From assembly GCA_023249635.1 (NCBI GenBank), contig JAHFCH010000009.1, positions 13,717 through 69,350 of the forward strand: a stretch of DNA of 55,634 nucleotides, in the 5' to 3' direction. The translations under genes and the position numbers were made by a program. How positions within the stretch are numbered: position 1 is the first letter of the stretch; each line of letters opens with the position of its first letter. Under the pieces are notes generated by a model that was not told where the DNA came from, did no database searches, and saw only the letters and a program-made list of their open reading frames with translations. Below are positions 1 to 55,634 of the stretch, piece by piece. This DNA is from Fibrobacterota bacterium (GTDB lineage Bacteria; Fibrobacterota; Fibrobacteria; UBA11236).

Positions 1-292
1 TGAGCTTGCGGTTCACGTCGAAGCGCTTGGCGGCTTCGATCAGGCCGATATTGCCTTCGTTGATGAGCTCGGGAAGCGAAAACCCCTGGTTCTTGTACAT
101 GAACGCCACGTTGATGACGAATTTCAGGTTGGAGCAGACCAGCTTGTTGATGGCGCGTTGGTCGCCGCTTTGGACCAGCATCAATACGGCGGTTTCTTCG
201 CCCTTCTTCAGCAGTGGGTACTTGGCGATGTCCTTGATATATTGATAATAGAGTCCGGCGCCATCCCAAGCTTCGATTGACTGATGAGTCAT
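1..292 (-). CDS. RNA polymerase sigma-70 family factor, N-terminal part (runs off the window)
   Basis: Ninety-seven codons are visible from an ATG at 292 on the minus strand; the gene continues beyond position 1. The translation has a short region 1.2 (around residues 9-25, 'GLYYQYIKDIAKYPLL') followed by region 2.1/2.2 with the hallmark 'LPELINEGNIGLIEAAKRF'. There is no long acidic region 1.1, as in the short primary sigma factors of Bacteroidetes-type bacteria. It would direct core RNA polymerase to promoters. Primary (RpoD) or general-stress sigma cannot be decided because regions 2.4 and 4 lie outside the window. It is divergent from tex, with a 230-base spacer in which I see no further gene. 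Confidence 0.88.
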   Translation of the reverse strand, partial: MTHQSIEAWDGAGLYYQYIKDIAKYPLLKKGEETAVLMLVQSGDQRAINKLVCSNLKFVINVAFMYKNQGFSLPELINEGNIGLIEAAKRFDVNRKL

Positions 293-522
293 GACATACT
301 TCCCTGTTGAGTTCCTGTATCAATAATACCCCCGGCCCATTCGGTCTTTGTCACGGTTGTGTCATAGGCGGGTACTTGTTTAAACAGCCATTTTTTCGCG
401 AATTTCCCCGAATTTAAGCGGTTTCCCCCTGGAAATCGCCGGAATGTGATGCATTCCGTGCCGGGCTGCAAATTCCTACTTTTCCCATCCCCACAGAGTC
501 TTTTCCAAGCCAGGAGTCGCAC

Positions 523-2931
<2,409 letters not shown>

Positions 2932-2947
2932 GCCAGAGCGCCGCGAT

Positions 2948-2968
2948 GCGGTCGCTGAAAGCGACCGC
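2948..2968. other. Short perfect hairpin after tex
   Basis: An 8-bp perfect stem (2948-2955 with 2961-2968, loop TGAAA) lies 17 bases after the tex stop. There is no T-run. It may protect the 3' end or act together with the terminator just downstream. Confidence 0.5.
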
Positions 2969-2983
2969 CCGGATCAAGTAAGC

Positions 2984-3018
2984 AGAAGGGCCGCGGGATA
3001 TCCTCCCGCGGCCCTTCT
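2984..3018. terminator. Bidirectional terminator between convergent genes
   Basis: A 15-bp perfect inverted repeat (2984-2998 and 3004-3018) with loop TATCC sits exactly between the stop of tex and the stop of the minus-strand gene ending at 3023. The stem is GC-rich with A/T at its base, so it can serve both directions. Confidence 0.85.
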
Positions 3019-3022
3019 CATT

Positions 3023-3655
3023 TCAAAACCGATAGGTGAGAAGCATCCCGGGTCCCGTGCCTTCGGGAGTGAAGTACAGGGACGGTTGCACGGCTACCCG
3101 GGAATGCGATGCCGCGACCGCGCGGCCCTCTTCGGCGTAGCGGCTGAACTTGGCCAACGCTACGACATCGCAACCGGCACCCGCCACCACCAGCATCATT
3201 CCGCCGAATACCTCACCGGGGCTTCCCCCATGATCCAAGGTCGCGATGCCCGGCAAACCGGCCGCGACCAAGGCCGTTCCGGTTATCCACCATCCCCATC
3301 CACGCGGATCTGGCTTATAACCGGGGTCGAGGGCTGAAGCGGATCGGTTGACCATGGAAGCGCCGATTCCCGCCAGGGGGACTCCCAGCGTGAAAGCCGC
3401 AAGACCCGCAATGCGGGGGCCGGGATAATACCCGAGTACGGCGATCCCGAGCCCGCCATAGGCCATGACTTTGCCGGCAGTCACCAGGTGGGCTCCCGCG
3501 GCGTCCTGCCTTGCCGACCGGGGTTCGCCTCCCATCCGGGTCGAATCGGCGGTGGCGGCCCGGGAGGTCGCGGCAGCTTCCAGGGCACGCTGGGACTGGG
3601 TCCAAGCGGTTGCCGAAAAAATGCCGAGAACCAGGGCAAAACGAGAAATCGTCAT
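3023..3655 (-). CDS. Uncharacterised signal-peptide-bearing membrane protein
   Basis: I do not recognise the family of this 210-residue product. It begins with a signal-like segment ('RFALVLGIFSATAW') followed by an Ala-rich linker. Two or three hydrophobic, Gly-rich stretches follow (about residues 60-105 and 125-170), and the last strand ends in 'MLLTYRF', a terminal aromatic typical of outer-membrane or membrane-associated proteins of this phylum. The ATG at 3655 has AGGAG six bases upstream on the minus strand. It is monocistronic, convergent with tex, and divergent from the tRNA gene. Confidence 0.75.
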   Translation of the reverse strand: MTISRFALVLGIFSATAWTQSQRALEAAATSRAATADSTRMGGEPRSARQDAAGAHLVTAGKVMAYGGLGIAVLGYYPGPRIAGLAAFTLGVPLAGIGASMVNRSASALDPGYKPDPRGWGWWITGTALVAAGLPGIATLDHGGSPGEVFGGMMLVVAGAGCDVVALAKFSRYAEEGRAVAASHSRVAVQPSLYFTPEGTGPGMLLTYRF

Positions 3656-3755
3656 GATACTCCTGGAAAAGGATACCCATTCGACGCATGGCCGGGGCGC
3701 TTGGGAAAGGGGTTTTTTTATTAGATTACCCTGTCCATTCGGCCTCAGGATATGG

Positions 3756-3832
3756 GGCGGGTTAGCTCAGTTGGTTAGAGCAGAGGAATCATAATCCTCG
3801 TGTCCGGGGTTCAAATCCCTGACCCGCTACCA
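3756..3832 (+). tRNA. tRNA-Met (anticodon CAU), CCA encoded
   Basis: A complete cloverleaf can be drawn. The acceptor 3756-3762 pairs with 3822-3828 (with a terminal G-U pair), the D stem is GCTC/GAGC, the anticodon stem is GAGGA/TCCTC around a seven-base loop with CAT, the T stem holds TTCAAAT, and CCA is genome-encoded at 3830-3832. CAU can belong to elongator Met, initiator Met or lysidine-modified Ile2. The G1-U72 end and the GGCGG...CCGCT acceptor resemble elongator tRNA-Met of several phyla, so Met is preferred. Confidence 0.93.
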
Positions 3833-4043
3833 CTTCCTTTTCCTCCACCCTCCGTCACCAAGATCCCAAATTTCCTTTGTTGGGCCCTGAAACCGCTTTT
3901 TTCCGCCGTCGAATCGCCTCGAAGGTGCCTGGCGGACAACGGTTTCGCCGCCGTAACACCCAAGGCACCCGGCCGGATCCAGGCCGCCCCGATATATTGG
4001 GCAAGCCGCCTTGTGGAAGGGGCGGCGACAACTCGGGGGTAAC

Positions 4044-5891
4044 ATGTCGGTTGCGTCGCGGATTTTCCGTCGTCCCGCTTATGTTTTGTCTGCCATTGCC
4101 TTGGTGGCGGCGGCGCTGGCCCGGCCCCTCTCCGCGGCCCCTTCCTTCGGCGAAATCGAACGCATGGAGCAGCCGGACGGCAGCCAGGTGGACGTGCGCA
4201 CCTTCGGCGATGAATTCTATCTGCGCGTGGAAGGCCTGGACGGCTACACGCTGGTACGCGATCCCAAGACACTCTACATCTGCTACGCCGCGCTGAACGC
4301 GGACGGAAGCGCTTGGCTCTCGACCGGCGTGGCGTACCAAGGCGGGGTGGATAAGCCGGCGACGTCGCCTTCTTTCGCCGGGCCGGGCATGCGGCAAGGT
4401 TTGGATCTGAATCCCGCGGCGCGGGCGCGCCTGCGGGCGGCGGCGCGCGCGAGCTTAGGGCTGGATGGCGAGACCCAGGCAGGGCCGGGCGCCCTCGGCA
4501 AGATCGCCGTCGAGAACCAGCCGGTCGATTCCGTTGTGAAGGTGACCGGCGTGATCATCTTGGTGGATTTCCCGGATGTGAAATCGAATTTCAGCAAGGA
4601 TCAGATCGACAGCCTGGCCAATCAGCCCGGATATAGCTTGAACGGGAACAACGGTTCGGTGCGGGACTATTGGCTGGCCGTTTCCCACGGCAAGTACGAA
4701 TACCAGCTGACCGTCAGCGAATTCTACACGGCCAAGAACACCAAAGCTTATTACGACAGGGCCGGCGGCTACGCGGGCGGGCAGGAGTTGATCAAGGAAA
4801 CCGTGCAGGCCATGTATGCCCGAGGTTTCGATTTCACCAAGTTCACGACCAACTCCAATGGCTCGGTGCGCGGTCTGAATATCCTTTACGCGGGCGCATC
4901 GGGAAAGGTGTGGGGGCAGGGGATTTGGCCGCATCGCGCCAGCATCAGCACCGTGACGGTGGGCGCCGCCAAGGTGAGCGGATATATGATGACGAGCATC
5001 GGCACCACCGGCATGACCATCGGCACCTTCTGCCACGAATCGGGGCATCTGCTGTTCGGATGGCCGGACCTGTACGATTACGACAGCGACTCGCGCGGCA
5101 CCGGCGGATATTGCCTGATGTCGGCGCAAGATTACAAGAACCCGCAACCGCCCAACGCCTGGTTCCGATCCGGGCAGGGCTGGGAGCAGTTGATCGATCT
5201 CAAGGCCGCGACCAATGGCCTGGTTTCCGTCCCTTCCAACGGGCGTGCCCTCTACAAGTACATGAACCCGTCCAATACCAAGGAGGGTTTCGTCATCGAG
5301 AACATCGCCAAAAAGGGCCGCTGGACGCGGCTGCCCGATGACGGTCTGCTGGTCTGGCACGTGGACGAAGGCGGCAACAATTCCTGGCAGGATCGTACCA
5401 GTGCCCGGCATTACCGCGTGTCGGTGGTGCAGGCCGACGGCAAATTCGATCTGGAACAGGACGTGAACGGCGGGGGCGCCAATGACCTTTTCCATTTCGG
5501 GAACAACGCCGCGCTCTCTTCCACCTCCATCCCCGACGACAAGTGGTGGAACGGATCGGTATCGGGACTGGACATCTACAATGTCAGCCCGGTGAAAGAC
5601 ACCATGACCTTCCAGCTGCGGGGGGTGCCGGTGAGCGTGGCGGGGGATCTTCCCGCCCGCGCCGGCATGCTGGTTTCGGGCCGCAGGGCGCGCCTGGATC
5701 TGGCCCGGCCCGGTCACGTGCGTGTTACTGCGGCGTTCCCCGACGGCCGCAGGAAGGTGGTCGCAGACCGGCCGATGGAGGCTGGCGCCAACCTATTCGA
5801 TCTGAGGGCCTTGCCGGCCGGGGCCTACACCCTCATCGCCGACGGCGAGGGTTTCCGCAGCGCCGCCGCCGCGGTCCTGCTCGAGCCCTAG
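4044..5891 (+). CDS. Secreted M6 family zinc metalloprotease with C-terminal sorting-like domain
   Basis: The 615-residue protein starts at ATG 4044; an in-frame TTG at 4011 exists, but 4044 gives a proper signal peptide ('AALARPLSAAPSF' cleavage region). It contains the M6 (immune-inhibitor-A-like) peptidase domain with an intact HExxH at residues 331-335 ('CHESGHLLFGWPDLYD') and the downstream M6 motifs 'FVIENIAKKG' and 'LLVWHVDEGG'. It should cleave extracellular proteins. The last 90 residues form a beta-rich domain ('RVTAAFPDGRRKVV', 'LPAGAYTLIADG') that looks like a type IX secretion sorting domain. A possible -10 box TATATT lies at 3992-3997. The gene at 45361 is a related protein without the zinc motif. 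Confidence 0.9.
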   Translation: MSVASRIFRRPAYVLSAIALVAAALARPLSAAPSFGEIERMEQPDGSQVDVRTFGDEFYLRVEGLDGYTLVRDPKTLYICYAALNADGSAWLSTGVAYQGGVDKPATSPSFAGPGMRQGLDLNPAARARLRAAARASLGLDGETQAGPGALGKIAVENQPVDSVVKVTGVIILVDFPDVKSNFSKDQIDSLANQPGYSLNGNNGSVRDYWLAVSHGKYEYQLTVSEFYTAKNTKAYYDRAGGYAGGQELIKETVQAMYARGFDFTKFTTNSNGSVRGLNILYAGASGKVWGQGIWPHRASISTVTVGAAKVSGYMMTSIGTTGMTIGTFCHESGHLLFGWPDLYDYDSDSRGTGGYCLMSAQDYKNPQPPNAWFRSGQGWEQLIDLKAATNGLVSVPSNGRALYKYMNPSNTKEGFVIENIAKKGRWTRLPDDGLLVWHVDEGGNNSWQDRTSARHYRVSVVQADGKFDLEQDVNGGGANDLFHFGNNAALSSTSIPDDKWWNGSVSGLDIYNVSPVKDTMTFQLRGVPVSVAGDLPARAGMLVSGRRARLDLARPGHVRVTAAFPDGRRKVVADRPMEAGANLFDLRALPAGAYTLIADGEGFRSAAAAVLLEP

Positions 5892-5892
5892 C

Positions 5893-6396
5893 TCAAGCGC
5901 CGAACTGGGACAGGTGATGTTCCAGATGCCGGCGCTGCAGCTTGATCCAATCCGGTTCCGAGAGCGGCCCGATCACGGGGCTGGAAATGCGCGGGTATCC
6001 CCCCGCGAAGAACCGCTCGGCCGCGGCCGCCAAGGCCTTCACGTCTTCCGCGAACTTGCCCGGCCTCATCCCATTGGTCGACATATCCCAAGCGGGATAG
6101 GTCGGGGTCTTCCCCTTGGGCCATGGCCCCGAGAGGACAATGAACTTCATGAAGGTGCGGCCCATGAGGCCGACCGGTTTGGGTTCGCCCGACCAGGTGG
6201 CCTCGAATTGCAGGCGGCAATGCACCACCATCTCGGCCACGGTCATCTTCCCGAAACGCGCCTTGGCATTGGGATCGATTTTGGCGATGCGCTCCGCCCA
6301 GCGGCGGCCTTCTTCCGAACTCATGGTTTTCCTTTCGCGGGCCGCGTCAGCCGCAGGGGTCACGGGGGCTGCAGGGGTGAGGGTTTGGGTGTTCAT
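5893..6396 (-). CDS. DUF1569 (DinB-superfamily) protein
   Basis: The 167-residue product (ATG 6396) shows DUF1569 signatures: 'FGKMTVAEMVVHC' early, 'PKGKTPTYPAWD' in the middle and the terminal 'PDWIKLQRRHLEHHLSQFG'. The conserved His residues would form the metal site of the DinB-like four-helix bundle; no substrate is known. The start overlaps the stop of the upstream ABM-like gene in an ATGA arrangement, so the two are probably translationally coupled. Its stop lies next to the convergent M6 protease gene. Confidence 0.85.
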   Translation of the reverse strand: MNTQTLTPAAPVTPAADAARERKTMSSEEGRRWAERIAKIDPNAKARFGKMTVAEMVVHCRLQFEATWSGEPKPVGLMGRTFMKFIVLSGPWPKGKTPTYPAWDMSTNGMRPGKFAEDVKALAAAAERFFAGGYPRISSPVIGPLSEPDWIKLQRRHLEHHLSQFGA

Positions 6397-6671
6397 CCCG
6401 CCACCGCATTCAGCAGCGGGTGGATCTTGGGGACGGGCGGTTGCACGCCGTTCTTGACCAGGATAGGCATGAGCGAACCGGCGAAGCGCTCCAGCTGGGC
6501 GGGTGAATCCCACACATCCACGACGACCATGCCGCCTTCGGCATCGGAAGCGAAGTGGTTGCGGCGGCCGTCCGGGGCCGTGAGCCCGGATTGATCCAGG
6601 TCCTTCATGACCTGGGCGTATTGGGGCTTGAACATGCCTTTGACTTCGAATACGACGATGATCTTTTCCAT
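6393..6671 (-). CDS. Small ferredoxin-like (ABM/Dabb-like) protein
   Basis: This 92-residue protein starts at ATG 6671 behind a strong AAGGAGG. Its layout ('KIIVVFEVKGMF', 'GGMVVVDVWDSPAQLERF', 'LMPILVKNG') matches small dimeric alpha/beta-barrel proteins of the antibiotic-monooxygenase-like fold. The family call is by pattern only; catalytic activity cannot be inferred. It is the first gene of a two-gene unit with the DUF1569 gene and lies downstream of a Crp-type regulator on the same strand. Confidence 0.65.
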   Translation of the reverse strand: MEKIIVVFEVKGMFKPQYAQVMKDLDQSGLTAPDGRRNHFASDAEGGMVVVDVWDSPAQLERFAGSLMPILVKNGVQPPVPKIHPLLNAVAG

Positions 6672-6762
6672 GGCATCCTCCTTGGTTATCTGTGCCTGGT
6701 AAGGAGAAGATACGCCGCGGGCCCTCCCGTTTTCATTCACCTGGGTTAACAATTCCGGCCGC

Positions 6763-7374
6763 TCAACCGATATCCGCATCCGGCCCCTCCACCGCCAGCT
6801 TTTTACGGATACGGCTGAGGGATTGGGGTTGGATGCCCAGGTAGGATGCGATGTAATGCTGGGGGATGCGTTGGAACAGGGACGGGGATTTCTTCACCAA
6901 CTGCAAATACTTTTCCTCGGCGGACATGGCTTGGAACTGGATGTAGCGATCGGTGATGGCGGCATAGGCCTTTTGCGTGGCGATGCGGAAGAACTTTTCC
7001 CAGCTGGGGCAACGCGAGCACAGCTCATCGAAAGTGCCGCGCTCCATGAGCAGTAGTTCCACATCGGTTAGGGCTTGCAAATTGTTGAGGCTGGCATGCC
7101 CATGGTTGAAGCTGCCCAAATCGCCGATCCACCAATTCTCCATGGCCAGATAGATGATGCGTTCCTCGGCATTGTTGTCCAGCAGGTAATAGCGCAGGCA
7201 ACCTTCGTTCACGAATCCGATGCGGGTACAGGCATGCCCCGCGGTGAAAAGGTGCTCCTTCTTGGCAAGGCGCGTGGGCTTTACATAACCGCAGAAGATT
7301 TCATACTCGGCGTCGTCCATGGGGGCGATACCGGCCATGGCGGCGCGCATCCGGGGCCAGAGCGGAGTGGACAT
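6763..7374 (-). CDS. Crp/Fnr family transcriptional regulator
   Basis: The 203-residue protein (ATG 7374) has an N-terminal cyclic-nucleotide-binding-like beta barrel ('KKEHLFTAGHACTRIGFVNE', residues about 37-110). A C-terminal helix-turn-helix ('RIPQHYIASYLGIQPQSLSR') resembles the Crp-like regulators common in Bacteroidetes-type bacteria. The Arg/Glu phosphate-binding signature of true cAMP-CRP is not evident, so the ligand is unknown. It precedes the ABM-like and DUF1569 genes by 91 bases on the same strand and may regulate them. Confidence 0.88.
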   Translation of the reverse strand: MSTPLWPRMRAAMAGIAPMDDAEYEIFCGYVKPTRLAKKEHLFTAGHACTRIGFVNEGCLRYYLLDNNAEERIIYLAMENWWIGDLGSFNHGHASLNNLQALTDVELLLMERGTFDELCSRCPSWEKFFRIATQKAYAAITDRYIQFQAMSAEEKYLQLVKKSPSLFQRIPQHYIASYLGIQPQSLSRIRKKLAVEGPDADIG

Positions 7375-7445
7375 GGGGAGGAAAAATACGCACATCCGTG
7401 CATGCGGTCACAGTCGCAGGTAGGAAAAATGTTGAGATTGGGGGC

Positions 7446-8000
7446 ATGAATCCGACATTGGAATCGTTGATTGTGGAAGTGCGAGGGCAGAAGGTTATCG
7501 TGGATGAAGACCTTGCGAATCTTTATGGTGTGGAAACAAAAGTGTTCAACCAAGCCATCAAACGGAACAAGATCAGATTTCCTGAGGAGTTCGCTTTTCA
7601 ACTCTCAAACGCGGAATTCAACAACTTGAAGTCACAAATTGTGACTTCAAGTTTGGAGCATGGCGAAAATGCTCAGGAAATCGGGTTTTGGGGCGGTAGG
7701 CGGAAACTTCCATGGGTATTTACAGAACATGGGGTACTCATGGCCGCAACAGTGCTTAAAAGCGATCAAGCCGTACAAATGAGCCTGTTCCTGGTCCGCG
7801 CCTTCGTCCGGCTTCGTGAACAGATGTCCGCCAACCACGCCATCCTGACGCGCCTGCTCGAGATCGACAAGCAATTAATGCAGCACGACGGCTCTCTGCG
7901 GGATCTTTACCGAAAGCTGATGCCGCTTTTGAACCCTGAAACGGAAAAGGCGCCCGATAAGGGACGCCTTGGATTCCAAAAGGATGGCGCGAAAACCTAG
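7446..8000 (+). CDS. ORF6N domain DNA-binding protein
   Basis: The 184-residue product carries an ORF6N domain: 'VRGQKVIVDEDLANLYGVET' at the N-terminus, then 'IRFPEEFAFQLS', 'LKSQIVTSS' and 'PWVFTEHGVLMAATVL'. ORF6N proteins are typical of phages and integrated elements, often as antirepressor-like or KilA-N partners. Base use is more AT-rich than the neighbours, which suggests horizontal origin, but no integrase or att site is seen. The start at 7446 was chosen because family members begin shortly before the IIVEVRG-like strand. The stop shares the palindrome CTAG with the stop of the convergent fabV. Confidence 0.88.
   Translation: MNPTLESLIVEVRGQKVIVDEDLANLYGVETKVFNQAIKRNKIRFPEEFAFQLSNAEFNNLKSQIVTSSLEHGENAQEIGFWGGRRKLPWVFTEHGVLMAATVLKSDQAVQMSLFLVRAFVRLREQMSANHAILTRLLEIDKQLMQHDGSLRDLYRKLMPLLNPETEKAPDKGRLGFQKDGAKT
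7623..7653. repeat. 31-bp near-perfect palindrome inside the ORF6N gene
   Basis: Arms of 15 bases (7623-7637 and 7639-7653) are exact reverse complements around one central A. The palindrome encodes the conserved 'LKSQIVTSSL' region of the ORF6N domain, so coding constraint may explain part but probably not all of the symmetry. Confidence 0.7.
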
Positions 8001-9172
8001 ATGGCCGAGTCGGGCACGTCGGCGGCGTAGTCCACGCCCGCAATCCCGAAGCCGTAGAGGCGATGGAAGTCGCCGCGGTAGCCGGCGATGTCGGACTGGC
8101 CGTTGCCGTTCTCGGTAGTCACCGTCTGCCACAGGGCGTCGACTTCCTTCTGCACGTCTTCGCGCAGTTCCCAGTCGTCCATGCGGATGCGGCCCTTTTC
8201 GTCTACGGGCACGGGCACTCCGGCGAAGAGCTTGGTGCGGAACAGGCGATCCATCTGCTCGGGGCAGCCTTCGTGGATGCCCTTGGCCTTCATCACCTTG
8301 TACAGAATGCTGATGTAGAGCGGCATGAAGGGGATGGCCGAGCTGGCCTGGGTGACCAGGGCCTTGTTGACTGAGATGAAGGCGCGGCCGCCGATGGCCT
8401 TGAAGCGCGCGTCCAGCTTGAGCGCGGTGTTCTCCAGGTGGTCCTTGGCATTGCCGATGGTGCCGTTGCGGTACACGGGCTGGGTGACCATGGGGCCGAT
8501 GTAGGAGTAAGCCATGCAAATACACCCGGGGGCGAGCAGCTTTTCCTTCTCCAGCAGATCCACCCAGAGTTCCCAATCGTCGCCGCCCATGACACCGGCT
8601 GTATGACGCACTTCCTCTTCGGTCGCGGCATCGAGCGTCACCTGCGATACGGCGCCGGTGTTGAAGTCCAGCGTCTTATTGGTGTAGGACTTGCCGATGG
8701 GCTTGAGGCACGACTTGTAGACTTCGCCGGTCTTGGGATCGGTGCGGCGGGGGGCGGCCACGGAGTAGACGATCAGGTCGACCGGCCCCATCTCCTTGAG
8801 CAGGGCTACGGCCTGGGCCTTGATGTCGTCGGAAAACGCGTCGCCGTTGAGGCTCTTGGCCCACAGGCCCGCCTTATGGGCTTCGCGTTCGAAGGCCTGG
8901 GTCTGGTACCAGCCGGGCGAGGCGGTGCGGCCTTTTTCCGAGGGGCGCTCGAAGGCCAGCCCCAGGGTCGCGGCGCCGCTACCGAAAGCGGCGGCGATGC
9001 GGGAGGAAAGGCCGAAGCCGGTGGAGGACCCTATGATGAGGGCCTTTTTCGGGCCTTTCGGGATGGAGCCCTTGGATTTCACGTAGTTGATTTGTTCCCG
9101 CACTCCGGCCTCGCAGCCAATAGGATGGGAGGTGGTGCAGAGAAAGCCGCGGATTTTCGGTTCGATGATCAT
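7997..9172 (-). CDS. fabV: Trans-2-enoyl-ACP/CoA reductase FabV
   Basis: The 391-residue protein (ATG 9172) is a FabV-type NADH-dependent enoyl reductase, which carries out the last reduction of fatty-acid elongation and is typically insensitive to triclosan. Evidence is the N-terminal 'MIIEPKIRGFLCTTSHP', the dinucleotide motif 'IGSSTGFGLSSRIAAAFG', and the catalytic Tyr-x8-Lys segment within 'YSYIGPMVTQPVYRNG' and 'GNAKDHLE'. The C-terminus 'RLYGFGIAGVDY' is also family-typical. The ribosome-binding site is weak. It is divergent from dnaN, and the spacer contains a perfect 17-bp inverted repeat. Confidence 0.95.
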   Translation of the reverse strand: MIIEPKIRGFLCTTSHPIGCEAGVREQINYVKSKGSIPKGPKKALIIGSSTGFGLSSRIAAAFGSGAATLGLAFERPSEKGRTASPGWYQTQAFEREAHKAGLWAKSLNGDAFSDDIKAQAVALLKEMGPVDLIVYSVAAPRRTDPKTGEVYKSCLKPIGKSYTNKTLDFNTGAVSQVTLDAATEEEVRHTAGVMGGDDWELWVDLLEKEKLLAPGCICMAYSYIGPMVTQPVYRNGTIGNAKDHLENTALKLDARFKAIGGRAFISVNKALVTQASSAIPFMPLYISILYKVMKAKGIHEGCPEQMDRLFRTKLFAGVPVPVDEKGRIRMDDWELREDVQKEVDALWQTVTTENGNGQSDIAGYRGDFHRLYGFGIAGVDYAADVPDSAI

Positions 9173-9271
9173 AGGAGTCCCCAAAAAGTAGCTCTGGGGG
9201 AGGGGTTTTCCAACGCGGGGCACGGGGACACCGGTCAGGTTGGGGAAAAGAGATGCTCAGCCCTGGGCCGA

Positions 9272-9312
9272 AGCGCCAATGAAGCTTCGAAAAATGAAGC
9301 TTCATTGGCGCT
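9272..9312. repeat. Perfect 17-bp inverted repeat in the fabV-dnaN spacer
   Basis: Arms 9272-9288 and 9296-9312 are exact reverse complements around GAAAAAT. Neither side is followed by a T-run, so it is not a normal intrinsic terminator. The rest of the 286-base spacer shows no ORF worth calling. The element could be an operator, a cruciform or a member of a dispersed palindrome family. Confidence 0.8.
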
Positions 9313-9458
9313 CCACGGGGCCTGGGGCGGGGCGCGCAGGCCGGCAGGGCAGCGGAAGCGCGGGTGCGCTAGTGCCGCGCCAAAGACTATCTTTCACCCG
9401 TCCGCCTTTATTCCATCAGGGTGGCCGCGGGCGCGGAATGCGCCTTGGAAGGGTCGCA

Positions 9459-10577
9459 ATGAAGTTCGAAGCCAACAAACCGGTATTCCTCGATGCCCTG
9501 CAGATGGCCGGCAATGCGTCGCCTACCAAGACCACCTTGCAGATCCTGTACAATCTGCTGCTGAAGTTGGAAGGCAATACCCTGGAGATCCGCGCGACGG
9601 ATCTGGACATGACCATCGTGCTGCGCTTGCAGGTCGAAGGCCATGAGGACGGCGAGATCGTGATCAATTCCAAGAAGCTCTTGGAAGTGGTCAAGGAACT
9701 CCCCGATTTCCCCGTGATCGTTTCGGTGGATGAATACATCGTGACCATCAAGTCCGAGTCGGGCTTCCAGTGCAACTTGACCGGCTTCGACGCCAGCGAA
9801 TACCCGGCCTTGCCGGACCTGGGCACCGCCAAATCCTTTGCGGTGCCGCTCAAGGACCTGCGCTTCCTTTCCGAGAAGACCACCTTCGCCGTGTCGGCCG
9901 ACTACAGCCGCATGAGCCTGACGGGCGCCTTCTGCGAATTCAAATTGGATACCCTGCAAATGGTGGCCACGGACGGCCATCGCCTGGGCAAAGCCTTCAC
10001 GGCCGCGCCCGGCCTGCATGTACAGCCAGGCGTGATATTGCCGCCCAAGGCCCTGGGCCAGGTGCTGCGCATGTCCGAGGACGCGGAGCAATCCATCCAG
10101 GTCGAAATCGGCCCGGCCAACGCGCGCTTCTCCACCGACACCATCGTGATCTTTACCAAGCTCATCGAAGGCCCATACCCGAATTACGAGAACGTGATTC
10201 CCAAGGACTTCACCAAGAAGATGAAGGCCAACCGCGAGCATCTCGGTTCGGTCATCCGCCGCGTGGCCACCATGGCCAACGCCAAGACCAAGCTGGTGGT
10301 ATTCGGGTTCCAGGATCGCCAACTCGCGCTCTCGGCCAAGAACCAGGACCTGGGCGGCGACTCGGAAGAATCCCTACCGGTGGAGTATACTGGCGACCAG
10401 GTGGAAGTGGGCATCAACGCCAACTACGTGCTGGAAGTGTTCCGGCTTATCCACACCGAAGAAGTGCAGTTCAAGTTCAACAATCCGCTCGGCGCCATTA
10501 TCGTGGAGCCGGTGATGGAAAAGCCGAACTACTTCTTTATCGTTATGCCGCTGCGTATCCTGAAAGACGGGCAGTAG
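9459..10577 (+). CDS. dnaN: DNA polymerase III sliding clamp (beta subunit)
   Basis: The 372-residue product has the three-domain beta-clamp layout: 'MKFEANKPVFLDALQMAGNA' at the start, 'NTLEIRATDLDMTIVLRL' in domain 1, 'LQMVATDGHRLGKAF' in domain 2, 'EGPYPNYENVIPK' before domain 3, and the terminal 'IVMPLRIL'. It tethers the replicative polymerase to DNA. ATG 9459 has GGAAGGG at 9447-9453. dnaA is not next door and recF lies 14 kb downstream rather than adjacent. Confidence 0.97.
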   Translation: MKFEANKPVFLDALQMAGNASPTKTTLQILYNLLLKLEGNTLEIRATDLDMTIVLRLQVEGHEDGEIVINSKKLLEVVKELPDFPVIVSVDEYIVTIKSESGFQCNLTGFDASEYPALPDLGTAKSFAVPLKDLRFLSEKTTFAVSADYSRMSLTGAFCEFKLDTLQMVATDGHRLGKAFTAAPGLHVQPGVILPPKALGQVLRMSEDAEQSIQVEIGPANARFSTDTIVIFTKLIEGPYPNYENVIPKDFTKKMKANREHLGSVIRRVATMANAKTKLVVFGFQDRQLALSAKNQDLGGDSEESLPVEYTGDQVEVGINANYVLEVFRLIHTEEVQFKFNNPLGAIIVEPVMEKPNYFFIVMPLRILKDGQ

Positions 10578-10593
10578 CCGAACAACGTGGGCC

Positions 10594-10643
10594 GGCCCGT
10601 CCACGGGCAATAAACCCACGCCATTGACCGGGCCCGTCCACGG
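10594..10643. repeat. Pair of 13-bp direct repeats, each partly palindromic
   Basis: GGCCCGTCCACGG occurs at 10594-10606 and 10631-10643, 37 bases apart, shortly after the dnaN stop. Each copy contains the self-complementary CCGTCCACGG core. The pair may form the dnaN 3' structure or be a binding site; no T-run follows. Confidence 0.5.
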
Positions 10644-10716
10644 CCCCACCCCGTTTCGCCATACCGCGGTAGCCGCGGCGGATTGTCCGCGCTGGGCGCG
10701 AACGGGCGCCGCCCGG

Positions 10717-10746
10717 TTGCATCGTCCCTCCCCGCGACCCTATAAT
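10717..10746 (+). promoter_or_regulatory. Sigma-70-like promoter placing the start point at or beside the GTG
   Basis: TTGCAT (10717-10722), an 18-base spacer and a consensus TATAAT (10741-10746) lie immediately before GTG 10753. Transcription would begin about seven bases after the -10 box, that is at the start codon, implying a leaderless mRNA. Confidence 0.6.
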
Positions 10747-10752
10747 CCCTGG

Positions 10753-12150
10753 GTGAACCCCTGCATTCGGAAGGCGGCCTTGGCCGCCCTGTTTTTCTGC
10801 GTTTGTAGCGCGACTGCGGGGCGGCCTACCTTGCCGGATTTGCCGCTGGGAACGGGGTCGGCCTCGTTCGCGGGAGGCGGCGCGGGGCATTCCTCCGGCA
10901 TCGGATCCATCTTCGACAACCCCGCGGCCTTGAGCGTGCGGGACGACTTCCAGGTGGAGGCGGGGTTGATGGGCATGGCGGCCGGCCTTTCGCCGTATTT
11001 CCTATACGGATCCCATGGCGTGGGCGAAGGCTCCTATGCCCTCGGGTATTATTACGATGCGCGCCCGGGCGATCCCGAAGCGCCGGCCGCCGCGCGCCAA
11101 GGCATGATCGTGGGCGCCTCGTGGGAGGCGCTGCCTTGGGTGGTGGCGGGCGGATCGGTGCGCAGCACCGGCACCGGCATGGGGGTCGGGCAGGACGGGT
11201 TCGGCGTGGATGAGGATATCGGCGCGCTGATGCGCGCATGGGACGCATGCTGGTTGGGGCTGGCCATGCACAATCTGATGGAATCGGGAGTGGGACAAGA
11301 GCCGGACGGGTTCCGCAGCCATCGTACTTACGCGGTGGCGCTGGGTACGGGACTTTCGGGCCTGCGGCTGCTGGGCCTTTCCTTCCACGAGCCCGATGCC
11401 TATTACGAGTTGCGCGCCAACGGCCTGCCGCCTTACGGCCGTGTGTCCCACGCGTTTTCAATGGCGTCCGCGTTCATGCCCGCGGGCCGGCTGGGATTCC
11501 GTGGGACCTTTTTATTGCCGCATGGCGGCGTTCCCAGCTTCGCGGTGGGCACCTTCCTCAATCTTCCGCTCGGGCGCGGCGCGCTGGTGACCGCCTATAC
11601 CTTCCATGCCGGCGGCTTTGAAGAGACGGGCGAGACCCAGGCTTCGCATTCCATTTCCATGAACTTCCGCTTGGGTGGCCGCTTGGATCCGCTTCCGCCC
11701 ACGGTCGAGATCGTGGCGGACAAGGTGCTGCTGGCTCCCGAGGATTCCGTAGCGCAGGTGCATTTCCACTTGAGCGCGCGCGACATGACCTATGTGCCAG
11801 GTCGCGGCGAAGGGGATATCGAAGAGGGCGTGCATACGGGAATCTGGGCGGGCCGTAAAGCCTCCCTGGACGCAGGCCGCAGCCTGGTCGAAGGCCGCAT
11901 CCGCGATTGGAGCCTCATGATCCATAGCATCGGCACGGGAGGTTTGGCGGGACCGGAAGTGAAAGCCTATCGCGGCCGCGATTTGCCCCCGCGCGTGATC
12001 CGTTGGGATGCGGTGGATGCGGGCGGCAAAAGACTGCCGCCGGGATTCTACGCCTTCCGTCTCGAGGCCGTGGACTTGGCCGGCAACTCCGCCGCCACCG
12101 GATGGCAGTTATTGCAGATAGGCCCGCCGGCCTCACTCACCGGCGGCTGA
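10753..12150 (+). CDS. PorV/UPF0164-like outer-membrane beta-barrel protein with C-terminal Ig-like domain
   Basis: The 465-residue protein starts at GTG 10753, giving a signal peptide ('AALAALFFCVCSATA'). The mature N-terminus 'SASFAGGGAGHSSGIGSIFD' followed by 'NPAALS' is characteristic of FadL/PorV/UPF0164-type barrels, and many alternating amphipathic strands follow to about residue 320. The last 120 residues resemble a FlgD-type Ig-like domain ('IRWDAVDAGGKRLPPGFYAF', 'VDLAGN'). It would sit in the outer membrane; PorV relatives shuttle type IX secretion cargo, but that role is inference here. It is preceded by a near-consensus promoter and no ribosome-binding site. Confidence 0.7.
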   Translation: MNPCIRKAALAALFFCVCSATAGRPTLPDLPLGTGSASFAGGGAGHSSGIGSIFDNPAALSVRDDFQVEAGLMGMAAGLSPYFLYGSHGVGEGSYALGYYYDARPGDPEAPAAARQGMIVGASWEALPWVVAGGSVRSTGTGMGVGQDGFGVDEDIGALMRAWDACWLGLAMHNLMESGVGQEPDGFRSHRTYAVALGTGLSGLRLLGLSFHEPDAYYELRANGLPPYGRVSHAFSMASAFMPAGRLGFRGTFLLPHGGVPSFAVGTFLNLPLGRGALVTAYTFHAGGFEETGETQASHSISMNFRLGGRLDPLPPTVEIVADKVLLAPEDSVAQVHFHLSARDMTYVPGRGEGDIEEGVHTGIWAGRKASLDAGRSLVEGRIRDWSLMIHSIGTGGLAGPEVKAYRGRDLPPRVIRWDAVDAGGKRLPPGFYAFRLEAVDLAGNSAATGWQLLQIGPPASLTGG

Positions 12151-12303
12151 TTACGGTTCCTTTTATATACTAAAGCATACTACGAGTGGGAAGTGATACC
12201 GAATCTCCCGTTGTCGCCGGGATCCCCGATGCCCAAATGCCCGGAGAAATCAAAGGGTTGGCGGTAGATTCTCAACAGGCGCCAGGCAAACAGGGCGCCG
12301 GTC

Positions 12304-12335
12304 GCGGCCGCGATTATTTCCGGCCGCTATTTTTT
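12304..12335 (+). terminator. Hairpin plus U-run just before the small CTD gene (possible attenuator)
   Basis: A 7-bp GC stem (12304-12310 with 12321-12327) is followed by TTTTTT at 12330-12335, with the GGAGG ribosome-binding site of the next gene directly after. The 196-base leader after 12150 also contains a GGCGCC...GGCGCC stem. I could not match it to a known riboswitch class. It may be an attenuator or a terminator for the preceding gene. Confidence 0.55.
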
Positions 12336-12346
12336 CGGAGGGTCCC

Positions 12347-12715
12347 ATGTCATTCGCCAAACTCGCTTCCTTCCTAGTCCTCGGAACCCTCGCTCTGGCG
12401 CATGTCGCCCCTGCCGCCGAACACGGCGCCTACTTCGCTCCGACTTTGCGCAGCGACAGCCAGGGTAGCTTGGAAGTGACCTTCGGGATCGAAGAGGCCG
12501 CGCGGGTTTCCCTGGTGGCCTTCGACGCCCAAGGCAAAGTGGTCGCCACCCTCATCGATGGCAACCAGGTCTCGGGCTTCCACCACCTTTCCTTGTTCTC
12601 CAATCGCCTGCAGGGCCAGGACCGCCGGGTGATCTACGAGCTGCGCGCCGGCGATGCCGTGCTCGCCCAGGTGCGCGCCATTTCTCCCGACGCGCCTGCC
12701 TTGGCCTCGCGCTAA
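12347..12715 (+). CDS. Secreted stand-alone C-terminal (sorting-like) domain protein
   Basis: The 122-residue product has a signal peptide ('FLVLGTLALAHVAPA') and then almost nothing but the roughly 80-residue domain found at the C-termini of the proteins at 14784, 15768 and 19510. The shared pattern is 'VSLVAFDAQGKVVATL', 'GFHHLSLFSNRLQG', then a strand ending near the C-terminus. No other domain is present. The fold resembles type IX sorting or FlgD Ig-like domains. GGAGG precedes the ATG by a few bases. A free-standing copy suggests a structural, chaperone or decoy role, which is speculative. Confidence 0.75.
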   Translation: MSFAKLASFLVLGTLALAHVAPAAEHGAYFAPTLRSDSQGSLEVTFGIEEAARVSLVAFDAQGKVVATLIDGNQVSGFHHLSLFSNRLQGQDRRVIYELRAGDAVLAQVRAISPDAPALASR

Positions 12716-12883
12716 TACCTGAATTTGCGTTTCTTTGGGGGCCGCCTTGGCCCCAACCGCAGGCATTACGTCACGTCCTTCCCATGCCCTGCCCTGGGCC
12801 GTGCCTTATACTCCCCCTATAGGGTTCCTGGTGGTGCCTTGATCCGTGGGTTCGCGGGTACGGTTGGAAAAAAAGGGGAGAAC

Positions 12884-14053
12884 ATGATCGCAGGGAAACG
12901 TGCGTGTTACCTGGGCGCCTGCCTGGCCGGGCTATGGGGCGCGGCCGCCTCCGCCGAAGCCCCGGTATTCCGCTTCGAGGACAATAAAGGCAATCTCGAT
13001 CTGCTGTACGGCGATGTTCCCGTGTATAAGCTGATGACCTTCTACGACGGCAACGACACCACCAAGAAGGTGTTCCACCACGTGTACGGATTCCATGGCG
13101 AAGGCTTCATCACCAAAGGGGCCGGACGCCTCTGGGGCCACCATCGCGGCATTTGGCTAGGCTGGTCCACCGTGACCGGCAACGGCAAGACCGACGACAA
13201 TTTCTGGGAATGCCCGGACGGCAACCACCAGACGCATAACAAGTACCTGCCGGAACGGGAAGCCGCCAATGCCGTCTTCGCCCGCCGCGCTTCCATCACC
13301 GATTGGATCGACGCCGACGGCACCGTGGTGGGCCAGGACAACCGCGAGGTGACCGCCTGGTTCCCGGCCGACGGCGTGCTCGCCCTCGACTTTTTCGCGC
13401 AAGCCATTTCGCCCAAGGGCCCCATGACGGTGCAAGCCACGCCCGCGCACGGAGGCTTGCAATTCCGCAGCGATTCCCAGGACGATACCGCCACCGCCAT
13501 CATGCCCAAGGACGCGGTGCTGCAGCCCGCCGACGTGATCGGCGTCAAGGACAGCAACTCATGGGTGTACGAGTCCTTCACGGTCAAAACCTACAAGTAC
13601 GGCGTGCTGGCCATGGACCATCCCGCCAGCCCGCGCCCCAGCAAACAGAACTTCCGCGGCTACGGGCGCATCGGCGCGTACTATGGCGATAAAGGCACGA
13701 CCATCATGCCCGACGCTCCCATGAAGATGTACGAACGCTTTCTGGTTTTCGATCTGGCCAAGTTCCCGAAACTGGATCAGGCCGCGTTGCAGGCCTATTA
13801 CGATGCCTATAAGAAGGTGGCGCCGGACGCGAGCCTGCCGAAGAATGTCGTGGCGTTGCTACCCTACCGGGGCGCGGCCCGCGGGGCGCTGCGGGTCGGT
13901 TCCGGCACTCTGGTTGGACCTGGGGCCGGAGGTAGCTGGGGTGTTACCCTGCCTACCGGGGACGGGAATTGGATCGGGATTGATGGGCGGCGTATGGGCG
14001 CGCCCGGGGCGGTTTCCCCCGCCGCGATCGATATGGGGTCCGTGGGGCCCTGA
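12884..14053 (+). CDS. Secreted DUF6807 (PF14100, 'PmoA-like') protein
   Basis: The 389-residue protein starts at ATG 12884 after GGGGAG and has a signal peptide ending near 'AAASAEAP'. The DUF6807 signature is clear: 'GHHRGIWLGWSTV' followed by 'DNFWEC', then 'WIDADGTVVGQDNREVTAW' and 'GGLQFRSD'. Despite the Pfam nickname the family is unrelated in function to particulate methane monooxygenase and is often found among sugar-metabolism and secreted proteins; its reaction is not established. The last 60 residues are Gly-rich and unlike the family core. It stands alone on the plus strand, convergent with the TlpA-like gene. Confidence 0.8.
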   Translation: MIAGKRACYLGACLAGLWGAAASAEAPVFRFEDNKGNLDLLYGDVPVYKLMTFYDGNDTTKKVFHHVYGFHGEGFITKGAGRLWGHHRGIWLGWSTVTGNGKTDDNFWECPDGNHQTHNKYLPEREAANAVFARRASITDWIDADGTVVGQDNREVTAWFPADGVLALDFFAQAISPKGPMTVQATPAHGGLQFRSDSQDDTATAIMPKDAVLQPADVIGVKDSNSWVYESFTVKTYKYGVLAMDHPASPRPSKQNFRGYGRIGAYYGDKGTTIMPDAPMKMYERFLVFDLAKFPKLDQAALQAYYDAYKKVAPDASLPKNVVALLPYRGAARGALRVGSGTLVGPGAGGSWGVTLPTGDGNWIGIDGRRMGAPGAVSPAAIDMGSVGP

Positions 14054-14090
14054 CGGGAAATGCGGAAACGCGCGCGCTACCTGGCGGCGG

Positions 14091-14624
14091 CTACTTCGTG
14101 AACTGGCCCTCGACGAGGGCTTCCATTTCCTTCTCTTGCGCCGCGGTATATTGCGGCATGGCCTTGAGCAGTTTGCCATCGCGGCCGAAGATGAACAGCG
14201 AGGGCAGGCCTTCGAAGCCGAACACCTTTGACTGGGTATCCTCCGCGTCCCACAACACCTGATAAGTCATCTTCATCTTCTTGACGAACTTGGCGACCTT
14301 TTCCTTGGGCCCTTTGTCCGTGGTAACGCCGGTGACCACGAGGCCCTTGGCTCCGTACTTTTCCTGCAGGCGCTTGAGCACGGGAATGGTCTCGCGGCAG
14401 CCCGTGCACCAGGTGGCCCAAAAGTCGACCACCACCACCTTGCCCTGCCACTCTTTGGAATCATGCGCCTTGCCGTCCAGATCGGGCAGGGCCAGGGCAG
14501 GCAGGGTTGCCGGCGCGGCGGAGGCCGGGGCGGCGGAAGCGGAGGCATGCAGCGGGGCGGAAAGGGCCCCGGTGAGGAGCAGGGAGAGGGCCAAGAAAAC
14601 GGGTTTCGTGCGCATACTGGACAT
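14091..14624 (-). CDS. TlpA/ResA-like periplasmic thioredoxin
   Basis: The 177-residue protein has a signal peptide ('LALSLLLTGALSAPLHA'), an Ala-rich linker and a thioredoxin fold with the active site WCTGC inside 'VDFWATWCTGCRET' (about residues 66-79) and the cis-Pro segment 'GLPSLFIF'. It would act as an extracytoplasmic thiol-disulfide oxidoreductase, the kind used in cytochrome c maturation or copper-site assembly. Neighbouring genes encode c-type lipoproteins and Cys-containing secreted proteins. Start at 14624; a second Met three codons later is equally possible. No clear ribosome-binding site. Confidence 0.9.
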   Translation of the reverse strand: MSSMRTKPVFLALSLLLTGALSAPLHASASAAPASAAPATLPALALPDLDGKAHDSKEWQGKVVVVDFWATWCTGCRETIPVLKRLQEKYGAKGLVVTGVTTDKGPKEKVAKFVKKMKMTYQVLWDAEDTQSKVFGFEGLPSLFIFGRDGKLLKAMPQYTAAQEKEMEALVEGQFTK

Positions 14625-14783
14625 AATACGTAAAGAGGGGTCAGTGCGGTAGGTGGGTTGGACACTGTATGGTAACCCTGATGCTTGGCCGAAAATAGTT
14701 CCGATCGGCCTGTAACATTTTTACGTATTTGGAGACGGAACGGGCTGGTTGGGGCGAATACACTCGCAACGGAGACAGGAAAT

Positions 14784-15494
14784 ATGAAATCGAAATTACT
14801 CGGAAAAATAGGACTGGGATGCATGATGGCCGTTGGGATGGCAAGCGCCCACTTGTCCATGAAGGCTCTGAAGCCCGCTGCTACGGACCAGCTTAAGATC
14901 ACGGAAACCTTCACCATCACCTGGACCGTGGTATTCGCGCACGGGAAGGGTACGGATATCGCGGTATCGCGAGACGACGGTACCACGTGGACGGATATCA
15001 AGAACGGGTTCACCGAAGCATCGGGAGAGAATACCTTCAAGTGGACGGTAACCGGGCCTACCAGCTCCAAGGCGAAGATCCGCATTTGCGAACAGGGCGA
15101 CAGCCCGAAACCCTGTACTGATGCCAATAAAACGACGGATTCGACGAGTGGAACCGGTGGCCATTATGTATTGGTCTCGCCGGCCTTCGTGATCGCCGAA
15201 GCGGGCTCGGCAGTTCTGGGTACGGCCGGGCAGGCGCCGTTCTCCATCGGCTTCAACCCCGAGTCCCGTAACGTGGACGTTTCCTTCTCCCTCTCGCAGG
15301 CCGAGGCCGTGTCCCTGGAGGCCTTCGACATGCAGGGCCACCTGATCGCCAACCTGGCCCAGGGCCGTTACGAAGCCGGCGCACACCGGTTGTCCGTGTT
15401 CTCGAATCGCCTCTCGGGCGCGTCGCAGGCCATGGTCTTCCGTCTCAAGCTGGGCGCGCAGGTGCATACCCAGGCCTGGGCCGGAGCCCAGTAG
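14784..15494 (+). CDS. Secreted Ig-like protein with mature N-terminal His and C-terminal sorting-like domain (paralog 1)
   Basis: The 236-residue precursor has a signal peptide predicted to cleave at ASA before 'HLSMKALKPA', leaving histidine as residue 1. A beta-sandwich domain follows ('DQLKITETFTITW', 'VSRDDGTTWTDI', 'TFKWTV', then a Cys pair in 'IRICEQGDSPKPC'), resembling the Ser/Thr-rich Kre9/Knh1-type module. His31 and Asp36 of the mature protein align without gaps with both paralogs. The last 80 residues are the shared C-terminal domain ('VSLEAFDMQGHLIANL', 'HRLSVFSNRLSG'). The ATG has GGAGACAGG upstream. It is divergent from the TlpA-like gene and followed by hairpins at 15498-15514 and 15548-15572. 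Confidence 0.8.
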   Translation: MKSKLLGKIGLGCMMAVGMASAHLSMKALKPAATDQLKITETFTITWTVVFAHGKGTDIAVSRDDGTTWTDIKNGFTEASGENTFKWTVTGPTSSKAKIRICEQGDSPKPCTDANKTTDSTSGTGGHYVLVSPAFVIAEAGSAVLGTAGQAPFSIGFNPESRNVDVSFSLSQAEAVSLEAFDMQGHLIANLAQGRYEAGAHRLSVFSNRLSGASQAMVFRLKLGAQVHTQAWAGAQ

Positions 15495-15547
15495 TCCCCT
15501 TCCGCATCGGAAGGACCTTTCCGCAACGCCGGAATTCCCATCCGCAG

Positions 15548-15572
15548 GCCCCGGAACCAATGGTTCCGGGGC
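15548..15572 (+). terminator. Strong hairpin after paralog 1
   Basis: A perfect 10-bp stem, extendable to 12 bp (15548-15559 with 15561-15572), lies 53 bases after the stop, preceded by a weaker 6-bp hairpin at 15498-15514. No T-run follows, so termination is probable but not certain. The remaining spacer to 15768 carries a TATATT box near 15694. Confidence 0.5.
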
Positions 15573-15767
15573 TCCCGCGACACTTGGGACTTGCCCATTA
15601 CCTGACCCATCCCTCTGCTGTTTTCCGCTGCGAAGCGCGTTCTCATTCGTGAACGCCTTTAGGGGCGGGGTCCGCAGGCATAATCGGCAATGCCTCGGTA
15701 TATTCAATGCGGTGGGGATGGGTAGACCGCGCGTCAACCTTGTCCACTGATCCCAATAGGAGTTCGT

Positions 15768-16457
15768 ATGATCAATCGGAATATTTTCGCAGCCTGCGTT
15801 TTCGCGGCTACGTCCCTCGCCAGCGCCCATCTTACTGACGGTTCTCTGGTCCCCAGCGGCGGGCAAACGCTTAAGACCGGAGCAAGCCTCACCATCACCT
15901 GGAAGGAAGATGAGATCCACCATAGCCGCATCGACATCTCCCTTTCCAAGGACAACGGCGCCACCTGGACGGATATCCGCACCAAGGGCCCGGACGAAAG
16001 CGCCGATGGCTCTTTCAAATGGACTATTCCGACCGATGCCGTGAGCGCCCAGGCCAAAATCCGCGTCTGCCAAAGCGGGCCGTGCTCGGCCACCCAGAAC
16101 GTGACCAAAGCCAGCGGCAACAGCTCGCCCTGGTACCTGGTCAGCAACACTTTCGCCATCCAGGCCTCCACCGCGATCGCGGCCCCGGGAGCATCCAACG
16201 AGGGATTGACGGTGGATTATCGCCCGGACCTGCGTAACGTAGAGGTTACGTTTGCGATGGCGCATGAGGGCGCCGTGAACCTTGCTGCTTTCGATATGCA
16301 GGGACGCGTGGTGGCGCAATTGATCCAGGATCGCTTCGCGGCAGGCGAACATCGCCTATCCGTGTTCGCGAACCGTCTCGATGGCGCGCAAGGCCTGGTC
16401 TTCAAGCTGCAAGCCGGTGACCGGTCGGTCTCCCACGCCTGGATGTCGGTGCGTTAA
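15768..16457 (+). CDS. Secreted Ig-like protein with mature N-terminal His and C-terminal sorting-like domain (paralog 2)
   Basis: The 229-residue precursor follows the same plan as the gene at 14784: a signal peptide ending ASA, the mature start 'HLTDGSLVPSGG', His31 (with His32) and Asp36, 'LSKDNGATWTDI', 'SFKWTIP', a Cys pair in 'RVCQSGPCS', and the C-terminal domain 'VNLAAFDMQGRVVAQL' with 'HRLSVFANRLDG'. ATG 15768 has AGGAG in AATAGGAGTTCGT. The TATATT at about 15694 is a candidate -10 box. It is convergent with the DUF3570 operon across a terminator. Confidence 0.8.
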   Translation: MINRNIFAACVFAATSLASAHLTDGSLVPSGGQTLKTGASLTITWKEDEIHHSRIDISLSKDNGATWTDIRTKGPDESADGSFKWTIPTDAVSAQAKIRVCQSGPCSATQNVTKASGNSSPWYLVSNTFAIQASTAIAAPGASNEGLTVDYRPDLRNVEVTFAMAHEGAVNLAAFDMQGRVVAQLIQDRFAAGEHRLSVFANRLDGAQGLVFKLQAGDRSVSHAWMSVR

Positions 16458-16468
16458 ATTGAGTGCGC

Positions 16469-16495
16469 GGCGGGCCGCCCGGCCCGCCCAGGTTT
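16469..16495. terminator. Terminator between paralog 2 and the DUF3570 operon
   Basis: An 8-bp GC stem (16469-16476 with 16481-16488, loop GCCC) is followed on the plus strand by CAGGTTTTT. It lies in the 93-base gap between convergent stops. Confidence 0.75.
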
Positions 16496-16550
16496 TTCGG
16501 CCCCTCCCGCATTGTTGGGTTGGCCTTGCCCCTGCCGAGGCTATCGGCCC

Positions 16551-17756
16551 CTACAAATCGAAGGACAAGCCCGCCAGCACCGTGCCTTGCTGGTAGTATT
16601 CGTCCACGGGGAAGAGCTGGTAATGCTTGGCGGGATGCACGCCGTCGTCCTCGCCGTGGGTATCGCGCACCGCGTGGTCATAGGACAGGTCCCAGCGATC
16701 CGGCAGCCAGGGGGAATCGCCCCAGCTTTCCGGGAAGGTCGAGCCGACCTTGAGCCCCACCGTCAAGGACGAGAAAGCGAAGAAGCGGATATCGGCAGTG
16801 CGATTGACCTCGTCGCCGTCGTACGTGTCCTTGGCAAAGGCCGCCGCCGATTGCGAATAGCCGCGCGCCCGCACGCGCACGAAGGTCCCGTCCCACAGAT
16901 ACTGGTACCATTGCGCATCCAGGGTACCGGATTGCAATTCCCAATCATCCCGATAGTACCGGCCTTCGATATGCAAGGAGCCCAGGCGCTCCGCGAGGTG
17001 GAATCCGCGGATCAACTGGCCCGACAAGGCCAAGGCGGTTTTACGATCGGGCAGGTTCTCGGTGATGAGATTGCCTTGGGTGGTGAAAGGCGGAGTATAG
17101 GGATGCCCCAGGAAACCGGCGCTGTGAATGACGTTGGCGGTGAGTCCACTCAAGGTCAAGGGCGAGAGCACCTGGGCCAAGGTGGCGGAGAGGGAAAGGA
17201 TTTGCCGAGTTCCGCCGAGCTGGTTGAAAGGAACGGCGGGATGCATATCGTCGAAGAAGGCCGCGGCGGAGAGCCCCACCGTGGTATTGCGCTCGTTGAA
17301 ATCCATGGAGCCGCCCAGGGACGGCGAATAGGAGCGGTAATCCTTCTCATCGCTGAAATAGAAGGCGCCCGAGGCGGTGCGACCTTCCCGGGCATAGGCG
17401 AGCGAGGCCTGCTCGGAGTGGCGCAGTTCGCGGCGCGAGGCGCCGGTAACGCCGTCCAGGTTGAGATCATTATCATTGAGGCGGCCGATATTGCGCAGCC
17501 CCAGGCGGCGCGAGGCGCCGGAAACATAGTCGAGTTCCTGATCGTATTGGAATTTCCAGGCATCCGCCAACTTATGCATCCAGGCGAAGGCGGGGGTATG
17601 GTTCCAGACCCCGTTCTTGTCCCAGAAATACATGTACTTGAATTCAACGCCATCGTCGGCTTCGGCGGCGCGGGGCGTCGAGGGTAACACCGCAGTTACG
17701 ACCAGGGCGGTCGCCAGGGCCGCCTTCATGGCGCTGGACCGGGGGGAATTCAGCAT
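16551..17756 (-). CDS. DUF3570 outer-membrane-type protein
   Basis: The 401-residue protein has a signal peptide ('MKAALATALVVTAVLPSTPR') and the DUF3570 layout: 'FKYMYFWDKNGVWNHTPAFA', repeated SGAS(R)R motifs ('SGASRRLGL', 'TGASRRELR'), alternating barrel strands, and the C-terminal 'DEYYQQGTVLAGLSFDL'. It is predicted to be an outer-membrane beta barrel. Its start overlaps the DUF4266 stop by seven bases (ATG 17729 is an alternative start). In many bacteria DUF3570 and DUF4266 genes are adjacent, often with apbE and a thioredoxin-like gene; here apbE is absent and c-type lipoprotein genes are in its place. Confidence 0.9.
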   Translation of the reverse strand: MLNSPRSSAMKAALATALVVTAVLPSTPRAAEADDGVEFKYMYFWDKNGVWNHTPAFAWMHKLADAWKFQYDQELDYVSGASRRLGLRNIGRLNDNDLNLDGVTGASRRELRHSEQASLAYAREGRTASGAFYFSDEKDYRSYSPSLGGSMDFNERNTTVGLSAAAFFDDMHPAVPFNQLGGTRQILSLSATLAQVLSPLTLSGLTANVIHSAGFLGHPYTPPFTTQGNLITENLPDRKTALALSGQLIRGFHLAERLGSLHIEGRYYRDDWELQSGTLDAQWYQYLWDGTFVRVRARGYSQSAAAFAKDTYDGDEVNRTADIRFFAFSSLTVGLKVGSTFPESWGDSPWLPDRWDLSYDHAVRDTHGEDDGVHPAKHYQLFPVDEYYQQGTVLAGLSFDL

Positions 17757-17983
17757 CCGCAGCCGCCGCCCGATCCGGAGCTGCCGCCGGCGGAACCTTC
17801 GCGGCGGGGCAGGTTATGGCTTTCCATGCCCGCGCCTTGCGGGTCCGGGGTGCGTTGCATAATGGGGTCACTGAGGAATTCGCGATCCTTCTGGTGCACC
17901 CGGGCGCAGCCGGTGAGCACGGTAAGGAGGGTAAGGACCGCGAGGACGGCGGCGATTCGCGGCGGAACGGCAATACGGTTCAT
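17750..17983 (-). CDS. DUF4266 small lipoprotein with Gly/Cys-rich tail
   Basis: This 77-residue lipoprotein starts at ATG 17983, which overlaps the upstream stop as ATGA. The lipobox is 'LTGC' near residue 26. The body has the DUF4266 motif 'DREFLSDPIMQRTPDP' and 'SHNLPRREGSAGGSSGSG', ending in 'GGGCGC'. The terminal Cys pair could bind metal or form a thioether or disulfide; the family function is unknown. It is the third gene of the four-gene overlapping unit. Confidence 0.9.
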   Translation of the reverse strand: MNRIAVPPRIAAVLAVLTLLTVLTGCARVHQKDREFLSDPIMQRTPDPQGAGMESHNLPRREGSAGGSSGSGGGCGC

Positions 17984-18675
17984 GGTGACCCTTCGACGTC
18001 TTTCAATTCCGGCAGGCCTTTGGAAGGCGCGGCCCAACGGTAGATTTTCGGTCCCGGATGACAGGCCAAGGCGGAGCAGGTTTCCTGGGTGGGGTTGTAG
18101 TAAGCGGTGTCCCCGTCGAATTTTTCGGGAGCGGAATTGCGCGCATCGAATGCGACATCCACCTTGCCGTTGAGATGGGCCAGGCCGGTGACGTATTCCT
18201 GGAAAGCCGGCGCGGGACCCGGTCTGCGGGGCATGTCCACGGGATGGTTCTGCAGCAGGCTATCGACGCGGTTCAGAAACAGGCCGCGGATGCGCCTTCC
18301 GTCCGAAGTCGTGTCGTTGGCGCCGGGATTGCTGACGGTATGCCACTTTTCCGTGGTCGCAGTATCCTCGAATACGCTGTCGAGTATTACCGCGGAAACC
18401 GAGTGTAAGGATTTACTGTGGCAGTCCAGACAGGTGATGCGGCCATTGAGCCGATCGTTCCGGGGCGCGTTGTTCAGATGGTAATCGTGGTTGCGGTCGG
18501 CGAGCGGATAGGCATGGCATCCCGAACACGTCATCCCTTGGGCCGGTGTGCCCGTGCGCGCCGTGAGGGCTTCGGAATCCACCTTCCACTCGCCGCAGGC
18601 CGTCAGGGCCAGTAATGATCCTGTGAGGAGTAGGCGCGCAAGCATAGAAGGGAAATCTAGCAAAGCGCCGGTCAT
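17980..18675 (-). CDS. Triheme-type c cytochrome lipoprotein (paralog B)
   Basis: The 231-residue product has a lipobox ('LTAC', Cys27) and three candidate heme-attachment motifs: CSGCH at residues 50-54, CLDCH at 82-86 and the unusual CX4CH 'CSALACH' at 200-206, a spacing known from Geobacter-type CxxxxCH domains. 'GLAHLNGKVDVAFD' is shared with its neighbour. The predicted location is a lipid-anchored extracytoplasmic electron carrier. Start 18675 overlaps the upstream stop as ATGA; Met11 (18645) aligns better with the paralog's signal peptide and is an alternative. Confidence 0.82.
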   Translation of the reverse strand: MTGALLDFPSMLARLLLTGSLLALTACGEWKVDSEALTARTGTPAQGMTCSGCHAYPLADRNHDYHLNNAPRNDRLNGRITCLDCHSKSLHSVSAVILDSVFEDTATTEKWHTVSNPGANDTTSDGRRIRGLFLNRVDSLLQNHPVDMPRRPGPAPAFQEYVTGLAHLNGKVDVAFDARNSAPEKFDGDTAYYNPTQETCSALACHPGPKIYRWAAPSKGLPELKDVEGSP

Positions 18676-19334
18676 TCTTTCGATCCCGGCAGGCCCTTCG
18701 CCTTGGACACGAACCGGTAGGGAACTGCGTCCTGGTGGCAGGCCACGGCGGAACAGGTTTCCTCGCGGGGGTTGAACTCCGCATGGGCGCCTTGGAAACG
18801 GGCGGTGTCGGTTACGTTGGGATCGAAGACCACGTCGACGGAATCGTTCAGATGCGCGAGGCCGGTCATGTACTCTATCAGACCGCCGGGCGCTGTCGCC
18901 CGCCCCGGTTGGGGCAACGGGTGGCGTTGGCGTCGGACGATGACGGAGTCGAGATGCCAGCCGCGGATGAGGAGCGGTGGGGGATTGCCCGCGCCGGTTA
19001 CGGGGAAATCGACGGTGGAATAATTGCCGGGAAACCGCGAGGCCGGATCGGGATCATGATAGAAAGTATCGTTGAGGACCTCCTCGCGCCAAGCCAGGGA
19101 TTGGTTATGGCAATCGAGGCAGGTGATGGCGCCGTTGATCCGTTTATCCTCGATGCCGCGGTTGAGATGGTAGAGGTGGTTGGAATCCAGGGGCGGATAC
19201 GCATGGCAGGCCGTGCAGCCCATGCCGGTGGCGGGCGCTGCGCTCCGGGCCGTTAAGGCGGCCGAATCCATTTTCCAGTCCCCGCAGGCTACCCAGAACA
19301 GGCATCCTGCCGCGAGCCAGATCCGCTTTCCCAT
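18672..19334 (-). CDS. Triheme-type c cytochrome lipoprotein (paralog A)
   Basis: The 220-residue first gene of the operon carries a short signal peptide with lipobox ('WVAC', Cys17) and the motifs CTACH (40-44), CLDCH (72-76) and CX4CH 'CSAVACH' (194-200). It is clearly a tandem duplicate of the following gene ('HAYPPLDSNHLYHLN', 'YMTGLAHLNDSVDVVFD'). Extra conserved His residues ('NHLYHLN') could be distal heme ligands. It is divergent from the third His1-type paralog at 19510 across a 175-base spacer, which would suit shared regulation. Confidence 0.82.
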   Translation of the reverse strand: MGKRIWLAAGCLFWVACGDWKMDSAALTARSAAPATGMGCTACHAYPPLDSNHLYHLNRGIEDKRINGAITCLDCHNQSLAWREEVLNDTFYHDPDPASRFPGNYSTVDFPVTGAGNPPPLLIRGWHLDSVIVRRQRHPLPQPGRATAPGGLIEYMTGLAHLNDSVDVVFDPNVTDTARFQGAHAEFNPREETCSAVACHQDAVPYRFVSKAKGLPGSKE

Positions 19335-19509
19335 GCCGGAAAAGTTATCTACGCCGGGGCTTTCCCGCAGGCGGGAATTTCCGTTTCCTTTTCAGAAACG
19401 CTTTTGCGTAAACAGGGAGGCTTCCGCCTTCCCGCGAGCTTATATTCCGGGGTAGCGCGGGGGTTCTGGTGGGTCCGCTCCGCGTTCCACAGACATCCGG
19501 AGGATTCCC

Positions 19510-20190
19510 ATGCCATTGCAACTCCAGGGCTCGACCCTTGCCATCCTTCCCCTGCTCATGACCGCCACGCTGGCTTCCGCCCATCTCAAGCAAGGCACCC
19601 TCTTTCCCAAGGGCGGTGAGACCGTGATCGTGGGTGAAAAGGTGACCATCGCCTGGGTGCAGACCCTGGGCCACGACGGCAAATACGATCTATACCTGTC
19701 CAAGAACGGGGGCTCGTCGTGGAGCGAGTTCGGCACGCGCTGGCAAGGGCCCACCGCCGACGGCGATTCGGTGAAATACACCTGGACCGTGCCCAACTCC
19801 CCTGGTGCCACCAACCAATTGCGGATCTGCCAGCTGTTCGCGGGAGAATGCACCGATGCCGACCATATCCTCAAGAGCGCCAACTTCACCATTGCCCCGG
19901 CGGGATCGGGAGTCGTGCCATCCGCGGGCGTGACCGCGCCTTCCCTGGATTTCGATGCGGCCTCGCGCAGCCTGGGCGCCGCGTTCCTGCTCGCGACCCC
20001 GGGACGGGTAACCCTACAAGCGTTCGATCCCGAGGGTCGTCTCTTGGCGACCCTGTTCGATGCGGATAAGTCGGCCGGAAGCTACCGGCTTTCGCTTTTC
20101 GCGAACCGTTTGCAAGCGATGTCGGGTCAGGTGATTTTCCGCCTCGCCTTCGGAGCGGGCGCGTTGACCAAGGCGGTGGCGCTCCCTTAA
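19510..20190 (+). CDS. Secreted Ig-like protein with mature N-terminal His and C-terminal sorting-like domain (paralog 3)
   Basis: The 226-residue precursor starts at ATG 19510 behind GGAGGATTCCC. Its signal peptide ends ASA before 'HLKQGTLFPKGG'. Mature His1, Trp25, His31 and Asp36 align gaplessly with the genes at 14784 and 15768, and the Cys pair lies in 'RICQLFAGEC'. The C-terminal domain is 'VTLQAFDPEGRLLATL' with 'YRLSLFANRLQ'. A TATATT box at about 19440 is a plausible -10. It is separated from the other two copies by the cytochrome/DUF operon and is convergent with the DUF2341 lipoprotein gene. Confidence 0.8.
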   Translation: MPLQLQGSTLAILPLLMTATLASAHLKQGTLFPKGGETVIVGEKVTIAWVQTLGHDGKYDLYLSKNGGSSWSEFGTRWQGPTADGDSVKYTWTVPNSPGATNQLRICQLFAGECTDADHILKSANFTIAPAGSGVVPSAGVTAPSLDFDAASRSLGAAFLLATPGRVTLQAFDPEGRLLATLFDADKSAGSYRLSLFANRLQAMSGQVIFRLAFGAGALTKAVALP

Positions 20191-20209
20191 GGGCCCGGCG
20201 CCCGGTCTA

Positions 20210-22084
20210 CTAGGGCTTCTGGGTATCGTAAGCGGCCGAAATCCATTCGGCCGGCTTCGCTTCCCCCAGGTACTCCACCTCGTCCACATCGCCCTTCCAG
20301 CTGATGTTGGGATCCTGATCCGAGCCGATATGGATATCCGCCTCGAAGCGGTTGACTTCCTTGGGGATGGTCCCGGAGTTTGTTTGGTTGGGCACTTCGC
20401 GCCCGTCCAGGTACAGATGGATGGTCCCGTGATCGAAAGTGGCCGCGTACTGGTGCCATTGATCGCGGTTGAGCACGGGCACGGTACCGTTGACGTTACC
20501 CTGGATCTGCCCCATGGGATCCCCGAATTCCAGTTCGAGCTGGCCGTTCTCGAGAACGCTGAAATGCCATTCCCGCGCGTTGGGCTCCCACTTGGAGATC
20601 AGCACCTGCTCGCGCATGGGATTGGGGTTCTTCAGGCGGGCCCACATGGAAACGGTAAAGGTCTTGGCCACATCGAGGCTGGGCTGCTGGCGCACGTTCA
20701 CATAACCGTTGCTGGTATCCAAGGCGTAGCAGCCGCCCATCACACCGGTACCCGAACGCACCGCCGACTGCTCCACGTTGCCGATGGATTGCAGGAACCC
20801 GGCGAAAACGCCGCGGGCATCCAGGGCCTTGGCCCCGCTCCCGCGCTCATTAAGGTGCCAGACGCCGATGAAGCCGTTGTCGGAGCGGAACACGCCCGAG
20901 CCCTGGGATAGGGGCAGCGGCACGGCGCGGCCCCAATGCAAAACCAAGGTGCGATCGACCTTGCGGGCGGCCAGGGAATCCAGGCGCACCCATACCAGGG
21001 CTTGGCCGGCCTGGGAATCCCAACGCTCGATCTCGATCGGCAACAGACGACCGTGCCCGTCCGATACGGCCAGGTCGCTGCCGTCGCTGGCGGCCTTGGA
21101 GAAGTCGAAGCGCGGGGCCGAAAGCCGCAGGGGCATGGGGAAACCCGCCAGGGCCTTAGGCAGATCGGGCGCGTCGGCGACGAAGGCGCCTTCCAGGGCC
21201 GAGGAGTAGGGCCATTGCGCCAGGTAGTCCTGGGGCAGGGCCTCTTGCGGGCGATTGCCGTCGTTGAGGATGAAATAGCGCACGCTGTCGAAGGCCTTGC
21301 TGCCGTACCAGGCGGGCTGGGCGTTCTCGGGATAGGCCACCGGCAATCCCGTGAAGCTCTTTTCCACTTCCGAAGGGTAATAGCTATAGGGGAGGCGCCC
21401 GTCGTCGGCGGTTTCGCCCAGGGCGATGTCGCGTATATAGGCCGTGTCATTACCGCCAGCCGCGCCGGCATTGGAGGGCCGCACGTCCAGGGCCACGTAT
21501 TGCACCGCATGCCGGGAGAAGACCACGGCCTCGTAGCTGCCCAAGGGCGCGGCCGAGAAGCGGTAGATGCTGTCCGGTCCCGGGCGGGCGCAGGTGGCCA
21601 CGCCGGGGATGCATACCATGGCGTTGCGCACGTCCTGCTCGGGCGCGGGCAGGATACGTCCCACCAGGGTTACGGTAACCCGCGCGGTAAGGTCGGGCAG
21701 GTCCAGATCGCCGAGCGGCTTGTGGATGCGGGTCTGGATGGCGGAGAGGCGGCCGTCGCCTTTGCCCGGGGCATAGATGGCGTAGCGGCCATCGGGCAGG
21801 GAGTCGAAACGGTAGCGGCCGGAATCGTCCGTCGCGACCACGTGTTCGGTGAGCGATACGGGACCGTCTCCGGTGAGTTTCACCTCGGCCAGGATCACGT
21901 CGGCGCCCGGAATGGGCCGGCCGGCGTCGGTGAGCACGCGGCCGGTGAGCGATCCGGTGTTGCCGGTCTCGATGCCGCCTCCGGCCACCTTCTCCACGTC
22001 CCAGAAGCAGGCCGCGCATGCGAAGGCAGCTACGGCGGCCGCGAGGCGGATCCACGGGGCGCGGCTGGAGGGAGCGTGATTCAT
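20210..22084 (-). CDS. DUF2341/LamG lipoprotein with carboxypeptidase-regulatory-like domain
   Basis: The 624-residue lipoprotein (lipobox 'CAAC', Cys26) begins its mature part with a 'GGGIETGNTG' segment, a style common in Fibrobacter lipoproteins. A carboxypeptidase-regulatory-like Ig domain follows at about 38-110 ('SLTGRVLTDAGRPIPGADV', 'DDSGRYRFDSLPDGRYAIY'), then a DUF2341 domain at about 300-400 ('LAVSDGHGRLLPIEIERWDS') and a LamG/concanavalin-type lectin domain to the end ('GVWHLNE', 'WHQYAATFDHGTIHLYLDG'). It probably binds polysaccharide at the cell surface. Start 22084 overlaps the TIGR02147 stop as ATGA. Confidence 0.88.
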   Translation of the reverse strand: MNHAPSSRAPWIRLAAAVAAFACAACFWDVEKVAGGGIETGNTGSLTGRVLTDAGRPIPGADVILAEVKLTGDGPVSLTEHVVATDDSGRYRFDSLPDGRYAIYAPGKGDGRLSAIQTRIHKPLGDLDLPDLTARVTVTLVGRILPAPEQDVRNAMVCIPGVATCARPGPDSIYRFSAAPLGSYEAVVFSRHAVQYVALDVRPSNAGAAGGNDTAYIRDIALGETADDGRLPYSYYPSEVEKSFTGLPVAYPENAQPAWYGSKAFDSVRYFILNDGNRPQEALPQDYLAQWPYSSALEGAFVADAPDLPKALAGFPMPLRLSAPRFDFSKAASDGSDLAVSDGHGRLLPIEIERWDSQAGQALVWVRLDSLAARKVDRTLVLHWGRAVPLPLSQGSGVFRSDNGFIGVWHLNERGSGAKALDARGVFAGFLQSIGNVEQSAVRSGTGVMGGCYALDTSNGYVNVRQQPSLDVAKTFTVSMWARLKNPNPMREQVLISKWEPNAREWHFSVLENGQLELEFGDPMGQIQGNVNGTVPVLNRDQWHQYAATFDHGTIHLYLDGREVPNQTNSGTIPKEVNRFEADIHIGSDQDPNISWKGDVDEVEYLGEAKPAEWISAAYDTQKP

Positions 22085-22923
22085 CGATCGCCGTCCTGGG
22101 GCTTGCTTTCCCATTTGCTCAAGGGAAAGGCCAGGATGTTGAGGTGGAACACGGTGTCGGTGTCGTCATCGGCCTTGGCCAGCTCCAGGATCTCGCGGCG
22201 CACGGCCCGGATCTTCTCTTTGATCCTGGGAAAGTTGCGACGGGAAACGCTGATGGTCAAGGTGGAGATGTCGCGGGCTTCCAAGGGGAAGGCGTCGAAG
22301 GCGCGCTTGGCCAGGTCCAGGGTGGTTTTCTGGAACTGGACGATGGCCATGGATTTGGTTTCTTCGCCGGTCGAGATCAGGGCTTCCACCCGTTCGTACA
22401 CGCCCTTGGGGTTTTTGGCGATGAGGCCCAGGGTCTCGAGCACGGCCACGGCGCGCTCGGCCTCCTTGGCGGTAACGGCGGGCGATACCTGCTGCCCCAG
22501 CTCGCGGAAGTCGCCCTTGAAGGGGTAATAGTCCATCACCTCGCGCAGGGCCACGTAATACCAATGGCTGAACAGCTCGTAGTAGCTGGCGTCCAAGGTC
22601 TTGACCTTGGACTTCTTCACCTTGAGAATGCGATCGAAGAGCAGGTTCTTCTCGTCGTGGGTCTTGGCCTGGTTGAAGAGCACCAGCAACTCGAAATAGT
22701 CGGATTCGCCGCGCTTCATGGCGAACAGTTGGGCCAGCTTGAGCACCACCTTCAGCGAGATGTTGCTTTTGCCGGCCAACACGTTGGAGAAATATCCCGC
22801 GGAACGGATGCCGGTCTTGAGGCAGATGAAGCGATAGGAGAATTTCCCGTCGCGGGACTTCCGTTCCTGGTACAGGTCCTTAAGCAGCTTGCGATAATCG
22901 AAATACTGGTAAACGTCGATCAT
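22081..22923 (-). CDS. TIGR02147 family (DUF4423) regulator
   Basis: The 280-residue protein matches TIGR02147, a family first described in Fibrobacter succinogenes. It opens with 'YQYFDYRKLLKDLYQERK', an HTH-like region 'YRFICLKTGIRSAGYFSNVL', then 'HWYYVALREVMDYYPF' and 'DISTLTISVSR'. Members often precede secreted or lipoprotein genes and are presumed regulators. Met10 of the longer frame (ATG 22923, AAGGAT upstream) is preferred. Coupling to the DUF2341 lipoprotein suggests it controls that gene. Confidence 0.9.
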   Translation of the reverse strand: MIDVYQYFDYRKLLKDLYQERKSRDGKFSYRFICLKTGIRSAGYFSNVLAGKSNISLKVVLKLAQLFAMKRGESDYFELLVLFNQAKTHDEKNLLFDRILKVKKSKVKTLDASYYELFSHWYYVALREVMDYYPFKGDFRELGQQVSPAVTAKEAERAVAVLETLGLIAKNPKGVYERVEALISTGEETKSMAIVQFQKTTLDLAKRAFDAFPLEARDISTLTISVSRRNFPRIKEKIRAVRREILELAKADDDTDTVFHLNILAFPLSKWESKPQDGDR

Positions 22924-23340
22924 GATCCTTGGCCGCCGCTTTGGGGTCATGGCCGGGCCAGGAACCCCTGCCGGATCCGCCCCTGCGATGGAGGGGGACC
23001 GGAAGGCTGACCTAAGATAATTCCCGCGCCGCCGCCCCGCCCCGGGTGTTTCGTGGAAAATGGCGTCTCGGATTGGAGGAATTACCGTCCGCGGGCCTGT
23101 AAGGCCCGTACCTACAGGGTTTTACCGAGCCCAGGTGTTTCCTGGAACGAAACGCATTCACCCGGGAGAACCCCTGCCGGGCCGGGTCCCTTTCGGATTG
23201 GAAGGGTTGGGAGCGTTGACATGTCATTGTACCTACAACCCCCGTAATGACAATGACATTACTCCGTGGGAAAGCCTGTTCCCGGCTGCCCTCCGCCCAG
23301 GCAACGGGAACCGCATAGCCGGACTTGCTACCTTTGCCCC
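22924..23340. other. 417-base intergenic region with inverted repeat
   Basis: No convincing gene is seen. A perfect 10-bp inverted repeat (23221-23230 with 23250-23259, ATGTCATTGT/ACAATGACAT) starts inside a consensus -35 box TTGACA (23216-23221), but no good -10 follows at 17 bases. A CCTGTA...TACAGG hairpin lies in 23098-23123. The region separates divergent promoters for the TIGR02147 and ThuA-like genes. Confidence 0.6.
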
Positions 23341-24030
23341 ATGCCCTCCGGCTCCCCACCCGCTCTCCTGGTTTACAGCGAAACCGCCGGCTATCGGCAC
23401 GGCTCCATCCCCAAGGCTCTCGCGGCCGTCCGCCGCCTGGGGCGCGAAAACGGGTTCGCCGTGGTCGCGACCGAAAATCCGGAGCGCATCCGCCAAAACC
23501 TGCTGGAGGATTTCACCGGCGTCTGCTTCCTCAACACATCGGGCAACGTGCTGGATGCCCGCGGGCGCAAGGCGCTGCGGGGCTTCGTGGAGGCGGGCGG
23601 CGGCTTCGCGGGCGTGCATGCGGCCTGCGATACCGCTTACGATTGGCCCTGGTACGGAAAGCTGGTAGGCGCATGGTTCCTGAGCCATCCCCTGCAGCAG
23701 AACGCCATCGTACGCGTCGACGACCGCGCGCATCCGTCCACGCGCGCCCTGCCCGCGCGCTGGAAGCGCTGGGACGAATGGTACGATTACCGCGTCAACC
23801 CGCGAGCGCGGGTGCGCGTGCTGGCCACCCTGGACGAGCAAACCTATCGCGGCGGGAAGATGGGGGCCGATCATCCCATCGTCTGGTGCCATGAGAACGC
23901 GGGCGGGCGGGCCTGGTATACGGGGTTGGGGCATACCGGCCGCGCTTTCGCGGATCCCGCCTACCTGGGGCACCTCTTGGGGGGATTGCTGTGGACGATG
24001 CGCCTCGAGGGAAAGCGATTCGGAAAATGA
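23341..24030 (+). CDS. ThuA-like domain protein
   Basis: The 229-residue product is a ThuA/glutamine-amidotransferase-like protein: 'LLVYSETAGYRHGSIPKAL' at the N-terminus, 'FTGVCFLNTSGNVLD', 'GGGFAGVHAACDTAYDWPWY', 'HPIVWCHENAGGRAWYTGLG' and the terminal 'HLLGGLLWTM'. Members are linked to sugar or trehalose utilisation, but the reaction is undefined. ATG 23341 has no Shine-Dalgarno; TACCTT at about 23329 could be a -10 box giving a very short leader. Its stop overlaps the next start as ATGA. Confidence 0.9.
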   Translation: MPSGSPPALLVYSETAGYRHGSIPKALAAVRRLGRENGFAVVATENPERIRQNLLEDFTGVCFLNTSGNVLDARGRKALRGFVEAGGGFAGVHAACDTAYDWPWYGKLVGAWFLSHPLQQNAIVRVDDRAHPSTRALPARWKRWDEWYDYRVNPRARVRVLATLDEQTYRGGKMGADHPIVWCHENAGGRAWYTGLGHTGRAFADPAYLGHLLGGLLWTMRLEGKRFGK

Positions 24031-24719
24031 GGCTGGGGATTTTGCGTGCGACGGCCCTGGCCGCGTGCCTGGCCGCGTGCGGTCCCACGGATGCCCCCGT
24101 GAATCATGACTCCAACCAGCCGAGGAAAATCGGGCTTAGGCTCTACCGCGGCAGCTTGTACGGACGTCCCGGAATCTTCTTTTTCGAGGCTTCCGATACC
24201 GCCCTGACTTTGGCCTACGATTCCGCGCTCTGCGGCCTGTTCCAAGCCTGGAAGGGTCCTGTCCTCGGAACGCACATCAATCCCGACGGCACCTACGGCG
24301 ACCAGGGTCCTTCCTACCATCTCCAGATCGAGCATCGCCTGTGGGTGGTACGTAACAGCGAAGATACCCTGGACGCCAAGGTCCGATTCCTGGGGGTGGA
24401 TGAGGACAGCAGCGGATACATCGGCTTCCGCTATGGCCTGGTACTGCCGGCCGGGGACACGATATTCGTGACCGAGGAACCCTCCTGGGACAACCATTAC
24501 GGGGACAATGCATTGCGGCGCGATTTCATCTTCCGGGGCATCCCCTACGGCGCCACGGTGAGCGTACGCCTGGGGGGCATCGCAGGAGGCTGGCCCGAGG
24601 TCTGGGAGCAGAGCGCGGGCGGCTTGTTGCTGGGCCCGGCCGGGCAGGAGCGCCTGGAGATCGGCAACGATGACGTGTCCGCCACCAAGGTCCGCTGGAC
24701 GGGGTCGGGCGCGCATTGA
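24027..24719 (+). CDS. Uncharacterised lipoprotein
   Basis: The 230-residue product is not recognised. It has a clear lipoprotein signal ('ATALAACLAAC') and a beta-rich body ('GLRLYRGSLYGRPGIFFFEA', 'LDAKVRFLGVDEDSSGYIGF'). It is translationally coupled to the ThuA-like gene at one end (ATGA) and to recF at the other (TGATG), so the three form one transcription unit. Confidence 0.78.
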   Translation: MRLGILRATALAACLAACGPTDAPVNHDSNQPRKIGLRLYRGSLYGRPGIFFFEASDTALTLAYDSALCGLFQAWKGPVLGTHINPDGTYGDQGPSYHLQIEHRLWVVRNSEDTLDAKVRFLGVDEDSSGYIGFRYGLVLPAGDTIFVTEEPSWDNHYGDNALRRDFIFRGIPYGATVSVRLGGIAGGWPEVWEQSAGGLLLGPAGQERLEIGNDDVSATKVRWTGSGAH

Positions 24720-25801
24720 TGCTCCTGGAGACCCTGACCCTCAACCAGTTCCGCAATTATGAAGCCCAGCAGGCCGCTTTCTGCCCGGGGCTCAACCTGC
24801 TCTCGGGACCCAACGGCCACGGCAAAACCAATCTCCTCGAAGCCATCCATTACGGGTGCCTGGCGCATTCGCAGCGCACCCGCAAGGACAAGGAATTGAT
24901 CCGCTGGGGCGCTTCCGCCTTCGTGCTGCGTCTACAAGGCCGCGTGGGCGAGCAGGCGCATACCCAATCGGTGGAATACGCCGAGTCCGGACACAAGCGG
25001 GTGAAGGTGGAGGGCCGCGAAAGCAAACGCCTCTCCGATCTGCTCGGGCACTTCTCCGTGGTCTCCTTCAGCCCCGAGGATCTCGATCTCATCCGCTCCG
25101 GCCCTCAGCTGCGCCGCCGCTTCCTGGACGTGCTGCTGTGCCAGTTCTCCCTCGACTACCTGGATACCTTGCGCCATTACAATGGCGCGCTCAAGCAGCG
25201 CAATAGCTTGCTGAAGCAGATGGGTGGCAACGATGTCTTGGCCGCTTACGATGAGCCCCTGGTGGAACATGGAACGCGCATTACGCTCATGCGGCGCCGC
25301 GCCCTGGCCGATATGGCGCCCCTCGCGGGCGAAGCCTACCGCTTCATCTCGGACGCCGGCGAGGAATTGACCCTAGGTCTTTCCGGCAGCGTCTCCGATG
25401 CCTCCGAGGAAGCATCCCTGCGGGCCGCCTTCCGCCGCAAGCTGGAAAGCCTGCGCGTCGCCGAGCGCGAAACCGGCGTCACCCTGGCAGGCCCCCACCG
25501 CGAGGATCTGGCCATCGATCTTTCCGGCCGCCCCGCCCGCGACTTCGGATCCCAGGGCCAGAAGCGCTCCGTGGCCTTGTCGCTCAAGCTGGCCTCGGCC
25601 CGCCTGCTTGAGGCCAAGCAGGGGCGCTGGCCCATCCTTTTGCTCGACGACGTATTCGCCGAGCTGGACGAATCACGCCGCCGCCGTATCGGCGATTTGG
25701 TGCGCGGCAAGGGCCAGGTTTTCATCGCGAATCCCCGCGCCGCCGACTTGCCTTTCGAGCCTGAAAAAACCTTGAACCTGCGCCACGGCACGCTGGCCTG
25801 A
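24719..25801 (+). CDS. recF: RecF, DNA recombination and gap-repair ATPase
   Basis: The 360-residue protein has the SMC-like RecF features: N-terminal 'LTLNQFRNYEAQQ', Walker A 'GPNGHGKTNLLEAIH' (near residue 32), 'FSPEDLDLIRSGPQLRRRFL', the signature 'SQGQKRSVALSLKLA' and Walker B 'ILLLDDVFAELDE'. It loads RecA at gaps with RecO/RecR. ATG 24719 overlaps the upstream stop (TGATG); a TTG three bases earlier is less likely. It is followed after 174 bases by dciA and gyrB. Confidence 0.96.
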   Translation: MLLETLTLNQFRNYEAQQAAFCPGLNLLSGPNGHGKTNLLEAIHYGCLAHSQRTRKDKELIRWGASAFVLRLQGRVGEQAHTQSVEYAESGHKRVKVEGRESKRLSDLLGHFSVVSFSPEDLDLIRSGPQLRRRFLDVLLCQFSLDYLDTLRHYNGALKQRNSLLKQMGGNDVLAAYDEPLVEHGTRITLMRRRALADMAPLAGEAYRFISDAGEELTLGLSGSVSDASEEASLRAAFRRKLESLRVAERETGVTLAGPHREDLAIDLSGRPARDFGSQGQKRSVALSLKLASARLLEAKQGRWPILLLDDVFAELDESRRRRIGDLVRGKGQVFIANPRAADLPFEPEKTLNLRHGTLA

Positions 25802-25975
25802 AGGCCGGCTCCAAAGCCGTAACGGCGGGCTTTCCCGGGCCTCCGATTCGGCCTGAAAATCCCCGATTTCCGCACGAATTTTCTAGCTTTCCAACACGGG
25901 AAATCAGCCCCCGAAAGTGGTATTCTCAAGAGGTTGGCGAGGGGTCGGCTAAGGCCGAAAATCAAGCGAAGACCA

Positions 25976-26281
25976 ATGGCAAAACGCTCAGGGCGCTCCA
26001 GGAATCTCGCGGGAATTTCCCAGGTCCTTGGGAGCCTTTTGGACCAGGCTGGCCTGGCCCATTTGGTTTACGAAGAGAAGTTGCGCGGCCATTGGGCCGC
26101 GCTGATGGGGCCCAAGGCTTCGGCGATCGCCAAGCTGGAAAGCCTCAAGGGTTGGACTTTGAAAGTGCGGGTCGAAAACGCCACCTGGCGCAACGAACTC
26201 CACTTCCAAAAGGACGCCATCCGCAAACGGGCCAATGAGCTGCTCGGCGCGGAACTGGTGAGAGACATTCAACTGATGTAG
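25976..26281 (+). CDS. dciA: DUF721/DciA family protein
   Basis: The 101-residue product matches DUF721 (DciA), proposed to help load the replicative helicase DnaB in bacteria lacking DnaC/DnaI. Typical elements are 'ISQVLGSLLDQAGLAHLVYE' and 'HWAALMGPKASAIAKLESLK' followed by 'GWTLKVRVENATWRNELHF'. The location between recF and gyrB is the usual one. ATG 25976 was chosen over an upstream TTG because the domain starts soon after it. A hairpin (26292-26310) lies before gyrB. Confidence 0.85.
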   Translation: MAKRSGRSRNLAGISQVLGSLLDQAGLAHLVYEEKLRGHWAALMGPKASAIAKLESLKGWTLKVRVENATWRNELHFQKDAIRKRANELLGAELVRDIQLM

Positions 26282-28276
<1,995 letters not shown>

Positions 28277-28398
28277 CCGGCCCTCCCCTCCGCCCCCCAC
28301 CTGGAATCCTGCAATTACCTCCGGTTTTTGCGGGTTTCAGGTCAAGGCATGGTAAACCTTTCCCATGTAATCCGGACCGTATCGGATCTTGGCCCGCG

Positions 28399-29679
28399 AT
28401 GCGTCCATACTGGGTGATGCGCCCGTTTTTCTCCCCGCTTAGCCCGGCCGGTATGGCCCTGTTGGGCGCTTTGGTTTTCCAGTCGGCCTTTCCCCTGTTT
28501 GCGGACGGGATCCCGGTTACCGCCCTCGCTGGAGCGGCCTTCGCCGCGAGACAAGTCTATCCACCCAGCGTCAAACCCGTCCTGTTCAAGCGGGTGGATC
28601 CTGCCACTTTCAACGAGTACATCGCCGCCAATGAGGCGGACGGTCGGGTGTTGACCCCGGCGGAGCTGGCGGATCTCAACGCCCGCATGGCCAAGTCGCC
28701 CCATGCCTCCCCCGTAGCCGCCGGAAGGCCCGGGAGCGCGTCCCGCGAGCTGGATTCGCTGCTGCTCGACTCGCTGAACGCGTTCGTGGTGTCCGATAGC
28801 GCGCGGGTGAAACCCGCCGCCCCAGGTAACCGCAAAGATACCCTGCGAATCGAAACCCGCCGTTACAACGTCACCGACGGAGACGAGGACGAGGACGAAG
28901 ACGATCCGGACACCCTGATCATCGGCCAAGCCCGAGCGGATGAAACCGACAACAATGAGCGCGGCGTGCGACGCATGGAAGAAGAAGAGGAGGCCAACTG
29001 GTTCGTCAACCTGTTGGTCAACTTCCGCGACGGACCCGGCGGCGGCGGCGGGGGATGGAATGGCGACGATTTGGCCGCGGTCATTTTCGTCGTGGTCGGG
29101 GTTGTGGTAGTGGGCGCCTTCCTCATCTATGGCATCCAGACTCTGGCCGAGCTGGCGATCAACCCGGAGTCCGATCCCCTCTTCCAGGAGGTGGGCCTGC
29201 GCCTCTCCTATTCCGGCCATGCCCTCCGCAACGGCACCACGGCCGACCTTTACGCCGACTCCTACCTTACCGGACTGCGCTATGCCATCGGCTTCGACAG
29301 GCCGGGGATGGACCTGGGCCTATCCGTCGAAGGCGGCTATATCGACGTGCGGCTGCATGAGCAGGGCGCGCCCCTGCACAGCTTCGATTTCCGCGGCGGC
29401 TACCTGGTGGCGGGCCCCCTGCTCCGTTTCGGATCCTTCGATCCGCTTTGCTTCAGCCTGGAATTCCTCAACGGCGCCTCGACGCACCAGTCCATCGGCT
29501 GGATCAGCAAGTCGCGCATGACCCTGCAGGCGCGCGTCGGTCGCCATGCCACCATAGGCGGGCACCTGGGCGGCGTCTTCTACGATTTGAAATTCCTGGA
29601 CGGCCTGGCCTGGCGGCGCGGTGACTTCAACCGCGACCTGAGCCTTATCCTGGGCGTGGATGGCGGCTGGGAATTCTAG
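28399..29679 (+). CDS. Uncharacterised membrane protein with acidic segment and barrel-like C-terminus
   Basis: The 426-residue product is not recognised. It has an N-terminal hydrophobic signal ('GMALLGALVFQSAFPLFA'), a charged middle with acidic clusters (about 155-165, 'DGDEDEDEDD', and 194-199, 'MEEEEE'), a Gly run, and a transmembrane helix at about 224-250 ('AAVIFVVVGVVVVGAFLIYG'). A beta-strand-rich C-terminal third ends in 'GVDGGWEF', typical of a membrane barrel. Start may be 28399, 28417 or 28453. It follows gyrB by 122 bases on the same strand. Confidence 0.7.
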   Translation: MRPYWVMRPFFSPLSPAGMALLGALVFQSAFPLFADGIPVTALAGAAFAARQVYPPSVKPVLFKRVDPATFNEYIAANEADGRVLTPAELADLNARMAKSPHASPVAAGRPGSASRELDSLLLDSLNAFVVSDSARVKPAAPGNRKDTLRIETRRYNVTDGDEDEDEDDPDTLIIGQARADETDNNERGVRRMEEEEEANWFVNLLVNFRDGPGGGGGGWNGDDLAAVIFVVVGVVVVGAFLIYGIQTLAELAINPESDPLFQEVGLRLSYSGHALRNGTTADLYADSYLTGLRYAIGFDRPGMDLGLSVEGGYIDVRLHEQGAPLHSFDFRGGYLVAGPLLRFGSFDPLCFSLEFLNGASTHQSIGWISKSRMTLQARVGRHATIGGHLGGVFYDLKFLDGLAWRRGDFNRDLSLILGVDGGWEF

Positions 29680-29868
29680 ACTCCGAAGTTCCTCACAACG
29701 TTTTTCGCGAAGCTCGATAGGGGCTGCCGGAACACGAAGTAAAGCGCCGTCCCTGATCGGGAATGGCCAACCCCATTTTCCAAGCGACTCCAAAACGTCA
29801 GCGTTATGTCAGTTTCCGGAAAATCCGGATCGAGCTTAATTATCCTTCACCGGAAAAGACATGCCGGA

Positions 29869-29909
29869 TGAGGCGGAATGCGGAGGGTAATCCAAACCAT
29901 TCCGCCTCA
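29869..29909 (+). promoter_or_regulatory. 11-bp inverted repeat in the leader of the hydrolase island
   Basis: Arms 29869-29879 and 29899-29909 (TGAGGCGGAAT/ATTCCGCCTCA) are exact reverse complements with a 19-base loop, ending 25 bases before ATG 29934. They lie downstream of an AT-rich TTAATTAT stretch (29837-29844) that could be the -10. Operator or mRNA leader hairpin. Confidence 0.5.
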
Positions 29910-29933
29910 GTCAAAACCATACAAGGAGCAATC

Positions 29934-30488
29934 ATGAATACGATCGAAAAGGAAATCGGGACGCGCCAGGCGGCCATTCGCGACGAATCCCATGCGCTTT
30001 CACTCGATGAGCAGCAACACCACCTCCAACACCAGATTCTGAGGGGCGTCGTTGAAGGCGAAAAATATTCCTCCGCTTCCGAAACCCAGGACAAAATCGC
30101 CAAGCTCCGCGAGGTGAATAAGCGTATCGACAAGGAAAAAGAAAAACTCGGGCTCGATCCGGTCCTTATCTCCTTCGTTACCATAGCCATAACAGCTGCC
30201 GTGGCCGCACTCGTCCGCTGGTTCGAGTACTTGGGCGCGCCGCCTCAAGGATCTGTCGCAATCTATAACCCCGGCCCTCCCATCAGGGTGTGGACGTATG
30301 ACGAGGGGGACGGGGTACGGTGGTTCGCTTTCAAGGAGTATTTCATCGACACCAATACCGTGGTTCCGTTGACCGCTCGCGGCAATAACGCCATCCAAAT
30401 CGTCGTCATCGGCAAGCCGGCGGTCCACACTTGCGCGAAAGGCCAGGCATATGCCTTTAACGGAAGCACTATGGAGCCCCGCACCTGA
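29934..30488 (+). CDS. Uncharacterised protein with coiled coil and one membrane segment
   Basis: The 184-residue product is not recognised. The first 75 residues are charged and helical ('EKEIGTRQAAIRDESHALSL', 'IAKLREVNKRIDKEKEK'), probably a coiled coil. One hydrophobic segment ('PVLISFVTIAITAAVAALV', about 77-95) follows, and then a beta-rich C-terminal domain ('GPPIRVWTYDEGDGVRWFAF'). There is no cleavable signal. ATG 29934 has AAGGAG at 29923-29928. It is the first gene of an eight-gene same-strand island. Confidence 0.75.
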   Translation: MNTIEKEIGTRQAAIRDESHALSLDEQQHHLQHQILRGVVEGEKYSSASETQDKIAKLREVNKRIDKEKEKLGLDPVLISFVTIAITAAVAALVRWFEYLGAPPQGSVAIYNPGPPIRVWTYDEGDGVRWFAFKEYFIDTNTVVPLTARGNNAIQIVVIGKPAVHTCAKGQAYAFNGSTMEPRT

Positions 30489-30553
30489 ATCAGCGTTGCT
30501 AAGCGAGCCGGGCCGTCATGCGGCGGCGCCCGGCTCGGATAAAGGAGTGTCCT

Positions 30554-31543
30554 ATGCGGAACCGGAATAAATCACTCGTGGCAATCAAGAAAAGCATCAC
30601 ACGTCATGCGCGCGTGTTGCAAAGAATCCATGAGGCGCGCCAGGAAGTGCGCGGCTATACCAGCTTGCCGTTGGCGGTGAGCGGTGCGGCGGCAAAGGGT
30701 ACCTTGAAAAAGTTGGGGGCGACTCCCTCGAAACGGGTTTTCAAGCTGCTTGCGCAAGGCGACTCCTGGTTTGACTATCCGCCTGGGACGGATCTTATCG
30801 ATTGCCTCAACTCCGAGCATGGGCACAGCATAACCAACCTTGCGGTTGCGGGATCTACGTTGAATGACGAGGCGTATGGCCCTGTTCCGCGCCAATTATT
30901 CGGCCTGCCTATCCCGCTCGGGCGAAAGCGTTCGGAAGATCCGGACCGGATCACCGAACTGGTCCACCACATCCAACAGACCAAACCCCAGGCATTGTTG
31001 CTTTCGGCGGGCGGAAACGATGTCGCCGGGAACGAGTTTTTTTCATTCCTCAACAATGCGAACTCCCAGCTCCCGGCCGTCAATGCGGACGTGCTCAATG
31101 GGGTCGTGAACGGCACCTTCAAGGCGGCCTACCAATACCTCCTGGACACGGCGCTCGCTGCGGCTGGCGACAGCCGTATCGCAATGCCGATCTTCATCCA
31201 TGGCTATGACTATCCCTGGCCCGACGGCCGGGCCCTGAACCTGTTTTTCGGCTGGAAGATAGGGCCGTGGTTCGATGAAGCGTTCAGCCTTAAGAATTAC
31301 CCGAACAGAAATGGAACGGACCTTGCGGCTCGACGCCGGATTCTCGTCCAATTCATCGACGCCGTGAACAATATGCAGAAGGACCTTGTCGCAAGCCCTA
31401 GGTACGCCGGCAAAGTCTTCTATGTGAATCTGGTCGGGACTCTCAGGTCGGTTTCCGACTGGGCCAATGAATTACATCCGGCCAACTCCGGCTTTCGCGC
31501 CCTTGCCGCCAAATTCGATGCGGCCCTGCAAAAGAACATTTAA
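30554..31543 (+). CDS. SGNH/GDSL-type hydrolase
   Basis: The 329-residue protein contains the SGNH blocks: block I 'LLAQGDSWFDYP' with nucleophile Ser71, the Gly in 'NLAVAGST' (block II), block III 'LSAGGNDVAGNEF' (Asn155) and block V 'WANELHPANSGF' with His308. It should be an esterase, lipase or acyl/acetyl hydrolase of unknown substrate. No signal peptide is present; the N-terminal 35 residues are strongly basic. AAGGAG lies at 30542-30547. It is the second gene of the island. Confidence 0.88.
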   Translation: MRNRNKSLVAIKKSITRHARVLQRIHEARQEVRGYTSLPLAVSGAAAKGTLKKLGATPSKRVFKLLAQGDSWFDYPPGTDLIDCLNSEHGHSITNLAVAGSTLNDEAYGPVPRQLFGLPIPLGRKRSEDPDRITELVHHIQQTKPQALLLSAGGNDVAGNEFFSFLNNANSQLPAVNADVLNGVVNGTFKAAYQYLLDTALAAAGDSRIAMPIFIHGYDYPWPDGRALNLFFGWKIGPWFDEAFSLKNYPNRNGTDLAARRRILVQFIDAVNNMQKDLVASPRYAGKVFYVNLVGTLRSVSDWANELHPANSGFRALAAKFDAALQKNI

Positions 31544-31600
31544 TCGCATAGCTACCGGATCCACCCGATTACGATAACCCCCATCAATAGGAGACTTTCC

Positions 31601-32410
31601 ATGGGTACACCCGAGTTAAACCTGCACTACGGCTGGAAGCCTGACCTGCCCGATCATCGCGACCGCAAGTACGCCGCGCCTCCTGCGCACCAGGGCATGC
31701 TTCCGGATAGCGTAGATCTCCGTAAAACATGCCCCAAGATCTACTGCCAAGGCGAAATCCAATCCTGCACCGCCAATGCAATCGCGGCTTTGGTGGAATT
31801 CGTTATCCTGAAGCAAAATGGCCTGAGATTCAGTCCCTCGCGATTGTTCATCTACTACAACGAACGCGCAATGGATAAATCCATCCCGATGGACGGCGGG
31901 GCTTATCTTCGCGATGGCATAAAGAGCGTAGCGAAGATAGGCGTTTGCCAGGAGTCTACCTGGCCCTACGACGGAACCGCTCCCGCAGATCCAAACACAA
32001 GGCTTTGGGCCCCAGGGGCAGTGGCCGCAACGAAGCCATCGGAGGCCAGCTTCAAGGAAGCCGGCAACCACCAAGTACTCAGCTACGATAGGTTGGACCA
32101 AAGCCTGGTCCAGATGAAAGCCTGTCTTGCCGCAGGGTACCCATTCGTATTCGGGTTCACGGCATACGATGCTTTCGCCGGCGCCGGGGTCCTGAAGCAT
32201 GGGGTTTTGAACCTTCCGGAAAAAGGGGAGGGCGTGGTGGGCGGTCATGCCGTGATGGCCGTCGGTTACTCCGATGAGACCGGGCGCTTCCTGATCCGGA
32301 ATTCTTACGGCGAAGATTGGGGGCAAAAGGGCTACTTCACCATGCCATACGCATATCTGCAGTCCGGCGACCTTGCTGCGGACTTTTGGACCTTGAGAGT
32401 TGTTGAATAA
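31601..32410 (+). CDS. Papain-family (C1) cysteine protease
   Basis: The 269-residue protein is a compact bacterial C1 peptidase. It has the preface 'YGWKPDLPDHRDRKY', the oxyanion Gln50 and catalytic Cys56 in 'QGEIQSCTANAIAAL', His216 in 'GGHAVMAVGY' and Asn234 in 'IRNSYGEDWGQKGYFTMPY'. No signal peptide or long inhibitory propeptide is visible, so it may act in the cytoplasm or leave by a non-Sec route. Ribosome-binding site AGGAG. It lies between the SGNH hydrolase and an unknown gene. Confidence 0.9.
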   Translation: MGTPELNLHYGWKPDLPDHRDRKYAAPPAHQGMLPDSVDLRKTCPKIYCQGEIQSCTANAIAALVEFVILKQNGLRFSPSRLFIYYNERAMDKSIPMDGGAYLRDGIKSVAKIGVCQESTWPYDGTAPADPNTRLWAPGAVAATKPSEASFKEAGNHQVLSYDRLDQSLVQMKACLAAGYPFVFGFTAYDAFAGAGVLKHGVLNLPEKGEGVVGGHAVMAVGYSDETGRFLIRNSYGEDWGQKGYFTMPYAYLQSGDLAADFWTLRVVE

Positions 32411-32507
32411 CAGAAAGATCCGAAGTGCAAAAGACAATAATCATCAAAGGAATATCCCGCTGTTTCTACGAAAGCGCGCTTTCGATAGTTTTGATTGAAG
32501 TGGGAAT

Positions 32508-34001
32508 ATGATGCTCGACAGACAGGAATTGGTTCCGGCAGGTTTTCACCCGAAAACTACTATGCTTCCAGATGATTGCATCGTAGCCGTTACAAAACCT
32601 ACTCCGCCGAGTTTCCGAGTGTCCACAAAACCAAGCGTACATCATGGACGCCGGGACAGACTCTCCCGAGCCAATCCTGGACCCCTGGTCCCATGCGGTA
32701 CGGTGCGCGGAACCTTCGTGACGATGTTGGAACGCTTCGGCATTCCGGAATTCAGGAGATTCTGGCGAACACTTCCGATTATCCTGGGCGGAAAACCCCT
32801 CGCTGAAGCGGCGGGTTACCGGTACCTTTGGGAAGAACAGGGTCCCATCCACCTTCATTTCATTGAAGAAGTGAATTCATGCTTGCATGATTTCCTGTTC
32901 GACAAGGGCATGTCGCACTACCAGTTTTATGACGAGGGTCATTTCAGGTTCAAGCAAGGAGGGATGTGGTCTGCCCGCGAGAGCCTGGGTTGGATCAAGA
33001 GTTTGCTCCCGAAACTTTATACCGACCCTGATCCCAAAATGACGATATTGAGATTGGTTTGCGAATGGGGTCAAAGGGCGGCGCCGGGCGCGGCATGCGA
33101 ACTCCCCTATATACGCATAGAGGCGGGATGGGTTAACGCGATTTATTCGTTCGCGCCGAACGGCAATGCCGATTTCCGCTCCCCATTTCTTTTTTCGCGT
33201 TCAACACTGCTGGGAATGCAATTGTTCCCCAAGTTCCTGGGTCTTACTCCTTTCGAAGAGACCCATGTCGTCGCTGATTGCCTGCATCCGAATGACATTC
33301 TCAAAAACACCGAATGGGAAATATCGGAGGGAGTGTTCTTTATTGCCGGCGAGCGGTACGGCGCGGTGGTCCCATTCCTTGGCTGGGCCAAGTCGATGGA
33401 TCTCCAGTTCAACAAAACGCCGATCCCTGAACGGGAAGTAATCCTGATAGAAAAGGATTTCTATTGCCCGAGACTCAAGATCAAATTGTTGGCCAAGGCA
33501 TGCGTTTATGACGCCCCGCTTTTCCTGGCCAAAGTGGGATTCCCGAGGATTCAAAAGGTCCAAAATGATGAACCAAGCCAGGATTATCTCGCCAATATCC
33601 TGGAAGGGCTTTCCCTGGACGCGTCTCCCGAGTGGCTGGAGCTGGAACAAAAGTATCATGTAGTCCTGCAGCAAGTGGAAGAAAAATTGTCGTTCGAATA
33701 CCGTAGATCTTCGCAGCTGATGCTATTGAACGGGAAAACACTGATGGCCGGAGTGCCGGCCATGATTCTCCGCAAAATCCTTTCCGGCTGGAACAACGGT
33801 CAAAAACTATTCGACTTCAGGGCATTCAAGCATGACCCGGAAATCTTCGCGGACTCCAAACGCTCCAGCTTTGAGACGCGGTGGAACCGTCTACGGGAAA
33901 AGCTTATCGCGGAATCCCCGCAACTCAAAATCGAAAAATCAGGAAAAGGCGAATTCAGCTTAACCGTAGCTTGCCGAATCGAATTCCTTGACCTGGAATA
34001 A
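32508..34001 (+). CDS. Large protein of unknown function in the hydrolase island
   Basis: The 497-residue product is not recognised. The first 72 residues are low-complexity and may be mistranslated; an in-frame ATG at 32724 ('MLERFGIPEFRRFW') is an alternative start. The rest is soluble-looking alpha/beta with many aromatics ('QGPIHLHFIEEVNSCLHDFL', 'HYQFYDEGHFRFKQGG'). No membrane segment and no catalytic motif are obvious. It could be a scaffold, immunity or substrate-recognition protein for the neighbouring hydrolases. A CGAAAGCGCGCTTTCG palindrome (32469-32484) lies in the 97-base gap upstream. Confidence 0.7.
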   Translation: MMLDRQELVPAGFHPKTTMLPDDCIVAVTKPTPPSFRVSTKPSVHHGRRDRLSRANPGPLVPCGTVRGTFVTMLERFGIPEFRRFWRTLPIILGGKPLAEAAGYRYLWEEQGPIHLHFIEEVNSCLHDFLFDKGMSHYQFYDEGHFRFKQGGMWSARESLGWIKSLLPKLYTDPDPKMTILRLVCEWGQRAAPGAACELPYIRIEAGWVNAIYSFAPNGNADFRSPFLFSRSTLLGMQLFPKFLGLTPFEETHVVADCLHPNDILKNTEWEISEGVFFIAGERYGAVVPFLGWAKSMDLQFNKTPIPEREVILIEKDFYCPRLKIKLLAKACVYDAPLFLAKVGFPRIQKVQNDEPSQDYLANILEGLSLDASPEWLELEQKYHVVLQQVEEKLSFEYRRSSQLMLLNGKTLMAGVPAMILRKILSGWNNGQKLFDFRAFKHDPEIFADSKRSSFETRWNRLREKLIAESPQLKIEKSGKGEFSLTVACRIEFLDLE

Positions 34002-34011
34002 GGAAGACATC

Positions 34012-34677
34012 ATGAAGCGACAAAACAGGGATCCGGCTTTGCCCAATCCACCCCCCGGACTCGTACTCGCAGGCTTGCTCTTGGGAGCGCTCGCCCTGGC
34101 CGCCGCCTATTCGTCAACATCGTGGCAGCCTCTTCACAAACCCGGGGGCGAACCCGTTCCGGCGGTCCTTCAACACACAATCGCCACCGCTTGGGCGGCC
34201 ATGTTCATTTCGATGCCCGCCTTCTGCGCATTCTTCTTCCGGAATAAATCGATCACCATCCACCAGTGGTGGTTGACGTTCTGGAGCGTTGGTTCCGCCG
34301 TGTTCCTTGTCCACTTCGTGCAAGCGGTATTCATCTACTTCAAACATGACTGGACGAGGATTCTACACTCCGATCAAGTCACAATGCCTGTCGTAGACAC
34401 ATTCCTCACGGTGTGGTGGTTGGTTGATGTTGTCATCGCATTGTTGGGCATTCCTGAAAGGAATGTGGTCCTGATACAGCGCTGGACGATTCACCTGTTG
34501 CTTTTGGCGGTGTTCCTGGTGGGGGCAATCGTGGAAGGGCATTACCCCGCGTCAAGAGTGGTAGGCGCGTTTTTGGGGCTGCCCGCATTGGCCGCCATTT
34601 CCCTGGGATTGAGCCGCATCAGATTGAAAAAACCACTCCACATATTTCCAAAAGCGCAGGTGAATCATGAACCTTAA
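34012..34677 (+). CDS. Multi-pass membrane protein in the hydrolase island
   Basis: The 221-residue product is not recognised. Hydrophobic segments lie at about 17-37 ('GLVLAGLLLGALALAAAY'), 60-80, 88-108 ('WLTFWSVGSAVFLVHFVQAV'), 126-146, 155-175 and 180-198, so five or six transmembrane helices are likely. ATG 34012 follows AAGGAAG, ten bases after the preceding stop. The C-terminus overlaps the start of the fusion protease by eleven bases, implying coupled translation. Confidence 0.78.
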   Translation: MKRQNRDPALPNPPPGLVLAGLLLGALALAAAYSSTSWQPLHKPGGEPVPAVLQHTIATAWAAMFISMPAFCAFFFRNKSITIHQWWLTFWSVGSAVFLVHFVQAVFIYFKHDWTRILHSDQVTMPVVDTFLTVWWLVDVVIALLGIPERNVVLIQRWTIHLLLLAVFLVGAIVEGHYPASRVVGAFLGLPALAAISLGLSRIRLKKPLHIFPKAQVNHEP

Positions 34678-36769
34678 GCGAAAATCCGTAAAACCGGTTC
34701 CCAAGATACGCCCCAATCCAACGCGAAAGGAGGCTCTTCCTAAGGAAATGTCCTCCCCCAAGACCACGAGGCCCGTGGCCGCGGATCGTCGCGGAAAGGA
34801 TGGCGATCGGAAAACCCTTTCCAAGCGTGGAAGGACTTTCGATGCCTTTCCGGATCGGGTGGATGTACGCGACTGGATTTATCGCCCCACCTTGAATCCC
34901 CTGCCCGGGGAGATCTCCGACCTCACGCGCATTCCCTCTATTCTCAACCAGCATAACGAGGGCGCGTGCACAGGTTTTGCCCTGGCAGGCGTCCTGAACC
35001 TCCTATTGCTCGCCAGAAGGGTCAAGCGCACTGTCAGCGCGTGGATGCTTTACGAAATGGCCCGCCGCTACGATGAATGGCCTGGGCAGAAATACTCGGG
35101 GTCATCGGCTCGGGGAGCGATCAAGGGTTTCATCCACCATGGCGTCTGCTCCGAAGCAAACTGGAAAAACAATCACAAGGGATTGAAGGCCTTCAATCAG
35201 CGGATTGCGACGGATGCATCCGGTACTCCCGGCGGAGCCTATTATCGGGTCCAGCATAAGGAGATTCGCGACGTCCACGCCGCCATCTCCGAAGTCGGCG
35301 CCGTGTTCGCGACCCTGATGGTGCATGCGGGATGGGATGAGCCTGGACCCTCTCAAGCGAAATTATCGGGGAAGCTCTCCCGGAAGGTGCCCATAATCGA
35401 AAGGCGGGGTCGTTCGGAAGAGGGTCATGCGGTGGCCTTGGTGGGATATACCGGTCAAGGTTTCCTGGTGCAGAACTCTTGGGGGGAGAGCTGGGGGGAA
35501 AAGGGCGTGGCCCTGCTGCCTTATGAGGATTACCTGCTGCATGCCACCGATGTCTGGGTGGTCCAATTGGGCGTTCCCATAAAAATGGAAGTTTGGCAGG
35601 ATGAGGAAGCCAGGGATACTTCCGCGGGCCTCCAGCGAGCGGCGGCGGCAGTGCCCTTGACCTCTATCCGACCTTACGTGATCGATGTCGGGAACAATGG
35701 CGGACTTTCGGATTCCGGAAAATATTGGACCACGGAGGGGGATCTCAAGGAACTTTTCCGGAAAACCATCCCGGAGGCCTGCAAGGGATGGAAAAAGCGA
35801 CGGGTCATGCTGTACCTCCACGGCGGCCTTAACGATGAGAGCGACGTATCCAAGCGCATCATCGCCTATCGGGAAGTGATGCTCGCCAATGAGATTTACC
35901 CCCTTCACATCATGTGGGAAACCGGCCTTAGGGAAACCATTACCAGCGCCTTGGGCGACCTGTTCACCCGGGACGACAACCGGGCAGGCGCGGGGCGGCA
36001 GTGGTTCGACAAGTATCGGGACGGTTTGATCGAGGCCAAGGACCAATGCTTGGAGTTCACCTGGTCCTTGCCGGGACAAGGACTCTGGAAGGAAATGAAA
36101 GAGAACGCCCGGCTCGCCTCGTCCCGTAGCGACGAACAAGGCGCGATGCAGCGCGTAGCATTTCATGTCCAAAAAGCGATCCAAGAAATCGGCAAGGGCG
36201 GGACGGGAGGGATCGAGTTGCATGTGGTGGCTCACAGCGCCGGCTCCATATTCACCGCGTATGCCCTTGATGCCCTGACCAAGTTGGGCCTGCCCTTGAA
36301 ATCGATCCAGTTCATGGCCCCGGCCATCACTACCGAGTTGTTCAAAGACACCATACTGCGCATGGTCGACAAGGGCAAATGCCCGCACCCCACGCTGTAC
36401 CTCCTCAGCGACGTAGGTGAGCGCGACGATACCGTCGGTCCTTATGGGAAGTCCCTGCTTTACCTGGTGAGCAATTCCTTCGAGGGCCGGCGCGGGGTTC
36501 CGCTCCTGGGAATGGAGAAATACGTGAGCGACCTGGGTGAAGTCAAAGGGAAATACGCGGACCCGGACCTGGTAACATTTTTCCGCAAACAGGTTGAGGG
36601 CCTCCCCAGCTTGGTGGTGGCGGGTAAAGCCCAAGGAGACACGGTTCCCAGCCGCAGCGACACCCATGGCGGATTCGATAATGATCCGGATACCATGAAC
36701 TCGGTATTGCGCCGGATCCTGGGCAAGGAGGCGGACCGCAAGTTCGAGACCCGGGATTTGCAATTCTGA
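34667..36769 (+). CDS. Papain-family protease fused to an alpha/beta-hydrolase (lipase-like) domain
   Basis: The 700-residue protein joins two hydrolases. After a basic disordered N-terminus (1-57) comes a C1 protease: Gln95 and Cys101 in 'LNQHNEGACTGFALAG', His254 in 'EEGHAVALVGY', Asn270 in 'LVQNSWGESWGEKG'. From about 330 an alpha/beta hydrolase follows, with 'MLYLHGGLND' (oxyanion hole), nucleophile Ser524 in 'HVVAHSAGSIF' and probable catalytic His667 in 'SDTHGGFD'. No Sec signal is seen. Two complete catalytic sites on one chain suggest a toxin- or remodelling-type enzyme, or protease-controlled lipase activity. The substrate is unknown. Confidence 0.88.
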   Translation: MNLKRKSVKPVPKIRPNPTRKEALPKEMSSPKTTRPVAADRRGKDGDRKTLSKRGRTFDAFPDRVDVRDWIYRPTLNPLPGEISDLTRIPSILNQHNEGACTGFALAGVLNLLLLARRVKRTVSAWMLYEMARRYDEWPGQKYSGSSARGAIKGFIHHGVCSEANWKNNHKGLKAFNQRIATDASGTPGGAYYRVQHKEIRDVHAAISEVGAVFATLMVHAGWDEPGPSQAKLSGKLSRKVPIIERRGRSEEGHAVALVGYTGQGFLVQNSWGESWGEKGVALLPYEDYLLHATDVWVVQLGVPIKMEVWQDEEARDTSAGLQRAAAAVPLTSIRPYVIDVGNNGGLSDSGKYWTTEGDLKELFRKTIPEACKGWKKRRVMLYLHGGLNDESDVSKRIIAYREVMLANEIYPLHIMWETGLRETITSALGDLFTRDDNRAGAGRQWFDKYRDGLIEAKDQCLEFTWSLPGQGLWKEMKENARLASSRSDEQGAMQRVAFHVQKAIQEIGKGGTGGIELHVVAHSAGSIFTAYALDALTKLGLPLKSIQFMAPAITTELFKDTILRMVDKGKCPHPTLYLLSDVGERDDTVGPYGKSLLYLVSNSFEGRRGVPLLGMEKYVSDLGEVKGKYADPDLVTFFRKQVEGLPSLVVAGKAQGDTVPSRSDTHGGFDNDPDTMNSVLRRILGKEADRKFETRDLQF

Positions 36770-36786
36770 ATGCAAGCGGGAGGAAG

Positions 36787-37059
36787 ATGAGTATGGCGAA
36801 GGCGACCAAGAAATCCGTTCGGAAACCGGCGGAGAAAAAACCCAAGGCCGGGCATTTCCCCTTCAAGGACGGTACCTACACCACGCCCGACGGTTTGGAG
36901 TGGGAAGTCCGGGAAGTGGAAAAGAAAACCGGAAGGATCGGATCAGGAAACGGGAGGCGGGCCATGACCATCCGGCATGAATGCAAAAGCGTATGCATCA
37001 AGATGGGGAAGGACGGCCATTGCCTGAAATGGAAGACAGAATGCCATCAGGTAAATTAA
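36787..37059 (+). CDS. Small basic Cys-containing protein
   Basis: The 90-residue product is not recognised. The N-terminal 25 residues are Lys/Ala-rich ('KATKKSVRKPAEKKPKAG'). The C-terminal part has four Cys ('ECKSVCIKMGKDGHCLK' plus 'ECHQ') in C-x3-C-x8-C-x6-C spacing, suggesting a metal site or disulfides. GGGAGGAAG lies right before ATG 36787. Its end overlaps the start of the phospholipase gene. Confidence 0.7.
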   Translation: MSMAKATKKSVRKPAEKKPKAGHFPFKDGTYTTPDGLEWEVREVEKKTGRIGSGNGRRAMTIRHECKSVCIKMGKDGHCLKWKTECHQVN

Positions 37060-38132
37060 GCGGATATGGTCGGGGCCGGGCCGTTTGGTTAGGTCTGCTC
37101 CTGATCGGCTGCGTCGGCACTGGGCTAGCCCAGGACACCGATACTACCGACCGGCTGGCGAAATTGCCCGCGGAGGCCCCGCCAGGTGATTCCGTTTCGA
37201 CGAAAACCCCTGCGGCGGCTGAGGCGGATGGGGAAATGGAAGAGCTTGGTTTAAGCAGTTTCCGCGACAACTATGTCGGCTATACCTTGGACGACGATGA
37301 TGAGCCCTTCCTGGATTTCACCGTTTCCGTCCGCTACCCGGTCAATTTCTTGGATAAAATGCTTTTCCTGAACCAATTGGTCGGTTGCTTGGGAAGAAAA
37401 ACCGTGAGTAACCAGGCCTACTTCGCATTTTCGGGCCGGTTCGGCCAATATGTCGTCACACGTGAATCCTCTCCGGTCATCGGAAAGCAATTCAATCCAT
37501 TTCTCTACGAGCATTTGCAACGCAGTTTCGGCTCATGGGAATGCCTTGCGAGAATCGGGTATGGCCACGAATCCAACGGACAGGAAGTCGATGATACGGC
37601 CACTTACTACGCCTTCCAAAGGAACTACATCCGCAAGGAAAAAAGCGCCCGCAAGGCAGACTTCGTGAAGGATCTGGTCAGCCGTGGCTGGGATTATATC
37701 GGCATCGACATCGCCGCAACCAATCAGGGACGGTGGGAAATGGGGGCTATTATCAAGGCCTTTCTTTCCAACGGAATCCTCCAAGGGCCTAAGGAGGATT
37801 ATAAGGAGTGGGAAGACAAGTCCGGGATAACCTCAAGCCAACGGAGCCATGTGAACGGCGCGAGATTTTACGCATCCTATCGGGTGCCGAAGGAAGGGGT
37901 TTGGCTTGGGTTGAGCGCGCCTTTCCTGCGACTCTCCTATGAAACGGGAATCTACAAACCGTTCGCCCAGGGCAATTCGATTCGTACCGATGCAGGTCTA
38001 AGGATTTATTCCTTGCCCGTAATTCTATGGTATGCGAAAGGCCACTTGAGTGATCTGGCCCAATTCGGAAAAGAAGTTTCCAGCTATGGATTTGCCCTCG
38101 AGTTGAATTCCTTCAGTACGCCGTTCTTTTGA
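37041..38132 (+). CDS. pldA: Outer-membrane phospholipase A (OmpLA/PldA-like)
   Basis: The 363-residue protein has a signal sequence ('VWLGLLLIGCVGTGLAQ') and OmpLA motifs: the calcium-loop-like 'ESSPVIGKQFNPFLYEH' and the catalytic 'RIGYGHESNGQ' with His176 and Ser178; Asn195 in 'QRNYI' is the probable third member, spaced a few residues further than in E. coli PldA. It would hydrolyse phospholipids in the outer leaflet of the outer membrane. The start (37041 or 37029) lies inside the preceding gene. It closes the island and is the only member with an obvious Sec signal. Confidence 0.82.
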   Translation: MPSGKLSGYGRGRAVWLGLLLIGCVGTGLAQDTDTTDRLAKLPAEAPPGDSVSTKTPAAAEADGEMEELGLSSFRDNYVGYTLDDDDEPFLDFTVSVRYPVNFLDKMLFLNQLVGCLGRKTVSNQAYFAFSGRFGQYVVTRESSPVIGKQFNPFLYEHLQRSFGSWECLARIGYGHESNGQEVDDTATYYAFQRNYIRKEKSARKADFVKDLVSRGWDYIGIDIAATNQGRWEMGAIIKAFLSNGILQGPKEDYKEWEDKSGITSSQRSHVNGARFYASYRVPKEGVWLGLSAPFLRLSYETGIYKPFAQGNSIRTDAGLRIYSLPVILWYAKGHLSDLAQFGKEVSSYGFALELNSFSTPFF

Positions 38133-38158
38133 ATCCATCGGCCAACCAATGGGGTTTT

Positions 38159-38878
38159 CTACCGGTGGAACCATTTAGGTCCGCGGAACGGCGAGGCTTC
38201 CCCGACTTCCGTCACCGCCTTATCGAAGGCCTTGATCCAATCCCGCGGCCCCGGCTTCACCCGATACTCGATGCGGGTCCGGAAGCGGCCCCGCGCGACC
38301 ATGGCCGACGCGGCATAGTCCCAAATCAGGTATCCGCCCTCCAGCATCAGGTAGTGCACGCGTAGCGAACCTCCGAATTTGGGCGCGATGATATCCTCGT
38401 AGTAAGCTTGCGCGACCAAGGGCCCCACCTTCAAGACGAGATCGGCGGCGACACCGTGCTCCGTAAGCCAAGCGCTGTCGGGCGCCGACCAATGCAGGTT
38501 GCCGGGTACCAGGCACGAGCGTAGCGAGTCTCCCACCAGCCTACCCGTAGGCGCAGAGGGTACGCTGTCGGGAACGCGCAGCGGCGTAACGTAATCCAAG
38601 GCGGGAGCCAAGCCTGCATAGAAGCTTTCAGCGAACTCCTGGGCCAATACCAGCGGGGCCGAGAACGCACTATCCCGCGGGAAGGCCGCGGCCACGTCTT
38701 CCGGGTTTTTGACTTCGACTTCGGCGGGGCCGGGCAGGATGACCGCCAAAGACCGGCCCGCATACTCGCGTCCCGGGCGTTGCTTCACGTGGGGATCTCC
38801 GGTGCCGGCGCAAGCCGAGAACAGCCACGCCGCGAGGGCGACCGGGAGCGCTCGGACCGGGGGAAAGGTGATATGCAT
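38159..38878 (-). CDS. Uncharacterised lipoprotein
   Basis: The 239-residue product has a lipoprotein signal ('VALAAWLFSAC') and then 'GREYAGRSLAVILPGPAEVE', 'HGVAADLVLKVGPLVAQAYY' and 'GGYLIWDYAASAMVARGRF', a pattern seen in lipoproteins with a GNA1162/CsgG-like alpha/beta fold, although I cannot assign a family. ATG 38878 has no Shine-Dalgarno but a TATTTT box eight bases upstream, so a leaderless transcript is possible. It is convergent with pldA (26-base gap). Confidence 0.75.
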   Translation of the reverse strand: MHITFPPVRALPVALAAWLFSACAGTGDPHVKQRPGREYAGRSLAVILPGPAEVEVKNPEDVAAAFPRDSAFSAPLVLAQEFAESFYAGLAPALDYVTPLRVPDSVPSAPTGRLVGDSLRSCLVPGNLHWSAPDSAWLTEHGVAADLVLKVGPLVAQAYYEDIIAPKFGGSLRVHYLMLEGGYLIWDYAASAMVARGRFRTRIEYRVKPGPRDWIKAFDKAVTEVGEASPFRGPKWFHR

Positions 38879-38887
38879 TTTGCAAAA

Positions 38888-39038
38888 ATAGTTTCCGGAC
38901 CCCGGGTAACTGCGGCAAGGCCCGGAAAGGCTTGGACTTGGGATCGGGATTGCACTGGATAGACAGCAAGTCAGGGAATGCTCAAGCCGCAAGCGGGTTT
39001 TGAGACTTCCCCAGCCTCTTTGAAGAGCTTGGGTTTTT
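38888..39038 (+). ncRNA. Possible small structured RNA ending in an intrinsic terminator
   Basis: On the plus strand a hairpin (39010-39019 with 39024-39033, one mismatch, loop TTGA) is followed by TTTTT at 39034-39038, yet no plus-strand gene lies directly upstream. A second hairpin (CTCAA...TTGAG) sits just before it, and TGCGGC (38911-38916) can pair with GCCGCA near 38986. The 5' end is a guess. Confidence 0.3.
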
Positions 39039-39126
39039 AGGTGCTAACCCCTTGATTTAAATCTGGATCGGCGATTTTCGGGCGGAGTAGAATCTTCTCT
39101 GCCACGCGCCAACACGACTGGGGAAT

Positions 39127-39594
39127 ATGTTCAAGCGTCCTTCCGACAATAACCTCGCCAACGACTCCTTCGACTGGGGCTTCGAAGCCAATGCCCGCCA
39201 TGCCGCTCCCGCGTTCACCACGCTGCGCCAATTGCTGCAACGGGAACTTCCCGAGGCAGCCGCCCTCTCAGAGACTGCTCTGATCGCCTTGCTCAACGCC
39301 ATCGAGTTCGAATTGCTGCAGCATCGCATCCGGGTGGATTTCCTGGATAGCTTGCCCGCGCGCGTCGCCTATCGCGGCATCCTGCAAATGCTCGACTCGC
39401 CCGTCGAGATGAACGACTCGTCGTACCAGGTCACCCACATCGACGGCTGCGACAGCGCCTGCGAATCCTGCTTCCAACTCGCCCATTGCTCCGTGGCCCG
39501 GGAAATCCTCGGCAACGAGTGGCGCCTGGCGGTGGATCAGGCGGGCATCAATCCCTCGTGGTCGGCCCTTTTCGCGCGGGAAGACGAAGAGTAA
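39127..39594 (+). CDS. Uncharacterised Cys-cluster protein
   Basis: The 155-residue product is not recognised. It is soluble and helical, with a tight Cys cluster near residues 108-121 ('CDSACESCFQLAHC', C-x3-C-x2-C-x5-C) that could hold an Fe-S cluster or zinc. Its N-terminus 'MFKRPSDNNLANDSFDWGFE' is acidic/polar. A weak GGGG precedes the ATG. It stands alone upstream of the palindromic purA leader. Confidence 0.72.
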   Translation: MFKRPSDNNLANDSFDWGFEANARHAAPAFTTLRQLLQRELPEAAALSETALIALLNAIEFELLQHRIRVDFLDSLPARVAYRGILQMLDSPVEMNDSSYQVTHIDGCDSACESCFQLAHCSVAREILGNEWRLAVDQAGINPSWSALFAREDEE

Positions 39595-39664
39595 GACTCC
39601 CTGAAATCTCTGGTTCCTCGACGGGCGTACAGGCCGCTGCCCTGTAATGGCCGCTTCGCCCTTT

Positions 39665-39762
39665 GGCGTCGGGCGTCGGGCGTAAATGCAAGAAAATGCG
39701 CGCATTTTCGCATTTACGCCCGACGCCCAGGCGCATAGCGCCGGGTCGCCCGACGCCCGACG
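39665..39762. promoter_or_regulatory. Nested and alternative palindromes upstream of purA
   Basis: Arms 39671-39700 and 39701-39728 form a long imperfect hairpin (19 outer pairs, a two-base bulge, then the perfect 18-base palindrome 39692-39709). The left arm is a tandem GCGTCGG repeat. A second copy of the right arm at 39747-39762 can pair with 39667-39682 (16 bp), so two structures are mutually exclusive. A small GGCGC-ATA-GCGCC hairpin lies at 39730-39742. Possible attenuator, REP-like element or cruciform. Confidence 0.6.
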
Positions 39763-39890
39763 AACCGCCCCGACAGGCCGCCTTCCCCCCTCCTCCTTCC
39801 CTCCCCGTCTTGCTACCTTTCGCCCCTTGGCCCTTGGGGTTCCACAGGGTCGCGTGCGCGCTTTTTCTGAGTGAGTGGACGGGAAGAATA

Positions 39891-41171
39891 ATGTCGAATC
39901 GAGTGGTAGTGGGCGCCCAATGGGGCGATGAAGGCAAGGCCAAAATCGTGGATTTCCTCACCGAGGAGGCGGATCTCGTGATCCGGTTCCAGGGAGGGGC
40001 CAATGCCGGCCATACCGTCGAAGTCGGGGACCAGAAATTCATCTTCCATCTCATCCCCGCCGGCATCATGCACCCCGGCAAGCAATGCGTGATCGGCAAC
40101 GGCGTGGTGCTCGATCCCGCCCAGGTACTGAACGAGATCGAAGAAGTCCGCGCCAAGGGTTTCGATTTGGATGGCCGCCTCTGGATCGCCGAGAATGCCC
40201 AGGTGGTGCTGCCCTACCATAAGGTGCTGGACCAGTTGAAGGAAAAGGCCGCCGGGGCCGCCGCCATCGGCACCACCGGCCGCGGCATCGGGCCGGCCTA
40301 CTACGACAAGGTGAACCGCAGCGGCATTCGCGTAGCGGACCTGCTTGAGGAAGACACCTTGCGGGACAAGCTGGACAAGCAAGTGGCCGCGCATAACGAA
40401 GTCATCCAGAAGATGTACGGCGGCGAACCGCTGTCGGCGGACGCCATCTTCGCGGACTACCGCGCCCTGGGCCGGCGCCTCAAGCCCTACGTGGCCGATA
40501 CCGTCGCCATCATCAACTCCGCCCTTAAGCAAGGCAAGCGCCTCATCTTCGAGGGCGCGCAAGGCACCGTGCTCGACGTCGACCACGGCACCTATCCCTT
40601 CGTTACCTCCTCCAACACCGTGGCCGCCGCCGCCTGCGTAGGCTCGGGCGTGGGACCCACCGCCGTGAACCAGGTGATCGGCGTCGTCAAGGCGTATACC
40701 ACCCGCGTAGGCAACGGCCCCTTCCCGACGGAAGAGACCGGTGCCGTGGGCAAGGAGCTGCGCAAGATCGGCCATGAATACGGGGCCACCACCGGACGCG
40801 AACGCCGCTGCGGCTGGTTCGACGCCGTACTGGTGCGCCGCGCGGCAATGGTCAACGGACTTACCCATCTGGCCATCACCAAGATGGACGTGATGGACGA
40901 CTTCGACGAGATCAAGGTCTGCACCGCCTACGAGATCGATGGCCGCCGGGTGGAGCATTTCCCCTCGCAAATCTCGGCCCTCGACAAGGTGAAGCCGGTC
41001 TACGAAACCTTGCCGGGATGGAAATCGCCCACGGTGGAGGTCACCGCGTGGAAGGATCTTCCCGAGAAGGCGCGCCAGTACCTGCAGCGGGTGGCCGATT
41101 TGTTGGAAGTACCGATCGGTTTGATTTCGCTGGGGCCCAAGCGGCACCAGACGATCCAGTTGGAAATGTAA
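39891..41171 (+). CDS. purA: Adenylosuccinate synthetase
   Basis: The 426-residue protein shows PurA signatures: the N-terminal 'VVGAQWGDEGKAKIVDFLTE' with the P-loop-like GDEGK, the switch region 'QGGANAGHTV', 'GTTGRGIGPAYYDK', 'FEGAQGTVLDVDHGTYPFVT' and 'TTGRERRCGWFD'. It makes adenylosuccinate from IMP, aspartate and GTP in AMP synthesis. ATG 39891 has GGGAAGA upstream. A Crp-type regulator follows 12 bases after the stop, so the two are probably co-transcribed. Confidence 0.97.
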   Translation: MSNRVVVGAQWGDEGKAKIVDFLTEEADLVIRFQGGANAGHTVEVGDQKFIFHLIPAGIMHPGKQCVIGNGVVLDPAQVLNEIEEVRAKGFDLDGRLWIAENAQVVLPYHKVLDQLKEKAAGAAAIGTTGRGIGPAYYDKVNRSGIRVADLLEEDTLRDKLDKQVAAHNEVIQKMYGGEPLSADAIFADYRALGRRLKPYVADTVAIINSALKQGKRLIFEGAQGTVLDVDHGTYPFVTSSNTVAAAACVGSGVGPTAVNQVIGVVKAYTTRVGNGPFPTEETGAVGKELRKIGHEYGATTGRERRCGWFDAVLVRRAAMVNGLTHLAITKMDVMDDFDEIKVCTAYEIDGRRVEHFPSQISALDKVKPVYETLPGWKSPTVEVTAWKDLPEKARQYLQRVADLLEVPIGLISLGPKRHQTIQLEM

Positions 41172-41183
41172 AGGAGCTATAGC

Positions 41184-41876
41184 ATGGGCCTGAAGAACGA
41201 ACTGCTCAAGGGCGTCGACCTTTTCTCCGCCCTGGACGATAGCCAGCTCGATACCATCGCGTCGATGCTCATCGAGAAAACCTATCGCAAGAGCGATATC
41301 ATCCTGATGGAGGATGACGACACCAATCAGAGCCTGTTCATCATCGCCAAGGGCGAGGTCAAGGTGGTGCTCACCGCCGAAGACGGCCGCGAAGCCATTC
41401 TCGCCTCCCTCAAGGAAGGCGATTTCTTCGGGGAGATGTCCCTGCTCGACGGAGAACCCCGCTCGGCCACGGTGCGCGCGGTGGAAGAATCGCGACTCCT
41501 CACCATCCGCCGTGAGGATTTCCTGCTGGCCATGAAGAAGCAACCGGACCTGGCCCTGACCCTGTTGGCGGAAATGTCCCGCCGCCTGCGTAAATCCAAC
41601 CGGCAGATCAGCTCCTTGGCCCTGATGCGCGTATACGGCCGCGTGGCCGCCACCCTGCTCCAGCTCATGGAAGAACGCGGCGTGCGCACCAAGGCCAAGG
41701 ACGGCACCAGCATAATCATCGTCAAGGAACGCCCCACCCAGCAATTCATCGCGGACATGTCGGGAACCACCCGCGAGACGGTCTCCCGCGTGCTCAATTA
41801 CTTCCAGAAAAAGGGGTATATTGTGATGGACGGCAAAGACCTCCTCATCCTTCAGGAAGAGGAATTGAAAACCTGA
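41184..41876 (+). CDS. Crp/Fnr family regulator with intact cyclic-nucleotide pocket
   Basis: The 230-residue protein has a cyclic-nucleotide-binding domain ('LFIIAKGEVKVVL', then the phosphate-binding cassette 'FFGEMSLLDGEPRSATV' around residues 80-97) and a winged helix ('TQQFIADMSGTTRETVSRVL'). The conserved Glu and Arg of the cassette suggest that cAMP or a related nucleotide binds. AAAGGAG lies before ATG 41184. It is located in a purA-crp-PASTA-TPR run on one strand. Confidence 0.93.
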   Translation: MGLKNELLKGVDLFSALDDSQLDTIASMLIEKTYRKSDIILMEDDDTNQSLFIIAKGEVKVVLTAEDGREAILASLKEGDFFGEMSLLDGEPRSATVRAVEESRLLTIRREDFLLAMKKQPDLALTLLAEMSRRLRKSNRQISSLALMRVYGRVAATLLQLMEERGVRTKAKDGTSIIIVKERPTQQFIADMSGTTRETVSRVLNYFQKKGYIVMDGKDLLILQEEELKT

Positions 41877-41892
41877 AGGGGAGCCCCGTAAC

Positions 41893-42630
41893 GTGTTGGC
41901 CCGCTTTTTCTCCAGACCCTTCTTCCTCGCCGTACTGCTCTGGTTCGTAGCCGGGGCCATCCTCTATCTAATCATCAATTTGGGCGTTATGCCCTACGTG
42001 GCCGGCAAATTCAAAGGCACCGTGCACGTGCCCCAAATGGTCGGCTTGCCCCCCGATCAGGCAAAGGCTATACTGGGAAAGAACGAGCTGATCTACATGC
42101 TGGATTCGACTGGCGATTACTCTACCGATGTCGCCGCCGGACGCATCCTCACCCAGTACCCGGAACCGGGGACGGAGGTCAAAAAAGACCGCCGCATCTG
42201 GGTCAAGATCAGCAAAGGCCTTAAGAGCGTCGAGCTTCCCGCGTTGCGGGGGCTTTCGCTCCGCCAGGCGGAGATCACCTTGCAGCAATTGGGACTCAAG
42301 GTCGGACGCGTACGGGAGGTGCGGAACAGCAACATCCCGGCCGGCGCCGTGATCGGGACTTCGCCCGGGGCCAAGGCCACCTTGGAAAAGGGCCGCGAGG
42401 TGAACATCGAACTTTCCCAAGGCACCGAAGCCGCGCCGGCGGGAATGCCTTCCCTGGTGAATATGTCGTTTGGCCAGGCCAAAGAGAAAATCAAAAGCCT
42501 GGATCTATCCGTAGGCAAGATCACCTATAAGAAAGACGCGCGCAGCCTGCCCAACACGGTGCTTTCCCAATCTCCCGCCGCGGGCGGGGAATACAAGGGA
42601 CGCCCCGTGGATCTGGTCATCTCCAAGTAA
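41893..42630 (+). CDS. Membrane-anchored protein with three PASTA domains
   Basis: The 245-residue protein starts at GTG 41893 (GGGGAG upstream). An N-terminal membrane anchor ('FFLAVLLWFVAGAILYLIIN') is followed by three PASTA repeats (about 44-110, 111-175 and 180-245; 'VPQMVGLPPDQAKAIL', 'LPALRGLSLRQAEITL', 'MPSLVNMSFGQAKEKI'). PASTA domains bind peptidoglycan or muropeptides and usually belong to Ser/Thr kinases or penicillin-binding proteins; here no enzymatic domain is attached. The next gene starts seven bases after the stop. Confidence 0.92.
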   Translation: MLARFFSRPFFLAVLLWFVAGAILYLIINLGVMPYVAGKFKGTVHVPQMVGLPPDQAKAILGKNELIYMLDSTGDYSTDVAAGRILTQYPEPGTEVKKDRRIWVKISKGLKSVELPALRGLSLRQAEITLQQLGLKVGRVREVRNSNIPAGAVIGTSPGAKATLEKGREVNIELSQGTEAAPAGMPSLVNMSFGQAKEKIKSLDLSVGKITYKKDARSLPNTVLSQSPAAGGEYKGRPVDLVISK

Positions 42631-42637
42631 GGAAGCG

Positions 42638-44482
42638 ATGAGGATCGAAACGGCACGGCAGCGCGGCAATGGCGCGGATCCCCGCTTCGCGGGCGCGCGC
42701 TTGGCCGGCCTCGCGGGCATGGCCGCTGCGCTGCTGCTCGGCGCTTGCGCCCCGGCCCAACGCGCCCCGGCCCAGACCTCGGCCCCCGAAGCCAAAAAGG
42801 CCGATGTCCACAACGAGCAACGCGCTTTTATCGCCCATGAGTTTTTCCTGCGCGCGCGTCAGCAGGAGATGGAAGGCAACGATGCCGTCGCCCTCTCCTA
42901 TTACCAGATCGCGTACGAATACGATCCGGACAGCCGCGATCTCTGTTTCCTCCTGACCGATAAGCTCAAGGCCGCGGGCAAGATGGATTCGGCCCAGGTG
43001 ACCGGCCTGCGTTGCCTGGAGCTGAAGGGCAAACCCGACAGCCGCGAATACCAGGCGGTGGCGGAGATTTACCTGCGCAAAGGCGACGTGCCTTCGGCGC
43101 TGGCCTATTACAACAAGGCCGTGGCCCTGGACGATCAGGATAAGGATCTGCTCTACACCCTCGCGACCTTGTACGAAAGCCTCAAGGACATCCCCAAGCA
43201 CGTGGAAGTGATGGAGAAGCTTTTGCCGCGCATCGAATATCCGGTGCGCCTGGTGGAGAAGCAAGGCCAGAACTACCGCCTGCTGGGCAAGATCGACGCC
43301 GTGGCCAGCCTGTATCGCACGGCCTGGGAAAAGACCTCCAACCCCCTGTTCGGCGAGAAGCTGGCGAGCTTCTACGAGGATCAGGAGATGTACGCCAGCC
43401 TGCTGGGCGTGCTCAAGAAGCTGGCGGCCGAGAATCCCGAGAACCTGCATTACGAATTGCAGAAGGCGCGCGCGCATATCCTGGCGGGCAATCCCGATTC
43501 GGACATGATGGCCTACGAGGTCTTGATCAAGAAGAACCCGGAAGAGCGCGAATTCCTTTCGCCCTACGCCAGCCTGCTTTTCGACCGCGGCAAGTACGCC
43601 GAGGCCCGCGAGATTTTCCAGAAGCTGATCAAGGCCCAGCCAGAGAATCCCATCTACCATTTCTTCCTGGGCTCCATCGGCATGGAGCTCAAGGACCGGG
43701 CCTTGGCCGAAGCCGAACTCAAGAAGGCCATCGACCTGGATGGCAAAGTGCCCGAGTACTGGGCCAAGCTGGCCTCGTTCTGGATCCGTGAAGGCCAAGA
43801 GCAGAAGGCCCTGGAGCTGTTGGACAAGATGGGCGAGGGCAAGGACTGGTACGCCTGCTACATCCAAGGGATCGTGTTTACGCAAGTCGCCAAGAAGCTC
43901 GAGGCCGATCAGAAGGCCGTCTCGGAGGCCAAGCCCGGCATGGCCCCGGCCGCGCGCGATACCGGCATCGCGTTCCAGTCCAAGCGTTTCCGCGAGCAGG
44001 GCGTAGGCTATTTCCGTAAGGCGCTGGAACTGGAAGGCAGCAACCGCCGCGTGCTCTTCGAGCTGGGCGTGGCGCTGGAGCAATTGGGCAAGCGCGGCGA
44101 ATCCATCGACGTGATGAAGAAGCTGGTGAAGCTGGATTCGGCCGATGCCACCATCCTCAATTACCTGGGCTACATGCTGGTGGAGGAGAATCGCGAGCTG
44201 GACTACGCGGCGCAATTGATCGATCGCGCGCTGATCTTCGAGCCCGAGAACGGCGCCTTCCTCGATTCCCGCGGATGGTTGTATTACAAGAAGCAGGATT
44301 TCCCCAAGGCTCGCAAATGCATAGAGCAGGCCGTGGCGCATATCCCCCAGGACACCACCATCCTCGAGCATTACGCCCTGATCCTGGAAAAGCTGGGACT
44401 GTCGGACCTCGCCATGGAAAAGTGGCGCCAGATCCTGAAACTCGATCCCACCCACGAGCTGGCCCACCGCAAGGTGAACTAG
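42638..44482 (+). CDS. TPR-repeat lipoprotein
   Basis: The 614-residue lipoprotein (lipobox 'LLGAC' near residue 36) is built almost wholly of tetratricopeptide-like helical repeats, for example 'AVALSYYQIAYEYDPDSRDL', 'VPSALAYYNKAVALDDQDKD' and 'YAEAREIFQKLIKAQPENPI', up to 'LAMEKWRQILKLDPTHELAH'. It probably serves as a periplasmic or outer-membrane scaffold. TAAGGAAG spans the upstream stop. The LolB-like gene follows four bases later, so the two may work together. Confidence 0.9.
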   Translation: MRIETARQRGNGADPRFAGARLAGLAGMAAALLLGACAPAQRAPAQTSAPEAKKADVHNEQRAFIAHEFFLRARQQEMEGNDAVALSYYQIAYEYDPDSRDLCFLLTDKLKAAGKMDSAQVTGLRCLELKGKPDSREYQAVAEIYLRKGDVPSALAYYNKAVALDDQDKDLLYTLATLYESLKDIPKHVEVMEKLLPRIEYPVRLVEKQGQNYRLLGKIDAVASLYRTAWEKTSNPLFGEKLASFYEDQEMYASLLGVLKKLAAENPENLHYELQKARAHILAGNPDSDMMAYEVLIKKNPEEREFLSPYASLLFDRGKYAEAREIFQKLIKAQPENPIYHFFLGSIGMELKDRALAEAELKKAIDLDGKVPEYWAKLASFWIREGQEQKALELLDKMGEGKDWYACYIQGIVFTQVAKKLEADQKAVSEAKPGMAPAARDTGIAFQSKRFREQGVGYFRKALELEGSNRRVLFELGVALEQLGKRGESIDVMKKLVKLDSADATILNYLGYMLVEENRELDYAAQLIDRALIFEPENGAFLDSRGWLYYKKQDFPKARKCIEQAVAHIPQDTTILEHYALILEKLGLSDLAMEKWRQILKLDPTHELAHRKVN

Positions 44483-44485
44483 CCC

Positions 44486-45271
44486 TTGCAGGTCGGACCC
44501 CGTATCCGCATCCCCATGCTGTTGGCCGCCGCGCTCCTGGCAGGCTGCGCCTCGGCACCGCGCTATCCCGCCGGCCGCGCTTTGGTCGACGGGGTAACGC
44601 CTAAGTTTCCCACCCCGCCCCAATCCCTGCGCGCCGAACTGGAACTGACCGCCTTCGGGGGCGGCCGGAAATCCTCCGTCAACGCCGTGTTCTCGTGCGC
44701 GCCCCTCTCGGCCTATAAGCTGGACCTGTTCGGCCTGCCGGGCATGGTGGCGGGGGGATTCCTGTGGAAGCAGGATAAGTGGGATCTGGTGATCTTCGAT
44801 CGCGAGGAATACGTCGAGGGCGAAGGCGAGCACGTCGAGATCGGCAACCTGGGTTTGCGGGAAATCTCCGTGCACGACATGTTCTCGTGGATGTGGGGCG
44901 ATTATTTCCCCGGCGACAGCGCCCGGGAAACCGGACCGCCGCCGGGCTGGGGCCGCGGGGCGGATGGCCGCATCGGGTACCGGGCGCGCGAGGCGTTTTG
45001 GCAGGTGGAACTGGATCCGAAAACCGGGCTACCTTGCGCGGCGGAGCGGGCCGATTCGGCCTTCCGCATCGAGTTCTCCGCCTGGCGCGCCGGGGCCGGG
45101 GCAGCGGCCAAGGAGCGTCCCGTCCCCCGTAAGGTACGCTTATACCGGTACCGCGAGCCGGTGCTGGAGATCAAGGTGAAGTCCGTCGAGGACGATCCGA
45201 ATTGGCGCCGCGAACCCTTCTCCATCAAGATCCCCAAAGGATTCCGCCGGGTCGAGCGCATCCGCGAGTAA
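44486..45271 (+). CDS. LolB/DUF4292-like outer-membrane lipoprotein
   Basis: The 261-residue product has a lipoprotein signal ('MLLAAALLAGCAS') and a body resembling the LolB/LolA-like half-barrel ('LRAELELTAFGGGRKSSVNA', 'APLSAYKLDLFGLPGMVAGG', 'DKWDLVIFDREEYVEGEG'). LolB relatives insert lipoproteins into the outer membrane. The TTG at 44486 supplies a basic n-region before the hydrophobic core and is preferred over ATG 44516, where the signal would be too short. It follows the TPR gene directly. Confidence 0.68.
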   Translation: MQVGPRIRIPMLLAAALLAGCASAPRYPAGRALVDGVTPKFPTPPQSLRAELELTAFGGGRKSSVNAVFSCAPLSAYKLDLFGLPGMVAGGFLWKQDKWDLVIFDREEYVEGEGEHVEIGNLGLREISVHDMFSWMWGDYFPGDSARETGPPPGWGRGADGRIGYRAREAFWQVELDPKTGLPCAAERADSAFRIEFSAWRAGAGAAAKERPVPRKVRLYRYREPVLEIKVKSVEDDPNWRREPFSIKIPKGFRRVERIRE

Positions 45272-45360
45272 GCCGGCGCCCCGCCTTCGGCCTGCCCCGC
45301 GCCTACCCCACCCCGGAGCGAGTTTGTACTTTTGTTTCCCAAAACGATTGTGAACAAGTG

Positions 45361-48300
45361 ATGGCGAAGCGCGCGTTTCGGAAAGGCCCCATGGGCCGGG
45401 GATACCTCCTGCTGTCCGGCTTGGGCCTGGCGCTCGCGGCCTCTGTCCTCATTCCCAACCCCGCATTTGCCCGTTCCGCTTCCCGCCCCGTCCAACGCCC
45501 CCTTTTCAAGGCTTCGGCTTCCGCCTTCGCGGGCGCCCCGGATACCTTGGAAGTCTTCTGCATCTACGTGAACTTCGCGGATGAGACCGACAAGGATGAC
45601 GAAGGCACCACCACCGGCCTGGGCACGTTCGGTACCGCGGGCAGCAAGGCCGATGCGGACAAGAAGCAGAATTACACCCTGGACCCGAACGGCAGCCTGC
45701 GCCGCTATCGCTATTACCTGGAAAAGCATTTCGACTTCGCCAGGAACTATTTCGAGAAGGTCTCCAACGGCCGCGTCACCGTGGTCCCGCGCATCTTCCC
45801 CACGCCCGATAACGACGGCCAGGTGCATCCCTACGGGCTCAAGTTCCGCATGAAGCATTACAACCCTTCCGAACTCGAGAAGGGGGCCAAGCAGAAGATC
45901 AGCGACTTCAACGAACAGCGCGGGCAAATGCTCATGTCCTTCGTGGTGGAGACCGTACGCAAGGCGGACAGCTCGGACCAGGCGGCGGCCAACCCCTTCC
46001 GGAGCGCCAAGGCCGATTCCCTGAAGGATCCCGCCAACACGAAGAAACACCGGTGTTACCTCCTGTTCCATGCCGGCCACTCGCGCCTGCTTGATGGCGG
46101 CCAGCTTGGTTCCTTCGGCGCCAACACGCCCAACGACTTCACCGATTTCTTCGTGACCAAGGACGACTTCAGCCTCTTGGACAGCGCGACCGAAGGCGGC
46201 AGGAAGGGGGCCAAGGCGGATCCCGATTTACGCTCGGCGGCCAAAGGCGTGCGCCTCTCCACGGGCGATACCCTGACCCAGGTCATGATGCTCTCCGAAG
46301 CCGCCAGCCAGGACAAGGTCAACTGGGGCATCAATGGCATCCTCATCAACCAATTGGCCCGCCAGATGGGCATGCCGGACATGTTCGACGTGGTGAAGGG
46401 CATCTCGCAGCTGGGCTTTTTCGATGTGATGGATTTCGCCGGTTACAATACCCTCAACGGCTTCTTGCCTGTATATCCATCGGCCTGGGTGCGGGCCTAT
46501 ATGGGATGGGACGAGCCCCTGGTTGCGCGGTCGGGCGCCGGCACGGCGAGCGAGTTCCCGGTATGGAGCCCCACCGCGGCGCCCCAGGCGGGACATGCCA
46601 CCACGGTCAAGGTGCCTATCAACGAGCGGGAATATTTCCTGATCGAGAACCGCCAGCGGGCCCTGGCCGATTCCATGGTGAAGATCTATTACAGCTACCA
46701 GTCCGGATCCAGCGACCTGGCCTTCTCCAAGAACGATTCGGTGGTGGTGCCGTTCTCGAAGATCGATTCGATCTTCCTCGACTCCCTGTGCGACAGCAAA
46801 GGCAAAAATTGCAAGTTCAACGACAAGTACAAGCCTAAGGGCGTCATCACCGGCGCCAGCAGCTACGACTTGGGGCTACCGGCCTCGGGCCTGCTGGTAT
46901 GGCACGTGAATGAATGGTTCATCTCGCAATTCCTCAAGGAAGGCGCCGTCAATGCCTACCTGGGCGATACCCTCAAGAGCCAGTACAAGGGATTGGAATT
47001 GGTGGAGGCGGACGGATCCTTGAGCATCGGCAAGGAGTTCAAGGATCAATTGGGCCAGCCCGCGTTCGACTACGGCTCCGGCGCCGATATGCTGCCGCAC
47101 CAATTCAAGAAGCGCAAGAACCCGCCCAAGGACACGACGTGGGAATCCTCCGTGGCGACCCTGGATATGATCGGACCCTACGGCGCCGCCAACACCAACG
47201 CCTGGAACGACGGTCGCACCCACCTGCGCCTGGAAGCGCCCCTGCCCGCCAAACCCCTGTTCGAAAAGGCCATCAGTTCTTTCAGCGGCGATTCGATCTA
47301 CAACGTGCGGGACTCGGTACTCACCTTGCGCGTGGTGTGGCCGGACAACAATACGGTGAAGCAGGATACCGGTTGGACCTGGCCGGTTCGCCTCGATCCC
47401 GGCGCGCATCCCCAATCCCTGAGCGTGGTCAAGAGCCCGGACGGCGGCAAGTACGTGGTTGCGGTTTCGGATCGCGGTTATGCCCAGGCCTTCACCTACA
47501 AGGGGGCGGCCGCCGTGGCTCCGGATACGACCTTCAAAGGTAAGCCCGGCTACGATTCGGTTTTCACTTTGCTGCCCAGCGGATTGACGCGTGACACGGG
47601 TACCGTAGCGGTTACCTCGCTGGCGGGCCGCCTGGGAGCTCCCCTGGGCACGGCGGTCCTGGGTGACACAGCCCTGGCCGTGGCCACGGCGGAAAAGATC
47701 GTCTTCCTGCGTCTGCGTTCCGCCGGCCTCGCAAGCAAGTCCAAGGACTCGGCCGCCCAAGCCGATACCGCCACCCTGCCTGTCCTTACCGGACCTGTGG
47801 CCGCGGGAGATCGCTTTTGGATCATCACCCGTGGGCACCATGCCCGCGCCTATGACCCCGCTGGCGCGCTGCTGGCCGATGTCGCGTTGCCGGAGCTGGA
47901 CTACACGGGGCTGGCCGCCTTTCCCGCCGGCGGTTCCCAGCCCATGAACCTGGCTTTGGCCGCAAAGGGCGGTCGCGTGATCCTGATCGATGCGAGCGCA
48001 GGCTCGGCCGCGGAAATCGAGAAGCCCTTCGGCGCGGAGGCGGCCGATGCCCCTACGTCCGACGAAGCGTTCAGCATCAGCGCCGCCGATTTCGATCGGG
48101 ATGGATCCGTGGATCTGCTCCTGCTGGGTTCCAAAGGCGCGGCCACCCTGGTGGCTGCCAAGCCGGGCAAGGCGCAAATCTTCGCGGGCTTTCCCCAGCG
48201 CTTTCCGCGCAGCGTGGCCTTTTCCGATTCGGTCTACTCCTACAAGAACGGCAAACGTCATCTCGATACGGTCCGCAATTTCCGCAGCGACGATGCCAGC

Positions 48301-49190
48301 CCGCCCGCCCTCGCCGATCTGAACGGCGACATGCATCCGGATATCCTCTTCTCCGCCACCAACTCCGTCTTCGCCCTCGACTACCGCGGCGCAGTGCTCA
48401 AGGGCTGGCCCTATCTGCCCGAGCCGCGCCAGAACGTCGGCTTCGCCTACGGCAACCCCCGCCACCCGGAGACCGCCCTGCGCAGCTCGCCCCTGGCGAT
48501 CTCCATCGACGGCCATGCCACCGTGCTGGTCGGCTCCCGGACGGACTCATCCTCGCCGTCGACAGCCTGGGCAAGCCCCTGCGCGCCTCGTCCTTCGACG
48601 CGGCCAAGAACAAATCCGGCGGCATCCTCGCCAGCGACGTATCCGATTGGCCCCTGACCATGGGCGGACTGACCCTGGACTCGAACGACAATCCCTACAT
48701 CCATCTCTCCACCGCCGATCTCGACGGAGACGGAAGCCTGGAATTGCTGGCCCAATCGGCGGGCGGCAGCCTCAACGTGTGGACGCTTAAGCAGGGCCGC
48801 CTGGGGAAGCGCCAGTCCTGGTCCGCGCCCGGCGGCGGTCTCACGCGCTCCAATTTCCTCGACGTGAGCGCTTGGCCTCCTGCCCCGGCCGCGGGTACGG
48901 CCGAATCCATCGAGGAGTTCCACCTGTTCCCGAGCCCGTTGCGGGGCCCCATCGCCACCGTGCACTTGCGACTGGGTAGCGCGGCCAAACAAGCGCGCAT
49001 CCGCGTGTACGACATCTCGGGCGCGGTCGTGAACGATCGCAAATGGGCCAACCTCACCGAAGGCCTCCAGGCCTTCAACCAGACCCTGGACCTGGCCCGC
49101 CTCTCCCCTGACGTGTACACGGCGCTGGTGGAAGTATGGTTTCCCGGCGGCAAGCAGAAGAAGTGGACCCGCTTCGGCGTGATCCGATAA
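45361..49190 (+). pseudogene. Giant secreted M6-like pseudoprotease with FG-GAP-like repeats and sorting domain, frameshifted
   Basis: Starting at ATG 45361, the frame encodes a signal peptide, an M6-protease-like domain and repeats, then loses sense at about 48535 and stops at 48657. From about 48540 the next frame continues the protein ('DGLILAVDSLGKPLRASS' onward) to 49190. One missing base near 48538-48541 explains this. The zinc motif is replaced by 'NQLARQMGMPD' (residues 330-340), though 'YFLIENRQR' and 'LLVWHVNEW' remain. Calcium-loop-like FG-GAP repeats follow ('DFDRDGSVDLLLLG', 'DLNGDMHPDILFS', 'DLDGDGSLELLA'). The end 'FHLFPSPLRG', 'VYDISGAVV', 'LSPDVYTALV' resembles a type IX sorting domain. 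Confidence 0.8.
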
Positions 49191-49400
49191 GCGGGACCGA
49201 GCCGAAGCGACCGCTTCGGGGTCATACGTTAACGGCCAGGAAGCGCCAGCTTCGGCGTAATCCGCTGATCCGGGCACATCGACGCACCCGATTCCGCACC
49301 CAATTCCGCACAATAGGGACGGGCATTCCCGGACCCCGATATCGTAAAATCAGGCGGGTTTTGTAGTTTTAGTTCCCGCAAAAAGGAACGTTCGTAACAC

Positions 49401-50087
49401 ATGTACAAGTACATCATCATGGGCATCCAGGGCTGCGGCAAAGGCACCCAGGCCAAGCTCGTCTGCGACAAATACGATTTCGTCCACATCTCCATCGGTG
49501 ATCTGTTCCGCTGGAACATCGCCAACCATACCAAGCTGGCCGCCAAGATCAACCGCATCATCTCCAAGGGGCAGATGGTGGGCGACGATCTGGTGGCCAA
49601 GGTCGTCACCGACCGCCTGACTTGGCACAATTGGAACTACGGCTTCGTGCTCGATGGGTTCCCGCGTAACTTCGCCCAGGCCGAGTTCCTGTTCGAGAGC
49701 TATAACATCAACGCCGTGATCCACATGGATGCCCCCGACAGCCTGGTCACCGAACGCGTAATGGCGCGCCGCGTCTGCTCCGGCTGCGGCCTCGACTACA
49801 ACCTCATCGGCCACCGGCCCAAGGTCGAAGGCGTCTGCGACGTGTGCGGCAGCAAGCTCACGCAGCGTTCGGACGATCACCCCGAAGCCATCAAGAAGCG
49901 CATCGAAGATTACCACGCCAAGACCGAGCCCATGCTCGCCTTCTTCCGGCGCATCAACATCCTGCACAGCGTCGACGCGACCCAGGCCATCCCGGACGTG
50001 TTCGAGGCCATCCGCAAATCCCTCAACCTGCCGGAGAAGCCCCGGCCGCTTAACTCCAATACGCTCAGCTCGGAAGGCCACGAGTGA
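49401..50087 (+). CDS. adk: Adenylate kinase with zinc-type LID
   Basis: The 228-residue protein has the P-loop '[18 protein letters not shown]', '[15 protein letters not shown]' and a LID domain with two Cys pairs ('[12 protein letters not shown]' and 'CDVCGSKL'), the zinc-binding type. It interconverts ATP + AMP and 2 ADP. No strong Shine-Dalgarno is seen (AAAAAGGAACG is 13-17 bases away). The stop overlaps the GTG of the next gene. The 210-base gap upstream holds no gene I can support. Confidence 0.95.
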
Positions 50088-50950
50088 AGGGGATCATCCT
50101 CGCGGGCGGCGCAGGCACACGCCTGTACCCCCTGACTTCGGTCGCCAGCAAGCAATTGCTGCCCATCTACGACAAGCCTCTCATCTACTATCCCCTTTCC
50201 ACCCTGATGATCGCCAACATCCGGGAAATCCTGCTTATCTCGACTCCGGAAGACATTCCGCGCTTTAAGTCGCTACTGGGTGATGGCAGCCAATGGGGCC
50301 TGCGCATCGAATACGCCGTGCAGGACAAGCCGGACGGCATCGCCAAGGCCTTCCTCATCGGCGAGAAGTTCATCGGTAACGATCCGGTTACCTTGATCCT
50401 CGGCGACAACCTCTTCTACGGGTCCATGAAGCTCGATGAGATCATCGGCGCCTTCAAGACCGGCGCCAAGGTCTTCGGCTATTACGTGAAGGATCCGGAA
50501 CGCTACGGCGTGGTCGAATTCGACGCCGACCGTAACGTGATCGGCCTGGAAGAAAAGCCCAAGCAGCCGAAATCCAATTTCGCCGTGCCCGGCTTATACA
50601 TCTACGATAATCAGGTCGTGCAGATGACCCGCTCGCTCAAGCCTTCGCCGCGCGGCGAGCTGGAGATTACGGATCTCAACATCGCCTACCTCAAGCAGGG
50701 CCGGCTTTCAGTGGAACTGTTCGGCCGCGGCATCGCTTGGCTGGACACCGGTACGCATGCGAGCCTGTTGGAGGCGAGCACCTTCATCTATACGCTGGAG
50801 GCCCGCCAGGGCCTGAAGATCGCGTGCCTGGAGGAAATCGCCTTCACCCGGAAGTTCATCGATGCGGCGCGCTTCAAAGCGACCGTGGACAAGATGCCCA
50901 AGTCTCCATATAAAGACTACCTGCTCCAACGCTTCAAAGCCGAGATCTAG
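50084..50950 (+). CDS. rmlA: Glucose-1-phosphate thymidylyltransferase
   Basis: The 288-residue enzyme has the nucleotidyltransferase signature '[16 protein letters not shown]' with '[20 protein letters not shown]', '[10 protein letters not shown]', '[15 protein letters not shown]', '[20 protein letters not shown]' and '[14 protein letters not shown]'. It makes dTDP-glucose for dTDP-rhamnose and other surface sugars. The GTG start overlaps the adk stop (GTGA), so it is translationally coupled to adk. The other rml genes are not in the window. Confidence 0.95.
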
Positions 50951-51211
50951 CCTTTCAATCGAAATCAGCTCAAGAATTCCGGAGCGTCGACCGATAGGAT
51001 AGCGAGGCCTTACGGGGACGTCCCCAAGTCTCCCTAGTAGGCCTATCTTCATAACACCATTTTGGTTGTCGTACCGGTTTCCCACCCGGTATTCTGCTGA
51101 TACGCGGCGGCCCACCCATGTAGCGCATCTTCGGCCGTCGTTCACTGTCCGGGCACTTAAGGGGGGCCCGGGCGGGAGCACCCAGCAGTCTTCCCTATAG
51201 AACGGATCTCC

Positions 51212-53869
51212 ATGAGCTTCCGGAAGCCCGCTTTCGCCGTTTTTGCAATCGCCATGGCTTTAGCCGCCGCCACCAAAACCGCCGCTGCCGGCGACCTGGC
51301 CACGCACCTTTTCCCTCTCAAAGACGGCGAAGCCCGTTCCCGCGGGAACTGCAACGCCAACGATTGGATCGAAGTGGGTCGTGCCGAGGGCAAGAATTGG
51401 ACGGTGGGTTGGATCAGCTACATCACCGGCGGCTCGGATCTCACCCAAACCTTGGGCTCCTCCTTGACCATCCGTTTGGAGCGCGTACATGCCGCGGGCA
51501 CCTTGAAGGTGTTCGCCCTGACCAAAGCCGTGACCGAGCCGGAATACTCGGTAGAGATAAACGATCTCGCCTATAACGCTGCGGCCCCGATCGCCACCGT
51601 GACGATCGCCCGGACCGACGAGGCCCGCCTGCTACGCGTTAACCTGGGCGACCTGCTCAAGCGCGGGCCTTTCTATGGGCTGGCCTTCGAGGGCTCCAAC
51701 GGACTACGCGTTGAACTCGCTTCCAAGGAATCGGCGGTGATGCCGTTAATCGAACTGCGCTACGCTTTCGCGAACGCGGACCAGGTGCAACAGGCCATCG
51801 ATGCGGGCGCCAACAGCCAGAAGTACGCCGACGCCGCCAATGCTTCCGCCAACGCGGCCCAGGGTTATTCGGTGCTGGCGGGCCAATCGGCCGCGGCCGC
51901 CGCGAATTCGGCCACCCAGGCCGCCGCATCTTCGAACACGGCTGCTACTTCTGCGGCTGCGGCCTCGAACTCCGCGACCCAGGCTTCCGCCTCCGCCGGT
52001 GCATCGGCAACCTCCGCCACTGCATCGGCGGTCAGCGCCAACCAGGCATCCGGCTCCGCGAATGCTGCGGCCACGTCGGCGACGGCTTCCGCGGCTTCGG
52101 CGCAATCCGCCTCGACCTCCGCAACCCAAGCCGGAGCTTCCGCCACCGCAGCCGCCGCTTCCGCAGTGCAGTCTTCCGCTTCGGCCACGGCCGCTGCGGG
52201 CAGCGCGACCCAGGCTTCCGCTTCCGCCGACGCCTCGGCGACTTCGGCAACGGCTTCCGCCGCTTCCGCGCAGGACGCCGCCGCCGCCGCGACGATGGCC
52301 GGTGAATCCGCATCCTCGGCTTCGTTATCCGCGACCGCCGCTTCCGGCTCTGCCGCGACCGCGGGCGCTTCCGCCACTGAGGCTTCGGCATCCGCTTCCA
52401 CATCGTCCACCGCGGCCACTTTGGCTACGACCTCGGCCGCCGCCGCCATGGGCGCCGCCACCGAAGCGGCGGGCTCGGCTTCCGCTTCCTCGACTTCCGC
52501 AACCCAGGCCGCCGGCAGTGCCGGCACGGCTACCGCCGCCGCCGGACAAGCTTCCGCCTCGGTCTCCGCCGCCGGCGCTGCTGCCGACGCTGCGACCGCG
52601 GCCGCCGGACAAGCCTCCACCTTGGTCTCCGCCGCCGGCGCTTCCGCCGACGCCGCAGCCGCCTCCGCCGGTCAAGCCGCCGGATATGCCTTGGCCGCCG
52701 GCGCTTCCGCCGTCTCCGCAACGCAAGCGGGCACCTCTGCGAATACCGCCGGCACCTCCGCAGTCAGCGCCCAGTCCGCCGCCACCCAGGCTACCACCGC
52801 CGCTGCCACTGCCACTTCGGCCGCCGCTGCCGCCACTGCCGCAGCGGAAGCAGCCGTCGCCGCTGCCGCCGGTTCAGGTTCCGGTTCCACGCAAGCCCAG
52901 CTTCCCACCGGCACGGTGCTGCTCACCAATTCGGCCGTCGCTCCGGAGGGCTTTTCCAGCCTGGGCTTCCGTTCGACCTATGAAGCTCCGTGGACCGTCT
53001 CCGTGGTTGCTCCCCAAGGCCGCTACGAAGTGGCAGGTGCGGTACTGAACGGCAAGCTGTATTCCATGGGGGGATATACGGGAGCCGCCCACGTCGGCAG
53101 CATGCAGAGCTTCGATCCCCTGGCCGGGACCTGGACCACCAATGCCGCCCTCCCCATCGTCATCAACGGCCATAGCATGGTTGCGGCCCAGGGTTCCATC
53201 TACTCGCTCGGAGGCCAGGGCCCCACCGGCACGGTGTTCTCATCGGTCTATCGCTACAACGTGGCGTCAAACACCTGGACCCAGATGGCCAACATGCCCA
53301 TCCAGCGCTACGCCGCCTCCGCCGCCTACATGGACGGGAAGATTTATCTGTTCGGCGGCTACGCGCAGACCCCCTCCGCCAGCGCGGTGGCACCCGTGCA
53401 TGTATACGACATCGCCTCCAATACCTGGTCGGCCAAGGCCAACATGCCCACCTTGCGCGGCGCGGCGTCGGTCGCCGAGATCAAAGGGAAGTTTTACATG
53501 ATGGGCGGATTCATCAGCGGCGGGTACGTGACCGCCAACGAGGCCTACGATCCCGCCACCGATACCTGGACCACGGCCGCTGCCATGCCTGCGGGCCGCG
53601 GGAACTCGGGCGCCGTCTCCGAAGGGGATCGCGCCTACCTGGTGGGCGGCGTCAACGCCACGGGAGCCCTCGCCTCCGTACTGCAATACGACGCGGTGGC
53701 GAACTCCTGGATCACGATGACCAACAGTCTGCTCGCGGTGCGCCGCAGCCATGCGACGGGTCTCATCGGCGGAAAGGTTTACGTTACGCAGGGATACGGG
53801 AGCGGAGTGCTGTCGTCGACGGAGGCCTACCTCGTACCCAAGACCGTATACCTGATGGAAAAATTGTAA
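51212..53869 (+). CDS. Secreted fibre-like protein: beta domain, Ala/Ser-rich stalk, six kelch repeats
   Basis: The 885-residue protein has a signal peptide ('AMALAAATKTAAAG') and an N-terminal beta-sandwich of the DNRLRE/CBM-like kind (about 27-200). A roughly 340-residue stretch (about 215-555) is almost only Ala, Ser, Thr and Gly with heptad-like 'ASATSATASAASAQSAS' phrasing, as in phage tail-fibre stalks. A collar-like 'LPTGTVLLTNSAVAPEGFSS' follows, then six kelch repeats ('GKLYSMGGY', 'GSIYSLGGQ', 'GKIYLFGGY', 'GKFYMMGGF', 'DRAYLVGGV', 'GKVYVTQGY') forming a C-terminal propeller. It is probably a surface adhesin. The 261-base upstream gap includes a GGGGACGTCCCC palindrome (51016-51027). 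Confidence 0.85.
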   Translation: MSFRKPAFAVFAIAMALAAATKTAAAGDLATHLFPLKDGEARSRGNCNANDWIEVGRAEGKNWTVGWISYITGGSDLTQTLGSSLTIRLERVHAAGTLKVFALTKAVTEPEYSVEINDLAYNAAAPIATVTIARTDEARLLRVNLGDLLKRGPFYGLAFEGSNGLRVELASKESAVMPLIELRYAFANADQVQQAIDAGANSQKYADAANASANAAQGYSVLAGQSAAAAANSATQAAASSNTAATSAAAASNSATQASASAGASATSATASAVSANQASGSANAAATSATASAASAQSASTSATQAGASATAAAASAVQSSASATAAAGSATQASASADASATSATASAASAQDAAAAATMAGESASSASLSATAASGSAATAGASATEASASASTSSTAATLATTSAAAAMGAATEAAGSASASSTSATQAAGSAGTATAAAGQASASVSAAGAAADAATAAAGQASTLVSAAGASADAAAASAGQAAGYALAAGASAVSATQAGTSANTAGTSAVSAQSAATQATTAAATATSAAAAATAAAEAAVAAAAGSGSGSTQAQLPTGTVLLTNSAVAPEGFSSLGFRSTYEAPWTVSVVAPQGRYEVAGAVLNGKLYSMGGYTGAAHVGSMQSFDPLAGTWTTNAALPIVINGHSMVAAQGSIYSLGGQGPTGTVFSSVYRYNVASNTWTQMANMPIQRYAASAAYMDGKIYLFGGYAQTPSASAVAPVHVYDIASNTWSAKANMPTLRGAASVAEIKGKFYMMGGFISGGYVTANEAYDPATDTWTTAAAMPAGRGNSGAVSEGDRAYLVGGVNATGALASVLQYDAVANSWITMTNSLLAVRRSHATGLIGGKVYVTQGYGSGVLSSTEAYLVPKTVYLMEKL

Positions 53870-53917
53870 AGCGCGCTCCGCGCCGATGGATCTCGTCCGC
53901 CCCCGGGCGGCAGTAGG

Positions 53918-55246
53918 TCAGGGCGCCAGGAGCTTCGCGGTCCGGCGCAGGCCCTCCAAAATGGGATTGGATACGGAATCGGGAAAATCCCGGGTGAGCG
54001 AAGCGCTTACCTCCGTGGCGACCCCATCGGCATGCATGGAAAACCAGGACATGATGCCTTCCACCGCATGGCCCAAGCCCGAATTGCGGGCGGCCTCCTT
54101 CCAATGAGCACGGGCTATCCCATCCCACATCCGATGCTTGTGTTTGCCAGGAACGGACATCGCGATCTTTACCTTCTCCACCGCGAGCAGGTTTTTCCCA
54201 TGTCCGATTATTGGATAGGCTGAGATTACATCATATAAAGGCGTGAGGGAGAATTCTCCGCCGGCTTCGATGAAGATGCTGAAATTCCTCGCGTGTCCGT
54301 CCGGAGCGCAGAGCAACCAGAAGAGGACCTGGCTTTTGAAGAAGCGGATCCGGTCCGCTTCCGCCGCTTTCGCGCCAAGCAACAAGTCCAGGATTTGCGA
54401 CATGCCGGGCGCGCCTTCACTTTCGTACTTGATGCCCTTGGGAACCGCCATTGCCTGGCATAAATCCTCTTGGGGAAGCCGTAGCCAGGTTTTCCCATCC
54501 CGCGAACGCTTGCGATCGAACCTTTCGACAATGAGAACACGCATATCCTCGAAGGTCGCCATTTCGCAATTCGCCGCGGCCAATCCGAATTTCCTGGCGA
54601 TCTCGGCGCACAGCCATTCGTTCTCGACCGATTTGGAAAGATCTCCCTGGAATCCGCCCACCTTTCCCATCGGGAATTTGAATATATGCGTGGAAGGCGC
54701 GGCTCCCTTGGGTTGATACCAATGTCCCTTGTGCCGTAGGAGCGCCGTTTTCTTCTGTGAGCCCGCAAGGGAAATACGAAAGTCATCCTCATCGCCGATT
54801 CCCATCGCTACCGGAGCGATCCGGCTGCGCAGTTTCGCGGCCATCGCCGACTCATTCAAACGTTGCCCGATTTCTCCTGGGCTCATAAGCGGTGGCTTGC
54901 CCTCGGGCATGAATTGGAAGGCACCGGCGCAATCGCCTCCGATTTCCCGCAGCAGATCGATCGCGTTCGTTGAAGCCGCACCGACCCTGGCCTGTATCCT
55001 GCGACGGATTTCCGGACTGTCCGGCAATAAATTATCGAAAAACGCATCCACTCGCGGTCCGGTATGGGTGGTGACCTTGGAGCCCGTGGGCATGGATAGG
55101 GAGATGGGGCGCACGTTCGGGGAATCCATCCAGCTTGAAGTGTATGCGAACTCATGCACGCCATTTTTGCTTAAAGTCCACGTTCCGCATTTTTCCCCAT
55201 TCATCCAGATGTCGAGCGAGTTATTGCGGGATTTCATTTTTACCAA
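53918..55246 (-). CDS. hipA: HipA-family Ser/Thr kinase toxin
   Basis: The 442-residue protein has the HipA layout: an N-subdomain ('DIWMNGEKCGTWTLSKNG', 'GPRVDAFFDNLLPDS'), the Gly-rich loop segment 'KGAAPSTHIFKFP', 'NEWLCAEIARKFGL', 'VLIVERFDR', the catalytic 'CAPDGHARNFSIFI' with Asp and Asn, and 'PLYDVISAYP' as the metal-binding DFG-like motif. E. coli HipA phosphorylates GltX and causes persistence; this one's target is unknown. The start at 55246 overlaps the hipB stop by seven bases (Met4 at 55237 is an alternative). Confidence 0.93.
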   Translation of the reverse strand: MVKMKSRNNSLDIWMNGEKCGTWTLSKNGVHEFAYTSSWMDSPNVRPISLSMPTGSKVTTHTGPRVDAFFDNLLPDSPEIRRRIQARVGAASTNAIDLLREIGGDCAGAFQFMPEGKPPLMSPGEIGQRLNESAMAAKLRSRIAPVAMGIGDEDDFRISLAGSQKKTALLRHKGHWYQPKGAAPSTHIFKFPMGKVGGFQGDLSKSVENEWLCAEIARKFGLAAANCEMATFEDMRVLIVERFDRKRSRDGKTWLRLPQEDLCQAMAVPKGIKYESEGAPGMSQILDLLLGAKAAEADRIRFFKSQVLFWLLCAPDGHARNFSIFIEAGGEFSLTPLYDVISAYPIIGHGKNLLAVEKVKIAMSVPGKHKHRMWDGIARAHWKEAARNSGLGHAVEGIMSWFSMHADGVATEVSASLTRDFPDSVSNPILEGLRRTAKLLAP

Positions 55247-55497
55247 TCCGGTTGCGTCGCTTTATCGCCCGTTCTGCTTTCCTTCGGCCTGAGAACCAAT
55301 TCAAGGTTCAAAGAGGAGAGCAGTTTGAATAAGCTTCCAATACTGGCTGGTCCGGGGTTGGCTTCCAGAGCGGATACGGTTTTTGGCAATACTCCGACTT
55401 CGGAACCCGCCGTAACCTGGGTTTTCCCTTTTTGTTTCCTTCGATCCCGTAATGCAAATGCGAGTTGCTGCAGGGTATGGATTCTGTATTCGCTCAT
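55240..55497 (-). CDS. hipB: HipB-family antitoxin (XRE helix-turn-helix)
   Basis: The 85-residue protein has an XRE-type HTH ('LAFALRDRRKQKGKTQVTAG', 'VGVLPKTVSALEANPG') and the C-terminal 'SLNLELVLRPKES' of HipB proteins. It neutralises HipA and represses the operon. Four palindromic operators lie directly upstream, the first five bases from its ATG at 55497. Confidence 0.93.
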   Translation of the reverse strand: MSEYRIHTLQQLAFALRDRRKQKGKTQVTAGSEVGVLPKTVSALEANPGPASIGSLFKLLSSLNLELVLRPKESRTGDKATQPDW

Positions 55498-55501
55498 AGT
55501 T

Positions 55502-55598
55502 TACCTTATAGGGTATTTTAATCAGAAATTACCCTACAAGGTATATCGAGCAACTATACCCTACAGGGTAAGAAAACCAAAAATTACTCTGTAGGGTA
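55502..55598. promoter_or_regulatory. Four HipB-type operator palindromes
   Basis: Copies of a TACCCTnnAGGGTA palindrome occur at 55502-55515, 55530-55543, 55557-55570 and 55585-55598. Their centres are 28, 27 and 28 bases apart. Copy 3 is a perfect palindrome; the others deviate by one or two bases. The innermost contains a TATAAG that may be the hipBA -10 on the minus strand. Confidence 0.88.
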
Positions 55599-55634
55599 AA
55601 ATGCGTAAAAATCCCTGAAAAGGAATTTTCTATT

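Follow-up and report, generated by a model that had tools for sequence, protein, structure and literature searches.

To our knowledge, only a small number of protein scaffolds carry a histidine-brace site. Fungal AA11 LPMOs have an Ig-like sandwich, a mature N-terminal His and a second His in an x-x-H-(G/P)-G stretch; their structures include 7P3U (AfAA11A), 4MAH (AoAA11) and 9EXJ (AfAA11B). In AfAA11B the brace is formed by His1 and His61, with E139 and Y141 as the second-sphere/axial pair (PMC12186267). CopC, X325/Bim1, DUF4198, DUF6702 and Ang-1/Ang-2 proteins are also secreted with a metal-binding mature N-terminal His, and several of them are Ig-like. Gene clusters encoding DUF3570, DUF4266 and a thioredoxin have been described, with uncertain function, and a DUF3570 protein was shown experimentally to be flavinylated by ApbE (PMC8238504).

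Here we analysed a window, i.e. the whole stretch of 55,634 nucleotides of Fibrobacterota DNA, in which three paralogs with a predicted mature N-terminal His lie among genes of the DUF3570/DUF4266 kind. We consider it rather probable that these paralogs represent a small family of exported proteins that diverges fast and holds a metal, probably copper, in a histidine brace; they would leave the cell by Sec and type IX secretion (T9SS) and would be redox-cycled by their neighbours. A limit of this explanation is that the family is known from one little-studied genus only.

Three paralogs with a KNH Ig domain

Paralog 1 (14784..15494, 236 aa), paralog 2 (15768..16457, 229 aa) and paralog 3 (19510..20190, 226 aa) are full-length frames on the same (+) strand, and each consists of a signal peptide, a KNH-type Ig domain with a predicted histidine brace (about 14850-15197 in paralog 1) and a C-terminal sorting-like domain. 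Full-length identity to paralog 1 is 39% for paralog 2 and 35% for paralog 3. The junction ASA/HL of a Sec-type signal peptide, from which the initial annotation had started, is present in all three, and Trp25, His31 and Asp36 counted from His1 fall in a gap-free register. Read from the sequence, the His1 codons lie at 14850..14852, 15828..15830 and 19582..19584, and the His31 codons at 14940..14942, 15918..15920 and 19672..19674 (all +).

The Kre9/KNH-like Ig fold that had been suspected was borne out by Pfam, by hhalign and by an AlphaFold model with a pLDDT of 85. With a gathering score of 24.6 bits for Kre9_KNH (PF10342), paralog 2 reaches 30.3 bits (E 7.2e-7), paralog 3 stays just under the cut-off with 23.3 and paralog 1 clearly under it with 16.3. 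The core residues of the Kre9/KNH N-terminal Ig domain, T-I-T-W, S-x-D-x-G-x-T-W and W-T-V-P, are shared together with the fold. For the model, the mature paralog 2 was given to AlphaFold2 with an alignment made up of the paralogs of the window plus 30 KNH domains from other genomes, resulting in a mean pLDDT of 84.8 and a pTM of 0.79; the KNH domains are needed in the alignment, since a single-sequence run of paralog 2 gave a pLDDT of only 45.7. Strands 20-27 and 34-40 of the model flank His31, thus His31 is located in the loop between them, which is of the BC type. In Ig folds the BC loop and the N-terminus sit at one end of the domain. By this topology, His1 and the loop with His31 would be expected to face each other's side of the fold, at one common end.

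Conservation of the histidine pair

The family was searched in 61 related genomes and then in the whole phylum set of 168 genomes, and it comprises 15 members in six genomes (G000-G005) of one genus. In the phylum search, members matched with E <= 5e-33 along almost the entire domain, His1 included, whereas ordinary KNH Ig repeats had E >= 6.5e-15 and nearly all matched only from about model position 29, leaving a clean gap between the two groups. No relatives were found on viral contigs or on plasmids, and the genome-contig profile scan, which was the sole search reaching outside the phylum, had only ordinary KNH domains among the matches listed.

Only two His columns are strongly conserved in the 15-member alignment, namely His1 (14/15) and His31 (14/15), and other His positions are not conserved. 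The single exception (G004:C48:33491-33874, locus L039 13207-14166) has Gln1 and is also without His31. This member nests inside the paralog-3 clade of the tree, and thus represents a natural joint loss of both residues, which fits a paired ligand. The His31 column holds His in 14 of the 15 members but in only 2 of 109 ordinary KNH Ig domains (Fisher p ~1e-15, without correction for relatedness). As judged by sequence, the mature N-terminal His directly follows the signal peptide in 14/15 members, and the family conserves the context of the cleavage site, with small residues at -3 and -1 before the His. Two of the points that could have spoken against the initial annotation, homologs that lose one His and a different cleavage site, were checked in this way, and neither did so. 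A His at +1 is not usual for secreted proteins in these genomes: when signal peptides in the loci examined were picked by a crude AxA filter, eight cases were obtained, seven of them from this family and the eighth doubtful.

Trp25 and Asp36 had been noted as further marks of the site, and while their register is confirmed, a role as metal-site residues was dropped for both. Trp is found at position 25 in 103/109 ordinary KNH domains, so it belongs to the core of the fold, and it varies in the family (W8/F3/L2/Y2); position 36 is D9/N5/A1 across the family. The Cys pair, also noted earlier, is present in 14/15 members, rare in other KNH domains and presumed to form a disulfide. Ordinary PF10342 members, unlike the family, are without His1, His31, the Cys pair and the last-strand aromatic (Y11/W2/H1 in the family), where most ordinary KNH domains are unaligned.

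Two explanations without a metal have to be weighed against this pattern. If the His pair were due to chance, or had simply been inherited by genes that duplicated recently, the restriction of all known members to one genus would be expected; but the members share only 30-53% identity with the first sequence of the alignment and the tree has long branches, yet exactly two His columns are fixed, and this explanation is already disfavoured to the point of being very improbable. Somewhat easier to entertain, although still improbable, is a non-metal surface Ig domain, i.e. an adhesin or a polysaccharide-binding KNH module in which the two His would help the domain to fold or would contact a ligand. 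Proteins of this phylum indeed contain many KNH-type domains as ordinary Ig repeats, and several members match Kre9_KNH, but such a role leaves aside that His1 adjoins the signal peptidase site and that His1 and His31 are retained or lost as a pair, ordinary KNH domains being without both.

By testable sequence criteria, the paralogs thus look like histidine-brace proteins. In the explanation we prefer, Sec export would be followed by signal peptidase cleavage that frees His1, and the amino group and ring of His1, with His31 in the BC-type loop, would form a T-shaped metal site at one end of the KNH Ig sandwich. Recognisable by the paired conservation of His1 and a His in a loop, on an Ig domain that is very widespread, such a family would add a scaffold to the histidine-brace proteins and offer a way to find more of them.

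Likeness to AA11 LPMOs and to other brace proteins

Foldseek comparison of the model with 350,542 PDB chains returned the fungal AA11 LPMO 7P3U as the top hit (E 4.8e-4, TMq 0.62, rmsd 4.4 A) and the AA15 LPMO 5MSZ at rank 19; the top list consists otherwise mostly of antibody-type V domains, which follow close behind 7P3U. When the family profile was run against 177,635 PDB sequences, 7P3U was matched with E 2.7e-5 over a local stretch of 62 positions, standing among sialidases that match an Asp-box-like stretch. A phmmer search started from a single member gave nothing but sialidases and one antibody, the latter matched by chance. In hhalign, the family aligned with AA11 at Prob 86 and E 4.9e-6, compared with Prob 19.8 for the control of ordinary KNH against AA11. 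His31 falls exactly on the second brace His of AA11, in the 7P3U stretch SATHGGGSCQ, whose His corresponds to His61 of the AfAA11B brace. After masking of the Asp-box-like SxDxGxT[WF] stretch, the PDB match to 7P3U vanishes and the hhalign probability of family versus AA11 falls to 7.4, so we give the AA11 sequence evidence moderate weight; from the hhalign controls, the likeness is divided between the His loop and the next hairpin.

The family and AA11 LPMOs have in common the Ig-like sandwich, the mature N-terminal His and the second His in x-x-H-(G/P)-G after the same strand, and 7P3U, as the family, continues with S-x-D-x-G-x-T-(W/F) after the second His. In AA11, however, the second His is about 40 residues further from His1 (position 71 in 7P3U versus 31 in the family). 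Moreover, the family is bacterial, has a domain of only about 110 aa without the long AA11 N-terminal region, carries a sorting-like tail and stays under any membership threshold. No counterpart of the AA11 Glu-x-Tyr pair (E139 and Y141 in AfAA11B) was evident in the last strand of the family, where the conserved aromatic lies nearby. The small domain and the absent AA11 second sphere call for caution about LPMO activity. The most far-reaching reading is that a bacterial KNH Ig scaffold carries a minimal copper oxidoreductase of LPMO-like type, which T9SS displays on the cell surface, which is wired to its own outer-membrane thiol-flavin-haem electron chain and which acts on an extracellular polymer. 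This is regarded as unlikely; if true, it would suggest common ancestry of AA11 LPMOs and KNH Ig domains.

NF043005 (SCE4755 polysaccharide monooxygenase-like) matches locally over strand, His and strand in 5/15 members (best E 2.7e-4; a weak match in paralog 3), but with about 20 bits and only about 34 aligned residues the family remains far from its cut-off of 75 bits; no paper on NF043005 was found. CopC structures appear in the PDB profile search as weak matches (E 0.07-0.11), and CopC is not among the Pfam matches listed. CopC, X325/Bim1, DUF4198, DUF6702 and Ang-1/Ang-2 differ from the family in having no family-level sequence match to it, in their neighbours and in the transporter fusions that the family does not have. 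Our literature search found no paper on this combination, and a study of N-terminal-His proteins by signal-strapping (PMC12537917) does not mention Kre9 or KNH. Since the family stays below the cut-offs or is without the defining second-sphere residues, it is filed outside AA11, CopC and NF043005, as a new family that uses the KNH Ig fold and has a predicted brace of an already known kind. The initial annotation, which knew of no described family, thus holds at curated cut-offs, but it left fungal AA11 LPMOs and NCBIfam NF043005 unnamed as the nearest described relatives.

The metal would most probably be copper. Similar secreted N-terminal-His domains can bind Ni, as DUF4198 does and Ang-1 does secondarily (PMC12537917), and the same scaffold could hold Ni or Zn in its brace; we think this quite improbable, because it is copper LPMOs that come closest in the profile and fold comparisons, and the neighbourhood is redox-active. 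As for the output, the site may support either O2/peroxide chemistry (LPMO-like substrate oxidation) or copper handling of the CopC/Bim1 kind.

Copper handling instead of catalysis, with the same brace but another output, is a possible but less probable explanation, in which the exported protein would escort, scavenge or sequester copper as CopC, Bim1/X325 and the anglerases do, and the redox neighbours would serve another purpose or reduce Cu(II) for uptake. The small Ig domain is nearer to CopC and Ang-1 in size than to an LPMO, the weak CopC profile match points the same way, thiol/flavin reductants could supply Cu(I), and such proteins are described as being without polysaccharide activity (PMC7924993, PMC12537917). 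However, the best sequence and fold matches are LPMOs and not CopC, surface sorting would place the protein far from an inner-membrane importer, and the neighbouring genes that were examined include no copper transporter, CopD or P-type ATPase. Together with the redox neighbours, the LPMO-best matches argue against a pure chaperone.

Redox neighbours and gene linkage

The thioredoxin, c-type lipoprotein, DUF4266 and DUF3570 genes that had been recognised among the paralogs are all present, and the c-type lipoproteins can now be specified as triheme. A secreted TlpA/ResA-like thioredoxin with WCTGC (14091..14624, -) is kept beside the family in four other genomes. The DUF3570 protein (16551..17756, -) contains two D-x-x-[ST]-G-A-[ST] flavinylation motifs, DYVSGAS and DGVTGAS, and the DUF4266 lipoprotein (17750..18037, -) has a C-terminal GGGCGC (CXC). 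There are also two triheme c-type lipoproteins with the motif order CxxCH, CxxCH, CxxxxCH, the first (17980..18675, -) with CSGCH, CLDCH and CSALACH and the second (18672..19334, -) with CTACH, CLDCH and CSAVACH. All cluster copies that were checked have the two flavinylation motifs in DUF3570 and a terminal CGC in DUF4266. This locus shares with the flavinylation clusters described before a DUF3570 with two [ST]GA[ST] motifs, a CXC DUF4266 and a co-encoded thioredoxin, the latter being of TlpA type here versus PF13899 there; it differs by the added triheme lipoproteins and predicted His-brace proteins and by having no ApbE in the cluster (PMC8238504). The enzyme required for flavinylation of DUF3570, ApbE, was found in all five sister genomes but not in G000.

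The redox module of TlpA-like thioredoxin, DUF3570, DUF4266 and triheme lipoproteins occurs with the family in 5/6 genomes. In G000, G003, G004 and G005 the gene set is beside dnaN and/or recF; in G002 it is present and partly duplicated, and dnaN and recF were not seen within 14.5 kb. In G001 the His protein follows dnaN and the redox genes are on another contig, so linkage of the His protein and the redox module is not universal.

With a His pair and electron-transfer neighbours of flavin, haem and thiol type, the locus has the look of a new small surface copper protein family. In the explanation we prefer, the metal would be redox-cycled by electrons arriving via the TlpA-like thioredoxin, the CXC DUF4266, the bis-flavinyl DUF3570 and the triheme lipoproteins. 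A candidate copper centre beside a DUF3570/DUF4266 flavinylation module turns the destination of the module's electrons into a testable question. The C-terminal domain would direct the mature protein to the cell surface by type IX secretion, and since SprA, the T9SS translocon and a core gene, is present, T9SS export of the paralogs through this domain is plausible.

Two further genes belong to the conserved cluster. One, upstream, is a 508 aa frame with no Pfam match (10624..12150, +). The other encodes a small secreted protein (12347..12715, +), which was considered as a further protein with His at +1 (ALA/HV) and rejected, as its orthologs do not keep the His; it consists essentially of the C-terminal sorting-like domain alone.

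Redox module and genomic setting

Beside the family genes lies a redox module (16551-19334) of a DUF3570 protein bearing two flavinylation motifs, CXC DUF4266 and triheme lipoproteins with heme motifs CxxCH/CxxCH/CxxxxCH. Each of the six genomes in the genus has this module, and one sister genome (G002) carries it in duplicate. In the part of PMC8238504 consulted, DUF3570 clusters are described with no mention of triheme lipoproteins. The cluster is flanked by dnaN and recF (9240-25801), two genes frequently found near each other in bacterial genomes, and a small secreted protein consisting almost entirely of the sorting-like domain (12347-12715) is kept next to it in 4/6 genomes.

Flavinylation motifs and ApbE

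The DUF3570 of the window, one of four in its genome, carries two flavinylation motifs, and these are intact, whereas ApbE was not found in the whole of that genome. Because ApbE is present in all five sister genomes, its absence here is likely a gap in the assembly.

Divergent family members

A homolog of paralog 3 in G004 (L039:13207-14166, contig C48) has Gln1 in place of His1 and lacks His31 but is otherwise intact; it would be a natural negative control for the predicted metal binding. Another family member, in G001 (L040:3053-3796, contig C161), has neither the C-terminal sorting domain nor the Cys pair and is encoded away from the redox cluster. Mature residues 40-47 of the family domain read S-x-D-x-G-x-T-W, a stretch similar to the sialidase Asp box that gives rise to misleading sialidase matches in PDB.
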